A DNA stretch of 64,000 bases from Gammaproteobacteria bacterium (GTDB lineage: Bacteria; Pseudomonadota; Gammaproteobacteria; Pseudomonadales; Azotimanducaceae): the NCBI GenBank assembly GCA_021773565.1, contig JAJFJZ010000020.1:124001-188000 (forward strand), written 5' to 3'. A program made the position numbers and the translations under genes. Below the pieces are notes generated by a model. It did not search any database. It was not told the DNA's origin and saw only the letters and a list, made by a program, of their open reading frames with translations. Of the stretch, positions 1-64,000 are shown in pieces; position 1 is the stretch's first letter, and the number at the start of each line of letters is the position of its first letter.

Positions 1-830
1 TAAATGAACTCATCCAGCAGGCCAAACTCCCGGGTGTGCTCGGCAACTGCCATGCATCAGGTACCGCGATAATCGAGGCGCTGGGAGAGGAGCATATGCA
101 ATCAGGCAAACCGATTGTATATACATCGGCAGACAGCGTGATGCAAATTGCCTGCCACGAGGGCAGCTATGGACTGGAAAATCTGTACACACTGTGCGAC
201 ATAGCACGCAAGCTGGTGGACAAATACAACGTAGGGCGCGTAATTGCCCGGCCCTTTGAAGGAGCGGACGCTACTTCATTTGTGCGCACAGGCAACCGCC
301 GTGACCTGACCGTGCCGCCTCCCGCCCCCACCCTGCTGGATAAGCTGGTAAACAAGGGAGGGGATGTAATTAGCGTCGGCAAAATCTCGGACATATACGC
401 ACATTGTGGAATTACCAAAAAGATCAAGGCCAACGGCAACGCTGCGCTGTTTGATGCAACACTTGAGGCGATAGGCGCAGCCGGAGACCAGTCCATCGTA
501 TTTACCAACTTCGTAGATTTCGACATGTTATACGGGCATCGTCGCGACCCGGAGGGGTATGCAAGCGCACTGGAATACCTGGACGCACGATTACCCGAGA
601 TCATCGACCAGCTACTGCCGGAAGACATATTGATCATCTGTGCAGATCATGGCTGCGACCCCACATGGCCGGGTACCGACCACACACGTGAACACATTCC
701 GGTGCTGGCATTTGGAGCGGGTATACAGCCGGGCTCCCTCGGCCTGCGTAACAGTTTTGCAGATATCGGGCAAAGCCTGGCGGTGCACTTTGAGCTGGAA
801 GCTATGGATTATGGTGAGAGTTTTATCTAG
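1..830 (+). CDS. deoB: Phosphopentomutase DeoB, 5' truncated by window edge
   Basis: Interconverts (deoxy)ribose-1-phosphate and (deoxy)ribose-5-phosphate, feeding deoxyribose to DeoC. The reading frame is open from base 3, so the true start lies left of the window; about 275 C-terminal residues are present. Diagnostic stretches of the alkaline-phosphatase-like phosphopentomutase family are visible: [44 protein letters not shown] and [18 protein letters not shown], the last carrying metal-binding Asp/His residues. The C-terminal end matches the E. coli protein closely by memory. The next gene is convergent, 9 bases away. Family assignment is very secure; only the start is unknown. Confidence 0.96.
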
Positions 831-839
831 TTTGGGGTA

Positions 840-1610
840 TTAGTACCTTAAATGTTTTACTGATTCACCCGAGTTAATCAACTCCTGCAGGGATTCCACG
901 CCAATTTTTAGCTGGCTTCTCACATACTTCTGACTCACCTTTTTATCACTTTTTGTGGACTTTACACCCTCCGGAGTCATCGGATTGTCTGATACCATCA
1001 ATAAGGCCCCATGGGGAATCTTGTTGATAAACCCCACCAGAAAAATGGTGGCGGTTTCCATATCAATACCCGCCACACGGATTTTTGTCAGGTATTTCTT
1101 AAACTCCAAATCGTGCTCCCACACTCTTCTGTTGGTTGTATAGATAGTGCCCGTCCAGTAATCAAATTTATTCTTTTTGATCATGGCTGACACAGCCTGT
1201 TGCAGGCGAAAGGACGGTAGCGCGGGCACTTCCGGCGGCAAATAATCATCGCTGGCGCCTTCACCGCGAATTGCAGCAATAGGCAGAATAAAATCGCCCA
1301 GTTTAATTTTACGCTTTAATCCGCCACATTTGCCCAGAAACAATACAGCCTTTGGTTTTACGGCAGAGAGCAGGTCCATTACGGTGGCCGCCATGGCACT
1401 ACCCATACCAAAATTTATGATGGTTATGTTTTCTGCTGTTGCCGTTTGCATGGGGGTGTCCTGCCCGAGCACTTTTACATCGTACATTTTTGCAAACAGG
1501 TTTACGTAATCCGAAAAGTTACACAGCAGTATGTATTCACCGAAGCCTTTTAGCGGTGTACCGGTATATCTTGGTAACCAGTCCTCGGTAATTTTGTCTT
1601 TAGTTTTCAT
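840..1610 (-). CDS. amn: AMP nucleosidase, short Bacteroidetes-like form
   Basis: Expected to hydrolyse AMP to adenine and ribose-5-phosphate. The 256-residue protein is a PNP/UDP-phosphorylase-fold enzyme and resembles the roughly 258-residue AMP nucleosidases of Bacteroidetes: WLPRYTG near the N-terminus, INFGMGSAMAATVMDLL, LFLGKCGG, LPIAAIRGEGASDDYLPPEVPALP, WTGTIYTTNRRVWEHD and DMETAT. It lacks the N-terminal regulatory domain of the long E. coli Amn. Its start overlaps the end of mtnA by 4 bases (ATGA), so the two are co-translated. A different nucleoside or nucleotide substrate within the fold cannot be excluded, but the match over the whole length is strong. It could be a transferred gene in this gammaproteobacterial background (inference). 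Confidence 0.85.
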   Translation of the reverse strand: MKTKDKITEDWLPRYTGTPLKGFGEYILLCNFSDYVNLFAKMYDVKVLGQDTPMQTATAENITIINFGMGSAMAATVMDLLSAVKPKAVLFLGKCGGLKRKIKLGDFILPIAAIRGEGASDDYLPPEVPALPSFRLQQAVSAMIKKNKFDYWTGTIYTTNRRVWEHDLEFKKYLTKIRVAGIDMETATIFLVGFINKIPHGALLMVSDNPMTPEGVKSTKSDKKVSQKYVRSQLKIGVESLQELINSGESVKHLRY

Positions 1611-2761
1611 TGCAGGGAAGCTCCCGCACTCGCCAGCTCCGGAAAAAGACTGGCAAGCTCCGCCTTACTTGCACCGCAAACACCGCGTTCTGTAATCAGA
1701 CCGGTAATAAATTTTGCCGGTGTAGTGTCAAAGGCATCATTTCTAATCTGGATATGATCGGGAACAATTTGCACGGTTTCCTGGATACCCGACGATGTAA
1801 TCCCGTTCAACTGGCTAACTTCGTCCCGTGAGCGCTGTTCAATGGGTATATCTGCCAAACCGTCACTTATTGTCCAATCGATAGAGGGTGAAGGTGCGGC
1901 CACATAAAATGGTACCCCATTATCAAAAGCAGCCAGTGCTTTCAGGTAGGTTCCAATTTTATTGCATACATCCCCGGACCCGGTGGTTCGATCTGTGCCT
2001 ACTATGCATACATCCACCAGGCCTTTTTGCATGAGATGTCCCCCGGCGTTGTCTACAATCAGGGTATGGGGAACACCCTGTTGATCCAGCTCCCACGTCG
2101 TAAGATAGGCGCCCTGGTTACGCGGACGGGTTTCATCCACCCATACATGTACCGGTATGCCCGCTGCATGCGCCTTATATACAGGTGCAAGGGCGGTACC
2201 CCAATCAACTGTAGCAATCCAGCCCGCATTACAGTGGGTAAGTATGTTCACTACCGGATTTTCGTCTCCACGCTGGCATTTGCTCGCATGTAGTGCTGCT
2301 ATAATGCGAAGCCCGTGCTCTCCCATCGCGGCACACATTTCCACGTCAGTTGCGCAAATTTCAGAAGCCATCTGCAAAGCCATGGACACGCGTTTATCTT
2401 CCGGGAGAGCCATAAGTGGCGCTTTTATCTTGTCCAATGCCCAACGCAGATTTACCGCGGTGGGTCTACTGGCCAACAATTGATTATATGCGCTTGTTAA
2501 GCCCTCATCGGAAGGCGCAACCTTAAGCGCCAGATACAAACCAAAAGCACCGGTTGCACCGATTAGGGGAGCGCCGCGTACCTGCATATCAAAAATTGCG
2601 CGTATTGCGTCTTCAAGCGTATGTAATTCAGCCACCACAAACTTATGAGGCAACAGCGTCTGGTCAATGATATTAACGTGCGGGGTTTCCCCAGGACCTA
2701 CCCAAATCGAGTGATAATGCTTGCCACCTACATCCACCTGCCTACTCCAGTAACGATTCAT
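1607..2761 (-). CDS. mtnA: S-methyl-5-thioribose-1-phosphate isomerase (MtnA/eIF2B-alpha family)
   Basis: Isomerises 5-methylthioribose-1-phosphate to the ribulose form in methionine salvage; in some bacteria it also handles 5-deoxyribose-1-phosphate. At 384 residues it has the usual length. Visible family motifs: MQVRGAPLIGATGAFG, THCNAGW (catalytic Cys region), VWVDETRPRNQGAYLTTWEL, VGTDRTTGSGDVCNKIGT (catalytic Asp region) and PFYVAAPSPSID. It is the first gene of a two-gene operon with amn and is divergent from the purine nucleoside phosphorylase gene across a short spacer. No MTA phosphorylase or other methionine-salvage gene is next to it, so its partner here may be nucleotide/nucleoside catabolism instead (inference). 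Confidence 0.92.
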   Translation of the reverse strand: MNRYWSRQVDVGGKHYHSIWVGPGETPHVNIIDQTLLPHKFVVAELHTLEDAIRAIFDMQVRGAPLIGATGAFGLYLALKVAPSDEGLTSAYNQLLASRPTAVNLRWALDKIKAPLMALPEDKRVSMALQMASEICATDVEMCAAMGEHGLRIIAALHASKCQRGDENPVVNILTHCNAGWIATVDWGTALAPVYKAHAAGIPVHVWVDETRPRNQGAYLTTWELDQQGVPHTLIVDNAGGHLMQKGLVDVCIVGTDRTTGSGDVCNKIGTYLKALAAFDNGVPFYVAAPSPSIDWTISDGLADIPIEQRSRDEVSQLNGITSSGIQETVQIVPDHIQIRNDAFDTTPAKFITGLITERGVCGASKAELASLFPELASAGASLQ

Positions 2762-2957
2762 TTAACCAGGCTTTTTGGGAAGCAATGCAGCACCCGCCCA
2801 AATTCCTGTGATCAGGATGATAACTATTCACAATGAAAATTACCCCCGCAATCGAAAATCAGCAATAATGATTTTACCCAAGCAATAGACCATAGCTATG
2901 CCAGGAACCGCGCCAGGAAATGATCTAACCCGTGCTGCAGAATACGGGCAACCCAGT

Positions 2958-3767
2958 ATGGCAGAACAGGTAAATATCGCCGCCGCATACCTGCGAAAAT
3001 TTTGTCCGGATACCGTGCACGCAGGGCTTATTCTGGGCAGTGGGCTTGGAGACATACCCTCCTTTCTCACCGTAAAACACTCTATTGCGTATACGGATAT
3101 TCCCCGCTTTCCCAACTCAACCGCGCCCGGTCATTCAGGAAACCTGCATATCACGGAGTTCCAGGGAACCAGCATACTGGTGTTTCAGGGACGATTTCAC
3201 TTATATGAAGGCTGGCATCCCACCCAGATCGCACTCGGTATTTACGTGCTGAAGGCATTAGGGGCAAACGAATTGGTGGTGACCAACGCAGCCGGTGCGC
3301 TGAACCCGAATTACCAGCCGGGTGATTTGATGTTGATCGAGGATCACCTGAATTTTACCGGCCACAGTCCTCTTATTGGACAAAATGAGGATCTGGGTCC
3401 TACTTTTCCAGATATGTCACAAGCCTATGCACCCGACCTCCTCATACGCATTCGTGCTGCAGCGGACGCGTTTGGGCAATCATTACAAAGTGGAATTTAT
3501 GCAGCGGTTACGGGACCCGCTCTGGAAACCTCAGCGGAAAGACGTTTTTTCAGCCTTTCCGGAGCGGACGCGATTGGTATGTCGACTGTCCCGGAGGTGA
3601 TAGCTGCCAATCATTGTGGACTCAAGGTGTTGGGGATTTCTGCCATTACCAACATGGCCGTTGGTGGTCCCGATCAGAAAGTCGACAGTATCGAAGAGGT
3701 ATTTGCCAACGCCGCCGTCGCGGGCCGGGCCATGCTTCCCCTCTTGCAGAAATTCTTTCAGAACTAG
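2958..3767 (+). CDS. punA: Purine nucleoside phosphorylase, PunA/XapA (class I) type
   Basis: Phosphorolyses purine nucleosides to base plus (deoxy)ribose-1-phosphate. Motifs of the trimeric class are clear: LILGSGLGD, GRFHLYEGW, VVTNAAGALNP, DHLNFTGHSPLIG, GPALETSAERRFF, GADAIGMSTVPEVIAA and AITNMAVGG. The ATG at 2958 gives 269 residues, matching usual family length; an in-frame ATG at 2898 would add 20 unconserved residues. Neither start has a convincing Shine-Dalgarno. It is followed 56 bases later by deoD, a structurally different purine phosphorylase, then deoC, so it probably heads a nucleoside-catabolic operon. Confidence 0.92.
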   Translation: MAEQVNIAAAYLRKFCPDTVHAGLILGSGLGDIPSFLTVKHSIAYTDIPRFPNSTAPGHSGNLHITEFQGTSILVFQGRFHLYEGWHPTQIALGIYVLKALGANELVVTNAAGALNPNYQPGDLMLIEDHLNFTGHSPLIGQNEDLGPTFPDMSQAYAPDLLIRIRAAADAFGQSLQSGIYAAVTGPALETSAERRFFSLSGADAIGMSTVPEVIAANHCGLKVLGISAITNMAVGGPDQKVDSIEEVFANAAVAGRAMLPLLQKFFQN

Positions 3768-3823
3768 ATTAAGCCGCCGTCTAATGGCAAAGTGGTCGCC
3801 CGATAAAACAGGTGTGAATATTC

Positions 3824-4528
3824 ATGACAACCAAACACATCAACGCCTCTGCGGGTGCTTTTGCTGAAACTGTACTAATGCCCGGAGACCCGCTACGTGC
3901 CGAATATATTGCTGAAACCTTTCTTGAGCATGCAGAACGGGTGTGTGATGTTCGCAATATCTGGGGCTATACCGGTACTTACAAGGGCAAACCTGTATCC
4001 ATTATGGCGCATGGTATGGGTATTCCATCCATCTCAATTTATGCCAGCGAACTGATTAGCGAATATAAAGTGAAGCGCCTGGTACGCGTTGGAAGCTGTG
4101 GCACGGTACATCCCTCGGTAAATTTGCGTGACATAATTATCGCTATGGGTGCATCAACTGACTCAGGCGTCAACCGGATGCGTTTTGGTGGTTACGATTA
4201 CGCAGCAATTGCAGATTATGAACTGCTAACACGTGCGGTAAGTGCTTCAGAAAAACATTCCGCAAGATACCATGTGGGCAACATATTCTCGGCGGATCTT
4301 TTTTACACTCCGGATCCTGAAATGTTTAACACGATGGAAAAGTACAATATTCTGGGAGTTGAAATGGAAGCCGCCGGACTGTACGCAATCGCTGCAGAAG
4401 CAGGTGTAAAAGCACTCACTATTTGTACTGTGAGTGATGATATCAGAAGCGGGGATGCCTTAAGTTCCCAGGAACGCCAAACCAGCTTTGGACAAATGAT
4501 CCAGATAGCGCTCGATACTGTAAGCTAA
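3824..4528 (+). CDS. deoD: Purine nucleoside phosphorylase DeoD type (class II, hexameric)
   Basis: Phosphorolyses adenosine/inosine-type nucleosides and their deoxy forms. The 234-residue length and motifs fit Deo[19 protein letters not shown] (phosphate site), [41 protein letters not shown] (ribose-binding Met-Glu) and CTVSDDI with the catalytic Asp equivalent to E. coli Asp204. It sits between punA and deoC on the same strand, as expected for a deo-type operon. Having both phosphorylase classes in tandem suggests a division of labour between 6-oxo and 6-amino purines (inference from family knowledge). Confidence 0.94.
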
Positions 4529-4531
4529 TCT

Positions 4532-4560
4532 AGGAAAAGAAAAGAAGAGAAGAGAAGAGA
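4532..4560 (+). repeat. Homopurine tract with (AAGAG)3 microsatellite between deoD and deoC
   Basis: A 29-base all-purine run lies between the two genes. Its 3' part (4545-4559) is three exact AAGAG units followed by A. The tract offers several Shine-Dalgarno-like GGA/GAG stretches, but they end about 20 bases before the deoC ATG, so their role in initiation is unclear. Pentanucleotide repeats can change copy number by slippage. Confidence 0.7.
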
Positions 4561-4579
4561 CGAGGTGCTTTAAACCGAT

Positions 4580-5494
4580 ATGGCTCAGAAACGTAAAAGA
4601 CTTCCCAATCTGGACCGTGTTAATCCGGTAGATGAAACAGGCGTCAATGAAAGGGTGGCGCGCTTTTGTACGCGCAGTATAAAAAATGACTCAAAGCATA
4701 CTGCACTCAAACTGGTGCTAAGCATGATTGATCTCACGACACTCGAGGGACAGGATACGCCTGGCAAGGTAAAACAACTCTGCCAGAAGGCAATTCATCT
4801 ACACGACAATTTGCCTGGTTTACCCACTGTCGCTGCGGTATGTGTCTACCCGAATATGGTAGGTATCGCCAAGCAAGCCCTAATGGGGTATGGGATTAAC
4901 GTAGCCTCGGTTGCAACCGCATTTCCAAGCGGCATGTCCTCGCGAGATATCAAGCTGGAAGAAACCAGAAATGCGGTCGCAGACGGCGCTGACGAAATAG
5001 ATATGGTGATATCCCGTGGTGCATTTCTTGCCGGTGAGTATGCTTATGTTTTTGATGAAATCGCTGCTGTGAAGGAAGCCTGTGGCAAGGCACACCTGAA
5101 AGTAATACTTGAAACCGGAGAACTGGTGACCCTGGATCGAGTTAAAAAGGCCAGTGTTCTCGCGATTCAGGCCGGGGCTGATTTCATCAAGACTTCAACC
5201 GGCAAAATACAGCCTGCAGCAACTATGCAGGTAACCCTGATAATGTTGCAAACCATACGCGAACACTACTACGCCACCGGGGAAAAAGTGGGTATGAAAC
5301 CGGCCGGAGGCATATCAACCTCAAAACTGGCGATACATTATCTGGTGATGCTGCGAGAAACCCTGGGAGATGAGTGGATGACACCAGACCTGTTTCGCTT
5401 TGGGGCAAGCAGTCTGGCCAATGACGTACTCATGCAACTACAACGACAGGCTGATGGTTTGTATCAATCACCTGACTACTTTTCAAAAGATTAA
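4580..5494 (+). CDS. deoC: Deoxyribose-phosphate aldolase
   Basis: Cleaves 2-deoxyribose-5-phosphate to glyceraldehyde-3-phosphate and acetaldehyde. The 304-residue class I aldolase contains the TIM-barrel signatures VCVYPNMV, ASVATAFPSG, ADEIDMVI, LKVILETGEL, ADFIKTSTGK (Schiff-base Lys) and VGMKPAGGI (second Lys). About 30 extra N-terminal residues precede the core, as in the larger DERA subgroup. It lies between deoD and an aldehyde dehydrogenase, which can consume the acetaldehyde. The dehydrogenase starts 14 bases after its stop codon. Confidence 0.95.
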   Translation: MAQKRKRLPNLDRVNPVDETGVNERVARFCTRSIKNDSKHTALKLVLSMIDLTTLEGQDTPGKVKQLCQKAIHLHDNLPGLPTVAAVCVYPNMVGIAKQALMGYGINVASVATAFPSGMSSRDIKLEETRNAVADGADEIDMVISRGAFLAGEYAYVFDEIAAVKEACGKAHLKVILETGELVTLDRVKKASVLAIQAGADFIKTSTGKIQPAATMQVTLIMLQTIREHYYATGEKVGMKPAGGISTSKLAIHYLVMLRETLGDEWMTPDLFRFGASSLANDVLMQLQRQADGLYQSPDYFSKD

Positions 5495-5507
5495 CGGGAA
5501 CGCCAAC

Positions 5508-6992
5508 GTGAGCGATGCGCATAACACACTAAAATTTGATACTGGCTGGCAATATGCACCTGCACCCGAGAGCACGGACCATGTGCGCATTGATAAAAAG
5601 TATGGCCTTTTTATCAACGGAAAGTTTACCGCACCCTCGCAGGGTAAATATTTTACTACCAGCAATCCTGCCACACAGGAACGTCTCTCTCGTATAGCCA
5701 TCGCTGGTAAATCAGATGTTAACCGTGCGGTTAAGGCGGCACGCAAGGCCTACGAAAATGTCTGGTCAAAAATGCCTGCCAGGGAACGCGCAAAATATAT
5801 TTTCAGAATCGCACGAGGTTTGCAGGAACGCGCTCGGGAGTTTTCAGTAATTGAAACCATGGATGGCGGCAAACCCATACGTGAATCACGCGATGTCGAT
5901 ATCCCCCTGGCTGCAGCACATTTTTTCTACTACGCAGGGTGGGCGGACAAACTGGAATATGCCTTCCCGGGTGCGGGGGTAAAATCCCTGGGTGTTGCAG
6001 GTCAAATCGTGCCCTGGAACTTCCCACTTCTTATGGCTGCCTGGAAAATAGCACCCGCGCTTGCCTGTGGAAACACAGTGGTTTTGAAACCGGCTGAAAC
6101 AACTTCCCTCACCGCGCTAAAATTGGCTGAGCTGATCCAGGATATCGGCTTGCCACCCGGCGTGGTAAACATTGTGACAGGTGCCGGTGCCACGGGCGCT
6201 GCACTTGTTGATCATCCAGACGTTAACAAGATTGCGTTCACCGGTTCAACCGCTGTGGGCAGGTCGATAATGCATTCGATTGCCGGTACAGAAAAAAAAT
6301 ACACACTAGAACTGGGGGGAAAGGCGGCAAATATAATCTTTGCCGATGCACCTGTTGATCAGGCAGTTGAGGGCGTTGTAAACGCCATATTTTTCAATCA
6401 GGGCCATGTCTGTTGTGCTGGCTCACGATTGCTGGTTCAGGAGTCTGTTGCCGATGAACTCATCCACAAGCTTAAGGAACGCATGCACACACTGATACTC
6501 GGTAATCCACTGGATAAAAATACCGATATTGGTGCGATAAATTCCAGGGCCCAGCTCGACAAAATCAACTCATACCTCAAAATTGGCAAGAATGAAGGCG
6601 GAAATATGTTTCAGGCACCCTGTACCTTGCCGAGTAAAGGCTACTGGTGCCCACCCACAATATTTACCGACATGGCCCAATCCAACCGACTGGTACAGGA
6701 AGAAATATTCGGGCCGGTGTTAGCCATTCAGACCTTTCGCACAGCAGCAGAAGCCGTTACCAAAGCAAACAATACGCCCTATGGTCTGTCTGGCGGTGTG
6801 TGGACAGACAAAGGATCAAAAATTTTCAAGGTTACCTCTGCTCTCAAGGCAGGGGTTGTCTGGGCTAACACTTTCAATAAATTTGATCCAACCTCACCCT
6901 TTGGCGGCTACAAGGAGAGTGGCATCGGTCGCGAAGGCGGTGCACATGGATTATCCGCATACCTTGCTATGGAGGTGAATCATGGCCGCTAA
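5508..6992 (+). CDS. Aldehyde dehydrogenase, catalytic (ALDH16-like first half)
   Basis: NAD(P)-dependent oxidation of an aldehyde, most likely acetaldehyde released by DeoC. Starting at the GTG of 5508 gives 494 residues; an upstream in-frame ATG at 5400 lies inside deoC and was rejected. With the GTG start the general-base Glu falls at residue 268 (LELGGK) and the nucleophile Cys at 302 (NQGHVCCAGSR), exactly the classical ALDH numbering. Also visible: PWNFPLLMAAWKIAPALACGN, KPAETTSL, FTGSTAVGR and QEEIFGPVL. It overlaps the next gene by 11 bases. The pair full-length ALDH plus half ALDH has the size and order of the two domains of ALDH16 proteins. Confidence 0.9.
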   Translation: MSDAHNTLKFDTGWQYAPAPESTDHVRIDKKYGLFINGKFTAPSQGKYFTTSNPATQERLSRIAIAGKSDVNRAVKAARKAYENVWSKMPARERAKYIFRIARGLQERAREFSVIETMDGGKPIRESRDVDIPLAAAHFFYYAGWADKLEYAFPGAGVKSLGVAGQIVPWNFPLLMAAWKIAPALACGNTVVLKPAETTSLTALKLAELIQDIGLPPGVVNIVTGAGATGAALVDHPDVNKIAFTGSTAVGRSIMHSIAGTEKKYTLELGGKAANIIFADAPVDQAVEGVVNAIFFNQGHVCCAGSRLLVQESVADELIHKLKERMHTLILGNPLDKNTDIGAINSRAQLDKINSYLKIGKNEGGNMFQAPCTLPSKGYWCPPTIFTDMAQSNRLVQEEIFGPVLAIQTFRTAAEAVTKANNTPYGLSGGVWTDKGSKIFKVTSALKAGVVWANTFNKFDPTSPFGGYKESGIGREGGAHGLSAYLAMEVNHGR

Positions 6993-7884
6993 ACCAGCGC
7001 ACGGGCAGGCACGCGCTCCCATAAACAAAACCTGCAAGATATTTATCGGAGGCAAATTTCCCCGTACTGAATCCGGTCGTTATTACCTGTTTTCAAATAA
7101 TTCCGAATCAGCGCCTTACACTGCCAATATCTGTCGCTCAAGTCGAAAGGATTTTCGCAATGCCGTAGTCGCGGCACGCGCAGCACAAAATGGTTGGGCC
7201 ACCGCCAGTGCATACCTGCGCGGCCAGATTTTGTACAGAATCGCCGAGATACTCGAAGGGCGGCGCGAACAGTTCGCGAGCGAGCTTAAACTCCAGGGTG
7301 CATCAACCAGACAGGCCAATAGTGAAGTAGACGCCAGCATAGACAGGCTGGTTTACTTCGCTGGCTGGTCAGACAAATACCAGCAAATTTTTAGCACGGT
7401 AAATCCGGTTAGCTCATCACATTTCAATTTTTCCGTACTGGAACCCAGCGGTGTAGTTGCCGTACTATCACCTGAATGTGACCCCATGCAATTTGGATTG
7501 TTAGCTTTGGTATCCAATATCGCACCGGTAATTGTTGGCGGAAATACCTGTGTGTTATTGGCGGAAGAAACACATCCGCTCACGGCCATCAGCCTGGCTG
7601 AAGTGCTGCAAGCCTCGGACGTGCCCGGTGGCGTGGTAAATATACTAACGGGCAGTAAGTCCGAACTTGTGGATTTCTTTGCCTCACACAAGGATGTGAA
7701 TTGCATCGTCCACAGCGAGGCAAACAATGCTAATTCCACGCGCATTCAGCAGCTGGCATCAGAAAACCTTAAGCGCGTAGTCCAACGGCCCGTGGCCCAA
7801 TGGCACGGGGAAACAATGCAGAACCCTTATCTTATTAAGGATACCCAGGAAGTTAAGACGACATGGCACCCAATCGGGAGTTAG
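6982..7884 (+). CDS. Half-length ALDH-like protein lacking catalytic residues (ALDH16 second-domain-like)
   Basis: This 300-residue protein aligns by eye to the N-terminal, cofactor-binding part of ALDHs (IFIGGKFPRTESGRYY, AVVAARAAQNGWA, GQILYRIAEILEGRREQF, FAGWSDKYQQIF, EPSGVVAVLSPE, LAEVLQASDVPGGVVNILTG) but ends before the ELGGK and catalytic Cys segments, so it cannot be an active dehydrogenase. The ATG has a strong GGAGG seven bases upstream inside the previous gene, so it is a genuine start and not debris of a frameshift. Family knowledge: ALDH16 enzymes carry a second, non-catalytic ALDH domain of about 300 residues; this looks like that domain encoded separately. A structural or regulatory role toward the preceding enzyme is inferred. 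Confidence 0.82.
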   Translation: MAAKPAHGQARAPINKTCKIFIGGKFPRTESGRYYLFSNNSESAPYTANICRSSRKDFRNAVVAARAAQNGWATASAYLRGQILYRIAEILEGRREQFASELKLQGASTRQANSEVDASIDRLVYFAGWSDKYQQIFSTVNPVSSSHFNFSVLEPSGVVAVLSPECDPMQFGLLALVSNIAPVIVGGNTCVLLAEETHPLTAISLAEVLQASDVPGGVVNILTGSKSELVDFFASHKDVNCIVHSEANNANSTRIQQLASENLKRVVQRPVAQWHGETMQNPYLIKDTQEVKTTWHPIGS

Positions 7885-7956
7885 AGATTCAGTCACATTG
7901 GGCGTTTTTCTGCTAATCTTGGCTTCATAATTTATACGCGAATAAAAAAAGACTAT

Positions 7957-8304
7957 ATGGGCAAATTAACAACACATATTCTGGACACTTCCAGAGGCGA
8001 ACCCGCTAATGACGTGGAAATAGAACTATATTGCATAAATGAATCACGAAGTTTAATTGCAAGCACCCGCACCAACGACGATGGCAGAACCCCTACCCCA
8101 CTCCTTGAGGGGGAAACATTCAAACCAGGCATATGGGAGCTCATATTCAAAGTTGGTGATTACTACCGGCGTAACGGAGCTGTAAACATAAAGCCGGCCT
8201 TTCTGGAGGATGTGGTAATCAGGTTTACTCTCACCGATATTTCCCACTTTCACGTACCCTTGCTGGTTTCCCCTTTTGGGTACAGTACCTATCGCGGCAG
8301 TTGA
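7957..8304 (+). CDS. uraH: 5-hydroxyisourate hydrolase (transthyretin-like)
   Basis: Second step of urate breakdown: hydrolyses 5-hydroxyisourate to OHCU. The 115-residue protein has the diagnostic features: LTTHILDTSRGEPA with the active-site His at the N-terminus, RTNDDGR with the active-site Arg region, and the C-terminal HFHVPLLVSPFGYSTYRGS ending in the YRGS signature that separates the enzyme from transthyretin. It is the first gene of the urate cluster, 72 bases after the ALDH-like gene and 6 bases before xdhA. Confidence 0.95.
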   Translation: MGKLTTHILDTSRGEPANDVEIELYCINESRSLIASTRTNDDGRTPTPLLEGETFKPGIWELIFKVGDYYRRNGAVNIKPAFLEDVVIRFTLTDISHFHVPLLVSPFGYSTYRGS

Positions 8305-8310
8305 TCGAAA

Positions 8311-9837
8311 ATGCAAGGGGATCAAACATCACATAACTCCATTCGGTTCGTGCTGGACGGTGCAGTGCACGAGGCAAGCAATGTAGAACCAACCACCACC
8401 CTTCTGGAATATCTCAGGGAAGATTTACGCCGTACAGGTACCAAGGAAGGATGTGCAGAAGGAGATTGTGGCGCGTGCACAGTAGTAGTGGGCGAACTGG
8501 AACCCAACGCTAACAAGGTCTCCCTGTTTACTGCCAATGCCTGCTTACAATGTCTTCCAACCCTGGATGGTAAACAATTGTTTACCGTGGAGAGTCTGGG
8601 AGAATATCCTGATTCTTTACATCCTGTACAACAATCCATGGTGGACAAGCACGCATCCCAGTGCGGATTTTGTACTCCCGGATTTGTGATGTCGCTTTTT
8701 TGGCTCTACAAAAGCCAAACCCGGACCAATTACAACGAGTTGCTTCGGGTGCTCTCCGGAAATATATGCAGGTGTACCGGCTATCGCCCAATTCTGGATG
8801 CAGGGCTAGCCATGCATGCTTACGAATCCGAACGAGAAGACTGGCTGAATGTACCCGGCAATGACACACCACAGGATCAACATACGCTGCAACTATTGTC
8901 CTCGCTTGACACGGGCACATCCCTGGCACTTCGCAAATCTCCAACGGATGGGATTAACTACCTTGCCCCTGTTGATCTTTCTGAACTGGCGGGTCAATAC
9001 CAAAAACACCCGGATGCAACCTTGCTCGCCGGTGGAACGGATATAGGAATCTGGATAACCAAGACTTTTAGAAAATTCCCCATGCTCATTCACACGGGCA
9101 GGGTTGCTGTACTCAAACAAATTAGCATCACCAGTAAAAGTATCGAAATTGGCAGTGCGGTAACGCTCACACAGCTTATCCCGACCCTACTCCAGGAGTT
9201 TCCCGAACTGGATGACTTTCTCAATCGTTTTGCATCCCTTCCCATTCGTAATCTTGCAACACTGGGCGGCAATATTTGTAACGCCTCACCCATTGGAGAT
9301 TCCATGCCGGTGCTGCTCAGTCTTGGAACCGAGCTTAAATTAAGAAAGGGCAATACAACACGCACAATGGCCCTGAATGAGTTTTACCTGGACTACCAAA
9401 AAACAGCCTTGCAGAGCGGCGAATTTCTGGAATCGATCAGTATCCCACGCAGGGCAAAAGGTTCGAAACTTGGTAGCTACAAAATATCCAAACGCTTCGA
9501 TCAGGACATCTCTGCCGTATGTGCATCATTTTACTTGCAAAACCATGACACTGGTGAGCGCAAAATACGCATCGCGTATGGTGGTGTAGCGGCTATTCCG
9601 AAGCGTGCCTATGCAACCGAAGAATTTATCAACCGGAATCCCATCAACCCCCTGAATATCGCTAAGGCACTAGAGATACTGGCCACCGAATTTACGCCCC
9701 TTTCGGATATGAGAGCCAGTGCAGGATACAGGTCCCAGGTAAGTGAAAATCTGTTAAGCCGGTTTTTGCAAAGGATTTGGCAGGGGGAAACAGATACCCG
9801 GCTTATTTCCGTGAGGGATTATCAACATGGCACTTGA
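8311..9837 (+). CDS. xdhA: Xanthine dehydrogenase small subunit (2Fe-2S and FAD)
   Basis: Electron-transfer subunit of xanthine dehydrogenase, which oxidises hypoxanthine and xanthine to urate. In order: an N-terminal plant-type [2Fe-2S] domain (GCAEGDCGACTVVV), an all-helical second [2Fe-2S] domain (QCGFCTPGFVMSLF and GNICRCTGYRPIL), a linker, and the FAD-binding domain (LLAGGTDIGIW, RNLATLGGNICNASPIGDS). At 508 residues it is the expected size of bacterial XdhA. Its end overlaps xdhB by 11 bases. Confidence 0.96.
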   Translation: MQGDQTSHNSIRFVLDGAVHEASNVEPTTTLLEYLREDLRRTGTKEGCAEGDCGACTVVVGELEPNANKVSLFTANACLQCLPTLDGKQLFTVESLGEYPDSLHPVQQSMVDKHASQCGFCTPGFVMSLFWLYKSQTRTNYNELLRVLSGNICRCTGYRPILDAGLAMHAYESEREDWLNVPGNDTPQDQHTLQLLSSLDTGTSLALRKSPTDGINYLAPVDLSELAGQYQKHPDATLLAGGTDIGIWITKTFRKFPMLIHTGRVAVLKQISITSKSIEIGSAVTLTQLIPTLLQEFPELDDFLNRFASLPIRNLATLGGNICNASPIGDSMPVLLSLGTELKLRKGNTTRTMALNEFYLDYQKTALQSGEFLESISIPRRAKGSKLGSYKISKRFDQDISAVCASFYLQNHDTGERKIRIAYGGVAAIPKRAYATEEFINRNPINPLNIAKALEILATEFTPLSDMRASAGYRSQVSENLLSRFLQRIWQGETDTRLISVRDYQHGT

Positions 9838-12115
9838 TACACCCAAGCATAGTATTGGGCAGGCCATAGTTCATGATAGTGCTACCCTGCATGTAAGCGG
9901 TAGTGCACAGTTTACCGACGATGTTAGCGAGCCGCGCGACCTTCTGTATGCAGCAATTGGTATGTCGGAACACGCACACGCACAGATAATGGAACTGGAT
10001 TTAGGCAGTGTACGATCAGCCCCGGGGGTTGTTGCTGTGATTACAGCAGAGGATATTCCAGGGGAAAATAATTTTGGCGCAGTTGTGGCTGATGATCCCC
10101 TTTTGGCTTACGACAAGGTACAGCACCTGGGCCAGGCTGTTTTTGCGGTGGCTGCTACATCGGTAAATGCCGCCCGTGAAGCAGTGCTGAAAGCACGTAT
10201 CACTTACCAGCCGCTACCTGTGATTCTGGATGCACGCGCAGCGGTAGCAGCGAACTCAAAAGTGCTGCCGAGCGAAACAATTAGCTCCGGGGATAGTGCA
10301 AGCGCAATCGCCAATGCCGCTCATCAACTGAAAGGGGCGGTCTATCTGGGTGGACAGGACCAGTTTTACATGGAGGGCCAAATCTCAATGGCAATTCCGG
10401 AAGAAGGCGGTGCCATGCAAGTCCTGTGTTCAACCCAGCACCCCACAGAAGTACAGCATATTGTTGCACACGCACTTAATCTGGCTTCAAAGGATGTCAC
10501 AATTATCTGCAGGCGTATGGGAGGCGGATTTGGCGGCAAGGAAAGCCAGCCAGCACAGTTTGCCAGTCTCGCCGCTATACTCGCCAAAAAATCAGGCCGT
10601 CCGGTGAAATTACGTCTCGATAGGGATACCGATATGTGTGTTACCGGAAAACGGCATGACTTTGATGTTCGCTACCATGTGGGCTTCGATGATCGAGGTC
10701 GTATTGAGGGGGTTGATTTTGACCTTGCGTCCCGTTGTGGAATGTCTGCCGACCTGTCCGGTGCCATTAATGATCGTGCCATGTTTCATTGCGACAATGC
10801 CTACTACCTGCCTAACGTAAACATCACATCCCATCGAGGCAAAACCAATACGGTTTCCAATACTGCATTTCGCGGTTTTGGCGGACCACAGGGCATGTTT
10901 GCGATCGAATATGTAGTTGAAGAAATAGCTGCCCACCTTAAACTCGACCCATTGTTGGTAAGACGCAGAAATTTCTATGGCAAAACAAGCCGCAACGTCA
11001 CCCCGTATAAACAGAAAGTCGAAGACAATGTCATCAAACAGTTGGTCAACGAACTGGAAGTTACTGCAGATTACAAACAACGCAAAAAAGACATTGCAAA
11101 ATTTAATCGAGGCTCAACTTCACTCAAGCGCGGTATTGCACTTACCCCTGTTAAATTTGGTATCTCGTTTACTACCCAGCATCTTAATCAGGCAGGTGCG
11201 TTAATTCATGTTTATCAGGATGGTAGCGTTCATCTGAATCACGGTGGCACGGAAATGGGACAGGGATTGTTCACCAAGGTTGCGCAGGTGGTAGCTGAAG
11301 AATTCCAGATTGATCCAAAACACATAAAAATTATGGCAACCAACACCGCCAAAGTGCCAAATACTTCTGCTACAGCGGCATCCAGTGGTTCAGACCTGAA
11401 TGGTAAGGCTGCTCAACAGGCTGCCCGAACCATAAAGTCGCGCCTTGTAACCTTTGCTACGGAACACTTTCGAGTTAGTGCAAATCAGATAAAATTTAGC
11501 AATAACCAGGTACACGTCGGAACGAATACCCTTGAATTTAGCGCACTGGTCCATCTGGCCTATTTGTCCCGCATATCCCTTTCCAGTACCGGTTTTTACA
11601 AAACTCCGAAAATCCATTTCGACAAAAAAACTTTCACCGGACGGCCATTTTACTACTATGCCTATGGTGCTGCGGTATCAGAAGTTGTTATTGATGTGCT
11701 GACAGGCGAGCAACGAACCCTGCGTGTAGACATACTGCACGACTGTGGAAGCTCCCTTAACCCTGCGATGGATATGGGTCAGATAGAAGGGGGTTTTATT
11801 CAGGGTGCGGGTTGGTTAACCACTGAGGAATTGTATTACGATGCTGCGGGTGCCTTGCAAACTCATGCGCCCTCTACCTACAAGGTTCCACTGTGTTCAG
11901 ACATTCCCCCCGATTTTCGGGTAAATATTCTTAAACACAGCCCTAACAGGGAACAAACTATTTACCGCTCAAAAGCCGTTGGTGAACCGCCGTTAATGCT
12001 GGCCTTGTCCGTATTCTTTGCCATCAGGAATGCAGTAGCGGCAAATGGCGGGCGTAATCTACAGGCGCCAGCCACGCCGGAAGCGATACTTGCAGCACTC
12101 AACAAGGCTTGCTGA
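9827..12115 (+). CDS. xdhB: Xanthine dehydrogenase molybdopterin-binding large subunit
   Basis: Catalytic Mo subunit converting hypoxanthine/xanthine to urate. The 762-residue protein shows the family landmarks: QDQFYMEGQISMAIPE, RRMGGGFGGKE, NTAFRGFGGPQGMF, HGGTEMGQGLFTKVAQVVAEEF, NTSATAASSGSDLNG and the C-terminal VGEPPLMLALSVFFAI containing the catalytic Glu of xanthine dehydrogenases. It lies between the small subunit and the XdhC chaperone; the XdhC ATG comes one base after its TGA. Confidence 0.96.
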   Translation: MALDTPKHSIGQAIVHDSATLHVSGSAQFTDDVSEPRDLLYAAIGMSEHAHAQIMELDLGSVRSAPGVVAVITAEDIPGENNFGAVVADDPLLAYDKVQHLGQAVFAVAATSVNAAREAVLKARITYQPLPVILDARAAVAANSKVLPSETISSGDSASAIANAAHQLKGAVYLGGQDQFYMEGQISMAIPEEGGAMQVLCSTQHPTEVQHIVAHALNLASKDVTIICRRMGGGFGGKESQPAQFASLAAILAKKSGRPVKLRLDRDTDMCVTGKRHDFDVRYHVGFDDRGRIEGVDFDLASRCGMSADLSGAINDRAMFHCDNAYYLPNVNITSHRGKTNTVSNTAFRGFGGPQGMFAIEYVVEEIAAHLKLDPLLVRRRNFYGKTSRNVTPYKQKVEDNVIKQLVNELEVTADYKQRKKDIAKFNRGSTSLKRGIALTPVKFGISFTTQHLNQAGALIHVYQDGSVHLNHGGTEMGQGLFTKVAQVVAEEFQIDPKHIKIMATNTAKVPNTSATAASSGSDLNGKAAQQAARTIKSRLVTFATEHFRVSANQIKFSNNQVHVGTNTLEFSALVHLAYLSRISLSSTGFYKTPKIHFDKKTFTGRPFYYYAYGAAVSEVVIDVLTGEQRTLRVDILHDCGSSLNPAMDMGQIEGGFIQGAGWLTTEELYYDAAGALQTHAPSTYKVPLCSDIPPDFRVNILKHSPNREQTIYRSKAVGEPPLMLALSVFFAIRNAVAANGGRNLQAPATPEAILAALNKAC

Positions 12116-12116
12116 T

Positions 12117-13004
12117 ATGACGGGAATGCAAACCAGCACAACAGAACTGGCAACCATCTTTGCAGACATGCGACAGGCGGGATTGACCCATGCCGCTTGT
12201 ATCAGCATAACGGATACCAGCGGTTCATCTCCTCGGGAACGCGGCTGCCAAATGCTCATCACCGCGGATAAATTGTATGGCTCCATCGGTGGTGGAAAAC
12301 TGGAGTTCAAAATAATGCAGATTGCCAGGAATGCGTTGGCACAATATCCCTGCATAGAAACTTCTGAACAAATCAGGGTGCCTTTGGGACCGAGTCTGGG
12401 TCAATGTTGTGGAGGCGTAGTGAATCTGCTTATGGAGATATTGCCCCTCTCACGTCTCGAAATGATGCCTGGTGAGCTTCAGAACAACATCTATCCATCA
12501 AACTTTCAGGTTGCCATTTTCGGAGCCGGCCATGTCGGCCAGGCACTGGTCAGCGTGCTGGCTGCCCTGCCGTGTTCAGTAATCTGGATTGATAGTAGAG
12601 AAGAGATATTTCCAGACCAATTATCCGCAAACGTAGAAATACGTTGTGTAGAGGATCCCGAATTTGAGGTGCAAACGCTGGCGCCACACAGCTATTGTGT
12701 TGTGACGACGCATAGCCATCAATTGGACGAAAAAATAGTTTCCGCATTATTAAAGCGCAATGATGTTAGCTGTTGCGGATTGATAGGATCAAAATCCAAA
12801 GCCTTACGCTTTAAAAAACGCCTGACTGCACGTGGATTAACAACAGAGCAACTCAGCCAACTGGTTTGTCCTATGGGCGACCCGGCAATTAAGGGTAAAC
12901 ATCCGGGCGAAATTGCCCTTTCCATGGCAAGTCAATTACTGCAGATGCATCAAAATGACAAACTCACAAGTGCTACTGCGGCGCTAAGGGTTTATAAGGG
13001 CTGA
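12117..13004 (+). CDS. xdhC: XdhC, molybdenum-cofactor insertion/sulfuration chaperone for XDH
   Basis: Binds molybdenum cofactor, supports its sulfuration and delivers it to XdhB. The start at ATG 12117 (one base after xdhB) gives 295 residues beginning MTGMQTSTTEL. N-terminal XdhC/CoxI domain: SITDTSGSSPRERGCQM, GSIGGGKLEF and LGPSLGQCCGG with the conserved Cys pair; C-terminal Rossmann domain: VAIFGAGHVGQAL, VVTTHSHQLDEKIV, CCGLIGSKSKALRF and HPGEIALSMAS. Typical companion of xdhAB, confirming an active molybdenum enzyme. Confidence 0.94.
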   Translation: MTGMQTSTTELATIFADMRQAGLTHAACISITDTSGSSPRERGCQMLITADKLYGSIGGGKLEFKIMQIARNALAQYPCIETSEQIRVPLGPSLGQCCGGVVNLLMEILPLSRLEMMPGELQNNIYPSNFQVAIFGAGHVGQALVSVLAALPCSVIWIDSREEIFPDQLSANVEIRCVEDPEFEVQTLAPHSYCVVTTHSHQLDEKIVSALLKRNDVSCCGLIGSKSKALRFKKRLTARGLTTEQLSQLVCPMGDPAIKGKHPGEIALSMASQLLQMHQNDKLTSATAALRVYKG

Positions 13005-13012
13005 TAAGGGTT

Positions 13013-14236
13013 ATGGAAACGTATTTACTCGACTGGCTCAACCTTCTGGTCAGATGGCTTCATCTGATAACCGGCATTGCCTGGATTGGATCTTCTTTCT
13101 ACTTTGTATGGCTGGATAATCACCTGTTACCGCCTAACAAGCCTAACGAAGAATTGCAGGGTGAAGTCTGGTCTGTACATGGTGGGGGTTTTTATCAGGC
13201 GCAAAAGTACCGGGTAGCTCCGCAGGTTATGCCCTCTCCATTACACTGGTTTAAGTGGGAAGCATATAGCACATGGATAAGCGGCACTTTTTTGCTCGCA
13301 CTTGTCTATTGGTACGGTGCAGAAATCTATCTGCTTGATTTGAGCCGGGCAGACCTTAGCAAAGCCGAAGCCATACTCATCGGCGCAGGTGGATTGTTAG
13401 CGGGCTGGATTATGTACGATTTGATGTGCCGTTCCCCACTGGCCCGGAATGACCGCCTGCTCGCAACGGCAGTTACCTTGTTAATAGCAATCGCAGCTTA
13501 CGGATTTTGTCAGGTGTTTAGTGGTCGCGGAGCCTTCATTCATTTTGGCGCTATGATCGGAACTATCATGGTAGCAAACGTATTTTTTGTTATTATTCCC
13601 GGCCAAAAGCTGATGGTCGACTCGGCTATGCGGGGTGAATCACCCGACCCGAACCCCGGCCTGAAAGCAAAGCAACGCTCGGTACATAATACTTATCTCA
13701 CCCTGCCCGTTCTGTTTGTGATGATAAGCAATCACTACGCTTTCACCTACGCAGGAGAATACAACTGGGTAAATCTGTTGGCTATAGTATTACTGGGCGC
13801 CTTGATTCGTGTGTACTTTGTATCGCGACACAAGGCAAATAACAAGCAGTTAGGCACCGGTGCAGCCTCTGTTGTGCCCTTGCTATTGGCTGCCGGTGTT
13901 CTGGCTGGCCTTATCTATGCCGGAATACCCGCTTTACGCACTTCCCCGTTATCTGATTCAGTGAGTATGGATGAGATAGAAGCTATTCTTCAGCAGCATT
14001 GTGTAGCTTGCCACTCAGCACAACCAAGCCAACCGGGTTTTACCGCGCCACCGCTGGGTGTGGTTTTTGATACCCGCGAGGAGATTAAAAAACAGGCACA
14101 GCAAATATATCAGCAATCTGTAGTAAGCAAGGTAATGCCCATTGGAAATCTGACGGGTATGACAGACGGCGAGCGACAGAAAATTGCCAGCTGGATACAA
14201 TCCGGCAATAAGCTGAAAACGGAACGCAGCCAGTGA
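13013..14236 (+). CDS. puuD: Membrane urate oxidase (urate hydroxylase) PuuD with cytochrome c domain
   Basis: Oxidises urate to 5-hydroxyisourate in the cytoplasmic membrane, probably passing electrons to the respiratory chain instead of making peroxide. The 407-residue protein has several membrane segments (WLHLITGIAWIGSSFYFVW near the N-terminus and others up to about residue 305) followed by a periplasmic-type cytochrome c domain with the heme motif CVACH at residues 330-334 and a distal Met region (KVMPIGNLTGMT). It replaces the soluble uricase. Its stop overlaps the GTG of puuE by 4 bases. Confidence 0.94.
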   Translation: METYLLDWLNLLVRWLHLITGIAWIGSSFYFVWLDNHLLPPNKPNEELQGEVWSVHGGGFYQAQKYRVAPQVMPSPLHWFKWEAYSTWISGTFLLALVYWYGAEIYLLDLSRADLSKAEAILIGAGGLLAGWIMYDLMCRSPLARNDRLLATAVTLLIAIAAYGFCQVFSGRGAFIHFGAMIGTIMVANVFFVIIPGQKLMVDSAMRGESPDPNPGLKAKQRSVHNTYLTLPVLFVMISNHYAFTYAGEYNWVNLLAIVLLGALIRVYFVSRHKANNKQLGTGAASVVPLLLAAGVLAGLIYAGIPALRTSPLSDSVSMDEIEAILQQHCVACHSAQPSQPGFTAPPLGVVFDTREEIKKQAQQIYQQSVVSKVMPIGNLTGMTDGERQKIASWIQSGNKLKTERSQ

Positions 14237-15156
14237 GCGATTATCCCAGAGACATGGTGGGTTACGCAGACTCCCCTCCTGCCGCAAACTGGCCGGGTAA
14301 AGCCAGGGTAGCGGTACAGTTTGTAATCAACTATGAGGAAGGCGGAGAAAATTCCATTCTGCATGGGGATGAAGCATCGGAAGCCTTTCTATCCGAAATT
14401 CCGGGTGCCCAGCCCATTGTCGGCAAACGCCACCTGAATATGGAATCGATTTACGAGTTCGGTTCTCGCGTGGGTTTCTGGCGCTTGCATCGAATCTTTA
14501 CGGAACGTGAACTGCCGGTAACCGTATTTGCCATTGCGATGGCCTTGCAGCGCAATCCGGCAGTTGTTGAGGCAATGTTAAAGTCCGATTGGGAAATAGC
14601 CAGTCACGGATACCGCTGGATAGACTATCAGCATGTTTCTGAACAGATAGAAACCAGACACTTGCATACTGCGATCAAAATACACGAGCAAGCGACGGGT
14701 AGCCCACCACAGGGCTGGTACCTTGGCAGGTGTAGCGAAAACAGCCACCGTATCGCCGCACAGCAAGGTAAATTTTCCTACAATGCAGACACCTATGCAG
14801 ATGAGTTACCCTACTGGGACTACAGCTTTGATGAGCCGCAATTAATGGTGCCTTATACCCTTGATGCCAATGATATGCGATTTGCCAATCAGGGTTTTAG
14901 TACGGGTGATGATTTTTACAATTATCTGAAAGACAGCTTCGATGTGTTATATACCGAAGGGGAACATACTCCGCGAATGATGTCTGTTGGCCTGCACTGT
15001 CGACTTATGGGCAGGCCCGGGCGGGCTGCATCCCTGATGCGTTTTTTGGACTATATACAGAGTTTTACTGCGGTGTGGGTAACGCGGCGCATCGATATCG
15101 CAGACCACTGGCGTAAAAGCCATCCTGCAAAAAAAAGTCACAACCCCAGCACCTAG
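14233..15156 (+). CDS. puuE: Allantoinase PuuE (polysaccharide-deacetylase fold)
   Basis: Hydrolyses allantoin to allantoate; metal-dependent NodB-like family, unrelated to the AllB amidohydrolase type. GTG start overlapping the puuD stop (GTGA). The 307-residue sequence shows FVINYEEGGENSILHGD, EYGSR-type context (YEFGSRVGFWRLHR), EIASHGYRWIDYQ with the metal His, GWYLGRCSENS, ADELPYWDY, and SVGLHCRLMGRPGR near the end. Position directly after puuD and before uraD fits the pathway. Confidence 0.93.
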   Translation: MSDYPRDMVGYADSPPAANWPGKARVAVQFVINYEEGGENSILHGDEASEAFLSEIPGAQPIVGKRHLNMESIYEFGSRVGFWRLHRIFTERELPVTVFAIAMALQRNPAVVEAMLKSDWEIASHGYRWIDYQHVSEQIETRHLHTAIKIHEQATGSPPQGWYLGRCSENSHRIAAQQGKFSYNADTYADELPYWDYSFDEPQLMVPYTLDANDMRFANQGFSTGDDFYNYLKDSFDVLYTEGEHTPRMMSVGLHCRLMGRPGRAASLMRFLDYIQSFTAVWVTRRIDIADHWRKSHPAKKSHNPST

Positions 15157-15159
15157 GTC

Positions 15160-15675
15160 ATGAACAAAAAAAATAAATTACCCAGCTCAATGCAGCGCTC
15201 GGAATTTCTCGAACGTTTTTCAGGTGTGTATGAACTGTCGCCCTGGGTAGCTGAAAAGGCGTGGGATGCGGGACTGGGAACAGATGCAGATCTCCCTGAC
15301 GGATTGGCTAGGGCGCTGATGGAGGTGGTTAATGCGCAGGATAAAAACCGCTTGATGAAACTCATTCGCAATCATCCGGACCTGGCGGGAAAAGCGGCCA
15401 TTGCCGGGAAACTGACTGAGGAATCTACCACGGAACAATCTTCTGCGGGAATCGATCAGTGTACAAACGAAGAGTTCGAAAAATTTACCAGTCTGAATGA
15501 CAGGTACAAGCATAAATTTGGCTTCCCATTTATTATGGCGGTGCGTGATAGTAACCGTCATGCAATTCTTGGCGCATTTGAACAACGGCTGCATAACAAC
15601 CGCGAACAGGAATTCAATCGTGCACTTGAGGAAATTCACAAAATAGCGCGTTTTCGCCTGGCAGACCTGCTTTGA
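15160..15675 (+). CDS. uraD: OHCU decarboxylase
   Basis: Third step of urate degradation: decarboxylates OHCU to S-allantoin. The 171-residue protein contains the family signature LIRNHPDLAGKAA (catalytic His), FSGVYELSPWVAEKAW in the N-terminal half, and the C-terminal FIMAVRDSNRHAIL and RLHNNREQEFNRALEEIHKIARFRL. Starts 3 bases after puuE. With uraH and puuD it completes urate to allantoin in the cluster. Confidence 0.94.
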   Translation: MNKKNKLPSSMQRSEFLERFSGVYELSPWVAEKAWDAGLGTDADLPDGLARALMEVVNAQDKNRLMKLIRNHPDLAGKAAIAGKLTEESTTEQSSAGIDQCTNEEFEKFTSLNDRYKHKFGFPFIMAVRDSNRHAILGAFEQRLHNNREQEFNRALEEIHKIARFRLADLL

Positions 15676-15708
15676 CAGGCAATCATTACATAGTGGATAT
15701 TAATACCA

Positions 15709-16692
15709 GTGATAGATGACAATCCTTTCAGACAGTGGATAGACCTGGCGCAACCAAGACTCGGTGCAAAGGTGATAACCGCAAGCGATGATTTTTTTGC
15801 TCCTAAAGAGCGATTAATTGAGCCTGGGGAACCCGTATTCATTCCTGATAAATATGATGATCATGGAAAATGGATGGATGGTTGGGAGTCCCGCCGAAAG
15901 CGAACACCCGGACACGATTATTGTGTTGTACAACTGGGCGTGGCTGGCTATATCCGAGGTGTCAACATCGATACCAGCCACTTCATCGGCAATTACCCGC
16001 CATCAGCATCCCTTGAATCCTGTTTTGCTCCGGATGGCCCGGATGACGCAACGCAATGGCGTGAAATTCTTCCCAAGTCTGACCTGATGGCCGATTCGCA
16101 TCACTACCATGCCATCGAGTGCACAAATTTAACCACACATGTTCGACTGCACATATATCCGGATGGTGGTGTTGCAAGGTTACGCGTATTTGGAGAAGTA
16201 GCGTGCGACTGGTCAGATCACGATTTTGGGAAACGAATTGATTTACTCGCACTAAAATACGGTGGCCGTGCCTTATCCTGTAATGACGAGCACTTTGGCT
16301 CCATGCATAATCTGAATATACCCATACCGGGCATTAATATGGGTGATGGCTGGGAGACCAGGCGTCGACGAGAACCCGGCAATGACTGGGTAATATTAAA
16401 ACTCGGCCATCCTGGCAAAATTGATGAGATATCGGTAAATACTGCGTTCTTTAAAGGTAACTATCCTGACAGGGTGTCTATTGAAGGCACTTATGTGGAC
16501 AATGCAATCGATCCAGCAGAAGCGCTGTGGCGTACCCTGTTACCCGAAAGTAAACTGACTGCCGACTCCGTACATGTATTTACGGATACTATCGCCAAAC
16601 ATCCTGCGATCAGCCATGTACGCATGAACGTTTTTCCTGACGGAGGTATTTCGCGCCTTAAATTATTCGGTTACGCAGAAAAACAGGACTAA
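15709..16692 (+). CDS. alc: Allantoicase
   Basis: Hydrolyses allantoate to ureidoglycolate and urea. The 327 residues form two tandem homologous jelly-roll-like repeats: first unit with DGWESRRKRTPGHDYCVVQLG, IDTSHFIGNYPPSASLE and HVRLHIYPDGGVARLRVFGE; second unit with DGWETRRRREPGNDWVILKLG, NTAFFKGNYPDRVSIEGTY and HVRMNVFPDGGISRLKLFGY. A GTG (15709) is the best start: it precedes DDNPFRQWIDLAQPRLG, the usual N-terminus of the family. Followed by ureidoglycolate lyase 15 bases later, the next pathway step. Confidence 0.94.
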   Translation: MIDDNPFRQWIDLAQPRLGAKVITASDDFFAPKERLIEPGEPVFIPDKYDDHGKWMDGWESRRKRTPGHDYCVVQLGVAGYIRGVNIDTSHFIGNYPPSASLESCFAPDGPDDATQWREILPKSDLMADSHHYHAIECTNLTTHVRLHIYPDGGVARLRVFGEVACDWSDHDFGKRIDLLALKYGGRALSCNDEHFGSMHNLNIPIPGINMGDGWETRRRREPGNDWVILKLGHPGKIDEISVNTAFFKGNYPDRVSIEGTYVDNAIDPAEALWRTLLPESKLTADSVHVFTDTIAKHPAISHVRMNVFPDGGISRLKLFGYAEKQD

Positions 16693-16707
16693 TACACCGG
16701 GAAAAAT

Positions 16708-17208
16708 ATGCAGGAAATTCTACTACAAGCCCTCAACACTACTTCCTTTGCACCCTATGGGGAGATTATCCAAAGTGAAGCTGCAACTTGCTACCCGATA
16801 AACAACGATACTTTTGAGCGATACCATGCGCTTGGACTGGTAGACCTGGAACGTGCTGAGAATGTGCAGGGCGTGATCAGCATTTTCAAATGCCTTAGTG
16901 CCAGCAGCCTGCCTTATTCGATTCACCTGATGGAGAAGCACCCCCTGGGTAGTCAGGCTATTATTCCCTGGTCGGATGTGCCTTTCATTATAGCAGTGGC
17001 AAAAAATGATGAGGCAATGCAAAATCGGGAGATTCTGGCATTTGAGTCCAACGGAAAACAGGGCATAAACATCGGCAAGGGGATCTGGCATATGCCTCTG
17101 ATAGCCCCCACAACAGGCCTTGAATTTATTGTCGTGGACCGTGAAGGTCCGGGCGACAATTGCGTAGAACATAGCCTGGATCCCCCGGCACTCATCTGCC
17201 GCTCATGA
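16708..17208 (+). CDS. allA: Ureidoglycolate lyase
   Basis: Splits ureidoglycolate into glyoxylate and urea. The 166-residue cupin-like protein has FAPYGEIIQ near its N-terminus, LMEKHPLGSQAIIPW, FIIAVAKND, GKQGINIGKGIWHMPLIA (ligand-binding His) and FIVVDREGPGDNCVEH, all characteristic of AllA. It starts 15 bases after alc and precedes guanine deaminase by 19 bases. It ends the route from urate; no urease genes are seen in the window for the urea produced. Confidence 0.93.
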   Translation: MQEILLQALNTTSFAPYGEIIQSEAATCYPINNDTFERYHALGLVDLERAENVQGVISIFKCLSASSLPYSIHLMEKHPLGSQAIIPWSDVPFIIAVAKNDEAMQNREILAFESNGKQGINIGKGIWHMPLIAPTTGLEFIVVDREGPGDNCVEHSLDPPALICRS

Positions 17209-17227
17209 TTTTGAGAGTACCTGATTG

Positions 17228-18538
17228 ATGGATGTTCCGGTTTCAAAAATTGCCTGCCGCGCCACTATTATCCATTGCCTGGATGACCCGGGAATTGACC
17301 CGGGTTCGCCCAACATGCAGGTTATAGAAGATGGTTTGCTGGTAATTAACGACGGTCTTATTGAGTCCGTGGGTCCAGCAGAAGTTATCCAACCGACACT
17401 CGAGCCCTCGGTCCCCATAAAGAACTACCGCGAGCAAATAATCGTTCCCGGATTTATTGATACCCACGTACACTATCCGCAAACGGACATGATTGCGTCC
17501 TATGGAGAACAGTTACTCGACTGGCTGGAACGATATACCTACCCTACTGAAACCCGCTTCGAAAACCCCGATTACGCACGGGAAGTTGCCCGGTTTTTTG
17601 TGGCCGAGATGCAAAAAAATGGTACTACCACAGCCGCGGCCTTTGCTACCACGCATCCGGGTTCAGTGGACGCGATTTTTTCCGAAGCGGAAGACGCGGG
17701 AATGCGACTCATTGCGGGTAAGGTGCTCATGGACAGAAATTGCCCTGAAAATCTTCAGGATACGGCTGATTCCGGCTTTGAGGACAGTCATGCACTCATA
17801 AAAAAGTGGCACAACAGGGGACGATTAAATTATGCACTTACTCCCCGCTTTGCACCCACCTCGAGCGCTCGTCAACTGGAACTAACGGGACAACTCGCCA
17901 GCGAATTTCCCGACGTCTACATCCAGACACATCTGGCAGAAAACCGGAAAGAAATTGAGTGGGTAGCCGAGCTGTTTCCAGGGCATAGAAGTTATCTGGA
18001 TGTATATCGGCATTTTGGCCTCACGCGCAAGCGCTCCATTTTTGGCCATTGTATTTATATCGACGATGATGACCGTAAACTGCTGCATGACACGGGGAGT
18101 GCTGTCGCCTTTTGCCCCACTTCCAATTTGTTTCTTGGCAGCGGGATGTTTGACCTGGACGCAGCCAGCCAGAGTGGCGTGCAAGTTGGCCTGGGAAGTG
18201 ATGTGGGCGCCGGTACCAGTTTTAGCATGTTAAAAACCATGGCCGAAGCGTACAAGGTATTACAGCTTTTACATCAACCCTTGCCGGCTTATCGTGCACT
18301 GTATCTGGCAACTTTGGGTGGTGCCAGGGCTCTGGACCTTGATGACAAAGTTGGCAATTTATTGCCGGGTAAAGATGCCGATTTCGTTGTTTTAGATACC
18401 AGGTCCACAAGCCTGATCGAGCGTAGAACGCGTGATGCACAAGACCTGCACTCAAAGCTCTTCGCACTGATTATGCTCGGTGACGAGCGCACTATTTCAG
18501 CTACCTACTGTTTTGGCAAACAGGTACACGGCGACTAA
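17228..18538 (+). CDS. guaD: Guanine deaminase
   Basis: Deaminates guanine to xanthine, feeding XdhAB. Amidohydrolase family of 436 residues. Metal and substrate motifs: PGFIDTHVHYPQTDMI (first two His), NGTTTAAAFATTHP, TPRFAPTSS, YIQTHLAENRKEI (His and Glu), GHCIYI, VAFCPTSNLFLGSGMFDL and GLGSDVGAGTSFSML (Asp), then LGGARALDLDDKVGNLLPGKDADFVVLD. ATG at 17228 preferred over a TTG three bases upstream. It closes the purine-degradation cluster and is convergent with the following lipoprotein gene, with only one base between stops. Confidence 0.93.
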   Translation: MDVPVSKIACRATIIHCLDDPGIDPGSPNMQVIEDGLLVINDGLIESVGPAEVIQPTLEPSVPIKNYREQIIVPGFIDTHVHYPQTDMIASYGEQLLDWLERYTYPTETRFENPDYAREVARFFVAEMQKNGTTTAAAFATTHPGSVDAIFSEAEDAGMRLIAGKVLMDRNCPENLQDTADSGFEDSHALIKKWHNRGRLNYALTPRFAPTSSARQLELTGQLASEFPDVYIQTHLAENRKEIEWVAELFPGHRSYLDVYRHFGLTRKRSIFGHCIYIDDDDRKLLHDTGSAVAFCPTSNLFLGSGMFDLDAASQSGVQVGLGSDVGAGTSFSMLKTMAEAYKVLQLLHQPLPAYRALYLATLGGARALDLDDKVGNLLPGKDADFVVLDTRSTSLIERRTRDAQDLHSKLFALIMLGDERTISATYCFGKQVHGD

Positions 18539-18539
18539 T

Positions 18540-20192
18540 CTACATTTCCACCTTAATGAGTGTGCGACTGGTCTCTACGGGCAGGTAATAGGCGCCATCC
18601 TCACCCTGGGTTATTCCATTAAAGACCATTGAAGGGGGTTGTTCAGGGGAAGCCGCAGCACTGCCAGGCGATATCTCAGCTAGTACCCGGCGTTGTCCAT
18701 TCAGGTCGATGTACAATATGTGACCCGGACCAGATTCCACTACTACAAGACCATTCCCGCTCACCACAAACCCTTCAGGTGTTGTCAGGCCAGACGCTAT
18801 AATTTCCGGGTTTTCCAGTTTAATTCCATCCTGGGCTATTTTGAGAATATTGCCCGCCAGGTAATCGCTGAGATAAAGTCCGCCTGCAAAAACTGCCAGA
18901 CCGGTTGGGGATTCAATACCACCGATCAATTCGTGGGCGCTACCATCCTCATCAAAGGCAAAAACACCCTGCTTGCCATGCTCGGCAACCACAATTTGGC
19001 CGTGATAGCGTAGCGCTGCGACCGGGTTTTCCAGATTGTCGAGCCGCCACACCACCTGTTGCTGCACCGGATCCCAGATGCGCACACTGCCGTCTGTCCA
19101 TGCAGTTAAGATCAGGTTGCCACCGTCCGCCGCTATATTCAGCGTACTACCCATTTTTCCACTGCCGAATATATTGCGCTGAACCATTACTGCCTTGCCG
19201 GTAAGGGGATCGTACTGCCGGATAGCGTGCAGGTCTGCCACAATTAACTGTCCCTTAAATACGTCTATTCCACCAGGGTGGGCCAATCCACCCGGCAATA
19301 TCGCCTGCATGCTGCCGTCATCTTCCTGCCTTTTTATGAAGCCATCTGTAAAACTGGAAACAAAAATGCGATCGTTTTTATCGAACGCAAAATTGTCCAG
19401 GCCGGGCTCCAGCTCAGCGACCACTTCAAACACTCCATCTACTACGCTAAATACTTTGCCCGCCTCGGTATCCAGCACATGTAGAACACCCGCGGAATCA
19501 AATTTAACAGCCGCAGGTGTTTTAAAACCGCTGGCTTCAAGCCGCATGGTATTGTCATCTACGTTGAAGCTCACTACTTCACCGTTAAACCAGCGCGGCC
19601 CATAGAGACGATTATCCGGCCCCCAATCCATACCATTAAGGCCACATTTGCTACCCAGCTGATCGCTAATCAATCGGGCTTCCTCTACGCCCATTGGATC
19701 CAGCTCATACAGCTTACTTCCATAAAAGCACTGGGCGACAAAAAGCCTTCCATCATCAGAAAATGCAATGGGATTAACCCCTGGGCCGAGTGTGGCGGCT
19801 ACTATTTGCTCACCGCTAGCGGTGATACCGCCCACCACGCCGGTAAGAATAGAGGTCCAGTAAACCGCCCCATCGGGCGCAAAAGCCAGATCATCCGGCC
19901 CATATACGCCCGATTCTGCGGACAGTTGTTGCTTTATTTCTCCGGTATCCGGGTCGACTATTGTCAGGCTGGAGCCCAAAACAGAGGCGATATACAGATC
20001 ACCATTCTCCGCGAAAAGAATCCCGTTCGCGCCGGCAATTTTGGCACCGCTTGCCAGTTCGGTCACCGTCACTGCCTTTTCGGAGGTCGGTTCTGCAACA
20101 GAGTTCTCGGGTTGGCTGCAGGCAGCTAAACCCAGAAGAACGTAAGCCGGTAAAACTACTTTGAGGCCGACAAGTCGAATAAATTTGATCAC
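18540..20192 (-). CDS. Predicted lipoprotein with SMP-30/gluconolactonase-like beta-propeller
   Basis: Function not known. From a GTG at 20192 the protein has 550 residues and a neat lipoprotein signal: a basic, hydrophobic start and lipobox LAAC with Cys25. The longer in-frame start at 20258 would overlap the preceding gene and give an overlong leader. The mature part consists of repeated beta-propeller blades of the type FAENGDLYIAS, LAFAPDGAVYWTS, FSDDGRLFVAQ, GMDWGPDNRLYGP, FAFDKNDRIFVSS and LAVFAGGLYLSD, as in SMP-30/NHL-like sugar lactonases and sensors. It follows a phosphoribosyltransferase gene by 34 bases on the same strand. A role outside the cytoplasm, possibly ligand binding or lactone hydrolysis, is inferred only from fold. 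Confidence 0.72.
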   Translation of the reverse strand: MIKFIRLVGLKVVLPAYVLLGLAACSQPENSVAEPTSEKAVTVTELASGAKIAGANGILFAENGDLYIASVLGSSLTIVDPDTGEIKQQLSAESGVYGPDDLAFAPDGAVYWTSILTGVVGGITASGEQIVAATLGPGVNPIAFSDDGRLFVAQCFYGSKLYELDPMGVEEARLISDQLGSKCGLNGMDWGPDNRLYGPRWFNGEVVSFNVDDNTMRLEASGFKTPAAVKFDSAGVLHVLDTEAGKVFSVVDGVFEVVAELEPGLDNFAFDKNDRIFVSSFTDGFIKRQEDDGSMQAILPGGLAHPGGIDVFKGQLIVADLHAIRQYDPLTGKAVMVQRNIFGSGKMGSTLNIAADGGNLILTAWTDGSVRIWDPVQQQVVWRLDNLENPVAALRYHGQIVVAEHGKQGVFAFDEDGSAHELIGGIESPTGLAVFAGGLYLSDYLAGNILKIAQDGIKLENPEIIASGLTTPEGFVVSGNGLVVVESGPGHILYIDLNGQRRVLAEISPGSAAASPEQPPSMVFNGITQGEDGAYYLPVETSRTLIKVEM

Positions 20193-20226
20193 TGACAAGT
20201 TGCCCGCTGCCGGGTAAGTTGTTTCT

Positions 20227-20805
20227 CTAGCCCTGGGTAACTGCATCTTTAGCCTCATTCACAATTTTATATAAATCAGGACGATGTTCGGCAATTTCTT
20301 CCTCGCTCAAGCCTTCCAGCGAATGGGGATAAACCAGCCAGTCATCCGTTTCGTGAATGTAAAAGTCAGGCACCCTGTCGGTCTTGTTTCGCAGGGGTTT
20401 ATACCATGGCACGGCAACCCGCAAGTCGTGCGGCATGTTTGCACGGGTTCTGAGTGCAAGTTCGCGAATAACGGCGTCCACCGTTAAGCCTGTATCAAAC
20501 ACATCGTCCACAATCAGCAGGGAATCATCATGGTTGATATTCTCGATCATATAACTCAGGCCAAATATCTGGACATTGTTGGCACGTTCATTGGTGTCCC
20601 CATAGGATGCTGTTCGAATGGCAATATGATCGGTTTCAACGCCAAAATAATGCAGACATTCCTGAACAGCGATGCCAATAGGCACACCACCCCGCCAAAT
20701 GGCGACCAGAAAATCCGGGCGGAAGCCACTTTCAACAATTTTTGCACCCAACTTGAAAGACTCTTCCACCAGCTCGTGTGAAGAAAGATATGTTTTATTT
20801 GTCAT
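20227..20805 (-). CDS. Purine-type phosphoribosyltransferase, paralogue A
   Basis: Type I PRTase of 192 residues. The PRPP loop LLIVDDVFDTGLTV (Asp-Asp around residues 100-101) and the N-terminal FLVAIWRGGVPIGIAVQ are clear; the hood and C-terminus (FYIHETDDWLVYPHSLEG) resemble the xanthine/hypoxanthine-guanine PRTases of the XPT1/Gpt sort. Most likely it salvages xanthine, guanine or hypoxanthine, which fits the neighbouring purine cluster, but substrate cannot be read from sequence. Start ATG 20805 with an AAGAA upstream was chosen over a longer form at 20856. It is divergent from its paralogue at 20845, 39 bases away. Confidence 0.8.
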   Translation of the reverse strand: MTNKTYLSSHELVEESFKLGAKIVESGFRPDFLVAIWRGGVPIGIAVQECLHYFGVETDHIAIRTASYGDTNERANNVQIFGLSYMIENINHDDSLLIVDDVFDTGLTVDAVIRELALRTRANMPHDLRVAVPWYKPLRNKTDRVPDFYIHETDDWLVYPHSLEGLSEEEIAEHRPDLYKIVNEAKDAVTQG

Positions 20806-20832
20806 TGTTCTTCGTTTTTGCCAACACATCCA

Positions 20833-20839
20833 TATAATA
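20833..20839. promoter_or_regulatory. Symmetric -10 element shared by divergent phosphoribosyltransferase genes
   Basis: Plus strand reads TATAAT at 20833-20838; minus strand reads TATTAT over 20834-20839. The same seven bases can thus serve as -10 in both directions. On the plus strand, initiation about 7 bases downstream would fall on the A of the ATG at 20845, giving a leaderless mRNA; no Shine-Dalgarno precedes that ATG. On the minus strand it would give a leader of roughly 20 bases containing AAGAA. -35 matches are weak on both strands. Confidence 0.5.
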
Positions 20840-20844
20840 CACAG

Positions 20845-21438
20845 ATGGACAAACACTTCGTAGATGCAGAAGAGCTAATTCAGGATTCCTACCGATTGGG
20901 CGTCCAGGTGTACAACAGTGGTTTTCGACCGGACTTTATAATCGGGCTTTGGCGAGGTGGCAGTGCGGTAGGTATTGCCGTGCAGGAGTGCCTGCAACAT
21001 CTGGGCGTGAAGACAGACCACATAGCGGTTCGCACCTCCTATACCGGTATGACCAGTTACAAATCCATGATCAGAAATGCATCCGAAATTCGTGTGCATG
21101 GATTACAGTACCCGGTGGATACGCTGACCGCCGACAAAAAACTACTGCTGGTGGATGACGTGTATAGCACCGGGTTAAATGTGAAGGCAGTGATCGATGA
21201 GTTGTCGCGCAAGGCACGCAGAAATATGCCGGATGAAATTCGCGTAGCTGCCACGTGGCACAAGCCGGAACACCTGAAAACCGGAAGACCGGCTGACTAC
21301 TTTATACATGAAACAAATCAGTGGCTGGTACTTCCATACGAGCTCAGCGGCCTGACACAGGAAGAGATTCAGACGCACCGGCCCGAATTGGCGCCCATTT
21401 TTGATGCAACACGCGCACGGTTCAGCAAATCAAGCTAA
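20845..21438 (+). CDS. Purine-type phosphoribosyltransferase, paralogue B
   Basis: A 197-residue type I PRTase clearly paralogous to the divergent gene at 20227-20805: shared SGFRPDF, LWRGG, GIAVQECL, TDHIAVRT, MPDEIRVA and FIHETNQWLVLPYEL. PRPP loop LLLVDDVYSTGLNV has Asn in place of the usual final Thr. It differs by an insertion-like segment (TSYTGMTSYKSMIRNASE) that likely shapes the base pocket. ATG 20845 was chosen over 20818 because it matches the paralogue start; it lacks a Shine-Dalgarno and may be leaderless. Role: purine base salvage (inference from family and neighbourhood). Confidence 0.8.
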   Translation: MDKHFVDAEELIQDSYRLGVQVYNSGFRPDFIIGLWRGGSAVGIAVQECLQHLGVKTDHIAVRTSYTGMTSYKSMIRNASEIRVHGLQYPVDTLTADKKLLLVDDVYSTGLNVKAVIDELSRKARRNMPDEIRVAATWHKPEHLKTGRPADYFIHETNQWLVLPYELSGLTQEEIQTHRPELAPIFDATRARFSKSS

Positions 21439-21444
21439 TCGCAA

Positions 21445-22770
21445 TCAGTTACCTGGTGTGTCCGGCATAATAATCTTACAACTTTTACCTTGCTCCACCG
21501 CATGCAGATTTAACAAAAAGCTTCCAATCCCCGCTGCCCCTTGCATGTAGCCCGTTTGTTTTTCGAGAAAATCCGGTCGGGAGCGATGTTCCGCACCTGA
21601 CCAACTCACACCGTCGCCTGGCGCCTCCTCCTCCTCTTTCTGGGACTCTCCCTGCGAAATAATGTAATCGGCAACTGTGCGGGCGAATTGAAGATAACCT
21701 TCATCACCAAAAGTGGCGTACAAGCTCAGCGCGTAATCGCCGATACCCGCATCACCACAACACTGACCCATGTTTTGCCATAAACCTTTACTACGTACTA
21801 GTGGTGCACCAGTTGACTGCAGACCGAGAAAATTTGACTTGAGCCATGTTGGATACTTTTCATCAGAAGTGAGACTGTACAGCAACTGCATCAAACGTCC
21901 GGTACCTGCGGGACCGTGACACACACCCAGATAAAAAAGACTGGGGGGTTGTTGTTCTTCGTTGTGGCAAACCAGGTGCCCCTGTGACTGGGGAGTGGAG
22001 CGCGACATAACATAGTTAGCGCCGGAAACTGCCGCGTCCAGATATTCAGACCTTGCACACTCCTTGTACAAATCCGCCAGAAAATAGGCAACCCCTGCAC
22101 CACCATGGGCGAAGTTTGGCGCAGTAAACGGAAACGGCATATCAGCCATCATTAGCCAACGCAATCCATCGTCAGTCTTCTGGGCTACCTCCAACAGTCG
22201 ATCGGCTGTTTTGCATGCCAATTCAGGAGACTCCAGTAACCCTTCCCTGTATGCATACAGATAGATAATACCCGCACCGGCAGCACCTACAGAAAGGTCG
22301 ATAACTTCGCGCTCACCCGTAATACCAGTGATGTCTGAAAATGGAATAGGCTCTATCCAGCCAATACCTGAACCCAAAGCGCTTGACTGCGTAGTTATCC
22401 TTTCAAGTGCTGCAATCGCACCTTCTCTATATCGTTTGTCAGCACTGGCCTTAGCCAACTCGTTTAAAACAAATACATAACCTGGCCATCCACTATAAAT
22501 ACCGATAGTTATAAAGGCCTTTCGAGAAGCTTTCTCCTGCACATAGGCAAGCAGTTCAGAGCCAGCTTCAATGGCAGTCTCCAGATACCCTTCATCTTCC
22601 GTAGAACGAAACAGCTCAAGATAAAACAGAATAATACCAGCACTGCCATGGTAGAGGTTATGTGTAGGTTTACCGCCGGGTATTCTGGTCCATGTGGCGC
22701 CGCCGGAGGATTGGGTTTTTGTTGAATCAACGAATCGGGCTGTAGCGATTGCGTGTTGCTGGTAGTTCAA
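21445..22770 (-). CDS. Stand-alone LanC-like (lanthionine synthetase C-like) protein
   Basis: A 441-residue protein with the repeated GxxG motifs of the LanC alpha/alpha toroid: LYHGSAGIILFY (40-50), GAAGAGIIYLY (162-172), NFAHGGAGVAYFLADLY (219-235), LGVCHGPAGTGRL (281-293), GQCCGDAGIGDYAL (335-348) and QGAAGIGSFLL (410-420). Candidate zinc ligands are Cys284 and Cys337/Cys338; the His that normally follows the second Cys (CHG) instead follows the first here. The start is a TTG with a good AGGAG eight bases upstream. No precursor-peptide gene, dehydratase or transporter is nearby, so lantibiotic synthesis is unlikely; LanC-like proteins also occur alone with glutathione- or peptide-linked roles. 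Function unknown. Confidence 0.8.
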   Translation of the reverse strand: MNYQQHAIATARFVDSTKTQSSGGATWTRIPGGKPTHNLYHGSAGIILFYLELFRSTEDEGYLETAIEAGSELLAYVQEKASRKAFITIGIYSGWPGYVFVLNELAKASADKRYREGAIAALERITTQSSALGSGIGWIEPIPFSDITGITGEREVIDLSVGAAGAGIIYLYAYREGLLESPELACKTADRLLEVAQKTDDGLRWLMMADMPFPFTAPNFAHGGAGVAYFLADLYKECARSEYLDAAVSGANYVMSRSTPQSQGHLVCHNEEQQPPSLFYLGVCHGPAGTGRLMQLLYSLTSDEKYPTWLKSNFLGLQSTGAPLVRSKGLWQNMGQCCGDAGIGDYALSLYATFGDEGYLQFARTVADYIISQGESQKEEEEAPGDGVSWSGAEHRSRPDFLEKQTGYMQGAAGIGSFLLNLHAVEQGKSCKIIMPDTPGN

Positions 22771-22820
22771 GCGTTTAGCTCCTGTGTAAAAACCACCTGG
22801 AAATTGCAGAAAGGTTTATA

Positions 22821-23795
22821 GTGCATATAAAGACTTCCAGGTTAGATACGATTATTAGCAAGAAAATAGTTTTCGCAAGCATTGTTTTGATCGCGGTGAT
22901 AAGTCTCGCGGTGTGGCAGCGTCATTACCTGATATTCAATGTATTAATGAGCGGCGAAGCTCCTGAACTCATGCAGAGATCTGTAGAAAGCCCAAACAGC
23001 AGCTGGTATGACGACTATTTTATCGTTGAAAAAATTGATGACCGCACTTTTGCGATTGGAGAACCCCTTTACCATCAACAAAACTTCAGTTACCTGATCG
23101 AAGGAACTGCAAGAGCTGTCCTATTTGATGCAGGTCCAGGCTATCGCGATATACGGGCTGTTGCAGAGTCACTGACAAACTTACCAATCACTTTTGTACC
23201 TTCGCACTTCCACTTTGACCATGTCGGTAACACCGTAACTTTCAAGCACGTCGCCGTGGTTGATCTTCCGCACATACGCAAAAGAGTGGAGAACAATGCG
23301 CTAACTCTAAGTTGGTACGAACATCTGGGCGCAATTGAGGGTATTGAAGCCCCAACACTAACAATAGATGAATGGCTGCCCGTCAGCGGTACAATGAATC
23401 TGGGAGATCGGGAGCTGCGCGTGCTGTATACCCCTGGCCATACCAATGATTCGATATCCCTTCTCGACACATCGAATGGTGCTCTTTTTGTAGGTGACTT
23501 TATTTATCCCGGGCCACTGTTTGCGTACCTGCCCAATAGCAGCCTGCAAGACTATCTCGAAGGGTCGGGAACCATATTGCGTGAGACCTCAACTGACAGC
23601 TCGCTCTTCGGAGCGCATCGGGACTCGGCACCCGGTATTCCCGTACTCAGCACGCAAGATGTCGAGGATTTACAGCAAACACTGATTGCTATCAAAGCGG
23701 GCACGGCCACGGGTAAAGGGAGCTATCCGCAGGTGTACAAGGTTAACGAGCGAATAGAGCTGCTTACAGAGCCACCCTGGTTACAAAACTGGTAA
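22821..23795 (+). CDS. Membrane-anchored metallo-beta-lactamase-fold hydrolase
   Basis: 324 residues, GTG start preceded by AAAGG. One N-terminal hydrophobic segment (about residues 16-31) should anchor it or act as uncleaved signal. The MBL fold follows: FDAGPGYRD, the metal motif HFHFDH at 129-134, YTPGHTNDS with the third-His region, GDFIYPGP with the bridging Asp, and GAHRDS with a late His. These features indicate a two-metal hydrolase acting probably outside the cytoplasm, substrate unknown. It is divergent from the LanC-like gene (50 bases) and convergent with the SDR gene, stop codon directly abutting stop codon. Confidence 0.82.
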   Translation: MHIKTSRLDTIISKKIVFASIVLIAVISLAVWQRHYLIFNVLMSGEAPELMQRSVESPNSSWYDDYFIVEKIDDRTFAIGEPLYHQQNFSYLIEGTARAVLFDAGPGYRDIRAVAESLTNLPITFVPSHFHFDHVGNTVTFKHVAVVDLPHIRKRVENNALTLSWYEHLGAIEGIEAPTLTIDEWLPVSGTMNLGDRELRVLYTPGHTNDSISLLDTSNGALFVGDFIYPGPLFAYLPNSSLQDYLEGSGTILRETSTDSSLFGAHRDSAPGIPVLSTQDVEDLQQTLIAIKAGTATGKGSYPQVYKVNERIELLTEPPWLQNW

Positions 23796-24560
23796 TTAGT
23801 GATTCCACCAGGCAAGATCTGTGAACGAGCGCATATCGAGCTCATGTGTCCATACGGATCGATGTTGTTGGGCTATATGATAGTAAGTATCAGCCATTTT
23901 TCCAGGCAACATCAAGCCGTCATTTTCCATACCCCTTGTTTCTCTTAGTTCCCTAAATTTTTCAGCGCCAAGCATCTTCCCCAGAGTATCAGGCGCATCA
24001 ACCGCACCATCAACCAGTATGTGTGCTACATGTATGCCTTTGGAGGCAAATTGCGCATTCAGTGACTGACATAACATCCGCCGTCCGCCCATCGCTGCGG
24101 CGTGTGAGTGCTGGCCCGCATTACCACGCACGGCAGCGGTCGAAGAAGTTACCAGAACAGTACCTTTGCCTCGTTCTTCCATCAACGGGCATACTGCTGA
24201 GGCAACACGGAACAAGCCAAATGTTCCTATGCGCCAACCCATTTCAAAAGCCTTATAGCTGGTATCCTGCAAAGAACGATTGCCAATTTGGGCGCCAAGG
24301 TTGTATACCACTACCTCGATCGGTCCCACATCAGATTCGATAGCACGAACGTAATTTTCGATACTATCGGCTTCCACTGCGTTGAGCAGGCGTCCCGACG
24401 CGTCACCTCCCTCTGCCTTGATGTCGGCGACCAGTTTGTTTAAGCCATCCTGGTCACTGCGGCGGCACAGTGCCGCATGATAGCCTTCTCTTGCAAAACG
24501 TTTACCCACAGTTCCGCCGATTCCGGCACCTGCGCCGATAACTAAACACACTGGTTTCAT
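23796..24560 (-). CDS. SDR-family protein with altered catalytic tetrad
   Basis: 254-residue Rossmann-fold short-chain dehydrogenase relative. The cofactor motif is intact (VIGAGAGIGGTVGKRFAREG, residues 8-27), as are VVYNLGAQ (NAG-like) and LVTSSTAAVRG with the Ser. But where YxxxK is expected the sequence reads HAAAM (His153, Met157), so both catalytic Tyr and Lys are replaced. It may bind NAD(P) without classical reductase activity, or use another chemistry. The immediate flanking sequence (RRMLCQSLNAQF) aligns well with active SDRs, so this is not a misalignment. Downstream of the gene, on the same strand side, it abuts the MBL gene tail to tail. Confidence 0.82.
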   Translation of the reverse strand: MKPVCLVIGAGAGIGGTVGKRFAREGYHAALCRRSDQDGLNKLVADIKAEGGDASGRLLNAVEADSIENYVRAIESDVGPIEVVVYNLGAQIGNRSLQDTSYKAFEMGWRIGTFGLFRVASAVCPLMEERGKGTVLVTSSTAAVRGNAGQHSHAAAMGGRRMLCQSLNAQFASKGIHVAHILVDGAVDAPDTLGKMLGAEKFRELRETRGMENDGLMLPGKMADTYYHIAQQHRSVWTHELDMRSFTDLAWWNH

Positions 24561-24700
24561 AGTCTATTTTCTCTCGATTAGACGGGTGCAACCTGCACCG
24601 CAAAAAGCAAGCGGACACAGAATATATCAATGGAAGTTGCTTAAGTAAAAAAGGAGCCAATATGAAACATACGAGCTTGAAAAATCTGACACCGAAAAGA

Positions 24701-24776
<76 letters not shown>

Positions 24777-24791
24777 AATGAGAAGCGCAGC

Positions 24792-24820
24792 ATTCTAGGG
24801 AGCTAATTGCACACAGTCAA
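24792..24820 (-). promoter_or_regulatory. Sigma-70 promoter for tRNA-Glu
   Basis: On the minus strand: -35 TTGACT (24820-24815), 17-base spacer, -10 TAGAAT (24797-24792). The predicted transcription start is about 8-10 bases before the tRNA 5' end. Spacing and match quality are good, and it lies in the short gap between the DUF481 gene and the tRNA. Confidence 0.75.
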
Positions 24821-24840
24821 GCCAGCATGGGTACTATTCC

Positions 24841-25848
24841 CTAAAACTTGTAACCCACCCCTACTTTATAGGTCAGATCACTCTTTTTCTGGCCGGGAGC
24901 TGGCTCTGTTTCATACACCAGATCCACTTGAAACAAGGCGTCCAGATGAGAATTCACCGCATAACGCACTCCGGTATCAGCTGATATAACCTCTCCTTTG
25001 CCGGAGCCAAGTATTTTCAGAATTTGATGATTGTGAAATGCTTGCACACGCTTGCCAAGCAGAAAGCGTTTGTAGGCAAGCGACCAACGCACAGCCGGAT
25101 TGGTTTCAGTCTCAGCGCCAAGATCTTCGTAAACTGCGCTCACGCCAAGATCAGCCGATAGCGCGCCCAGGGAGTTATCCCAAAACTGGTAACCCGCGCC
25201 ACCGCCTGCTGTAATTCGTCCGTCCACTTCTTTTATAGGGTCTGCAAAGTACTCACCATTGCCGGATAAATACCAGTGCTCACTCATAAAACGCTTGTAT
25301 GCGTAATCGATGTCGGCCTGATCTTTTGTGGTAACGTTTTCGCTCTCTTCACGATCCCATTTCAGCGATACGGCATGTTCTGAAAACTCTTTTTTCAGCG
25401 TGCTGCTCGCAGCTATGCCAAAAACAAAAGAATCGGTGTTTCCAGAAGAAAGATTAGCATTGATATCAAGCCTGCTCGACCAATCACGCTCGGATGCAGT
25501 ATTACTTAACAGGTTTTCATTAAGCTGTACTATAGCGCCGGCCTCAATCGCAGTAGCACCGGTAGCAGACACCACGCTTAATACTTCATCGTCAAAAGAC
25601 AAGTTACCCTTCATCAAACTTTTAGAGTTCAGACGAACATCATAGGCTTTTTCGGTATCCATACCTGATACTGCTTTCATGGAGACTCGCAGGCTACCTG
25701 CATATTCAGTGTCAAAAACCAGAGTTCCTCCCGAAACGCTGTTCAGCGTTCCACTGATGCGGTCGCCGTTCTTCATGTACAAGGTGTCCGCACACAGGGG
25801 TGCCTGGCACAGCAACAATGCCAGGCCAATATATATTCCGTACTTCAT
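24841..25848 (-). CDS. DUF481 family outer-membrane protein (YdiY-like)
   Basis: 335 residues from ATG 25848, which has AAGGA upstream; a longer in-frame start at 25887 was rejected. Signal peptide: MKYGIYIGLALLLCQAPLCA. Then a short beta-rich domain (DTLYMKNGDRISGTLNSVSGG, residues about 22-85), followed by the DUF481 barrel-like region beginning WSSRLDINANLSSGNTDSF and ending in an aromatic-terminated strand, YKVGVGYKF, as expected for BAM substrates. Family is described as salt-induced outer-membrane proteins; the precise function is unknown. Separate transcription unit or distal part of the upstream cluster at 25903-28081. Confidence 0.85.
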   Translation of the reverse strand: MKYGIYIGLALLLCQAPLCADTLYMKNGDRISGTLNSVSGGTLVFDTEYAGSLRVSMKAVSGMDTEKAYDVRLNSKSLMKGNLSFDDEVLSVVSATGATAIEAGAIVQLNENLLSNTASERDWSSRLDINANLSSGNTDSFVFGIAASSTLKKEFSEHAVSLKWDREESENVTTKDQADIDYAYKRFMSEHWYLSGNGEYFADPIKEVDGRITAGGGAGYQFWDNSLGALSADLGVSAVYEDLGAETETNPAVRWSLAYKRFLLGKRVQAFHNHQILKILGSGKGEVISADTGVRYAVNSHLDALFQVDLVYETEPAPGQKKSDLTYKVGVGYKF

Positions 25849-25902
25849 GGTTGTCCTTCCGTTCCTAAAGCTGCTCATAGCTACCAAAAGCTACTTTCGA
25901 TT

Positions 25903-26802
25903 TTAAATTTCTTGCTGTCGCGACAACAAAGATTGTCCTACATGGTGTCGGGCAAAATAATTTGCCGTTCTTCCATTGCGCACACCACGCGCCAGCGCCC
26001 ATTGTAACGCAGCTTTTCTGGTTTCTTCATTCCATTCAACAATAATGTCAAAATTATTGCTGTAGTGTCCCAGCCAGTGTTGCACGACATCAAGATATGC
26101 ATCCTGCTTAAAAGGATAAAACGACATCCAGACGCCGAAGCGATCAGAAAGAGAAATCTTTTCTTCTATGGCCTCACCCGGATGCAATTCACCGTCCTTA
26201 ACGCTCGCTTCCAGATTATCCGACATGTACTCAGGCAACAGATGCCGCCTGTTGGAGGTAGCATAAATCAGTGTGTTTTCAGAAGAAGTAAATATCGAGC
26301 CTTCGAGCACACTTTTAAGCTCCTTGTAGGAGGCATCATCCGACTCAAAGGACATATCATCACAAAACAGGATAAAACGATAATCAAGATCCCGCACCTG
26401 ATCCACTATATCGGCAAGCCCTGCCAGGGCACTTTTGTCTACCTCAACCAGGCGCAGATTTTGAGGTGCATACTTATTTAGTAGGGCATGAATGACCGAA
26501 GATTTTCCGGTACCCCTGGCGCCGGACAACAAGACATTGTTGGCGGGATAGCCGGAAACAAACTGCAGGGTATTCTGATCCAGGGCGTGTTTTTGCTTGT
26601 CAATCCACAACAGGTCATCAAGCGTAATTGGGTCCACATCCCTGTAGGGTTTAAAGTTGCCACCCAGAACATCAGAACGCCATACCGCTGCCCTGTCCTG
26701 CGCCCAGTCAATTTTGTTGGCGGGTGCCTGGTGTTCGATTCTCAACAGCAATCCAAGTGCTGCATCAATAAGCTGGCGCAGCGCAGTATTTTTCTTTTTC
26801 AT
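25903..26802 (-). CDS. DUF815 family AAA-type ATPase
   Basis: 299 residues. Walker A GARGTGKSS (94-102), Walker B-like FILFCDDMSF (143-152), sensor-like IYATSNRRHLLPEY, and LSDRFGVWMSFYPF mark the DUF815 family of predicted ATPases, found widely in proteobacteria with no established role. The N-terminal part contains VLGGNFKPYRDVDPITLDDLLWID, typical of the family. Its start overlaps the preceding glycerophosphodiesterase gene by 4 bases, so the two are translationally coupled. Confidence 0.85.
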   Translation of the reverse strand: MKKKNTALRQLIDAALGLLLRIEHQAPANKIDWAQDRAAVWRSDVLGGNFKPYRDVDPITLDDLLWIDKQKHALDQNTLQFVSGYPANNVLLSGARGTGKSSVIHALLNKYAPQNLRLVEVDKSALAGLADIVDQVRDLDYRFILFCDDMSFESDDASYKELKSVLEGSIFTSSENTLIYATSNRRHLLPEYMSDNLEASVKDGELHPGEAIEEKISLSDRFGVWMSFYPFKQDAYLDVVQHWLGHYSNNFDIIVEWNEETRKAALQWALARGVRNGRTANYFARHHVGQSLLSRQQEI

Positions 26803-27692
26803 TCACCTGCCCGCAGCTTGTCCATTAAAGCCAGAAGCCTGTCCGGATAGTCTGTAATTATCCCGCTCACTCCAGCATCAAGTAAGCCTTGCATGGTGCC
26901 CACCTCATTTATGGTCCACGCTTCTACATGCATTCCACGCGACCTCGCTCCTTCGACAAATTTTTTATCAATGAGCTCGTATCCTTCAAAATGCGTGGGA
27001 ACCTGAAATGCATTACTCACCGCCTGATACAAACGAAGAAGCCCGGTGTAGTGGAATGCGAGAAACCAGGTAATTTCATCTGCATAGGAACTGGTAGCAA
27101 CTGTAGGGCAGCGTTGCCTGAAATCCAGAATTGTTTCCCCATCGGTTGATGCGACGAGTGTTTGGTCCAGTACATCGTGGTCTGTGAGCATGGTGCACAA
27201 ATCCAGCACAATGGAAGGCTGAAACTGCTTTATTTCTATGACATATCGGGTATCGGGAAAACTTTGCAGTACTTCGGACAACAGGGGAATCTGTACTCCG
27301 GAGTTCCGGAAAGGGCGTTCATCCGAGCGTTTGTAAGGCCAGTGATAGGCTGCATCAAGGGATTTAAGTTCCATCAGAGTGAGTCTGCTGACGCTACCGC
27401 TTCCATTGGTGGTGCGGTCCACGGTGGTATCGTGTATCAGCACCAACTGTCCGTCCAGGCTGGCATGCACGTCCATTTCAAGAACATCAACACCCAGTTG
27501 CATGGCGTTGGTAAAGGCACTCATCGTATTACCCGGGCGCAGACCATCGCCGCCCTGATGTGCTATCACGTAGGGCAGCGTCCCGGAATAGTAGGCCACA
27601 GGAGACACCGGTGTCACCATTGCCAGACGGACACCCACAACAAGCACACAGATGAGCAACAAGCCTGTCCATAAACCACGTCTGGTCTTCAT
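26799..27692 (-). CDS. Glycerophosphodiester phosphodiesterase family protein
   Basis: 297 residues, with an N-terminal hydrophobic segment (about 8-25) that acts as signal anchor. GDPD TIM-barrel motifs: YVIAHQGGDGLRPGNTMSAF (catalytic His; note HQGG in place of the common HRG), VLEMDVHASLDGQLVLIHD (metal-binding Glu/Asp and second His), TTNGSG, YVIEIKQFQPS, and C-terminal VEAWTINEVGTMQGLLDAGVSGIITDYPD. Should hydrolyse glycerophosphodiesters from phospholipid turnover, probably in the periplasm. Overlaps both neighbours by 4 bases. Confidence 0.88.
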   Translation of the reverse strand: MKTRRGLWTGLLLICVLVVGVRLAMVTPVSPVAYYSGTLPYVIAHQGGDGLRPGNTMSAFTNAMQLGVDVLEMDVHASLDGQLVLIHDTTVDRTTNGSGSVSRLTLMELKSLDAAYHWPYKRSDERPFRNSGVQIPLLSEVLQSFPDTRYVIEIKQFQPSIVLDLCTMLTDHDVLDQTLVASTDGETILDFRQRCPTVATSSYADEITWFLAFHYTGLLRLYQAVSNAFQVPTHFEGYELIDKKFVEGARSRGMHVEAWTINEVGTMQGLLDAGVSGIITDYPDRLLALMDKLRAGE

Positions 27693-28081
27693 TTTTTAAA
27701 TCGCATTTCAACCACGTTGTCATTGGCCTGTTTTTTTATATAAATGCGTTGTGTCCCATCTGGTCGATACAAACCAATTTTACCGTCCTCAATCAGGCTT
27801 AGCTCAAGAGGGAAGCCACCGGCTACGCGCTCAAGCGTTAAGGTATGACCATCAAGGTGCCACCCGCCGTCAATAACATCATCTCCTTCATACTCTACGT
27901 AACGGCCTTGATGACTGTTGCCAGTAAACTCCAAACGCGTTGTTACATTATCCTGAAGACGGCACACCCAGGTACCGGGCAGGGCCAGCCTGATCAGCCA
28001 GCGTTCCCGTTGCACACGAGTATTCTTTACCCAATACCAGGCAACAAAAAAAACTACGACTACTAATAGAAGGGAACTCAT
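27689..28081 (-). CDS. Small membrane-anchored protein of unknown function
   Basis: Not recognised. From ATG 28081 it is 130 residues: an N-terminal transmembrane segment (MSSLLLVVVVFFVAWYWVKN), then a soluble beta-rich domain with GTWVCRLQDNVTTRLEF, EGDDVIDGGWHLDGHTLTLE and GFPLELSLIEDGKIGLY, reminiscent of small lipocalin-like or extracytoplasmic sensor domains. A longer frame up to 28198 would run into the divergent gene region. It overlaps the glycerophosphodiesterase gene by 4 bases and is the first gene of that cluster. Confidence 0.6.
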   Translation of the reverse strand: MSSLLLVVVVFFVAWYWVKNTRVQRERWLIRLALPGTWVCRLQDNVTTRLEFTGNSHQGRYVEYEGDDVIDGGWHLDGHTLTLERVAGGFPLELSLIEDGKIGLYRPDGTQRIYIKKQANDNVVEMRFKK

Positions 28082-28175
28082 AATTACTGGCCAACGGTTT
28101 CTGTATTGAGTTTGCCATAATCGTTCACATAAGCGAACATTTGTGGTCCATTCCACTATCCCGCTTAGGTTAAAC

Positions 28176-29075
28176 ATGCAATTCAGTTTCTGGCCCAATT
28201 CAAATCAAAATCTGGAAGATCTGTTCACACTTGCCGAACACGTAGAAAATACCGGCTGGTCCGGAATCTGGTACGCAGATCACTTTATGCCTAACCAGGA
28301 GGACAGCAGTGGCCCGACACACGAAGCCTTTACCGTGCTGGGGGCACTGGCGATGCGCACCTCGCGTCTGCGTATTGGTTCCCTCGTTGCCGGTAATACC
28401 TACCGGCACCCTGCAGTGGTGGCCAAGATGGCAGCGACCATTGATCAGTTGTCCAATGGCCGTATGGTTTTGGGAATAGGTTCTGCCTGGCAGGAAAATG
28501 AGCACCGTCAATACGGCATACCATTTCACGATATACCGGGCCGTCTGGCACGTCTAAATGAAGCATGTGCCGTTATTACCAGCCTGTTCACGCAGCAAAC
28601 GAGTGATTTCGACGGGGAATTTTACCAACTCAAAGGTGCTAGTCTGGCCCCCAAACCCGTGCAGACGCCCCTGCCCCTGCTCATTGGTGGTGGAGGAGAG
28701 AAAGTAACCCTGAAAATAGCAGCCCAATTTGCCAACGAGTGGAATGTCTGGGGTGATCCTCACCGCCTTCGCCAGAAAATGCAGGTACTGGATGCCCACT
28801 GTGAACGCATTGGTCGTGACCCGGCAGATATTCGGCGAAGCGCACAGGCATTATTGTTTATGTCGGAAGATGAAAACCAGTTAAAAAAATATCGCAGTCT
28901 CGAACTTCCCATGCCAGGTATCATCGGCAATCCGGCACAGGTAACAGAGATTGTGGCGGATTATGCCAATGCCGGTGTAGATGAGCTTATTATCCCGGAT
29001 TTCAATCTGGGTGGTGTTCAAAATACCATTGATACAACTGACAGTTTCAGGGAACAGGTAATCGCGAATGTCTGA
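28176..29075 (+). CDS. Luciferase-like (LLM) flavin/F420-type oxidoreductase
   Basis: 299 residues from ATG 28176 (MQFSFWPN); a GTG at 28143 is a less likely start. Bacterial-luciferase-like TIM barrel: LAEHVENTGWSGIWYADHF, LGALAMRTSRLRIGSLVAGNTYRHPAVVAKMAATIDQLSNGR, VLGIGSAWQENEHRQYG, PLLIGGGGEKVTLKIAAQFANEWN and a C-terminal IGNPAQVTEIVADYANAGVDELIIPDF. It belongs to the group annotated as F420-dependent, but in proteobacteria cofactor could be FMN. Substrate unknown. Overlaps the Nudix gene by 8 bases. Confidence 0.84.
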   Translation: MQFSFWPNSNQNLEDLFTLAEHVENTGWSGIWYADHFMPNQEDSSGPTHEAFTVLGALAMRTSRLRIGSLVAGNTYRHPAVVAKMAATIDQLSNGRMVLGIGSAWQENEHRQYGIPFHDIPGRLARLNEACAVITSLFTQQTSDFDGEFYQLKGASLAPKPVQTPLPLLIGGGGEKVTLKIAAQFANEWNVWGDPHRLRQKMQVLDAHCERIGRDPADIRRSAQALLFMSEDENQLKKYRSLELPMPGIIGNPAQVTEIVADYANAGVDELIIPDFNLGGVQNTIDTTDSFREQVIANV

Positions 29076-29856
29076 TGCAAAAAAACCGGTCGCCACACCT
29101 GTTCCAGCGGCAACTATTTTATTGATCCGGGATGGAAGGACGAGCCTTGAAGTGTTTATGGTGGTGCGCCACCATCAGATCGATTTTGCCTCTGGCGCCC
29201 TGGTATTTCCGGGCGGCAAAGTGGATGCTCAGGATACCAACGAGGAATGGCAGGCTTACCTGCCCTCAACAGACGATACTACTATGGATGTGATTAGCAT
29301 TGCCGCCATACGGGAATCCTTTGAAGAATGTGGTGTTCTACTTGCCAGAGGTGCGGATTCCAGGCTGGTGAGCGCGGAGCTGCTTACCAGCCTGGATAAA
29401 GATCGCGATCGACTAAATGCAAAAGAAATCCAGTTCATTAGCCTCTTTAAAGACCACGGCCTTACGCTTGCCAGTGACCATTTGGTGCCTTTCGCCCACT
29501 GGATAACCCCACCCATGATGCCCAAGCGATTTGATACACACTTTTTTCTTGCTGCAACCCCTGAGGACCATGCCCTGCTGCACGATGGGTATGAGTCGGT
29601 AGATTCGGTGTGGATTAATCCGGCCAGCGCTTTACAGGAAGCAGCCGATGGCAAACGAACGGTAATTTTTCCAACGCTTAGAAACCTGGAAAAACTCGCA
29701 CGTTTTCGCACTGTGGAAGAAGCCCTAAAAAATACCCGCGCCGAAACTATTGTTCCGGTCACGCCGTGGGTTGAGAAACGCGAAGGGGGTAATTACCTGT
29801 GCATTCCTGATAACGCCGGTTACGCCCACTGCGAAGAGCTTATGCCCCGAGGATGA
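29068..29856 (+). CDS. Nudix hydrolase with expanded Nudix box (NUDT19/RP2-like)
   Basis: 262 residues. The Nudix box is split: FPGGKVDAQD at residues 47-56, then the helix IRESFEECGVLL at 81-92, leaving about 18 more residues between GG and REx2EE than in the canonical GX5EX7REUXEEXGU. This is the arrangement of the NUDT19/RP2 subfamily, whose known members act on CoA derivatives. C-terminal half contains FAHWITPPMMPKRFDTHFFLAA, also typical of that group. Co-transcribed with the luciferase-like gene; convergent with nqrF. Confidence 0.85.
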   Translation: MSDAKKPVATPVPAATILLIRDGRTSLEVFMVVRHHQIDFASGALVFPGGKVDAQDTNEEWQAYLPSTDDTTMDVISIAAIRESFEECGVLLARGADSRLVSAELLTSLDKDRDRLNAKEIQFISLFKDHGLTLASDHLVPFAHWITPPMMPKRFDTHFFLAATPEDHALLHDGYESVDSVWINPASALQEAADGKRTVIFPTLRNLEKLARFRTVEEALKNTRAETIVPVTPWVEKREGGNYLCIPDNAGYAHCEELMPRG

Positions 29857-29872
29857 TTCAGGGAAACTCTGG

Positions 29873-31099
29873 TTAGTCGCCAAAGTCGTCCAGCAGAATA
29901 TTATCCGGCTCAACACCCAGGTCTTCGAGCATGCTCAAAACTGCAGCAACCATAGGCGGAGGGCCGCACAGGTAGTACTCGCAATCCTCGGGATTGGGAT
30001 GGTCCTTGAGGTAGTTGTCGTACACCACCTGATGAATAAATCCCTGGAGTCCTTCAAAATTGTCTTCCGGCATTGGATCGCTTAGCGCTACGTGCCATTC
30101 AAAATTATCAAACTCCCTGGCCAATGCGTCAAAATCTTCTGTATAGAACATTTCACGCAGGGAGCGCGCTCCGTACCAAAAGCTGAGTTTTGCGCTGCTA
30201 TTGTTGCGCTTTAGCTCATCAAACAATTGCGAGCGTAGCGGCGCCATGCCTGCACCACCGCCGATCCAGATTTTCTCGGCTGGTGTAGGTTTAACAAAAA
30301 ACTCGCCATAAGGGCCAAACACGGTAAGTTTGTCACCGGGTTTTAGATTAAATATGTAGGAAGACATTTTACCCGCTGGAAAATCTGTTCCCGGGGGTGG
30401 AGACGCCACTCTTATATTAAACTTGAGTATGCCCTTTTCTCCCGGATAATTTGCCATGGAATAGGCACGAATAGTTGGCTCATCTACCTTGCTGTAGTTA
30501 CCAAACACATTAAAGCGATCCCAATCCCCATGGTACTCATCTTCAACATCAATCTCGCTGTACTTCATGTTGTAGGGAGGAATTTCCAGCTGTACGAAAC
30601 CACCTGCCTTAAAATCCACTTCCTCCCCTTCCGGTAACTTCAGGTAGAGCTCCTTAATAAAGGTCGCGACATTATGGTTGGAAACCACTTCGCACTCCCA
30701 GCGCTTCACGCCAAAGGCATCTTCAGGAATAACAATCTGGATGTCCTGCTTTACTGCCACCTGACAGGACAAACGCCAGTTGTCCCTTATTTCCCCTCTG
30801 GTGAAATGTCCTTCTTCTGTCGAAAGAATTGAACCACCACCCTCGGTGATCTGGCAACGACACTGCCCACAGGTTCCCCCGCCGCCGCAGGCACTGGAAA
30901 GAAAAATACCTTCGCCAGCGAGTAGGCCCAGCAACTTTCCACCGGCGTGGGTTTTCAGCGTTTTTTCAGGGTCTCCATTAATACCAATTACAACGTCACC
31001 CGAAGCAACCAGTCGCGAGCGTGCAAACAGGATAATCATCACCAGAAACAGCACGGTTCCGGTGAACATTACTACACCTAACAAAATAGTGGTGTTCAT
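29873..31099 (-). CDS. nqrF: Na+-translocating NADH:quinone reductase subunit F
   Basis: NADH-oxidising subunit: one N-terminal membrane helix (about 5-26), a [2Fe-2S] domain with Cys71, Cys77, Cys80 and Cys112 ([19 protein letters not shown]), then an FNR-like FAD/NADH module ([62 protein letters not shown]-terminal DDFGD). Start ATG 31099 overlaps the nqrE stop by 4 bases and gives 408 residues, the normal length. Last gene of the nqr operon; no apbE or nqrM follows. Confidence 0.97.
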
Positions 31100-31704
31100 A
31101 AATCTATGCCGCCAAAAGACATGAAGCACAGAGACAGCAATCCAACAGTGATAAACGTAATACCGAGGCCCCGCAGGCCTTCCGGAACATCGCTATACTT
31201 CAGTTTCTCCCTGACACCGGCTAATGCTGTAATTGCCAGCGCCCAACCAACGCCCGCACCCAGCCCAAAAACCATACTCTCACCAAAGGTCTGGTCTCGT
31301 TCCGCCATGAAAAGTACCGCCCCAAGGATGGCGCAGTTAACGGTTATCAGAGGTAGAAAAATGCCAAGCGCGTTGTAAAGAAATGGAAAGTATCGATCGA
31401 GAATCATTTCCAGTATTTGCACAACGGCTGCAATCACACCGATGTAAGTTAGATAACCAAGAAAACTGAGGTCCACTGCAGGAAAGCCTGCCCATGTAAG
31501 CGCACCTTCGCGAAGAAAATTTGTCAGTATCAGGTTATTAATTGGCACGGTAAGGCCAAGCACGACCACGACTGCAATTCCAAGACCAAAGGCCGTTTCA
31601 ATTTTTTTGGAAATAGCTATAAAAGTGCACATGCCCAGAAAAAACGTCAATGCCATATTTTCAACAAATATTGCCTTAACAAAAATACCCAGAAAATGCT
31701 CCAT
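31096..31704 (-). CDS. nqrE: Na+-translocating NADH:quinone reductase subunit E
   Basis: 202-residue polytopic membrane protein, six predicted helices. The paired half-repeat motif with Cys residues near the membrane centre is present: [17 protein letters not shown] in the first half and [17 protein letters not shown] in the second. With NqrD it forms the intramembrane iron-sulfur site. Directly follows nqrD with no spacer and overlaps nqrF by 4 bases. Confidence 0.97.
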
Positions 31705-32367
31705 CTACACCGTCTCCATAAACTGGGCGCTATGGGTAATTTGATATTCAGGTTCTTCCACCTGTTCCGGTTTCCACGAACGCAGGGCCCAGATGATCAA
31801 ACCAATGATAAAAAATGCGCTGGGAGACAACAGCAACAAGCCATTGGTGTAATACCAGCCTCCGCTGGAAACCGAGGGTAGTACGGTATAGCCAAGCAGG
31901 GTTCCTGCACCAAGGGGTTCTCGTATAACTGCCACCGCGATCAGAAGCAGGCCGTACCCGAGGGCATTTCCCAGGCCGTCCAGGGCTGATCTCCAGGGTC
32001 CATTTTGCATGGCAAAAGCCTCTGCCCGGCCCAGCACGATACAGTTGGTAATGATAAGTCCAACAAAAACCGACATGCTTTTGCTTAAGTCGTATGCGAC
32101 CGCTTGTAGTATCTGGTCTACAACGATCACAAGTGATGCGATAATGGTCATTTGAACAATAATACGAATGTTTGCTGGAATTACATTTCTCAGTAAGGAT
32201 ATGAGCACATTGGATGCTATGGTTACCGCCATCACTGAAATACACATCACCAGTGTGGTTGACAATTTTATGGTTACTGCAAGTGCCGAGCAGATACCAA
32301 GCACCTGAAGCGTGATCGGGTTATTATCCAGTATTGGGTCCAGAAGAACTTCTCTAGCGGTACTCAT
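31705..32367 (-). CDS. nqrD: Na+-translocating NADH:quinone reductase subunit D
   Basis: 220-residue membrane subunit homologous to NqrE. Recognisable segments: [20 protein letters not shown] (membrane Cys), [42 protein letters not shown] (second membrane Cys) and [24 protein letters not shown]. The start overlaps the end of nqrC by 4 bases; the stop is adjacent to the nqrE start. Confidence 0.97.
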
Positions 32368-33182
32368 ACTCCGGACTCCCCCGACAGTTTTTTCAGATAC
32401 GGGCCAAAACCTCTGTCACCCAACCAGAAGCGCATCAGATTTTGTACACCACGAGAGGTAAGGCTGGCTCCTGAAAGCGCATCTACTTCAAATGCCGCTT
32501 GTTCCGGTGTGCTCGAACGCGTTTTTACCAGGGCAATGGCCGGCTGTCCGTCGGAATAGATTTTTACTCCAGGCCACAAAGCTTTCCATTCGGGGTTGTC
32601 TACCTCGCCCCCGAGTCCAGGCGTTTCTTTATGCGAATAAAAAGTTAGCCCATCTATTGTGTCAAAATCATTTGCTACCGCTACATATCCATACAAGGTA
32701 CCCCACAAACCGTAACCGCGAATGGGAAGTACCACTTTTTCGATGCCCTGCTCGCCTTCAAGGAGATAGACCAGCGCATATTTTTCCAGACGACGCAACG
32801 TCGCCGGGTCGCCGTCGTCAGACAATACCGTTGACATTGCGGGGTCTTTGGTGGATTTCAACTGGTCAAATTTCCCGGGATCAATTGCCCCGGAATATTC
32901 ACCTGTTTCAAGCTCAATCAGTTTTACCGAGAACTGTTCGAACAGCGCATTAACCTGTTCCGCTGGCTGTGCAGCAGCGCCCATTAATCCTGCAGCTCGC
33001 AATATGTTTTGCCGGATATCCAACTCCCTGTTTTCCAGCTGGGCCGGTTTTAGCGCTACCGCAGTTCCAGCAACAATAATGGAACACAGCAGGCACACAG
33101 TGATTGCCACTAGCAGGATGTTACCGATACTGTCCTTGTTGTAGCCCTTCTTGTCAGAATTAGAGCCTGCGGTATTAGGCAC
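32364..33182 (-). CDS. nqrC: Na+-translocating NADH:quinone reductase subunit C (covalent FMN)
   Basis: 272 residues from a GTG at 33182 that has AGGAG in good position and overlaps the nqrB stop by 8 bases; a further upstream start would give an unconserved extension. Single N-terminal helix ([24 protein letters not shown]), periplasmic FMN domain, and the flavinylation motif [10 protein letters not shown], where Thr242 should carry phosphoester-linked FMN. Other family segments: [13 protein letters not shown] and [23 protein letters not shown]. Confidence 0.96.
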
Positions 33183-34362
33183 GCGCCTTTCTCCTCTTGA
33201 TATTGGACTGCACGACAAAATGATCTATCAGTGGGGCAAACAGATTTCCGAACAAAATAGCCAGCATCATGCCTTCGGGAAAAGCCGGGTTTACTACACG
33301 AATCAGGCCGCACATTACACCTATCAACATTCCGTAAACCAGACGCCCATTATTTGTCATCGCAGCAGACACGGGGTCCGTTGCCATAAATACGGTACCA
33401 AAGGCAAAGCCGCCCAAAACCAGGTGCCATTCCAGTGGCATGCTGAACATGGGGTTTGTTGAATCAACAGCATTAAACAACAGGACAATTGAGCCCAGAC
33501 CAACCACACATCCCAGCATGATGCGCCATGATGCAATACGCGTGGCGATCAATATCACTGCGGCGATCAATATGGCGAGTGTTGAAGTTTCTCCAAATGA
33601 TCCAGGAATGTTGCCAATAAATGCCTGCATCCAGGTAACACCATAATCCTGTCCAAGCGCTGCGTTACCGAGGGGGGTTACCCGGGTAAAACCATCTACA
33701 GCAATCCATACCGAGTCACCGGACATTTGTGCCGGATAGGCAAAATACAAAAACGCCCTTCCTGTTAGGGCCGGATTGAGAAAGTTTTTACCAGTACCAC
33801 CAAAAACTTCCTTGCCGATGACCACTCCAAAAATGATGCCCAGAGCAGCCATCCACAAAGGTGTACCTGCCGGTAATGTGAGGGTGAACAATATACTTGT
33901 AACAAAAAAACCTTCGTTTATTTCATGGCCGCGTACTGATGCAAACCAGGCTTCAAAAAGTATGCCAGATGCAAATATCACAATATAAAGTGGAAAATAG
34001 TAGGCAAAACCATGCACTACACAATCCCATATGCTGGCAGGATTGTAGTTGGTTAGCGGGTCCAGAATCAGATAACGCCAGTTATCCACACTGGTTTGTC
34101 CCAGGGCCTGCATGGCCTCATTTGCGTGTAAACCGGCAAAGTAGGCTCCTGCGAATGCTGGAATAAACGCACAAAGCCACACCGTCATCATGATGCGTTT
34201 AAGGTTTAGCCCATCCCTGACGTGAGACGCATGCGCGGTTACAGTCGCAGGGGTGTAGAGTGCTGTGTCAATCGCCTCATAGACAGGGAAGAACGCCTCC
34301 AGGCGGCGACCTTTTTCAAAGTGTGGCGCAATGTCATCCAGAAACCGTCTTAGTTTCATCAT
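33175..34362 (-). CDS. nqrB: Na+-translocating NADH:quinone reductase subunit B (covalent FMN, riboflavin)
   Basis: 395 residues with about ten membrane segments, the Na+/quinone core of the pump. Family stretches: [87 protein letters not shown], the flavin-attachment region [10 protein letters not shown], and [20 protein letters not shown]. Start overlaps nqrA by 4 bases. The flavin attachment motif is somewhat divergent from the usual SGAT consensus, but a Thr is in place. Confidence 0.96.
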
Positions 34363-35708
34363 CCTTCCTTCTCGATAGTGTCAAGTACTTCTCTGAGTAC
34401 TGCACCATATTCATATTTTCCAGGACAGGCATAAGTGCACAGCGCAAGATCTTCCTCATCCAGTTCGAGACAACCCAGATCAATCGCCAAATCGAGATCT
34501 GCCGTAAGCAGGCTGCGCAGCAGTTGAGTGGCAAGAATATCCAGTGGCATTACTGCTTCATAGCTGCCAACGGGCACCATGGCTCGCGCGCTTCCATTGG
34601 TACTGGAAGTGAAGTCCATGCTGCCTTTGTTCAGCCAGCTCGAAACGAATACCGGCAAAACAGAATGCTGACGCATCCCGGGCGCAAGGTATCCAAAAAG
34701 CTTTCTTTCACCACCCTCCGGCAAAACACTTAGCTGTTGGTGATAGCGGCCTATATAGGCGTGTGATCCTTCAGCGCGAAAACCGGACAGCACCGAACCG
34801 GATATCACCCGGTAATCGCCACCATCCTTAAGTTCACTCGCAACAAGATCCATTGTGCTGGCACCCAGGCATGCGCGCAGCAAGCGCGGATCACGCACCC
34901 CCGGACCACCAAGCGCCAGAACGCGTTCACTATCAAGCTTGCCATGCTGGAACAGGCGGGAAATCGCAATCACATCCTGATAGTTGATACTCCACACCGT
35001 TTTGCCTGCGCCAACCGGATCCAGAAAATGAATATGGGTTCCCGCAAGTCCGGCTGGATGTGGCCCGCTAAATTGCTCGAATTGAAGATTCTCGGGGGCC
35101 TCACCTGCGGCATCTACAGAAAGCTGTTCATCGGTGCAGACATAGACCTTACCCTGGGTGAGTTTGGCCACTATTTTCAGACCCTGGGCAAAATGTTCTC
35201 CCGCATCCGCTATTACCACCGATGGATCCGCAGACAGGGGATTGGTATCAATGGCAGTAACAAACAGGGAATGTGGAACCGAGGCAGGTGCAGGAACCTT
35301 ACTAAAGGGACGGGTACGAAAACTGGTCCACAATCCGGACGCAAGAAGCTGTGAAACAACCTGCTCCCGTTCAAGCGTACCCAGCTGTTCAACGTTGTAG
35401 CTCGAAAAAGCGACTGCATCGTCACCCTGCACGTCAATCACAACGGATTCCAGTACGCGTTTTGCGCCGCGATTAATACTTTTTATGGTGCCGCTCGCAG
35501 GCGCTGTGAAGGTCACACCCGGATTTCGCTTATCAGAAAACAGCGGCTGCCCGAGCTTAACCCGATCCCCGGCAGCAACCAGCATGGTGGGTTTCATACC
35601 CACATAGTCGCTACCGAGCAGCGCCACAGATTTGATCCTTGCTCCGGATATCTGTTGCTTGGGATTTCCCGTAATCGGGAGATTTAGCCCCTGATAAATT
35701 TTTCTCAT
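34359..35708 (-). CDS. nqrA: Na+-translocating NADH:quinone reductase subunit A
   Basis: 449-residue cytoplasmic subunit. Opens with [16 protein letters not shown], as usual in the family, followed by [30 protein letters not shown] (lipoyl-like hairpin), [52 protein letters not shown] and C-terminal [25 protein letters not shown]. First gene of the nqrABCDEF operon, preceded by a good promoter at 35737-35765. Confidence 0.97.
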
Positions 35709-35736
35709 GAATTGCCAACAGTTTCAAGCCGCGGGC

Positions 35737-35765
35737 ATTATAGGGATAGAGATAGCCCGGCTCAA
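35737..35765 (-). promoter_or_regulatory. Sigma-70 promoter of the nqr operon
   Basis: Minus strand: -35 TTGAGC (35765-35760), 17-base spacer, perfect -10 TATAAT (35742-35737). Start of transcription near 35730, about 22 bases before the nqrA ATG. A GC-rich inverted repeat touches the -35 element. Confidence 0.75.
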
Positions 35766-35780
35766 CCGGGAATGCCCGGT
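35765..35780. promoter_or_regulatory. 16-bp inverted repeat next to the nqr -35 element
   Basis: ACCGGG-AATG-CCCGGT is a perfect 6-bp inverted repeat with a 4-base loop, abutting the nqr -35 hexamer. No T-run follows on either strand, so it is not a typical terminator; it could be an operator or the remnant of one. Low certainty about function. Confidence 0.45.
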
Positions 35781-35829
35781 ATTCGCGAAAAGTTGCTGCC
35801 TATAGTCTCACAGGGACGGCAACATTTCG

Positions 35830-37305
35830 CTAGGCGAATCCAATCTCGGCTACGTTGGCAGGAATCAGGGGGTACTTTATGCCGGACCATTTCTGAACAA
35901 CCCGAATCACCTGACAGGCGTAACCAAATTCATTGTCGTACCAAACATACAATACAACACGGTTCTCAGAACCCAATGTCGCACCACCATCAATTATACA
36001 GGCATGGCGATTGCCCACAAAATCAGTGGATACCACTTCTGGCGACATAGTGAATTCCATTTGCCGTTGTAAGCTTGAGTGCAGGGATGTGTGTCGCAAA
36101 AAGTCATTTACTTCTTCTACCGACACGTCACGACCCAGAGTCAGGTTCAATATAGCCAGGGAAACATTTGGGGTAGGTACGCGAATGGCGTTACCCGTCA
36201 GCTTACCTGCAAGCTCTGGTATGAGCTTTACAATGGCATTGGTAGCCCCGGTTTCAGTAATCACCATATTTAGCGGCGCACTGCGTCCACGACGGTTTTT
36301 CTTGTGGAAATTGTCCTGAAGGTTTTGATCATTGGTATAGGCGTGCACCGTTTCGATATGGCCGTTCAATATTCCGAATTCATCATGAATAGCTCTCAAC
36401 GGAGGGGCGATAGCGTTCGTTGTGCAAGATGCAGCAGCAGCTATGGTATCCTCAAAATCCAGCTCAAGAGAATTGATTCCCGAGACAATATTTTTCACAT
36501 TACCCTTGCCCGGTGCAGTGAGTATTACTTTAGCTGCACCCTTTGACTTGAGATGTTCTCCCAGTGCTTCTTCTGTGCGCCAAACCCCGGTGTTGTCGAT
36601 GACTATCGCATCCTTGATGCCATATTGCGCATAATCCACTTCTTCAGGCGAACCGGCGTGAATAAGGTGTATGACGTTTCCGTTGGCAATAATGCAGGCA
36701 TTTTCCTCATCTACCCTAATGGTCCCTTCAAAGCCACCATGAACCGAATCTCGACGTAACAGGCTGGCCCGTTTTATCAGGTCATCATCGCTGCCTTTAC
36801 GCACTACTATTGCGCGCAGGCGCAATTGTTTCCCACTGCCCATCTTTTCAATCAGAAGGCGCGCCAGCAGGCGGCCAATACGACCAAAACCGTACAGCAC
36901 AATATCCTGCGGTTTTTCCAATGGAGGTACGTGCCGGCCAATGACCTCGGCACACTCACGAAGTAGATATGCTTCGGGATCCATGGTCTCGCATTTATTC
37001 GGTTCCAGGAAATATCCATTTGCAAGCTTGCCAATATCAATATGACAGGGTCCCAAATCAAGGCCATCCAGGGCTTTCAATATGGGATAGCTTTCAAATT
37101 CCGACAACTCATTATGCGCAACCTGGCGTACATAACGATGGGTTTTCATAATCTGGATCACACCCTGGTTATGCAGGGCCCGACCATAACAATAGGTAAC
37201 CACATTTTTTCTATAAAGACGGCCAATAATCGGGATCATTGACTCGGCGAGGGCTTCCCTCTCGCGCCAGTCAGGTAGGTAGTCGTCCAGTTTTTCCAGT
37301 GCCAT
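35830..37305 (-). CDS. Glyceraldehyde-3-phosphate dehydrogenase, long form
   Basis: NAD(P)-dependent conversion of glyceraldehyde-3-phosphate to 1,3-bisphosphoglycerate. 491 residues, against about 335 for ordinary GAPDH, owing to an N-terminal extension of about 130 residues. Core: YGFGRIGRLLAR (139-150, cofactor), AAASCTTNAIAP with catalytic Cys294, HAYTNDQN, NMVITETGATNAI, PTPNVSLAILNL and WYDNEFGYACQVI. Long-form GAPDHs occur in Pseudomonas and Vibrio, in Pseudomonas next to mfd and nqr as I recall. GAGGA before the ATG; 32 bases after korB, so possibly in the same transcript. Confidence 0.93.
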   Translation of the reverse strand: MALEKLDDYLPDWREREALAESMIPIIGRLYRKNVVTYCYGRALHNQGVIQIMKTHRYVRQVAHNELSEFESYPILKALDGLDLGPCHIDIGKLANGYFLEPNKCETMDPEAYLLRECAEVIGRHVPPLEKPQDIVLYGFGRIGRLLARLLIEKMGSGKQLRLRAIVVRKGSDDDLIKRASLLRRDSVHGGFEGTIRVDEENACIIANGNVIHLIHAGSPEEVDYAQYGIKDAIVIDNTGVWRTEEALGEHLKSKGAAKVILTAPGKGNVKNIVSGINSLELDFEDTIAAAASCTTNAIAPPLRAIHDEFGILNGHIETVHAYTNDQNLQDNFHKKNRRGRSAPLNMVITETGATNAIVKLIPELAGKLTGNAIRVPTPNVSLAILNLTLGRDVSVEEVNDFLRHTSLHSSLQRQMEFTMSPEVVSTDFVGNRHACIIDGGATLGSENRVVLYVWYDNEFGYACQVIRVVQKWSGIKYPLIPANVAEIGFA

Positions 37306-37337
37306 GAATAGTCCTCATAAATAGCATTGCAGTTACC

Positions 37338-38393
37338 TTATCGGAAGCTTGAGTTAATTTCCGAAAGCACAGTCGCACCCGGACAGAGAACTGATTCATC
37401 CAATTCACTCAGGGGCTGCGTGGTGGTATTCATAATTGTGTGACAATCCGATGCAGCGGGATCAATGTAAAGCAACCCCGTCACAATTTCACCAATCGCC
37501 GCTTTTTGCATGATGTAATTGGACGCAAGTAATCGATCTCTGGGGTCGTAGTCGGCAGACAGTTTTCTGAGCCTCAGGCAGGACCCATCGGGCATTGTAA
37601 TGTCTTCACGCTCACCGGGTGCATAATCTGCAGTAATCTCATCACGATGCATCACCAGATCTGCAGCGACCACCTGGCTATCATGATCACGCACATAGCC
37701 ATAGCTTTTAGTGGAACCTTCATGATTGTTAAAGGCAACACAGGGTGAAATAACGTCAATAAATGCAAAGCCGGGATGCATCAGGGCTGCTTTGATCAGG
37801 GGTACCAGTTGTGCCTTGTCACCGGAAAAGCTACGCGCCACAAAAGTTGCTCCCAGTTGCAGGGCCATGCTAACCAGGTCTATCGGTGCATAAAGATTTG
37901 GAACGCCCTTCTTACTGGTAGATCCCTGATCATTGGTAGCAGAGAATTGCCCTTTTGTTAAGCCATATGTGCCGTTGTTATCAACGATGTACAGCATGTT
38001 AATTCTGCGACGTACTATATGCGCAAACTGCCCAAGACCTATCGATGCGCTGTCCCCATCTCCCGATACGCCGATAAGATGCAAACTGCTATTGGCCAGG
38101 TTGGTACCAGTCGCAACCGAGGGCATGCGACCGTGTACCGAATTAAAACCGTGTGACTTACCCAGAAAATAGCTTGGCGTTTTGGAAGAGCATCCAATAC
38201 CGGATATTTTTGCAAACCTGTGTGGTGGCAAGGACAATTCTGAACACGCAAGGGTAATGGCAGCACTTACCGAGTCATGACCACATCCGGCACACAAGGT
38301 TGACAATGAACCTTCGTAATCCCGTCTGTTAAGTCCCAGTTCATTTAGTTTGAGTTTGGGATGATGTACTGCTGGCTTGCTTACAAAAGTCAC
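37338..38393 (-). CDS. korB: 2-oxoacid:ferredoxin oxidoreductase subunit beta (KorB-like)
   Basis: 351 residues. Thiamine diphosphate-binding beta subunit: STLCAGCGHDSV and SGIGCSSKTPSYF (cluster Cys and TPP contacts), GVSGDGDSASIGLGQF (TPP/Mg motif start), VDNNGTYGLTKGQFSAT (Mg-binding Asn and Gly-Leu-Thr), and FIDVISPCVAFNNHEGS with the fourth Cys. No extra ferredoxin domain, so electrons must pass to a separate partner, likely the GltD-like protein two genes upstream. The start overlaps korA by 4 bases. Substrate (2-oxoglutarate, branched-chain or other 2-oxoacid) is not determinable here. Confidence 0.88.
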   Translation of the reverse strand: MTFVSKPAVHHPKLKLNELGLNRRDYEGSLSTLCAGCGHDSVSAAITLACSELSLPPHRFAKISGIGCSSKTPSYFLGKSHGFNSVHGRMPSVATGTNLANSSLHLIGVSGDGDSASIGLGQFAHIVRRRINMLYIVDNNGTYGLTKGQFSATNDQGSTSKKGVPNLYAPIDLVSMALQLGATFVARSFSGDKAQLVPLIKAALMHPGFAFIDVISPCVAFNNHEGSTKSYGYVRDHDSQVVAADLVMHRDEITADYAPGEREDITMPDGSCLRLRKLSADYDPRDRLLASNYIMQKAAIGEIVTGLLYIDPAASDCHTIMNTTTQPLSELDESVLCPGATVLSEINSSFR

Positions 38394-40231
38394 AAATTTA
38401 CTCCCGAAAGACGCGGCCAGTTATTGTTCTCAAAATATCCAATTACTTCTGAACTGATAAACTCTGCGGTGATTGATAATCCACCATAGTAAAGAACAGA
38501 ACAGAGTTTTTCCGGATTCAGACTGCCTTCCGTAACGAGCATGGATTTAAGTTGTGCATCCCGATTCTGCTCGACAATAAATAACTGTTTGTGCGAACTG
38601 ATAAAATCATAGACGTCTGCATTGAATGGAAAACTACGTACGCGCATTAGGTCCATGTTTATGCCTTCAGCTGAAAGCTGCGCTACCGCTTCCGGCATGG
38701 GAAGTGCAGTGGTGCCAAAATATATCAGGCCGTAGTCACTGTTTTGGCTCTGGTCTACTTCAGGTCCAGGGACCATCTTTGCCGCAGTTTCCCACTTAAT
38801 CTCCAAACGTTGCATATTTGCGACATAATCTTCAGGGGACTCGGTATATGCTGCATAACTATCCCGTGAGGTACCCCGGGTGAAAAATGCACCTTTCGTA
38901 GGATGCGTGCCAGGAAGGGTGCGCGTGCCGATACCGTCTCCATCGGGATCCAGATAGCGCCCAAATCGTTCACTGTCTTCCAGACCCTGGGCATCCAGTA
39001 CTTTGCCCCGGTCATATTTACGCGCATCGTCCCAGACGAAGGGTTCGGACAGTGTTTCATTCATACCCAGTTCCAGGTCACTGAGAATAATGACCGGCGT
39101 TTGTAAACGATCTGCCAAATCCAGGGACAAGGCGGAAAATTCGAAGCACTCCCTGGGCGTTGAGGGAATAAGCAATACATGTTTGGTATCACCGTGGGAA
39201 GCATATGCTGCAGATAACAAATCACTTTGTTGCGTGCGTGTCGGCATACCGGTGGAAGGACCGGTGCGCTGCACATCCAGCAACACCGCAGGAATTTCCG
39301 CAAAATATGCCAAACCCAGAAATTCGCTCATGAGTGACAGACCGGGTCCACTTGTTGCGGTAAACGATCGTGCACCATTCCAGCCCGCACCGATCACCAT
39401 TCCTATGGATGCGAGTTCGTCTTCCGCCTGGATAATAGCAAAGTTACGCTGTCCGGTTTTTGGGTCAATACGCGTACGATTAGCATATTTTTCAAATGCC
39501 TCAACTGCTGAAGTAGAAGGTGTTATGGGATACCAGGCACAGACCGTTGCGCCACCGTAAACAAAGCCGAGTCCAGAACCGGTATTCCCATCCACCAGTA
39601 TTTTGTCCCCAACGGCATCGCAAGGCCGCACCTGAATATCCAGCGGGCAATGCAGATTTTTTTTCGCATAATTTCTGCCAATTTCCAGTGCCTTAATATT
39701 GGGTTTTATCAGGCGATCCTTACCCCGAAAAGAAACCTGCACCATATTGCACAGAATCTCGAAATCCATATTCAGCAAGGCTGACAACACGCCCAGGTAC
39801 ACTACGTTTTTGAACAAGGCACGTTGCTTGGCATCCTGAAACTCATCCAGCAGGATAGTGGCGATAGGAACACCAATATTGTTTATATCAGCGCGCACAA
39901 ATTTTTCTGGTAATGGCTTGGAATTGTCATACAACAAATATCCACCGGGCAATACCGACTCTACATCCTCAGCATAGGTCTCGGCATTCATGGCAACCAT
40001 CAGGTCTACCCCCTCACGGCGCCCAACGTAGCCTTGCTCATTGATTCGCACTTCAAACCAGGTTGGCAGACCCTGAATATTGGACGGAAACAGATTACGA
40101 ATGGCCAATGGAATGCCCATACGAAACAAGGCTTTGGCGAACATATTATTTGCACTGGCAGAGCCTGAACCGTTCACATTGGCAAAGCGGACGACAAAAT
40201 CGTTGTACCTGGTCTGAGCCTCCCTGTTCAT
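38390..40231 (-). CDS. korA: 2-oxoacid:ferredoxin oxidoreductase, fused gamma-alpha subunit (KorA-like)
   Basis: 613 residues in the gamma-then-alpha order: gamma domain (VRFANVNGSGSASANNMFAKAL, residues about 14-190), then the alpha PP/pyrimidine-binding domain starting GNTGSGLGFVYGGATVCAWYPITPST, with DELASIGMVIGAGWNGARSFTATSGPGLSLMSEFLGLA, VQRTGPSTGMPTRTQQSDLL and domain VI to the C-terminus. Complete without frameshift. Overlaps both neighbours by 4 bases, forming a three-gene operon with korB and the flavo-iron-sulfur protein. The gene symbol reflects family, not proven substrate. Confidence 0.88.
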   Translation of the reverse strand: MNREAQTRYNDFVVRFANVNGSGSASANNMFAKALFRMGIPLAIRNLFPSNIQGLPTWFEVRINEQGYVGRREGVDLMVAMNAETYAEDVESVLPGGYLLYDNSKPLPEKFVRADINNIGVPIATILLDEFQDAKQRALFKNVVYLGVLSALLNMDFEILCNMVQVSFRGKDRLIKPNIKALEIGRNYAKKNLHCPLDIQVRPCDAVGDKILVDGNTGSGLGFVYGGATVCAWYPITPSTSAVEAFEKYANRTRIDPKTGQRNFAIIQAEDELASIGMVIGAGWNGARSFTATSGPGLSLMSEFLGLAYFAEIPAVLLDVQRTGPSTGMPTRTQQSDLLSAAYASHGDTKHVLLIPSTPRECFEFSALSLDLADRLQTPVIILSDLELGMNETLSEPFVWDDARKYDRGKVLDAQGLEDSERFGRYLDPDGDGIGTRTLPGTHPTKGAFFTRGTSRDSYAAYTESPEDYVANMQRLEIKWETAAKMVPGPEVDQSQNSDYGLIYFGTTALPMPEAVAQLSAEGINMDLMRVRSFPFNADVYDFISSHKQLFIVEQNRDAQLKSMLVTEGSLNPEKLCSVLYYGGLSITAEFISSEVIGYFENNNWPRLSGVNL

Positions 40232-42078
40232 AATTTGGCAGTTCGCGGGGTACTATCATTCTTGCCCGGCATAATCTGAACACCCCTGGCCCTGGGCAAA
40301 CTGGGCTCGGCAAGACTGGGGATATTAATTATCGAGGTTTGCATGTCCCAGGCATTGGTTGGGCAACGCTCAGCACACAATCCACAGTGCAGACACACAT
40401 CTTCATCTTTCACCATAACGCGTTCTGTGGCAAGCGGAGCGGAAACATAGAGATCCTGCTCGACATTATCCGCAGACGCCATGAGTGTTGTGCGTAATAC
40501 CTCTTCCTCTGCATTAGGGGTGAAGGTAATGCAATCCATCGGGCAAATGTCTACACAGGCATCGCACTCAATGCAGAGTTGTTCCGTGAAAACAGTTTGC
40601 ACGTCACAATTCAGGCAACGCTGCGCTTCTTTCAAGCCCAGTTTTTCATCAAAACCCAGTTCAACTTCTACTTTTATATCCTTCAGAGTGATACTGGGGT
40701 CTACGTGGGGCACCAGATGCCGCACAGAACCATCATACTCGCTGTCGTAGGCCCACTCGTGCATACCCATTTTTGAACTGCGTAAGCGCAATCCGTATGC
40801 GGGACGATCTTTTAGCAGGTCCTTACCAGAGCAAAACAGGTCGATTGAGATTGCTGCCTGATGCGCATGTGCAGAAGCCTGAATGATATTTTCGGGACCA
40901 AATGCGGAATCACCACCGAAGAAAACATTGTCCCGTGTAGATTGCAGCGTTTCGGTATTCAAAATCGGGCAATCCCATCGATCAAACTCAATGCCAAGAT
41001 CACGTTCTATCCAGGGGCAATAATTCTCCTGGCCAATGGCCATTAACACGTGATCGGCTTCCATAAATACGTCGGGCTCACCAGTGGGCACGGATTTTAA
41101 CCGACCATTCTCATCTTCAACCTGCTCAACACACTGAAATAAAATTCCCTTGAGTTTGCCATTGTCATGAACGAATTCGAGAGGTGGCCGATTATTAATA
41201 ATGGGAATGCCTTCAGCCATGGCATCTTCTTTTTCCCAATCAGAGGCTTTCATTACATCAAATCCGGATCGCACAACCACATGAACCGATTCAGCACCCA
41301 GTCTCCTGGATGTCCGACAACAATCCATAGCTGTGTTTCCACCTCCCAGAACGATTACCTTACCTGCTATTTTATCAATATGCTCAAAGGCAACGCTGGA
41401 CAGCCAATCGATGCCTATCGAGATGTGTTTACCGGATTCCTCACGTCCCGGAATTTCCAGATTTCTGCCCCTGGGCGCACCAGTGCCGACAAAGTAGGCG
41501 TCAAATTCTTTATCCAGCATATCCCGCATACTGTCTATTTCGTACTCGAAATGTACATCCACACCCATGTCCAGAACCAGGTCCACCTCTTCGTTCAGTA
41601 CGGTTTGGGGCAACCTGAAAGCTGGAATCTGGGAGCGCATCATGCCACCACCGGCTTTTTCACGATCAAAAATGTGTACTTCATAGCCCATAGGTAACAG
41701 GTCGCGGGCAACCGCCAATGACGCAGGACCTGCACCCAACAAGGCCACCCGCTTACCATTTTTCTTTTCCGGTACCTGGGGCAAATAGTGTTGGATGTCG
41801 CCCTTGTGATCTGCAGCTACGCGCTTTAAACGACAGATAGCCACCGGCTTTTCTTCCGTTCTCACTCTTCGACAGGCGGGCTCGCAAGGTCTATCGCAGG
41901 TGCGTCCCAAAATTCCCGGGAAAACGTTGGAATCCCAGTTGAGCATGTAGGCTTCGGTATAGCGCCGTTGCGCGATCAGGCGAATATATTCAGGAACAGG
42001 TGTATGAGCAGGGCAAGCCCACTGGCAATCAACTACCTTGTGAAAGTAGTTTGGGTCCAGAATGTTGGTGGGTTTCAT
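40228..42078 (-). CDS. GltD-like FAD/NAD(P) oxidoreductase with C-terminal 2x[4Fe-4S] domain
   Basis: 616 residues. N-terminal GltD-type helical iron-sulfur domain (CQWACPAHTPVPEYIRLI, GRTCDRPCEPACRR), FAD site VALLGAGPASLAVARDL, NAD(P) site VIVLGGGNTAMDCCR, and FFGGDSAFGPENIIQASAHAHQA; then a ferredoxin-like module with CIECDACVDICPMDC and CLHCGLCAERCPTNAW. Likely shuttles electrons between NAD(P)H and the 2-oxoacid:ferredoxin oxidoreductase encoded downstream, with its own ferredoxin domain as carrier (inference). First gene of the operon, divergent from mfd across about 200 bases. Confidence 0.86.
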   Translation of the reverse strand: MKPTNILDPNYFHKVVDCQWACPAHTPVPEYIRLIAQRRYTEAYMLNWDSNVFPGILGRTCDRPCEPACRRVRTEEKPVAICRLKRVAADHKGDIQHYLPQVPEKKNGKRVALLGAGPASLAVARDLLPMGYEVHIFDREKAGGGMMRSQIPAFRLPQTVLNEEVDLVLDMGVDVHFEYEIDSMRDMLDKEFDAYFVGTGAPRGRNLEIPGREESGKHISIGIDWLSSVAFEHIDKIAGKVIVLGGGNTAMDCCRTSRRLGAESVHVVVRSGFDVMKASDWEKEDAMAEGIPIINNRPPLEFVHDNGKLKGILFQCVEQVEDENGRLKSVPTGEPDVFMEADHVLMAIGQENYCPWIERDLGIEFDRWDCPILNTETLQSTRDNVFFGGDSAFGPENIIQASAHAHQAAISIDLFCSGKDLLKDRPAYGLRLRSSKMGMHEWAYDSEYDGSVRHLVPHVDPSITLKDIKVEVELGFDEKLGLKEAQRCLNCDVQTVFTEQLCIECDACVDICPMDCITFTPNAEEEVLRTTLMASADNVEQDLYVSAPLATERVMVKDEDVCLHCGLCAERCPTNAWDMQTSIINIPSLAEPSLPRARGVQIMPGKNDSTPRTAKL

Positions 42079-42281
42079 TTGTGTCAGTCTTAGAGCAACA
42101 ATCTATTAATACCAAATGAACTAGCAAACCGATTACACAATAATCTCTCAAATATTGCCAACACGCTACAGTCGGCGCGAACTTTAGCCTGCTTTGAGTT
42201 CTGTATCCAGCCCTTTAAGGGTAGAATAGCACGCACTTACTCGCATTCAGCTCTGATACCCACTACCCGCATACAAAACCA

Positions 42282-45200
42282 ATGAATTCGCACAATCCCC
42301 AAAATCCTCCTCAAATCAACGGACTTGCATCCTCAAGCGCAGGCTACCGCACAGCCTGGAAGGGTCTAAAGGGCTCCGCGTCCGGTCTGGCCATTGCCCG
42401 TTTCGCTGAGGATTTCCAGGGTCTGGTGCTGGTAGTAACCCGGGATTCGGCAGAAAGCTACAAGCTTGAGAGCGAAATCAGATTTTACCGCAAGGATTCA
42501 GCACTTGAGGTATTGATTTTTCCTGATTGGGAAACCCTGGTATATGACCCATTTTCACCACACCCGGACATTATTTCAGAACGACTTAACACCCTCTCCA
42601 GCCTGCCCGTATTGACACGTGGTGTGCTGCTGGTGCCGGTCCTGACGCTAATGCAACGCTTGCCTCCACAGAGTTTTCTTGGCGCACACAGTCTGATACT
42701 GGACAAGAGTCAAAGTTTTGACATCCAGTCCTGGCGGACGAGATTTGAAAGTGCCGGATACCGGCATGTGGAAACCGTTACCGAACGTGGTGAATACGCA
42801 TCCAGAGGATCACTCATGGATGTATTCCCTATGGGGGCTAACCATGCTTACAGAATTGATTTGTTCGATACAGAAATTGACAGCCTGAGAACTTTTGATC
42901 CTGAGACCCAACGAACGATTGATGTGGTGCAGGAGGTTCGACTCCTGCCGGCCCACGAATTTCCATTCAACAAAGAAGCTATAGCGACTTTTCGCAATCG
43001 CTGGCATAGCTGTTTTGAGGTTGATCATCGAAAGTGTCCCGTATATCAGGATGTAAGTAGCGGTTTCGCGCCAGCCGGTATCGAGTACTACCTGCCGTTA
43101 TTCTTTGAGGGCCTTACCTCACTTTTCGATTATTTACCGGAGAGTGTCGTTATCATTTCTCCGGAAGACACCCGCTCTGTTGCACAAAACTTCTGGGTGG
43201 AACTGGAAAGTCGTTACGAGAATCTTCGCTATGATGTTGAACGCCCCATTCTTGGTCCGGCTGAGTTATTTTTGCGTGTTGAGGAGCTGTTTGCGCAAAT
43301 TAAACCCCGCCATCAGATTGTGCTGGATGGTAGTCAACATTCTGTTCATTTCGATTCTTATGAACTACCCGATGTAGCGGCAAACGTTCGTTTAAAAAAA
43401 CCGGCCGATAGTTTGCAGAAATTTGTCATGTCTTCCGAGCGCAGAATTCTCTTTACCGCGGAGTCGGCAGGACGACGGGACCTGGTCGAAGAATTTGTGG
43501 CACGAGCCGGACTGAATCCCACTCGATGTGATTCTTTCCAGTCCTTTGAAGAAGAAGGCTGGGACCTTGGAATTACCCTCTCAGATATTGAATACCCGCT
43601 GGTATTGGACAACCTGGCGGTAATTACGGAATCTCAATTGCTGGGAATTTCGCCTGAGTCGGTACGTCGCAAGAAAGACCGTGCGATTGACGCAGACCAG
43701 ATAATACGCAACCTTACCGAACTGCACGCAGGCGCTGCGGTAGTTCACATCGAACACGGGGTGGGGCGGTATCTGGGCTTGCAAACCCTCGAGATTGATG
43801 GCCTCACAGCAGAATTTCTAACATTGCAGTATGCCAATGAGGCAAAACTGTATGTACCCGTTACTTCCCTTCAACTGATTTCGCGTTATTCCGGAGCGGA
43901 CGTGAGTTCTGCACCCCTGCACAAACTGGGATCAGACCAGTGGGAAAAAGCGAAAAGAAAAGCAGCCGAGAAGATTCACGATGTTGCCGCGGAGTTGCTT
44001 AATATCTATGCACGAAGAGAATCCCGTCCCGGAATAAGCATGCGTGCCAGTGAAGCAGATTATAGGCAATTCGCAGAGAGTTTCGCTTTTGAACTAACTC
44101 CGGATCAGGAAGACGCGATTAACAAGGTTGTCGCGGATATGGCCAGCATCCATTCCATGGACCGACTCGTGTGTGGGGATGTGGGATTTGGTAAAACCGA
44201 AGTCGCGATGCGCGCTGCTTTTATTGCCGTGCAAGCTGGTAAGCAGGTAGCTATATTGGTGCCTACCACCCTGCTTGCGCAACAACACCTCGATACGTTT
44301 TCTGACCGCTTTGCAGAGTGGCCAATAAACATCGAGCTGGTATCACGACTACGAACGGAATCCGAAATTGAGGATACGCGTAAGAAATTGCGTGCTGGTA
44401 AAGTGGATATAATCATTGGTACGCACCGTCTGTTGAACAAGGCATTCAACTTTAAGGAAATCGGGCTTGTTGTAATCGACGAAGAACACCGTTTTGGTGT
44501 GCGCCAGAAAGAGCGCCTGAAAGACCTTCGTGCCGAGGTGGATTTACTGACACTTACCGCCACTCCTATCCCGAGAACACTTAATATGGCTATGGGCGGT
44601 ATCAGGGATTTATCCATAATTGCTACTCCACCGGCCAAACGATTATCCATCAAGACTTTTGTACTACGGTGGAACAAACAAATAGTCCGTGAAGCGTTGG
44701 CGCGAGAGCTGATGCGTGGCGGGCAGGTTTTTTACCTGCACAACGAAGTGCGCAGTATTGAGCGATGTGCCAGCGAAATTGCTGAACTTCTACCGGACAT
44801 TCGCGTAGGCATCGGCCACGGTCAGATGCCGACCAAACAACTGGAACGTGTGATGTCCGATTTTCACCATCGCCGAACAAATCTGCTGTTGTGTACTACC
44901 ATTATTGAAAACGGGATAGATATTCCCAACGCCAATACAATAATAGTGGAACGTGCTGACAAGTTCGGTCTGGCGCAGTTGCACCAGTTGCGCGGCAGGG
45001 TTGGCAGGTCGCACCGGCAGGCCTACGCGTATCTGTTAACGCCACACCCAAAAGCAATGACCAGTGATGCTAAAAAACGACTGGAGGCTATTGAGGCAGC
45101 CGGTGAGCTGGGCATTGGTTTTGCGCTGGCTACACAGGACATGGAAATTCGTGGCGCGGGTGAACTGCTTGGAGGGGAACAATCCGGTCAGATAGAATCC

Positions 45201-45764
45201 ATTGGTTTCAGCTTGTACATGAAAATGCTCGATCGTGCGGTGAGTGCAATAAAGTCCGGGGTTACACCAAATCTGGACCAATCCCTTGAACCAGGCTACG
45301 AACTGAATCTGCATCTACCCGCGCTTATTCCGGAGGATTATCTGGCCGATGTTCACACCCGCCTGATAATGTACAAGCGCATTGCAAACGCAATAGACGA
45401 TGAAGAGCTTGATGAATTGAGAGCAGAAATGATAGACCGTTTTGGGGAATGCCCGGTTGCACTTCGCAATATGTTCAGAATAACAAAACTTAAGCTACGG
45501 CTAATTTCGCTTGGCATCTCGCGTGCTGATTTCACGCGCAATGGAGGACGTATCGAGTTTCGGCAAAACACCCGGGTAGACCCGATTGTGCTGGTACGCC
45601 TGATGCAGGCTAAACCTGATACCTTCCGGCTTGACGGTGCGAACGTGTTGCGCATCACGCAGCCTCTGGAACAGGCGGACAGCAGATTTGAATTCATCGA
45701 GAGTTTGTTACAAAAACTAACACCGGATACCCAATCCATTCAGCCACTGAAGGCCAGCGCGTGA
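42282..45764 (+). CDS. mfd: Transcription-repair coupling factor Mfd
   Basis: 1160 residues, normal length. UvrB-homology region at the N-terminus (FPDWETLVYDPFSPHPDIISERL), RNA-polymerase-interacting domain near 480-560 (VVHIEHGVGRYLGL, LQYANEAKLYVPVTSL), then RecG-like translocase: Walker A GDVGFGKTEVAMRA (about 632), DEEHRFGVRQKE (about 733), TATPIPRTLNMAMGGIRDLSII, FYLHNEVRSIE, GHGQM, LLCTTIIENGIDIPNANT, QLHQLRGRVGRSHRQAYAYLL; C-terminal TRCF domain. Displaces stalled RNA polymerase and recruits UvrA. Overlaps the csiV start by 4 bases. Confidence 0.97.
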   Translation: MNSHNPQNPPQINGLASSSAGYRTAWKGLKGSASGLAIARFAEDFQGLVLVVTRDSAESYKLESEIRFYRKDSALEVLIFPDWETLVYDPFSPHPDIISERLNTLSSLPVLTRGVLLVPVLTLMQRLPPQSFLGAHSLILDKSQSFDIQSWRTRFESAGYRHVETVTERGEYASRGSLMDVFPMGANHAYRIDLFDTEIDSLRTFDPETQRTIDVVQEVRLLPAHEFPFNKEAIATFRNRWHSCFEVDHRKCPVYQDVSSGFAPAGIEYYLPLFFEGLTSLFDYLPESVVIISPEDTRSVAQNFWVELESRYENLRYDVERPILGPAELFLRVEELFAQIKPRHQIVLDGSQHSVHFDSYELPDVAANVRLKKPADSLQKFVMSSERRILFTAESAGRRDLVEEFVARAGLNPTRCDSFQSFEEEGWDLGITLSDIEYPLVLDNLAVITESQLLGISPESVRRKKDRAIDADQIIRNLTELHAGAAVVHIEHGVGRYLGLQTLEIDGLTAEFLTLQYANEAKLYVPVTSLQLISRYSGADVSSAPLHKLGSDQWEKAKRKAAEKIHDVAAELLNIYARRESRPGISMRASEADYRQFAESFAFELTPDQEDAINKVVADMASIHSMDRLVCGDVGFGKTEVAMRAAFIAVQAGKQVAILVPTTLLAQQHLDTFSDRFAEWPINIELVSRLRTESEIEDTRKKLRAGKVDIIIGTHRLLNKAFNFKEIGLVVIDEEHRFGVRQKERLKDLRAEVDLLTLTATPIPRTLNMAMGGIRDLSIIATPPAKRLSIKTFVLRWNKQIVREALARELMRGGQVFYLHNEVRSIERCASEIAELLPDIRVGIGHGQMPTKQLERVMSDFHHRRTNLLLCTTIIENGIDIPNANTIIVERADKFGLAQLHQLRGRVGRSHRQAYAYLLTPHPKAMTSDAKKRLEAIEAAGELGIGFALATQDMEIRGAGELLGGEQSGQIESIGFSLYMKMLDRAVSAIKSGVTPNLDQSLEPGYELNLHLPALIPEDYLADVHTRLIMYKRIANAIDDEELDELRAEMIDRFGECPVALRNMFRITKLKLRLISLGISRADFTRNGGRIEFRQNTRVDPIVLVRLMQAKPDTFRLDGANVLRITQPLEQADSRFEFIESLLQKLTPDTQSIQPLKASA

Positions 45765-46819
45765 AAACACCAGGATTAAGTCTGCTGATATTGACAAGCC
45801 TGTTTTTTTTACAGAGAGCAAGCGCAGCACAGATTCCCGACCTGCCCCTGTCCAGCGACTGGTATAAAACTTCCGTAATAATATTTTCAAGGCCCGGGAT
45901 CAGTAACGAAAATACCGCAGAAATGCTGTTCATGGATGCTAAACGAATGTATCCGAAAAAGGTTCAGGCATTTCCCTTTGATGCCGAACAAAGTGATTAC
46001 TTTAATCCATTGTCACTCAGAACCAGTCTCGCCCTTACCTGGCCGACTATCGCGATGCTTGATCCCGTTCTCAATCAGCATCCACCAGATGCGCCGTATG
46101 ATCCCGAAAACCCGGTGGGCATGGATTCTGTTGACGTTCTGGTAAACATGGCGGTACAACCAAGAGACGCGCTCATTGTTGATGATGCTTCCCACAAAAT
46201 TGACGTGGAATATGAGCAGGCACTGCCAGCAGATATAGATCCGATTGCGCCCCAGGGGAATGAAGGGGATGCAATGATTCCGCCAGAAGATCCTGACTTA
46301 CTGGAACTGGCCCGAACAGCTATTGCCGAATATGAGATGCAAATGCAAGGCAGCAGCCTGATTCCGCTCGGTGAAGAAGCCCATTTGTTGCTCGAGGAAT
46401 TAAAGCGTTTGCGACGACGGGATGATTATCGTGTGCTGTATAGCGCCACCTGGAATCAAGCCATTCCGGATCGCAGCAATCCGGTTCCGATCCTTATTCA
46501 GGCTGGTGAGCGAAAGAATGGTTTGTTCGAATTAGAGGGCAGTATTGCAATAACCCTGGGTAGATACCTGCACGCAAATGTCGAATTATGGCTGCACAAT
46601 CTGTCTGAAATGGAAGCATACAGTTCGACTGGACCCGTACAATGGATGCAACTTAGCGAGAGCAGACGCATGCGCAGCACCGAACTGCACTACCTGGATC
46701 ACCCGAAATTTGGTGTTCTTGTTAAAATAGAGCCGATAGAAGTTTCTGCCTTGCTCGAGGATCTCTGGATAAAGGCTCACTCCCCGGAGGAGGCTTCAGA
46801 AATAGATAGCGCGCTCTAA
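45761..46819 (+). CDS. csiV: CsiV family peptidoglycan-associated periplasmic protein
   Basis: 352 residues from a GTG overlapping the mfd stop (GTGA). Signal peptide: MKTPGLSLLILTSLFFLQRASA. N-terminal WYKTSVIIFSRP and C-terminal YRVLYSATWNQ, GSIAITLGRYLHANVELWL, QLSESRRMRSTELHYLDHPKFGVLVKIEPI define the CsiV family, whose Vibrio cholerae member binds peptidoglycan and supports PBP1A. A less conserved acidic middle (about 120-210) separates the ends. Family members are often found next to mfd, as here. Its stop overlaps the convergent hpt stop. Confidence 0.86.
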   Translation: MKTPGLSLLILTSLFFLQRASAAQIPDLPLSSDWYKTSVIIFSRPGISNENTAEMLFMDAKRMYPKKVQAFPFDAEQSDYFNPLSLRTSLALTWPTIAMLDPVLNQHPPDAPYDPENPVGMDSVDVLVNMAVQPRDALIVDDASHKIDVEYEQALPADIDPIAPQGNEGDAMIPPEDPDLLELARTAIAEYEMQMQGSSLIPLGEEAHLLLEELKRLRRRDDYRVLYSATWNQAIPDRSNPVPILIQAGERKNGLFELEGSIAITLGRYLHANVELWLHNLSEMEAYSSTGPVQWMQLSESRRMRSTELHYLDHPKFGVLVKIEPIEVSALLEDLWIKAHSPEEASEIDSAL

Positions 46820-47376
46820 TCCTCAGCCGGCAGTGCATAAATTTCCGGTAGATTGCGCCAATATCCCCTGCAATCCATACCGCGCCCAAAAGCGTAGCGC
46901 TCATCACTTTGCAAGGCTGCATAATCAGCATACACGGGTTTGCTTCGCCCAAGTAGTTTATCCAGCATGACCACTATTTTGACCTGCGCTGCGTTCTCAA
47001 AAACCGGTTGTTTAATCACTTCTGCAAGCGTAATTCCATAATCGAGCACATCATCCACGATGATTACAGTTCGCCCAGCCATATCGGATTGTGGCAATAC
47101 ATGCCATTGCAGGCCCTCGCCGGAGAGGTTTTCGTGGTACCGGCTTGCATGCAAATAATCCAGCGTGAGTGGAAAGCGCAAACGCGTAATCAGGTCAGCG
47201 GTGAAGACAAGGCCACCACTCATTACACACACTATTACAGGATTGGTATCCGCATATTCAACGCTCAGCTTTGCAGCCAGCTGGTCGATTGCAAAATCAA
47301 TTTGCTGCTTGTTAAAAACAAGTTCGGCCGAAGCCAAAACGGAGAGCGCATCAGGTTCTGCCGTTCGCTCACTCAC
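46816..47376 (-). CDS. hpt: Hypoxanthine-guanine phosphoribosyltransferase
   Basis: 186 residues, type I PRTase. PRPP-binding loop TVIIVDDVLDYGITLAEV (the more common DxGxT form), N-terminal VCVMSGGLVFTADLITRLRFPLTLDYLHASRY with the PPi-binding loop, and C-terminal YAFGRGMDCRGYWRNLPEIYAL similar to the adenine/hypoxanthine contact region of HPRTs. Converts hypoxanthine/guanine plus PRPP to IMP/GMP. It is the last gene of a minus-strand cluster and overlaps mscS by 8 bases. It is only distantly related to the divergent PRTase pair at 20227-21438. Confidence 0.88.
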   Translation of the reverse strand: MSERTAEPDALSVLASAELVFNKQQIDFAIDQLAAKLSVEYADTNPVIVCVMSGGLVFTADLITRLRFPLTLDYLHASRYHENLSGEGLQWHVLPQSDMAGRTVIIVDDVLDYGITLAEVIKQPVFENAAQVKIVVMLDKLLGRSKPVYADYAALQSDERYAFGRGMDCRGYWRNLPEIYALPAED

Positions 47377-48496
47377 TCTGAGACTCAGCTTGTCGGGATT
47401 GCATTTGCCCGGCTAATAGCTGTTCTTCAATCTGTTCCACCTGAAGTGTTCGCGTTGGAAATGCAATCTCGGCACCGTGCTTGTCAATAATTCCGGATAT
47501 TTTGAGTAGAATCTCTTCCTTGATGTTGTGAAACTCCGCCCATGCAGTAGTTTTTGTAAAAGTATAAATGAAAAAATCCAGTGAGCTGGACCCAAAAACG
47601 TTAAAATTGACCATCAGCGTTTTACGCTTATCAATTGCTTCATGGTTTTTCAACAGTTCGCGAACATCTTCAAGAATAAGCGGCAATACCGCGATATCAG
47701 AATACCGGACTCCAATAGTTTCGAAAATTCTGCGGTTAAACATTTTGGAAGGGTTTACCACGACAATCTCTGCAAACAAGGCATTGGGTACGTATAAGGG
47801 TCGCTGATCAAAGGTACGGATGCGCGTCAACCGCCAGCCAATGTCCTCAACAGTTCCCTCTATGTCCTTGTCTGGTGATCTTATCCAGTCGCCAATGGAA
47901 AATGGTCGATCCAAAAAAATCATGAGCGCGCCAAAAAAATTGGCAAGCATATCCCTGGCGGCGAAACCAATCGCGATTCCGCCAATTCCGCCAAATGCCA
48001 AAACACCGGCTACGCTGAACCCCAGCGTTTGCATAGTGATCAGAAACGCTGTAATTACTACGGACGCCCGCAATAGTTTCGAGATCGCCGCCGACGTCGC
48101 ATAATCCAGTCGATGCCCCTCGTAACCACTACTGTGCAGATTGGCTTCAACAAAACTTATAAAACGAATGGCAAACCAGGCAAAGAGAAACACTACGGAA
48201 AGCTCTCTGAATTCTGGAAGGTAATTCAATAACTCCGAACCGGAATCTTCACCTGCCACACTCGCAGCCACACTTAGTCCAAGCACCAGAATCAACCAAC
48301 GCAGTGGGCGTCGCGCAGCTTCCAAAAAGGCATCGTCGTACACATTTCTAGTTTTTTTAAGTTGCAGTGCCAGTCGGTCAAACAGTTTTTTAGCCACGAA
48401 AGCAACTAACAAAGTTGCAAATACCAAAACAAATGTTTTTGGCATCCATGCATTACTACTTACTGCAGTTACCAGATAATTATAAAGGTCTTGCAT
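47369..48496 (-). CDS. MscS family small-conductance mechanosensitive channel
   Basis: 375 residues. About five membrane helices upstream of the pore helix (GFSVAGVLAFGGIGGIAIGFAARDMLANFFGALMIFLDRPFSIGDWI, around residues 160-210), which has the Gly/Ala packing pattern of MscS TM3. The beta domain follows (DIEGTVEDIGWRLTRIRTFDQRPLYVPNALFAE) and a C-terminal vestibule domain. Protects against hypoosmotic lysis. An extended N-terminus relative to E. coli MscS (three helices) places it in the YnaI/MscM-like group. Confidence 0.9.
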   Translation of the reverse strand: MQDLYNYLVTAVSSNAWMPKTFVLVFATLLVAFVAKKLFDRLALQLKKTRNVYDDAFLEAARRPLRWLILVLGLSVAASVAGEDSGSELLNYLPEFRELSVVFLFAWFAIRFISFVEANLHSSGYEGHRLDYATSAAISKLLRASVVITAFLITMQTLGFSVAGVLAFGGIGGIAIGFAARDMLANFFGALMIFLDRPFSIGDWIRSPDKDIEGTVEDIGWRLTRIRTFDQRPLYVPNALFAEIVVVNPSKMFNRRIFETIGVRYSDIAVLPLILEDVRELLKNHEAIDKRKTLMVNFNVFGSSSLDFFIYTFTKTTAWAEFHNIKEEILLKISGIIDKHGAEIAFPTRTLQVEQIEEQLLAGQMQSRQAESQSE

Positions 48497-48537
48497 ACGT
48501 TCAGTTTTCCGGAAAAGTATTTGAAATCTAAAGCAAG

Positions 48538-50199
48538 CTACAGGTATCGTGTAAGTTCCAGCTGGATATAATCATCTCTTTGTAGCGGCGCACTTTTGTT
48601 ATCCAGATCCTGCAGCGCCTCCAGCACATCCAATCCTGATCCTTTAGGAAGTCTGGTTCCCCCACCAAATGCACGGCCTTCGAGATTGAGTTTCCATCGT
48701 TCACCCAGGCGACGACTGGCTTCAAGACTGAAGATCGTTTCCCTGGTCCTGGTATCCCATATCAGGCCCATCAATGCCTGGGTGTCGGAAGTATCATTCA
48801 TCGACCAGCGCGTGCCAAGTGCCAGGTCGTGTTCATAAATTGTTGTAGCCTCTGCACCCCGATCGTCATACATATATTCCGCAACCAGACCGAGATCTGC
48901 ACGGGTTCCCATAAATCCGACAATCGACTTTTCAAATCCGAAGGTGCTGGCCTGAAATCGCTGGCCATCTCCGGATCGACTTATAGCTTCAATTTTATAA
49001 ACCCAATCACCAACAATCACCTGAGCATCAAAGCCGGTTTGATCAATTGTCGTATAATGTGGTCGGTAGGCAAATTGTCCTGGACTCTTTTCATACACAT
49101 CAAGCTGGGGATCCCGATTGGTTCCGGAAAAATGGTATACACCAAAAACCACAGGACCCAGGTAATGTGACCAGCGAACCGCACCATCCAGGCGATGTTT
49201 TCCAGCGGCTGAGGCGTAAGTTGTACTCTGCTTATCGACTAATAGGCCAAATCCCAGCCGGCCGTCATCACCGGGAAAGGTTCTCTCGCGGAATCCGGTA
49301 AGTAGCATAAAATCCAGGATGCCCCAGTTTCGAACCAGGGACAGATTAATCATCGGTTGTCCAAGTTTTTCCTCATCATCAATATCTTCCACAAAATCCG
49401 TTTGGTTAATAATGTCCACCAGGTGATTAAACTCTGTTACCCCCCAAAATACTTGTTGGAAACCTACATTCAGTTCCCAGTCATCGGAAACCCGATTCCA
49501 GTAAAGTTCCCTGATGTCCGCATGGCTGCGCTTACCATCTTCCGCTTCCAGGCGAATAAATGGTGAAAATGTGAACGCATCGCGCCCGGCATTCCAGCTT
49601 GTTCGATACTCAAGCAATGCACTGACCGATGGAAGAGCGCTGTTTTGACCATTAATTCCCGAATTAGCAAAGAAACGGCTTTGTAGCCCCAGATCCAGAT
49701 TAAACTCCTGTCGAACAGGTGCATCCCCACTTGCCGGGATCTGCGCCTGGTGTTTACTCTCATCCTGAGGGGCTTCACCATGCGTGTTTTTCGGTGGCGC
49801 TGCCTGCGGGAGGGGTGGTAGCGGAATAGTTAGAGGGTCTTTATTGGGCTGAGGCTCTTCCCACGGTGCGATGCTCACGTAATTCTCGCCCTGCTTCCCG
49901 CCGCTACTCTCTGGAAGACGCCAGTAGGGCATGCCGGAATCGCGTGCTTTTCGAGTAGCAAGTGCCAGAGATTCACCGGATAGCGAAGAACTTGTTACCC
50001 TGTACACTATTGGTGTGATGCCAACAGAGCGCTGCACGCCGATCTTAAGGCGCGTAAGTACAGCAATATGCTGCGCCCACCTGTCGGCATTTACCTGTTG
50101 CTGAAAACTGCCGAAAACAATACGGTAGCTTTGCTCTGCGGCACCCAAACCCGGAGTGAAACCGATCAGCACCAAAATTACCATAATGCGCAGTTTCAT
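48538..50199 (-). CDS. Predicted outer-membrane beta-barrel with N-terminal SPOR-like domain
   Basis: 553 residues: signal peptide (MKLRIMVILVLIGFTPGLGA), a domain resembling SPOR (YRIVFGSFQQQVNADRWAQHIA, about 24-95), a Pro-rich linker (about 115-165), and then a long barrel-like region with alternating aromatic strands (NLDLGLQSRFFANSG, WELNVGFQQVFWGVTEFNHLVDIINQTDFVEDIDDEEKLGQPM, WSHYLGPVVFGVYHF) ending in YIQLELTRYL. The barrel shares features with DUF1302/porin-like families seen with LolA-like proteins. Overlaps the LolA-like gene by 4 bases, so the two products probably act together. Fusion of SPOR and barrel is unusual. Confidence 0.68.
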   Translation of the reverse strand: MKLRIMVILVLIGFTPGLGAAEQSYRIVFGSFQQQVNADRWAQHIAVLTRLKIGVQRSVGITPIVYRVTSSSLSGESLALATRKARDSGMPYWRLPESSGGKQGENYVSIAPWEEPQPNKDPLTIPLPPLPQAAPPKNTHGEAPQDESKHQAQIPASGDAPVRQEFNLDLGLQSRFFANSGINGQNSALPSVSALLEYRTSWNAGRDAFTFSPFIRLEAEDGKRSHADIRELYWNRVSDDWELNVGFQQVFWGVTEFNHLVDIINQTDFVEDIDDEEKLGQPMINLSLVRNWGILDFMLLTGFRERTFPGDDGRLGFGLLVDKQSTTYASAAGKHRLDGAVRWSHYLGPVVFGVYHFSGTNRDPQLDVYEKSPGQFAYRPHYTTIDQTGFDAQVIVGDWVYKIEAISRSGDGQRFQASTFGFEKSIVGFMGTRADLGLVAEYMYDDRGAEATTIYEHDLALGTRWSMNDTSDTQALMGLIWDTRTRETIFSLEASRRLGERWKLNLEGRAFGGGTRLPKGSGLDVLEALQDLDNKSAPLQRDDYIQLELTRYL

Positions 50200-51047
50200 C
50201 GAAATCTCTTTAAACTGTTTGTGCTAAAATCCCGGCTCTCGCTCAATCCAGTCGCAAATTTATAGTTCGACCAGTGCAACTCTGTACTACGTTGATTTTT
50301 ATGATTAAGCATAACCATCTGTTGCGGTTTCCAGATTGTGTCGGCATACAAATTAAACCCACTGTTGTGCAGGGTCTTAATCAGACGATCGTCCTCATCA
50401 TAATAATTTATCTTTTTGATCCGATACTCTAATTGATCTACCCAAACCAGTTGGCGTGAATATGCTGAATATTCGTCTTTGGGAAATCGTTCCACAACGA
50501 AGCAGGGTTCAGCATCCAGTATTTCTGACTGAACATAGCGATAATCAAAATCTTCCACCTCCTCCACAGACAAGTCTTCAAAGGAAAACTCACTGCCTGC
50601 AAAGGGACCACTACGATTTTTTGAGGCAATCTTTTTTACCCGCTTAAATGCAGGCAGGTATAACCATTGATCTTCCGGTTTATCCACATTACTTTTTGAC
50701 AGGAGTGCAGTGCCACGAATGTCGTTGGGCTCGTCAAATCGTATCAAGGCCATATCGCCTGAGTCTGGCTGTTCAAGCTGTTTTAGCTGCAGCGCTCTTC
50801 TGGCGCGTTTACCGGATTTATTTATCAATACCATTTCAAGAGCGACATGCATATCAACATAGCCGGAGTTCCTGCGATCAAGTTCCTGGAATATGTGCAA
50901 ACCCCTGAGGCGGGGATCTATCTCAGTGGGGCTTTCCTGTGCCGACGAAGAAGGCACAATAACTTCCGCCAATACCGACGGGCACAGGCATAGTGAAAGA
51001 AAAATCAGGCAATAGCACCCGGCATCGGCAGGCCTACAGGGCAACAT
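50196..51047 (-). CDS. Outer-membrane lipoprotein-sorting (LolA-like) family protein
   Basis: 283 residues with signal peptide (CYCLIFLSLCLCPSVLA). Family segments of the larger LolA-like group: DMHVALEMVLINKSGKRARRAL, DMALIRFDEPNDIRGTALL, DQWLYLPAFKRVKKIASKNRSGPFAGSEFSFEDL, VWVDQLEYRIKKINYYDEDDRLIKTL and MLNHKNQRSTELHWSNYKF. These proteins usually accompany MMPL/RND-type transporters and porin-like partners in envelope lipid traffic; here only the barrel partner is adjacent. First gene of the minus-strand cluster ending in hpt. Confidence 0.78.
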   Translation of the reverse strand: MLPCRPADAGCYCLIFLSLCLCPSVLAEVIVPSSSAQESPTEIDPRLRGLHIFQELDRRNSGYVDMHVALEMVLINKSGKRARRALQLKQLEQPDSGDMALIRFDEPNDIRGTALLSKSNVDKPEDQWLYLPAFKRVKKIASKNRSGPFAGSEFSFEDLSVEEVEDFDYRYVQSEILDAEPCFVVERFPKDEYSAYSRQLVWVDQLEYRIKKINYYDEDDRLIKTLHNSGFNLYADTIWKPQQMVMLNHKNQRSTELHWSNYKFATGLSESRDFSTNSLKRFR

Positions 51048-51146
51048 AACAACAACTCGCAGATTTTAGCCCTGCATTTAACCCTAAATATTCGTTGGAA
51101 TATACACTGCAAAACCGGCAAAAGACTGGTGCAATCACTTATTATG

Positions 51147-51162
51147 CTGTATATACTTACAG
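51147..51162 (+). promoter_or_regulatory. LexA-binding SOS box, primary
   Basis: CTGTATATACTTACAG is a perfect CTGT-N8-ACAG palindrome, about 28 bases before the lexA ATG. A plausible -10 (TATACT, 51152-51157) lies inside it, so LexA binding would block its own promoter. Confidence 0.9.
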
Positions 51163-51165
51163 TTC

Positions 51166-51181
51166 CTGTATAAAAAACCAG
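51166..51181 (+). promoter_or_regulatory. Second, imperfect SOS box
   Basis: CTGT-ATAAAAAA-CCAG, one mismatch from the consensus half-site, 4 bases after the first box. Tandem boxes are common before lexA in gammaproteobacteria and would tighten autoregulation. Confidence 0.65.
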
Positions 51182-51189
51182 CATATATT

Positions 51190-51792
51190 ATGAGAAATCT
51201 CACGCAAAGACAGTCCCAGGTACTCGAACTGATTCGAACACACATACACGATACCGGTTATCCACCCACGCGGGCAGACATCGCCAGTTCACTGGGCTTT
51301 AAATCTCCCAATGCTGCCGAGGAACATCTGAAAGCCCTTGCCCGCAAAGGGGCAATCGAAATGATTCCAGGTACTTCCCGTGGCATCCGTCTTCCCCAGG
51401 AAGGCGGTCTACCGATCATAGGACGTGTAGCTGCAGGTGATCCAATACTGGCTGCTGAACACATTGAAGACACTGTAGATTTACCACGTCACTTTTTCCG
51501 TCCACGCGCCGACTATCTTTTGCGTGTGCACGGGGACAGCATGATTAACGCAGGAATTCTGGATGGCGATTTGTTAGCCGTACACAAAACTGCAGACGCT
51601 AACAACGGTGAAATTATAGTAGCGCGTATCGAAGACGAAGTTACAGTTAAACGGTTTAAACAGCATCCGGAAACCAAACACCGCATTTCTCTACTGCCCG
51701 AAAACGATGATTACAGCCCCATTGAAGTGGATCTCAGAGAACAGAGCTTTTGTATTGAAGGGCGCAGTGTGGGTGTGCTAAGGCGCGATTAA
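51190..51792 (+). CDS. lexA: LexA repressor
   Basis: SOS regulator, 200 residues. N-terminal winged-helix domain ([47 protein letters not shown]), self-cleavage site Ala82-Gly83 (RVAAGDP), catalytic Ser117 ([11 protein letters not shown]) and Lys133 (AVHKTAD). All functional residues are in place. It is preceded by two SOS boxes and is convergent with topA, about 68 bases separating the stops; no sulA-like gene follows. Confidence 0.97.
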
Positions 51793-51797
51793 TAGTC

Positions 51798-51917
51798 CAC
51801 GGCGTTCTATTTCGCCACGGCGTTCTTTTTGGCAACGGTGTTCTATTTGGCCACAGCGTTCTATTTGGCCACAGCGTTCTTTTTGGCAACGGCTTTTTTT
51901 TTGGCAACGGCGTTTTT
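51798..51917 (-). repeat. 18-bp tandem repeats spanning the topA stop codon
   Basis: About 6.7 copies of an 18-base unit (minus strand AAGAACGCCGTGGCCAAA and variants), coding K-N-A-V-A-K. Full units lie at 51900-51917, 51882-51899, 51864-51881, 51846-51863, 51828-51845 and 51810-51827, with a partial one at 51798-51809. In three units the first codon is TAG instead of AAG; the first of these (51863-51861) is the topA stop. Units downstream of the stop remain in frame up to a TAA at 51791-51789, which overlaps the lexA stop region. Confidence 0.92.
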
Positions 51918-54569
51918 CTTCGAGGTCGGTTTTTTCAGGGTTTCAATCCATTTGCCCTTTTCGTAATCTGCACGCCACCCGGTTGCTTTTCCATCCTTTT
52001 CACTTGAGACAAATTGCTTTTTTTCCTTGCGGCTGTATTTGTACGCCGCAGGATTTCCATCCGGATCCGCAACCGGTGCATCCAGCAAATATTTAAACTT
52101 CGGATCAAGCTCATTACTATGCGACAACAATTCCGAAACCAGAGGTGCACGGGTTTCACGGTGTTTTGGAAACTTGCTGGCTGCAAGAAAAATGCCGGCA
52201 GCGCCGTCTCGCAATATGTAGAAGTCATCTACCTTATTGCATAACAGCTCAGGCATTGGGACCGGGTCAGCCTTTGGTGGCGCTGCTTCACCACTTCTCA
52301 ACAGTTTGCGCGTATTAGTACACTGGTCTGCTGTGCAGCCAAAATATTTGCCAAACCTTCCTGATTTAAGCTGCATATCCGCACCGCACTTGTCACATTC
52401 AATAAGCGGGCCGTCATATCCTTTTATCCGAAACTCACCAGACTCGATCTCATATCCGTCGCATTCCGGATTGTCACCACAGATGTGCAATTTACGGTTT
52501 TCGTCCACCAGATAGCTGTCCATCGGTGTTTTGCACACCGAACATTTGTGCTTGGTTCGTAGCAGACGGGATTCAGCATCCTCATCCTGCTCTATATCAA
52601 CCACTTCATCGCCCGGAATCAGATTGAGAGTTTGTGTGCAGCGTTCCTTGGGTTTTAACCCATAACCAGAACAACCGAGAAAGACTCCGGTACTACCCGT
52701 TCGAATTTGCATAAAACGCCCGCATTTGGGACATTCGATATTCGTATCGGTTGGTTCATTGGGGCGCATGCCTCCGGTTTCATCCTGCGCATGTTCCAGT
52801 TTTTCGGTAAAATCCGTATAAAAGTCATCCAGCACTTTTATCCACTTCACCTCTCCGTTGGCTACCTGATCCAGACCGCCTTCCATTTCGGCAGTAAAAC
52901 CATAATCCATCAGGTGGTTAAAGTTCTCCACAAGACGATCTGTAACCAGTTCACCAATTTTTGCAGCGTAAAATCTGCGGCTATTCAGTGCTACGTATCC
53001 CCTGTCCTGAATAGTGGAAATGATAGATGCATAAGTTGACGGTCGCCCTATCCCTCTTTTTTCCAGCTCGCGAACCAGGCTTGCCTCTCCAAACCGCGGT
53101 ACCGGTTTGGTGAAATGCTGGTTGGGTTCCAGACGAATGAGTTGCATGTTCTCTCCCACCTGCAAATCGGGAACCTGCACATCGTCGTCCTGTTTTCCCT
53201 GCGCCTGCATCACTCGGGTAAATCCGTCAAACTTGAGAATACGTCCCCGGATACGCAGAACGTAGTCACCCGCGTTCGCAGAAATACTGGTGCTGAGATA
53301 CTCCGCACGCGTCATTTGACAGGCAACAAACCTTTGCCAGATAAGTTCATACAAACGTACAGCGTCCGGGTCAACATTTTCCACGGACGCGGAGGCGGTA
53401 TTTACATTCGAAGGGCGTATTGCCTCGTGGGCCTCCTGAGCGGCTTCCTTGCTGGTGTATATATTGGCTTGCTCAGGCAGGTATTTATCACCGTATTTCT
53501 TGAGTATGTAATCACGGCAGGATCCAATCGCCTCACCGGATAAGTTAGTTGAATCTGTACGCATGTAGGTTATGTATCCTGCTTCGTACAATCGCTGCGC
53601 AAGCATCATGGTTTTCTTAACACTAAAACCCAGCCTGGTACTGGCTGACTGTTGCAAGGTAGAGGTAATAAAAGGCGCGTTTGGACGTGTCGACGTCGGT
53701 TTGTCATCGCGCTTGTCGATGACAATGGATGCCTTCTTCAGCAGTTCAAGCGCTGTATCTGTATCGGCTTTGTTACCGGGTCGAAAAGCTTTATCCTGAA
53801 ACCTGGTTACCTGGAAACGATAACCCCGGGAGTCAGGCTGACTCTGCAAGACTTCCGGACGATCCAGATGCGCAAATAGTTCCCAATACTCCTCGGGTAC
53901 AAATGCCCGAATCTCCCTTTCCCTGTCAACAATCAGCCGCACAGCTACCGATTGTACCCTGCCTGCGGACAGCCCTCTGGCAACTTTGGCCCATAATAAG
54001 GGCGATACCTGGAATCCCACCACACGATCGAGAAACCTCCGCGCTTGCTGGGCATTTACACGATCGATATCCAGCTCACCCGGGTTCTCAAACGCAGCTT
54101 CGATAGCCTTGCGGGTAATCTCATTAAATACTACCCGTTTGAATCTTGCTGGATCCCCGCCAATAATCTCTCGCAGATGCCACGCAATAGCCTCTCCTTC
54201 CCTGTCCAGATCGGTTGCCAGATAAACAAACTCAGCGTTTTCCGCGAGTTTTCTAAGCTCGCTTACTACCTTTTCCTTACCTGGAAGAATTTCATAGCTC
54301 GCAGCCCAGTTTTTGGCCGGATCGATGCCCATCCGGCGCACCAGCTGGTCGCGCGATCGCTTCTTTTTGTAGGCTTCTTTTTTGGCGGGTGAGAGCTTGC
54401 GGGTTTTTGCTGCTTCTTTTGCACGCTCTTTCGGGTCGCTGGGTTTTCCCCCGGTAGGTAAATCCCGCACATGGCCAACACTCGAGCGAACGATGAAGGA
54501 TTTGCCCAGATACTTGTTAATGGTTTTCGCCTTTGCAGGTGACTCCACAATGACCAGCGAATGAACCAT
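51861..54569 (-). CDS. topA: DNA topoisomerase I
   Basis: 902 residues, relaxes negative supercoils. Toprim domain ([18 protein letters not shown] with Glu9; [17 protein letters not shown] with metal-binding Asp/Glu), catalytic Tyr335 ([11 protein letters not shown]), [18 protein letters not shown], and three Cys4 zinc-finger modules in the C-terminal part (CPKCGRFM..., CSVCKTPM..., CDKCGADM...). The Lys/Ala-rich tail consists of NAVAKK repeats and is truncated by an amber codon within the repeat array. Start ATG with AAGGGA; promoter at 54644-54673. Convergent with lexA. Confidence 0.96.
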
Positions 54570-54643
54570 AGATTTCCCTTTATTAGTAATATCGAGGTTC
54601 TGGCTCCCCGGGATTTACCGGCACAGAACTCCAAAAGTTGCGA

Positions 54644-54673
54644 TTTATACGGTTTATTTTTCCACCCTGTCAA
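54644..54673 (-). promoter_or_regulatory. Sigma-70 promoter for topA
   Basis: Minus strand: consensus -35 TTGACA (54673-54668), 18-base spacer, -10 TATAAA (54649-54644). Leader of about 65 bases to the topA ATG. The rest of the 263-base intergenic region 54570-54832 shows no further obvious element. Confidence 0.75.
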
Positions 54674-54832
54674 CTCGAACTTGAATTTAGTTGGCCGATT
54701 AAATTCTCGAAGTAGACAAATAGATCGAATTTCCAATGACTTAGACCTACCCTAAAATAAAATCAGTCGGTGACCAAATAATCCCGATTTAGCGGACATT
54801 TAGAAAGATCGGTTTTTTCAAAACGCGTCCGG

Positions 54833-55372
54833 CTACCGCAGTACGAGTTGTTTTAATTTCTGCAGTGCGCTCAGTAAATCGTCAATATCATCCTCCACTT
54901 TTTCGATAGTTCCAGTTTCTCGCCAGTAGCAGCTCACCTTGCCGGCCTCTACCTCAAGCGCAAGACTGTCGCGCGGCAAAGTCAGTACGATTTTTTGGAC
55001 TTCAACCCAAAATTCTTCTGCTAGGGAGACATATTTGTTCAGCTTCCAGCCTTCTATCGGTGAATACTCGGCAATTTCTGAAGCGCCCTCAGACTTTAGC
55101 AACAACCACAAAGGGGTATCATTGAGAGGGCGCTCCAAAATGAGGCTGTATGCAGCACACTCCCGTGAAACATCACGCAATTTTCCACCGGAACTCACTC
55201 TGTGCTCAGGTTTTGGATCTGCATAGGGCAGCCTGCGTATCTCAACCACCAGCTCGCAAGCCCTGGCCCTAAGCCGGAGTGCGCTTAGTCGTTTTTCCAT
55301 TGGGGTGGGGATCATTCTGGAAATCGGGCCAAAAGCCGCTGCCAGAATTACAATAATAATGAACCAGATCAC
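54833..55372 (-). CDS. Conserved-looking protein of unknown function with one N-terminal membrane helix
   Basis: Not recognised. 179 residues: a short N-terminal hydrophobic helix (MIWFIIIVILAAAFGPISRM), then a soluble part with RLRARACELVVEIRRLPYADPKP, a central VSRECAAYSLILERPLNDTPLWLLLKSEGASE, and an amphipathic C-terminal helix (DIDDLLSALQKLKQLVLR). Topology suggests anchoring to the membrane with a cytoplasmic domain. The position upstream of topA on the same strand resembles the spot of small hypothetical genes near topA in Pseudomonas. Divergent from the universal stress protein gene. Confidence 0.6.
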   Translation of the reverse strand: MIWFIIIVILAAAFGPISRMIPTPMEKRLSALRLRARACELVVEIRRLPYADPKPEHRVSSGGKLRDVSRECAAYSLILERPLNDTPLWLLLKSEGASEIAEYSPIEGWKLNKYVSLAEEFWVEVQKIVLTLPRDSLALEVEAGKVSCYWRETGTIEKVEDDIDDLLSALQKLKQLVLR

Positions 55373-55510
55373 CTGGACGCTCCTGGAGCCTGCGTATTTA
55401 GACCCTTGCGAGTCCCCGAAGACAATACTAAGGCATCCCGGACATCAAATCCCTATTGAGAGACCATTGAAACCTGTGTAAGGTCGCAAAATATGACGCT
55501 GGAATCGAGT

Positions 55511-55957
55511 ATGGGCACTTACAGCAAGATCCTCCTGGCAGTCGACCTCACCATAGAATCGAGCCAGGTAGCTAGTCGCGCATGTCTGCTGGACGCTGAC
55601 GAACTGCATATAATTCACGTGATCGAGCCTTTGAGTCTTGCGTACGGCGGCGATATCCCAATGGATCTATCCACTGTGCAGGACCAGATTCATGATCAGG
55701 CCAAAACACACCTGCAGGAATTTTCCAGATCGCTGGATGTTCCAGCTGAACGGCAACATCTCGTATTCGGGCGACCCGAAGCAGAAGTGCACAGAATTGC
55801 GGAAGAAATCTGTGCCGATCTCATTGTAGTAGGCAGCCATGGCAGACACGGTTTGTCGCTGCTTTTAGGATCAACCGCCAATGGTGTTTTGCACGGTGCC
55901 ATTTGTGATGTATTGGCTGTGCGGGTAGGAATCATTGACGACGAGAATAATACCTAA
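55511..55957 (+). CDS. Universal stress protein, UspA family
   Basis: 148 residues from ATG 55511, whose MGTYSKILLAVDL matches the normal UspA beginning (an ATG at 55493 would add six residues). ATP-binding type motif: VVGSHGRHGLSLLLGSTANGVLHGAICDVLAVRV, i.e. G2xG9xG(S/T) form. Adenosine-nucleotide-binding stress protein; precise role unknown. The following slt gene overlaps its end by about 23 bases if its TTG start is used. Confidence 0.87.
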   Translation: MGTYSKILLAVDLTIESSQVASRACLLDADELHIIHVIEPLSLAYGGDIPMDLSTVQDQIHDQAKTHLQEFSRSLDVPAERQHLVFGRPEAEVHRIAEEICADLIVVGSHGRHGLSLLLGSTANGVLHGAICDVLAVRVGIIDDENNT

Positions 55958-57944
55958 ACAGTGGAGGATCTTCTCCAGACTGTTTACCAGGAACCGCTCA
56001 GGGCTGTTTACCAAAAATAGCTCAGGGCTGTTGCTCATCTGGTTTTTGGCGGTACCCGCTTTTGCAAGCCTGGATCAGGACCGCATAACTTATAGTAAAG
56101 CTCTTAAAGCGCTATACGCAGGCAACGCGGATTCTTTCAAAACTGCACGTGCTTCGCTTGAACACTATTCGCTTTACCCTTATCTGGAATATGCACAACT
56201 GCGCCAAACGATATCCGTGCTATCGGAAAAGGACGTGCAGAGTTTTCGCAGCATGTATGCGGATATTCCAATTGCCAATCGCCTTCACAAACAATGGCTG
56301 CAACAACTCGCGCTTAAGGGAGACTGGCAAAGGTATCGAAGCAATTATGAAGAAGATAATAGTGTCTCTTATAGATGTAATTACCTTCGATCGTTATACC
56401 AAACGGGTGATAAATCCCTGGCTATGCAGGGCGTTACATCCCTGTGGTTAAGTGCACGCTCCCAATCGAAAGTTTGTGATCCCCTGTTCAGGACGTGGAT
56501 TGCCAATGGGCAACTGACTCAGGAACTTGTATGGCAACGACTGCATCTGGCACTGGCGGCCAACAACAAAACATTGGCAAGCTACCTTTTACGCTATTTT
56601 ACGGGCCCATTAAAGCGTACCTCGATGACCTACTACCAGGTGCATGGCCAGGCAAAGTTATTAAACAACCATAATCGTTTTTCACCCGACACCGTATATG
56701 TACGTAATATTATTGCGCACGGCCTTCTGCGTTGGGCTAATTTTGATCCCAGGGCAGCGCACCGGGCCTGGCAAAAATACCAGCTGAGCCATAGTTTCAC
56801 CGACTATGAAAAACAGCGAATTCTCCAGGGTATCCAACTCAGGATGGCTCGCAATAATATCCTGCCAAACATTGATAGTGTGCCAGTTAACGCAGATGGC
56901 ACACACGAACCTCTTATAGAGGCTATCGCCCTGGCGGCTGTTCGCAATCAGTCCTGGTCGGACGTCCTGCTCTGGATAGCACGCTTGCCAGAGCAGGTAA
57001 AATCAAAACCAATGTGGCAATACTGGAAGGCACGATCCGGTCTGAATCAGGATGGGGCCCCTGAGGCTGAGATTCAAAGTTCGATAAATGCATTGGAGTC
57101 CCTGTCCCGCTCGCGAACCTACTACGGATTTCTTGCTGCACACACTTTGGGAATCGAACCCCGGCTAAATCATCAGGTAAGCAAGGTTGACCTGACTACG
57201 CTGAAACAGGTCGCTGATTTACCGGGAATGCAACGGGCGCTGGAATTATATGCCATAAACGATGTTACCAGCGCCACCAGGGAATGGTTGTTGCTTACCG
57301 AGCACATGTCAAAAACCGAACTGGCTGCCGTCTCGGTAATCACTGCTAAAGCCGGCTGGCTGAACCAAAGCATCAGGGCAGCCAACCTTGCCGAGTTGCA
57401 CGACGACCTGAGCCTGCGGTTCCCTACTCCATTTCGTGAGATATTTACTCGTGAGGCGCAATCATCAAAGGTTCCTGAAACCTTACTCTATGGCATTAGC
57501 CGGCAGGAAAGCGCATTTGCACCTACAGTCGTTTCTCCCGCGGGGGCAATGGGAATTATGCAACTTCTACCTACAACCGCCGTGGAGACCGCTCGAAAAT
57601 CCGGCCTGCGACGCCCGGTACGCAAGCAACTGCTTCTTCCGGAGACAAATATAAAACTTGGAAGTCGCTACCTGGCTGGACTACTCGAGCGATTTGAGGG
57701 TAATAGAGCTGTGGCGGCCGCAGCGTACAACGCCGGTCCAACCCGAACCAGTCAATGGTTAAGACGCAAACCAGCCGACCCGATCGATATCTGGATTGAG
57801 TCAATACCCTACAAGGAAACACGCGCCTATGTTAAAAATGTCCTGGCATTTAGCTACATTTTTTCGGAACATCTTAACGGCAATGCACCCTTTCTGTCGG
57901 AATCCGAGGCCGCAAACCTGCCCCGGTATATGCTTGCTCCTTAA
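55935..57944 (+). CDS. slt: Soluble lytic murein transglycosylase Slt
   Basis: Cleaves the MurNAc-GlcNAc bond of peptidoglycan, forming 1,6-anhydromuropeptides in the periplasm. About 669 residues. N-terminal signal (LLLIWFLAVPAFAS), a long helical superhelix (U and L domains), then the catalytic SLT domain at about 505-640: TLLYGISRQESAFAPTVVSPAGAMGIMQLLPTTA with catalytic Glu near 523, and AVAAAAYNAGPTRTSQWL. The start is uncertain: the TTG at 55935 overlaps usp; other alternative non-ATG starts lie among the repeats at 55980-56027. tatD begins on the last base of its stop codon. Confidence 0.92.
   Translation: MTTRIIPKQWRIFSRLFTRNRSGLFTKNSSGLLLIWFLAVPAFASLDQDRITYSKALKALYAGNADSFKTARASLEHYSLYPYLEYAQLRQTISVLSEKDVQSFRSMYADIPIANRLHKQWLQQLALKGDWQRYRSNYEEDNSVSYRCNYLRSLYQTGDKSLAMQGVTSLWLSARSQSKVCDPLFRTWIANGQLTQELVWQRLHLALAANNKTLASYLLRYFTGPLKRTSMTYYQVHGQAKLLNNHNRFSPDTVYVRNIIAHGLLRWANFDPRAAHRAWQKYQLSHSFTDYEKQRILQGIQLRMARNNILPNIDSVPVNADGTHEPLIEAIALAAVRNQSWSDVLLWIARLPEQVKSKPMWQYWKARSGLNQDGAPEAEIQSSINALESLSRSRTYYGFLAAHTLGIEPRLNHQVSKVDLTTLKQVADLPGMQRALELYAINDVTSATREWLLLTEHMSKTELAAVSVITAKAGWLNQSIRAANLAELHDDLSLRFPTPFREIFTREAQSSKVPETLLYGISRQESAFAPTVVSPAGAMGIMQLLPTTAVETARKSGLRRPVRKQLLLPETNIKLGSRYLAGLLERFEGNRAVAAAAYNAGPTRTSQWLRRKPADPIDIWIESIPYKETRAYVKNVLAFSYIFSEHLNGNAPFLSESEAANLPRYMLAP
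55980..56027 (+). repeat. Two 24-bp tandem repeats before the slt signal peptide
   Basis: Two adjacent copies (55980-56003 and 56004-56027) of a 24-base unit, encoding LFTRNRSG and LFTKNSSG, followed by a third degenerate beginning LL. They extend the n-region ahead of the hydrophobic signal core. They look like a recent in-frame duplication, or non-coding duplication if translation starts further downstream. Confidence 0.8.
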
Positions 57945-58741
57945 TGATTGATATTGGGGCTAACCTAAGCAATAGCGTATTCAAAGCTGACCTGGAAGAG
58001 GTACTCACCCGCGCATCGTCGGCTGGTCTAAAACACATAATTATCACCGGTACCAATGTTGAAGAAAGTCACAATGCCCTGCAGTTATGCAATCAGTATC
58101 AGGATTTTATCCCCTCCCTAAACTTGTCAAGCACGGCAGGGGTCCACCCGCATGACGCAAAAGACCTGATAAATACCTGGATTGAATCACTGGAACACCT
58201 TCACCAGAATAAGTTTGTAAAAGCCGTCGGTGAAACAGGACTGGATTTTAATCGCAATTATTCTCCGCGGGATAAACAGATAAGTGCATTTCGGGAACAG
58301 TTATTTCTGGCCAGCAAACTGGAAAAACCCGTATTTGTACACGACCGGGAAACTGGTGGCGAAACACTCAGAATATTGAGGGAATTCGAAAACAAACTAG
58401 TAGCGGTGGTAATTCATTGTTTCACTGGTACAAAAGATGAATTGCTTGCATACTTGGACGCAGGATTTTTTATAGGTATTACGGGATGGGTATGCGATGA
58501 ACGACGCGGAAAACAACTACAGCAAATTGTCCCACTAATTCCCGACGCCCGGCTTATGATCGAAACCGACGCACCATGGCTAATGCCCAAAAAAACCACA
58601 CTTAAACCGGCGAAAAAAAATCGATGTGAACCAGCGCACCTGCTGGACATCACCAAAAAAATTGCTCAATTACGCAACCAGTGCCCTGAAGAAGTACGCC
58701 ATTACACAGCAAAAAATGCGGAAAATTTTTTTAATCTGTAG
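57944..58741 (+). CDS. tatD: TatD family 3'-5' DNase
   Basis: 265 residues, metal-dependent amidohydrolase-fold nuclease. Closely resembles E. coli TatD: MIDIGANLSNSVF at the start, IITGTNVEESHNALQL, AGVHPHDAKDL, AVGETGLDFNRNYSPRD (metal Glu), PVFVHDRE, VVIHCFTGTKDELLAYLDAGFFIGITGWVCDERRG, LMIETDAPWLMP (metal Asp) and CEPAHLLDI. Involved in DNA repair and degradation of DNA. Start ATG overlaps the slt stop by one base. Convergent with the subtilase gene, overlapping by 11 bases. Confidence 0.95.
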   Translation: MIDIGANLSNSVFKADLEEVLTRASSAGLKHIIITGTNVEESHNALQLCNQYQDFIPSLNLSSTAGVHPHDAKDLINTWIESLEHLHQNKFVKAVGETGLDFNRNYSPRDKQISAFREQLFLASKLEKPVFVHDRETGGETLRILREFENKLVAVVIHCFTGTKDELLAYLDAGFFIGITGWVCDERRGKQLQQIVPLIPDARLMIETDAPWLMPKKTTLKPAKKNRCEPAHLLDITKKIAQLRNQCPEEVRHYTAKNAENFFNL

Positions 58742-61700
58742 TACTACTCAAATTGGTTAGAAAACCATTGGGTGTACTAAGCAAACTCAATATCTCTATG
58801 CTTACGTCAGCGCTTACGAAAAGTCGCCATTTTCCAGCCCCGTTGCCCAGGGCACCCGTCTGAGGGGACCCGGGGTTCCCGTTCTCCAGATCAAGCGAAA
58901 TTGTTTCAATTGCAGCACCCGCAGCTATAGGAATGCTAACGCTAGTGCTGGATGCCCCGCTATCATCCACTCCTTCAATGGAAATTGTGCCCGCACTTGA
59001 TGAAGTATTCACTATTCTCAGATAACTGCGCTGATTCTGGTTGCTGGCTGGATTAAATATGAACGCATTGCGCGCCGTAGCAGAAACCCCGGGTGCACTC
59101 CTGCTGAGATTGGTTACAAAACCATCCGGGGTACGAATCATATTCATCACGCGAAGATCCAGACCTGACGAAATATTCAGCTGCCAACGACCCTGCCCCT
59201 GACCAAATCCGTTTGTCAATCCCTTGTTCAGGTTGCCATTTTCAAGGTCACTGGCATTTAGCTGCAAGGCGTTCAATGCAGCGAGCGAGAATACAAGATC
59301 GCCACCAGGCGCTGGATTACCAGCATCATCAATAGCGGAAATGGTAACCAGACCATCCGCATTATCATTATTGATCAGCCGAATGAAGGTTTGTTGGGCG
59401 GTTATAGCTGCCGAATTGGCAAAATAGATACGATGCACATCCCCTGCATCTTTTTCTACCACAGCACTCAAATTGGTAAGAAATCCATCCGGGGTTCTTA
59501 TCAGGCTCAATACCTCCAGATCTACATCGGAACTGAGGGAAAGATGCCATTTTCCGGCGCCATCACCCAAAGCTCCATTTATGCCTTTGGCCACGTTTCC
59601 AAGTTCATAGTCACTGCTATTAAAATTCTTTGCTGCATTTGGGCCCAGCGTAAACGTCAGGTTTCCCTGGCCAGCCTGGCCAAGATCATCAATGCCGCTT
59701 ACGGTAACTGTTCCTGCTTGATCTGTGGTATTAACCACCCTGAGAAAACTTTGCTGATTGGGGTTACTGGCCGGATTCGCGAAATACACTTCATGGGCGG
59801 CCCCCTTCTTCTCGACGCCATCGGTAAGGCTGGTCAAAAACCCATTGGGTGTGCGAATCAGGCTCATGGTTTGAAGTTCAGCACTGGAGCCTACGGACAG
59901 TTGCCATTTTCCAATACCCTTGCCCAATTGGCCACTCGTTCCCTTCGCCGGGTTTCCTTTTTCAAGATCGGCGGCATTCAATTGCAGCGAGGCCTGTGCA
60001 GGTATCTCAAAGCGCAGCACGCCCAGCACACCGTCTTGCCCCATATCGTCGATGCCACGCACTTCAACCGAGTTAGTCGAATCACTGTTGTTGATAAATC
60101 TGATAAAGGTTTGCAGACTGGTATTGCTGGCTGGATTAGCAAAGTAGATTTTCTTCTCAAACGCCCGATGCGATTCTGCCAGCCGTATTGGCGTAAGGGA
60201 GTCGTTGGGGTCTGTGCCCTGTTGAAATTCTACAAGATTGGACAATCCGTCATTGTCAGCATCTTCTGCTGCATCCGAGGGATCAAAAGCGTTCAATCCG
60301 GAAGCCAGTTCGAAGTTGTCCGGCATGCCATCGCCGTCACTGTCACCACTTCCAAATAGGTTGTTGAGGGAAGCAAGTACATTTATTCTTCCAAATCCGT
60401 AGGCGTGATCCCGACCAGGAACTCCGGAGTCTACGGCTCCGGCAGCAAGTGCATCGCGAATTTGGGTGTTTGAAAATCCGGGGTTATACCCCCACAACAG
60501 GGCTGCTGCACCCGCGACATGTGGCGTAGCCATCGAAGTACCATTTTTGCGATCATAATCTGATGGGCCAACAGTTACGCTTGCCTCAGTGCCGACAAAA
60601 GCTTGTAACAGAGCGCCATCAGTATCTGATATACCGATCACCGGGAGAAGCGTTTGATATTCACCGAGGGTCCCGGCAAAGGATCCGGCCACATTGTTAT
60701 AGATCACTACGGCCTTGCCACCACCAACCTCGCAGCTCTCTGCCTTTTCGGCGAACAGGAAAGTGCCGCGCTGGATAAAACATACTGCCTCTTCAACGCC
60801 TGCACAGGTGTTTTCTCCCAGGCCACAGTCAACCAGTGGACCCGTGAAACTGGCATTGGCCGATCCTTCCAGGGGGTCATTTTCTATGCTCATGGAGCCC
60901 ACAATCAGTGTCCCGCCAAATCCACTGCCTCTGGGCACGGTTGAGACAACTGAAACGCCCGGTGCTGCAAGCTCAACCTGGGCATACTTTTGTGAAAATC
61001 CAGCTACTTCACCGCCAGGATCCAGGGCTGCCACAGCGATCACGCTGTCATAACCTGCCGGATAACTCACGGCGGTATCACCATCATTCCCGGCTGCTGC
61101 CACAATTAACAGCCCCTCATCAAATGCATCGGCAAATGCCTGGTTTTCGAAACTGCTAAAACAATCCGGCCCGGAACAGCCCAGGCTGAGATTTACTACC
61201 CTGGCACCGTTCGCAATACAGTTATCCAGCCCCACCACCACAGCCGACGTAGGTGCCTTTTCATTTTCACTGTCAAAGACACGATGAATGTGAATGTCAA
61301 AGGTGCCCCTGGGTACAACACCAATCACTCCAAGGTCGTTTTCCATGGCCATGATCGTGCCAGCCACATGCGTACCATGCCCACTGGCATCTTCACTCCA
61401 CACACCCGCAACTGAGCTGGAGCCACTTAACCGTGGTCCGGAAGGCAGGTCAGGATGTCCAAGATCGTAACCGGAATCTATCACACATACCTTAATCCCC
61501 GGATCACCCGCATAAGCCACCTGATCTGCCAGAATGGCGCTAATACCGGCAGGCACCTCTTCAAACATCGGATAACGAGGAGCATCAAGCTCCACTAGCG
61601 CGACCTCCGGGGATTTGCGTAGCGCATCCACCGCCCTGGCGTCCAGTAAGGCCGCAAAGGCTCTGCGCTTCGGTATTTCAAGGCGAATATCCCCACCGAC

Positions 61701-61961
61701 ACTCTTAATGTGGTTGCGCCGCTGGATAAGATTGTGCTGCTGTGGTGATTGCAACAAGGAACCCGTACTTTTGACAGGATGATACTGGACGATATAACGC
61801 GACAGTTCAGCATTTTCAGCATGCAGCTGGCTAGCACTGAAACAAAGGCCTATAGAAATACCAGCCAGCAGGCGAAGAGAATTCTTTGGCAAAGACAAAC
61901 TCAATTTCTCCCGGGTCCCGTACACTACATTCTGCAATCTACACAAAACGATCACCAGCAT
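58731..61961 (-). CDS. Secreted S8 (subtilisin-like) serine protease with PA domain, calcium-type repeats and four C-terminal repeats
   Basis: Up to 1076 residues. Signal peptide LRLLAGISIGLCFSASQLHA; the true start may be a TTG at 61898 or 61904 preceded by GGGAG. Domains: inhibitor-like propeptide (about 50-130), S8 catalytic domain with Asp (CVIDSGYDLGHPDL), His (SGHGTHVAGT) and Ser (NGTSMATPHVAG), a PA domain inserted between His and Ser (about 365-455), TSP3-like acidic repeats (SDGDGMPDNFEL, DADNDGLSNLVEFQ, about 545-600), and four repeats of 112-121 residues to the end. Probably an extracellular peptidase. The repeat region has no known family I recognise. Confidence 0.9.
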   Translation of the reverse strand: MLVIVLCRLQNVVYGTREKLSLSLPKNSLRLLAGISIGLCFSASQLHAENAELSRYIVQYHPVKSTGSLLQSPQQHNLIQRRNHIKSVGGDIRLEIPKRRAFAALLDARAVDALRKSPEVALVELDAPRYPMFEEVPAGISAILADQVAYAGDPGIKVCVIDSGYDLGHPDLPSGPRLSGSSSVAGVWSEDASGHGTHVAGTIMAMENDLGVIGVVPRGTFDIHIHRVFDSENEKAPTSAVVVGLDNCIANGARVVNLSLGCSGPDCFSSFENQAFADAFDEGLLIVAAAGNDGDTAVSYPAGYDSVIAVAALDPGGEVAGFSQKYAQVELAAPGVSVVSTVPRGSGFGGTLIVGSMSIENDPLEGSANASFTGPLVDCGLGENTCAGVEEAVCFIQRGTFLFAEKAESCEVGGGKAVVIYNNVAGSFAGTLGEYQTLLPVIGISDTDGALLQAFVGTEASVTVGPSDYDRKNGTSMATPHVAGAAALLWGYNPGFSNTQIRDALAAGAVDSGVPGRDHAYGFGRINVLASLNNLFGSGDSDGDGMPDNFELASGLNAFDPSDAAEDADNDGLSNLVEFQQGTDPNDSLTPIRLAESHRAFEKKIYFANPASNTSLQTFIRFINNSDSTNSVEVRGIDDMGQDGVLGVLRFEIPAQASLQLNAADLEKGNPAKGTSGQLGKGIGKWQLSVGSSAELQTMSLIRTPNGFLTSLTDGVEKKGAAHEVYFANPASNPNQQSFLRVVNTTDQAGTVTVSGIDDLGQAGQGNLTFTLGPNAAKNFNSSDYELGNVAKGINGALGDGAGKWHLSLSSDVDLEVLSLIRTPDGFLTNLSAVVEKDAGDVHRIYFANSAAITAQQTFIRLINNDNADGLVTISAIDDAGNPAPGGDLVFSLAALNALQLNASDLENGNLNKGLTNGFGQGQGRWQLNISSGLDLRVMNMIRTPDGFVTNLSRSAPGVSATARNAFIFNPASNQNQRSYLRIVNTSSSAGTISIEGVDDSGASSTSVSIPIAAGAAIETISLDLENGNPGSPQTGALGNGAGKWRLFVSADVSIEILSLLSTPNGFLTNLSSTTD
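58734..60152 (-). repeat. Four tandem approximately 120-residue repeats in the S8 protease C-terminus
   Basis: Units at residues 604-724, 725-843, 844-964 and 965-1076 share a pattern: YFANPASN..QQ.F.R..N, GIDD.G, (S/A)DLE.GN..KG, LG.G.GKW.L and LIRTP.GFLTNL. Their separation and length suggest a folded beta-rich domain repeated four times; the fourth unit is shorter and the most divergent. It may bind a polymer or cell surface, or replace a Por/ T2SS-type sorting tail (inference). Confidence 0.85.
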
Positions 61962-61983
61962 GCCAAGCAGTTTTGGCGCATCC

Positions 61984-62247
61984 CTATATCAGACCTGCAT
62001 TATGCAGAAATTGTTTCACGTCTTCTGAATTAAAAGGCCAACTCAATTCACAATCCCGGGATACCACCGCAAGTACGGGAATACGCACCCCATAACGCTC
62101 AGTCAATTCGCTTGATTCAGAAATATCGGCAATAACTACTGTAAATTCAGTAAGTTCTGCAATATTCTTCAACAAGAGGATAGCCTGCTCACACAAGTGA
62201 CAAGCACTGGTAGAATACAATGTGAGAATTTCTGGCGAGTCCGACAT
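61984..62247 (-). CDS. Glutaredoxin-like (DUF836) small thiol protein
   Basis: 87 residues from ATG 62247 (MSDSPEILTLYSTSACHLCE), starting inside the divergent gene region. CxxC motif CHLC, followed by an alpha-helix and RIPVLAV with the cis-Pro, as in the glutaredoxin-like DUF836 family. Probable thiol-disulfide exchange protein; partner unknown. Precedes the S8 protease by 22 bases on the same strand and diverges from the C39-like gene by about 33 bases. Confidence 0.82.
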   Translation of the reverse strand: MSDSPEILTLYSTSACHLCEQAILLLKNIAELTEFTVVIADISESSELTERYGVRIPVLAVVSRDCELSWPFNSEDVKQFLHNAGLI

Positions 62248-62280
62248 GTTTAAATTCCAAAAACCTGAATAAAGCTGATT

Positions 62281-63276
62281 ATGCAAACAAAACGATTTGC
62301 TTCCAAATCTCTCGCCGCCAGTTATCCGCTACCCTGCAGGGAAGTCCTGAAGTGGGAACCCGGCGAATCGGGATTTAAAGTGAGTATATCAATTGGCGAG
62401 CTTGAGGCAGGACAGATGCTCATTCCCAGCCTCAGCATCCCGTATGCAAGGCCCCTTTTTTCAGCAACACTTGAAGCAGGGAGCGTGGCACTGGGCGACA
62501 AACCAATCCGTCGGGTAATAAGTCCGGGTACGGCCCGTGAGCCTGCTCCCGGTGAAAATGTTTCCGTAAGTACACATATCGATTACTTCCAGATTCACGA
62601 AAAGCTGTCCGGGGGAATCCTTCATGTCGAAGTTTTCAGCCAGATAATACCGGAGGAATATTTACTAGTACTCGCGCTGACGCAAAACCTGCAACCCGAC
62701 CAAAAAAATATTGCACACACTAAGGAAGAACGGCCAACGAAGCTTAATTCCATCCCTGCCCGCTCCCAGATGTCAGCAAGCAAGGCATTGCGCAACAGGA
62801 CTTGCGCGCCAACATGTATTCAGATGTTACTTGAACGAGAAGGCTTGCTGGAAGACAGGGAGGCACTGATTTCAGACTGTTTTGATAGTAGTACTGATCT
62901 TTACGGTGTTTGGCCACTCAACATCGCCGCTGCTTCCTCCAGGGGACTCATCGGTGCCGTTGAAAGCTTTAGTGAATTTGCCACCGTGCGTTTGTTACTC
63001 AACAAAAACATTCCTCTGGTCTGCAGCATTCGATTCGAATCCGGACAGCTTAACAACGCTCCACTGGACAATACGCCGGGACATCTGGTTATACTCGCAG
63101 CCATAGATATGCACACAGTTACCGTTTACGATCCGGCCGCAAATTCCGCCGAAACCGTACTACGTACTTATGCAAGAGAAGAATTTTTTGATGCGTGGAT
63201 CCGCAACAATGGCATAGCCTATGTACTGGTACCCACCCGGCTAAACAGAGCAAAATCTCCGGACAGTACGCCATGA
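62281..63276 (+). CDS. C39-like cysteine peptidase family protein
   Basis: 331 residues. N-terminal beta-rich domain (about 1-140), then a papain-like/C39 region with candidate catalytic residues: Cys175 (NRTCAPTCIQMLLE), His268 (PGHLVILAA) and Asp284 (VYDPAA). No clear signal peptide or transporter fusion. Could be a peptidase or an isopeptidase/amidase-like hydrolase; substrate unknown. It overlaps the small membrane protein gene by 4 bases and begins a three-gene overlapping operon. Confidence 0.75.
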   Translation: MQTKRFASKSLAASYPLPCREVLKWEPGESGFKVSISIGELEAGQMLIPSLSIPYARPLFSATLEAGSVALGDKPIRRVISPGTAREPAPGENVSVSTHIDYFQIHEKLSGGILHVEVFSQIIPEEYLLVLALTQNLQPDQKNIAHTKEERPTKLNSIPARSQMSASKALRNRTCAPTCIQMLLEREGLLEDREALISDCFDSSTDLYGVWPLNIAAASSRGLIGAVESFSEFATVRLLLNKNIPLVCSIRFESGQLNNAPLDNTPGHLVILAAIDMHTVTVYDPAANSAETVLRTYAREEFFDAWIRNNGIAYVLVPTRLNRAKSPDSTP

Positions 63277-63536
63277 CGCTAAAATATTGTATTCGTTACC
63301 TGTTACTTATCGCAGGATTTGCATTTCTCACTTTCGGGATGATCAACTGGAGCAGGGATGCATTCTCCATGCAGGGAATCTGGTTTTTTGATGGGCCAAA
63401 CATTCTGCACCCCCTGCTCTTTGTTATTATCGGGGTGGCAATGATTCCACCAGCCATGTGGGAAATATTTTCTCTTGGGCTCTCCCGGAAAAGGCCGAGG
63501 CAAGCGCAAGACAATGACCTGGAGTTGCGCGAGTGA
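63273..63536 (+). CDS. Small two-helix membrane protein of unknown function
   Basis: 87 residues from an ATG overlapping the C39-like stop (ATGA). Two hydrophobic segments (YLLLIAGFAFLTFGMIN and HPLLFVIIGVAMIPPAMWEIFSLG) joined by a short loop, and a basic/acidic tail. Not recognised. Overlap on both sides by 4 bases suggests co-translation with the peptidase-like protein and the acetyltransferase. Confidence 0.7.
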   Translation: MTLKYCIRYLLLIAGFAFLTFGMINWSRDAFSMQGIWFFDGPNILHPLLFVIIGVAMIPPAMWEIFSLGLSRKRPRQAQDNDLELRE

Positions 63537-64000
63537 ATGTGTTCCTCAGAACCGTCGAAAGCAGTGACGCAAAAGAATTTCTTGCGTTAATGCGTGCCAG
63601 CCGCACCTTGCATAATCCCTGGATTAGTCCTCCGCTGGATGGACGAACCTTTGACGCCTATTTGTCCAGAGTCTCCCAACCGGACCATGAAGGCTTACTG
63701 GTATGCGAAACCAACACCGAAAATATAGTGGGTGTAGTGAATATCAACAATATAGTGCGCAGTTCTTTTCTTTCTGCCTCGCTGGGTTATTACATCGGGC
63801 AAGCCTATCTTGGCAAGGGTTACATGTTGGAAGCACTGACACTGGTCAAAAAATATGCCTTCACCACACAGGGCCTGCACAGACTGGAGGCCAATATCCA
63901 GCCCGACAATATACGATCTATAAACCTGGTTAAACGCAGCGGGTTTGTTTATGAAGGTTTGTCAAAAAATTATCTTTATCTCAGCGGCGAGTGGCGGGAT
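63533..64000 (+). CDS. GNAT family N-acetyltransferase (RimJ/RimL-like), cut by window end
   Basis: Open frame from a GTG overlapping the previous stop (GTGA) to the window end, 156 codons with no stop. The GNAT motif A region is present: SLGYYIGQAYLGKGYMLEALTLVKKYAF, followed by LHRLEANIQPDNIRSINLVKRSGFVYEGL, typical of ribosomal-protein-type N-acetyltransferases. N-terminal VFLRTVESSDAKEFLALM fits the family. The C-terminal end is outside the window. Substrate unknown. Confidence 0.85.
   Translation, partial: MNVFLRTVESSDAKEFLALMRASRTLHNPWISPPLDGRTFDAYLSRVSQPDHEGLLVCETNTENIVGVVNINNIVRSSFLSASLGYYIGQAYLGKGYMLEALTLVKKYAFTTQGLHRLEANIQPDNIRSINLVKRSGFVYEGLSKNYLYLSGEWRD

Follow-up and report, generated by a model that had tools for sequence, protein, structure and literature searches.

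A two-gene ALDH16 behind deoC, probably pairing a catalytic aldehyde dehydrogenase with a catalytically dead partner

Within the ALDH superfamily, ALDH16 stands out as unusual: in bacteria it is a single chain of 767 residues, in which an N-terminal ALDH is joined to a C-terminal NAD-fold domain without a catalytic domain. The protein from Loktanella, LsALDH16, is reportedly active as an aldehyde dehydrogenase, and PDB entries 6mvr, 6mvs, 6mvt and 6mvu are presumably its structures. Two LsALDH16 chains are described as giving a tetramer-like ALDH assembly (PMC8160307). Human ALDH16A1 belongs to the same family by name (PMC8160307, PMC10650815); in a review table of PMC10650815 its substrate is listed as unknown, it is called a pseudoenzyme, and a missense variant is associated with gout. 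In ordinary ALDHs such as ALDH2 and BADH, every chain has a catalytic domain. The deo nucleoside genes encode PNP, DeoD, DeoB and DeoC in one cluster, and the products of DeoC are acetaldehyde and glyceraldehyde 3-phosphate, the latter being processed by glycolysis.

The locus described here lies in a 64,000-nucleotide stretch of DNA from a Gammaproteobacteria bacterium (contig JAJFJZ010000020.1, positions 124,001–188,000; hereafter, the window). A previous sequence-only reading had proposed that a full ALDH gene is followed, with an 11-base overlap, by a gene for a 300-residue half protein with its own GGAGG, and that this pair (here, alpha and beta) sits between deoC and a set of urate-degradation genes. 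All of these elements were found (Table 1). Like bacterial ALDH16, the pair combines an N-terminal-type ALDH with a C-terminal-type NAD-fold domain that has no catalytic domain; unlike bacterial ALDH16, it is encoded by two overlapping genes in separate frames. Compared with the deo nucleoside cluster, the window adds the ALDH16 pair and the urate set.

Table 1. Features of the ALDH16 pair and its surroundings in the window.
Feature	Coordinates	Strand	Details
deoB phosphopentomutase, cut by window start	3..830	+	NF003766 414 bits, cutoff 256; model 118-392 of 396
Purine nucleoside phosphorylase (PNP)	2898..3767	+	NF006054 319 bits, cutoff 218
deoD-type purine nucleoside phosphorylase	3824..4528	+	TIGR00107 345 bits, cutoff 232.25
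deoC deoxyribose-phosphate aldolase	4580..5494	+	TIGR00126 188.9 bits, cutoff 117.3
alpha, ALDH16 N-domain-type catalytic ALDH	5508..6992	+	GTG start, 494 aa; Pfam Aldedh 529 bits
GGAGG, ribosome-binding-like site of beta	6971..6975	+	6 bases 5' of beta ATG; sequence
Frame overlap alpha/beta	6982..6992	+	11 bases; sequence
beta, ALDH16 C-domain-type pseudo-subunit	6982..7884	+	ATG start, 300 aa; catalytic domain absent
uraH hydroxyisourate hydrolase, first of urate set	7957..8304	+	TIGR02962 123.1 bits, cutoff 87.45
xdhA, xdhB, xdhC	8311..13004	+	TIGR02963, TIGR02965, TIGR02964, all above cutoffs
Urate oxidase with cytochrome c domain, puuE, uraD, allantoicase, ureidoglycolate lyase-like gene, guaD	13013..18538	+	

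Two of the calls in the urate set depend on Pfam: urate oxidase on PF06181 only, with no NCBIfam match at E 1e-20, and the ureidoglycolate lyase-like gene on PF04115, at scores below the NCBIfam cutoffs. Across the region, counts of terminator-like sites lie near the means of shuffled sequences, and shuffles fold as well as the intergenic RNA does.

Alpha matches ALDH16 with a phmmer E-value of 3.4e-158. Its top relative in the PDB is 6mvr, over residues 11–475 (530.2 bits, against 422.7 for the next other protein), and in a tree it groups with 79 other ALDH16 rows against eight other ALDHs (SH-aLRT 100). Alpha has the fold of ordinary ALDHs such as ALDH2 and BADH; its structure model has a pLDDT of 81.2 and a pTM of 0.84 (residues 454–477 below 50). 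When 27 alpha and 42 half proteins are aligned, Asn169, Lys192, Glu268, Cys302 and Glu399 (ALDH2 numbering) are invariant in all 27 alphas; with its catalytic residues present, alpha is predicted to carry out NAD-dependent aldehyde oxidation. Human ALDH16A1 is described, in the accessible text of PMC10650815, as lacking the catalytic triad, whereas alpha keeps it. Among the best 25 of 44 NCBIfam matches to alpha, no model reaches its cutoff (the top one, BADH, scores 467.8 bits against a cutoff of 668.6), and family membership therefore assigns no substrate; the closest models among the matches listed are betaine, phenylacetaldehyde and acetaldehyde (ExaC) dehydrogenases.

Beta also matches ALDH16 (phmmer E 3.6e-58), at the other domain. 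Its top PDB relative is again 6mvr, with 144.6 bits over C-domain residues 496–766 and 200.7 bits over the whole chain, to which a weaker match to the N-domain contributes 53.1 bits. The next protein scores 97.2 bits. Each member of the pair thus has bacterial ALDH16, at its own domain, as its best solved relative, which supports the pair being a split ALDH16. A truncated ordinary ALDH is rejected as the source of the half, given 144.6 bits to the ALDH16 C-domain versus 97.2 or less to all other chains; among the best 25 of 38 NCBIfam matches, no model reaches its cutoff, and the comparison with PDB and NCBIfam found no other ALDH family that the half fits better. The beta structure model (pLDDT 87.9) retrieves 6mvs, 6mvr and 6mvu as its top three Foldseek matches, and aligns with residues 494–766 of 6mvu at a VIA Z of 36.2 (rmsd 1.7, 273 residues), tied with other ALDHs.

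The alignments with full-length ALDHs reveal which part of beta is missing. They cover ~275 residues (Z ~35–37) between chain ends such as 15–497 and skip the catalytic domain: the domain is absent internally, with ~200 inner residues skipped, while the NAD-binding fold and the final strand are kept. As the aligned span reaches the chain end of full ALDHs, a plain C-terminal truncation is also rejected. The sequence-only reading was right that the half lacks catalytic residues, with one correction, in that the whole catalytic domain is gone too. In the sequence alignment, where the last 35 residues of beta are placed less firmly, all 42 halves have gaps in the columns of Cys302 and Glu399; Glu268 is Glu in none of the 42, Lys192 is Lys in none (Leu or Ile in 40), and Asn169 is Asn in four. 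Judging from these residues, the halves have likely lost NAD binding; this is only likely because 32 of the 42 keep Glu195, and 19 keep the first Gly of the GxTxxG motif. Across the 42 half rows 43 columns are invariant, many of them charged or aromatic.

The second gene is maintained as a separate protein. In the sister genome of the same genus, L013, the alpha/beta order is kept, the 11-base overlap recurs at positions 5609–5619, and GGAG lies 7 bases 5' of the beta ATG. L013 was the sole close relative examined for disruption of the half's frame, and there the frame is intact. Further afield, the two-gene form is present in Bacteroidota, Actinomycetota, Verrucomicrobiota, Planctomycetota and others (phylum names of the searched samples are inferred from named loci), and the N-domain protein and the half co-occur. 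Among 247 Bacteroidota genomes, 48 carry N and half, one the half only, none N only, and 198 neither; among 246 Actinomycetota genomes, the corresponding numbers are 60, one, one and 184. These are raw counts that ignore kinship, with the best 6 or 10 candidates scored per genome, such that misses may be false; the half-only genomes are G806 and G1167. Judged on frame length and E-value only, three long-frame Bacteroidota matches (G889, G806 and G953) are probably fused, and 32 of 62 Actinomycetota places were counted without a locus or frame check, some of them in long frames.

A search of a sample of the window's own phylum, Pseudomonadota, passed 31 of 299 genomes: 26 fused, the window, and four whose scores and partial coverage suggest ordinary ALDHs, such that 26 of 27 real ALDH16s are fused. 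A search of the class at E 1e-30 returned 15 of 369 genomes, in which the real halves are those of the window and G150; the other 13 matches fall below the half threshold and resemble ordinary ALDHs. In a set of 58 kin genomes (the window included), a split pair was found only in the window and G001.

After duplicates were removed by hand, 191 loci in addition to the window were available: 140 split, 33 fused, and 18 without N in the stretch. In the split loci, the distance from the ALDH stop to the conserved start of beta is at most 60 bases in 93, 61–200 in 32, 201–700 in 12 and more in three, and 37 of the 140 could have a start codon that overlaps the ALDH stop. The 18 loci without N, less L015, which starts at a contig end, give 17 genomes with a lone half. 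Fifteen of these encode an ALDH16-type N elsewhere (799–960 bits; other ALDHs listed there score at most 463), at least four of the distant N/half pairs lying on different contigs, and in G1434 the N partner's frame contains an internal stop. In the remaining two, an ALDH16 N partner is either absent (G1309) or unclear (G708, top score 438.6 bits).

Quick trees of the N-domain and of the C-domain each place the split and fused forms in two groups, with one change needed in each tree. The trees were built from 79 of the 191 loci plus the window, with eight ALDHs (N tree) or eight N-domain slices (C tree) as outgroup; the outgroup root falls between the split and fused groups, with several of the outgroup branches long. 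Neither domain tree supports the split as a recent event of the window's genus.

We surveyed gene order in two sets of loci. In the first, 80 relatives' loci (organism names taken from records, some perhaps wrong), deoC lies upstream in 59 of the 61 assessable loci: 58 by script, plus L091, in which the ORF is overlong. The two without a nearby deoC are L030 and L058. This set leans to close, split forms because it consists of the best 80 of at least 583 relatives. In the second, 43 longer loci (selection: 20 of 26 fused loci; 20 split loci, most of them from long contigs), deoC lies upstream in 43 of 43 (22 fused, 21 split). Fused relatives, then, also sit behind deoC, and the suggested deoC–ALDH–half order proves to have an upstream deoC common to both forms. 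The sequence-only reading had suggested that the pair may serve removal of DeoC's acetaldehyde, and the linkage is stronger than could be known from one locus. Conserved across phyla, it points to a role in handling acetaldehyde from DNA-sugar breakdown, and gives bacterial ALDH16, split or fused, a testable role. It marks a shared pathway without fixing the substrate, glyceraldehyde 3-phosphate being the other DeoC product.

We consider it likely that alpha and beta form a two-subunit ALDH16 that oxidises DeoC's acetaldehyde, with beta as a catalytically dead mate. Under this model, (i) alpha would be a working NAD-dependent ALDH, (ii) beta would be a pseudo-subunit in which the NAD-binding fold and terminal strand persist, whereas the catalytic domain is gone together with the main residues for catalysis and NAD, and (iii) beta would replace the second protomer normally needed by an ALDH, an alpha2beta2 assembly copying the ALDH-like tetramer that one-piece ALDH16 builds from two chains. 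DeoC would release acetaldehyde from deoxyribose 5-phosphate, and the pair would oxidise it to acetate. We infer the heteromer, its stoichiometry, the acetaldehyde substrate and the activity itself. One cluster could dispose of both parts of purine deoxynucleosides, because the window holds deoB, PNP, deoD and deoC together with a guanine-to-ureidoglycolate set: the sugar would pass through PNP/DeoD, DeoB, DeoC and ALDH16, while GuaD, Xdh and the urate–allantoin genes would deal with the base of those nucleosides. The adjacency to urate genes could thus have a plain metabolic reason.

Beta might go beyond replacing a protomer, and act as a docking or channelling subunit that holds DeoC and the ALDH such that acetaldehyde is passed directly. 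The upstream deoC of split and fused forms and the 43 invariant columns of the halves are in line with this, but gene neighbourhood does not show contact and DeoC is absent from the titles given to the solved ALDH16 structures; we regard docking as unlikely. That alpha instead oxidises glyceraldehyde 3-phosphate, or an unrelated aldehyde, is quite unlikely: DeoC yields both products and alpha reaches no listed NCBIfam cutoff, but its nearest listed models include the acetaldehyde enzyme, and glycolysis already handles glyceraldehyde 3-phosphate.

A special tie of the pair to urate or to control of purine catabolism, proposed earlier by analogy with the gout link of human ALDH16A1, is highly improbable. 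Urate genes directly follow the pair in the window and in L013, with no terminator-like site found on the + strand between beta and uraH by a simple scan; however, among the 80 loci they are near in only one (L016, ~6 kb downstream; flanks were up to 7 kb, and less in many), and comparison of the 43 longer loci with the window's urate and xdh proteins gave a 23% XdhB match in L276 as the sole match. The gout association itself stands in the literature (PMC10650815, accessible part), but nothing here connects gout to the window operon.

The view of the half as a duplicate in decay, or as an ordinary ALDH truncated by chance, might be suggested by its missing catalytic residues and its faster evolution than alpha (dN 0.25 versus 0.12), but is practically untenable: overlap and order are the same in L013, the half is present in several phyla, its best match is ALDH16's own C-domain, and, with dS saturated and rates quoted as dN alone (NG86, six genes), its dN is still below those of uraH (0.29) and xdhA (0.35). 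A pseudogene or sequencing artefact is ruled out by the L013 conservation, the multi-phylum co-occurrence and the dN values.

On the two-subunit reading, a pseudoenzyme survives in several phyla as a subunit of its own, and the two-gene form offers a natural experiment in which active and dead parts are separable. A more tentative extension, which we consider less likely than not, is that bacterial ALDH16 may be the acetaldehyde dehydrogenase dedicated to the DeoC pathway, with a widespread and perhaps older two-gene form in which beta is both mate and DeoC docking site, and that the human gout-linked pseudoenzyme may be a remnant of such a nucleoside-breakdown complex. By title or abstract start, in mainly open-access literature, we found no paper joining ALDH16 to deoC or deoxyribose, although one may be in print; two papers, on anaphylaxis omics and on mouse colon expression, contain both terms. 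The accessible parts of PMC8346489 (DeoC encapsulins) and PMC6365646 (deoxyribose breakdown) make no mention of ALDH16, and the latter does not contain the phrase 'aldehyde dehydrogenase'.

In a search of all solved structures, the closest match of both alpha (the window ALDH) and beta (the 300-residue ALDH-like protein, or half) was bacterial ALDH16 (PDB 6mvr-6mvu). Alpha matches residues 11-475 of that protein with 530.2 bits (next other protein, 422.7), and beta residues 496-766 with 144.6 bits (next protein, 97.2); the whole-chain score of beta, 200.7 bits, includes a weaker N-domain match of 53.1. No NCBIfam cutoff was reached among the best 25 of 44 models for alpha and of 38 for beta. 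This comparison bears out the ALDH16 identity claimed in the sequence-only reading: the pair is a new two-gene variant of the known ALDH16 family.

A structure model of beta (AlphaFold2, 42 alignment rows; pLDDT 87.9, pTM 0.86) returned 6mvs, 6mvr and 6mvu as the top three Foldseek matches, and VIA-align 2 superposed it on 6mvu 494-766 with Z 36.2 and rmsd 1.7 over 273 residues. Other ALDHs tied with it (Z 35-37); ALDH16 and other ALDHs are told apart for beta by sequence scores, not by fold alone. Since only ~275 residues of these proteins were aligned across spans such as 15-497, beta is, on the evidence of the model, an ALDH that lacks an internal portion, the catalytic domain, but keeps both the NAD-binding fold and the final strand.

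Key residues were compared across 27 alpha proteins and 42 halves, with aligned positions given in ALDH2 numbering. The equivalents of Asn169, Lys192, Glu268, Cys302 and Glu399 are invariant in 27/27 alphas. For the 42 halves, Cys302 and Glu399 lie within the absent domain, the Lys192 position holds Leu or Ile in 40 and Lys in none, and Glu is found at the Glu268 position in none; the first Gly of the GxTxxG motif is present in 19, the Thr in three and the last Gly in one, and Glu195 is retained in 32. Judged by these residues, beta should not be catalytic, and NAD binding of the usual kind is improbable for it.

The earlier description of the pair and its neighbourhood also holds with regard to the reading frames and their 11-base overlap, the GGAGG positioned 6 bases 5' of the beta ATG, and the flanking genes. 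Window positions 3-18538 (18 kb) carry a nearly complete cluster for purine deoxynucleoside breakdown, running from the phosphorylases through deoB/deoC to the ureidoglycolate lyase-like gene and guaD. The urate oxidase matched none of the NCBIfam models at E 1e-20.

Genes in and beside the purine cluster of the window
Gene(s)	Position	Strand	Remark
deoB		+	5' part cut off by window start
AMP nucleosidase, mtnA (methylthioribose-1-phosphate isomerase)	840-2761	-	beside purine cluster
purine nucleoside phosphorylase (PNP)		+	between deoB and deoD
deoD, then deoC		+	upstream of alpha
alpha (ALDH)	5508-6992	+	
beta (half ALDH, 300 residues)	6982-7884	+	
uraH, xdhA, xdhB, xdhC		+	downstream of beta, in this order
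urate oxidase, a single protein that includes a cytochrome c domain	13013-14236	+	PF06181; after xdhC
puuE, uraD, allantoicase, ureidoglycolate lyase-like gene, guaD		+	after urate oxidase

A congeneric genome (G001, locus L013) preserves both the gene order (deoD-deoC-ALDH-half-uraH-xdhA-xdhB) and the 11-base overlap, and its half is 68% identical to beta (dN 0.25; alpha 0.12, uraH 0.29, xdhA 0.35). The half is thus a maintained gene, as expected of the separate protein previously proposed. Positions 181-1287 of L013 hold an mtnA-like gene (identified by eye), which also adjoins PNP. Among 58 kin genomes, window included, four passed a search for the half at E 1e-20: the window, G001, G045, which carries a fused 795-residue ALDH16 downstream of deoC (locus L014), and G054, whose match scores under the threshold for the half.

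A one-genome-per-species scan recovered 583 or more proteins related to the half; going by record titles, the sources of the best 80 include Bacteroidota, Balneolota, Verrucomicrobiota, Lentisphaerota, Planctomycetota, Actinomycetota, Chloroflexota, Spirochaetota, Fidelibacterota and Pseudomonadota. In phylum samples, the half occurs in 49/247 Bacteroidota (46 short frames, three long), 61/246 Actinomycetota, 10/115 Verrucomicrobiota (frames of 295-416 residues) and 13/119 Planctomycetota (five fused); the 299 genomes of the window's own phylum, taken as Pseudomonadota, gave 26 fused genes plus the window. Thirty Actinomycetota places with a locus comprised 28 split pairs, two without the ALDH16-type N-domain partner (N) in the fetched stretch, and no fused gene. 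Overall, 191 loci (duplicates removed by hand) comprise 140 split, 33 fused and 18 without an N-type gene in the fetched stretch. A Streptosporangium genome (G703) has two split pairs on different contigs (L151, L153).

A quick N-domain tree (80 ALDH16 rows, 58 split and 22 fused, with eight other ALDHs as outgroup) places split and fused forms in separate groups (SH-aLRT 98 and 99); the root falls between these, and several of the outgroup branches are long. The identical division is obtained from the C-domain (93 and 97) and from the joined N+C alignment (100 and 100). Given this single split/fused change, a recent split is an unlikely origin for the window pair. After L013, the rows closest to it come from Pseudomonadota, Fidelibacterota and Bacteroidota, all of them split pairs; together with the near absence of such pairs among the 58 kin genomes, this points to inter-lineage transfer of the pair or, alternatively, to numerous losses.

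N and the half also occur together across genomes: 48 Bacteroidota carry both and 198 lack both, with the half alone in G806 (a long-frame case) and N alone in none; 60 Actinomycetota carry both and 184 lack both, with the half alone in G1167 and N alone in G1091 (at a contig start) (Fisher p < 1e-49, kinship ignored and two fused genes counted as both). Of 17 genomes in which no N adjoins the half in the fetched stretch, 15 carry one elsewhere, be it on the same contig at a distance of 1.4-1.9 kb (G984, G1276, G1211, G1219, G1261) or on a different contig (e.g. G710, G709, G1137, G1369); none was found in G1309, and the only candidate in G708 looks ordinary. A partnership between the two proteins would best explain why the half accompanies N in the genome even when apart from it.

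The 80 best loci include 61 with a complete ALDH and upstream room (nine are cut by contig ends; ten lack alpha in the stretch). Of these 61, 59 have same-strand deoC upstream of the ALDH (58 scored by script, L091 by hand), with a gap of at most 150 bases in 50/58; deoC was not found in the fetched upstream stretch of split pairs L030 and L058. A further 43 longer loci (20 fused Pseudomonadota, 15 split Actinomycetota, five split Bacteroidota, and S. meliloti pSymB L111, Nonomuraea L112 and L014) all have deoC upstream, mostly adjacent and at most ~2.5 kb away. The DeoC link is hence stronger than could earlier be known, and placement of the pair in the DeoC pathway is well supported.

As a mechanism, we propose the following. 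DeoC cleaves deoxyribose 5-phosphate to glyceraldehyde 3-phosphate and acetaldehyde (PMC6365646); a word search of that paper's main text does not find "aldehyde dehydrogenase", so the main text assigns no enzyme of that name. Removal of this acetaldehyde by ALDH16 would best explain the linkage. Two subunits of one-piece LsALDH16 are described as forming a tetramer-like assembly (PMC8160307); whereas LsALDH16 is one chain, the window encodes alpha and beta separately, and two chains of each would reproduce that shape.

In this genome, the purine base from the same nucleosides would go to the downstream urate set. In a simple scan, the + strand from the pair to uraH was free of terminator-like sites, a weak hint at one shared transcript. 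The urate association stressed in the sequence-only reading proved local rather than general: the gene-order survey found deoC before the ALDH commonly, and urate genes within the available flank in only 1/80 loci (L016, a proteobacterial MAG) plus L013. Directly after the split pair of L016 lies a PfkB-family sugar kinase gene (7886-8893, - strand), perhaps encoding a nucleoside or deoxyribose kinase.
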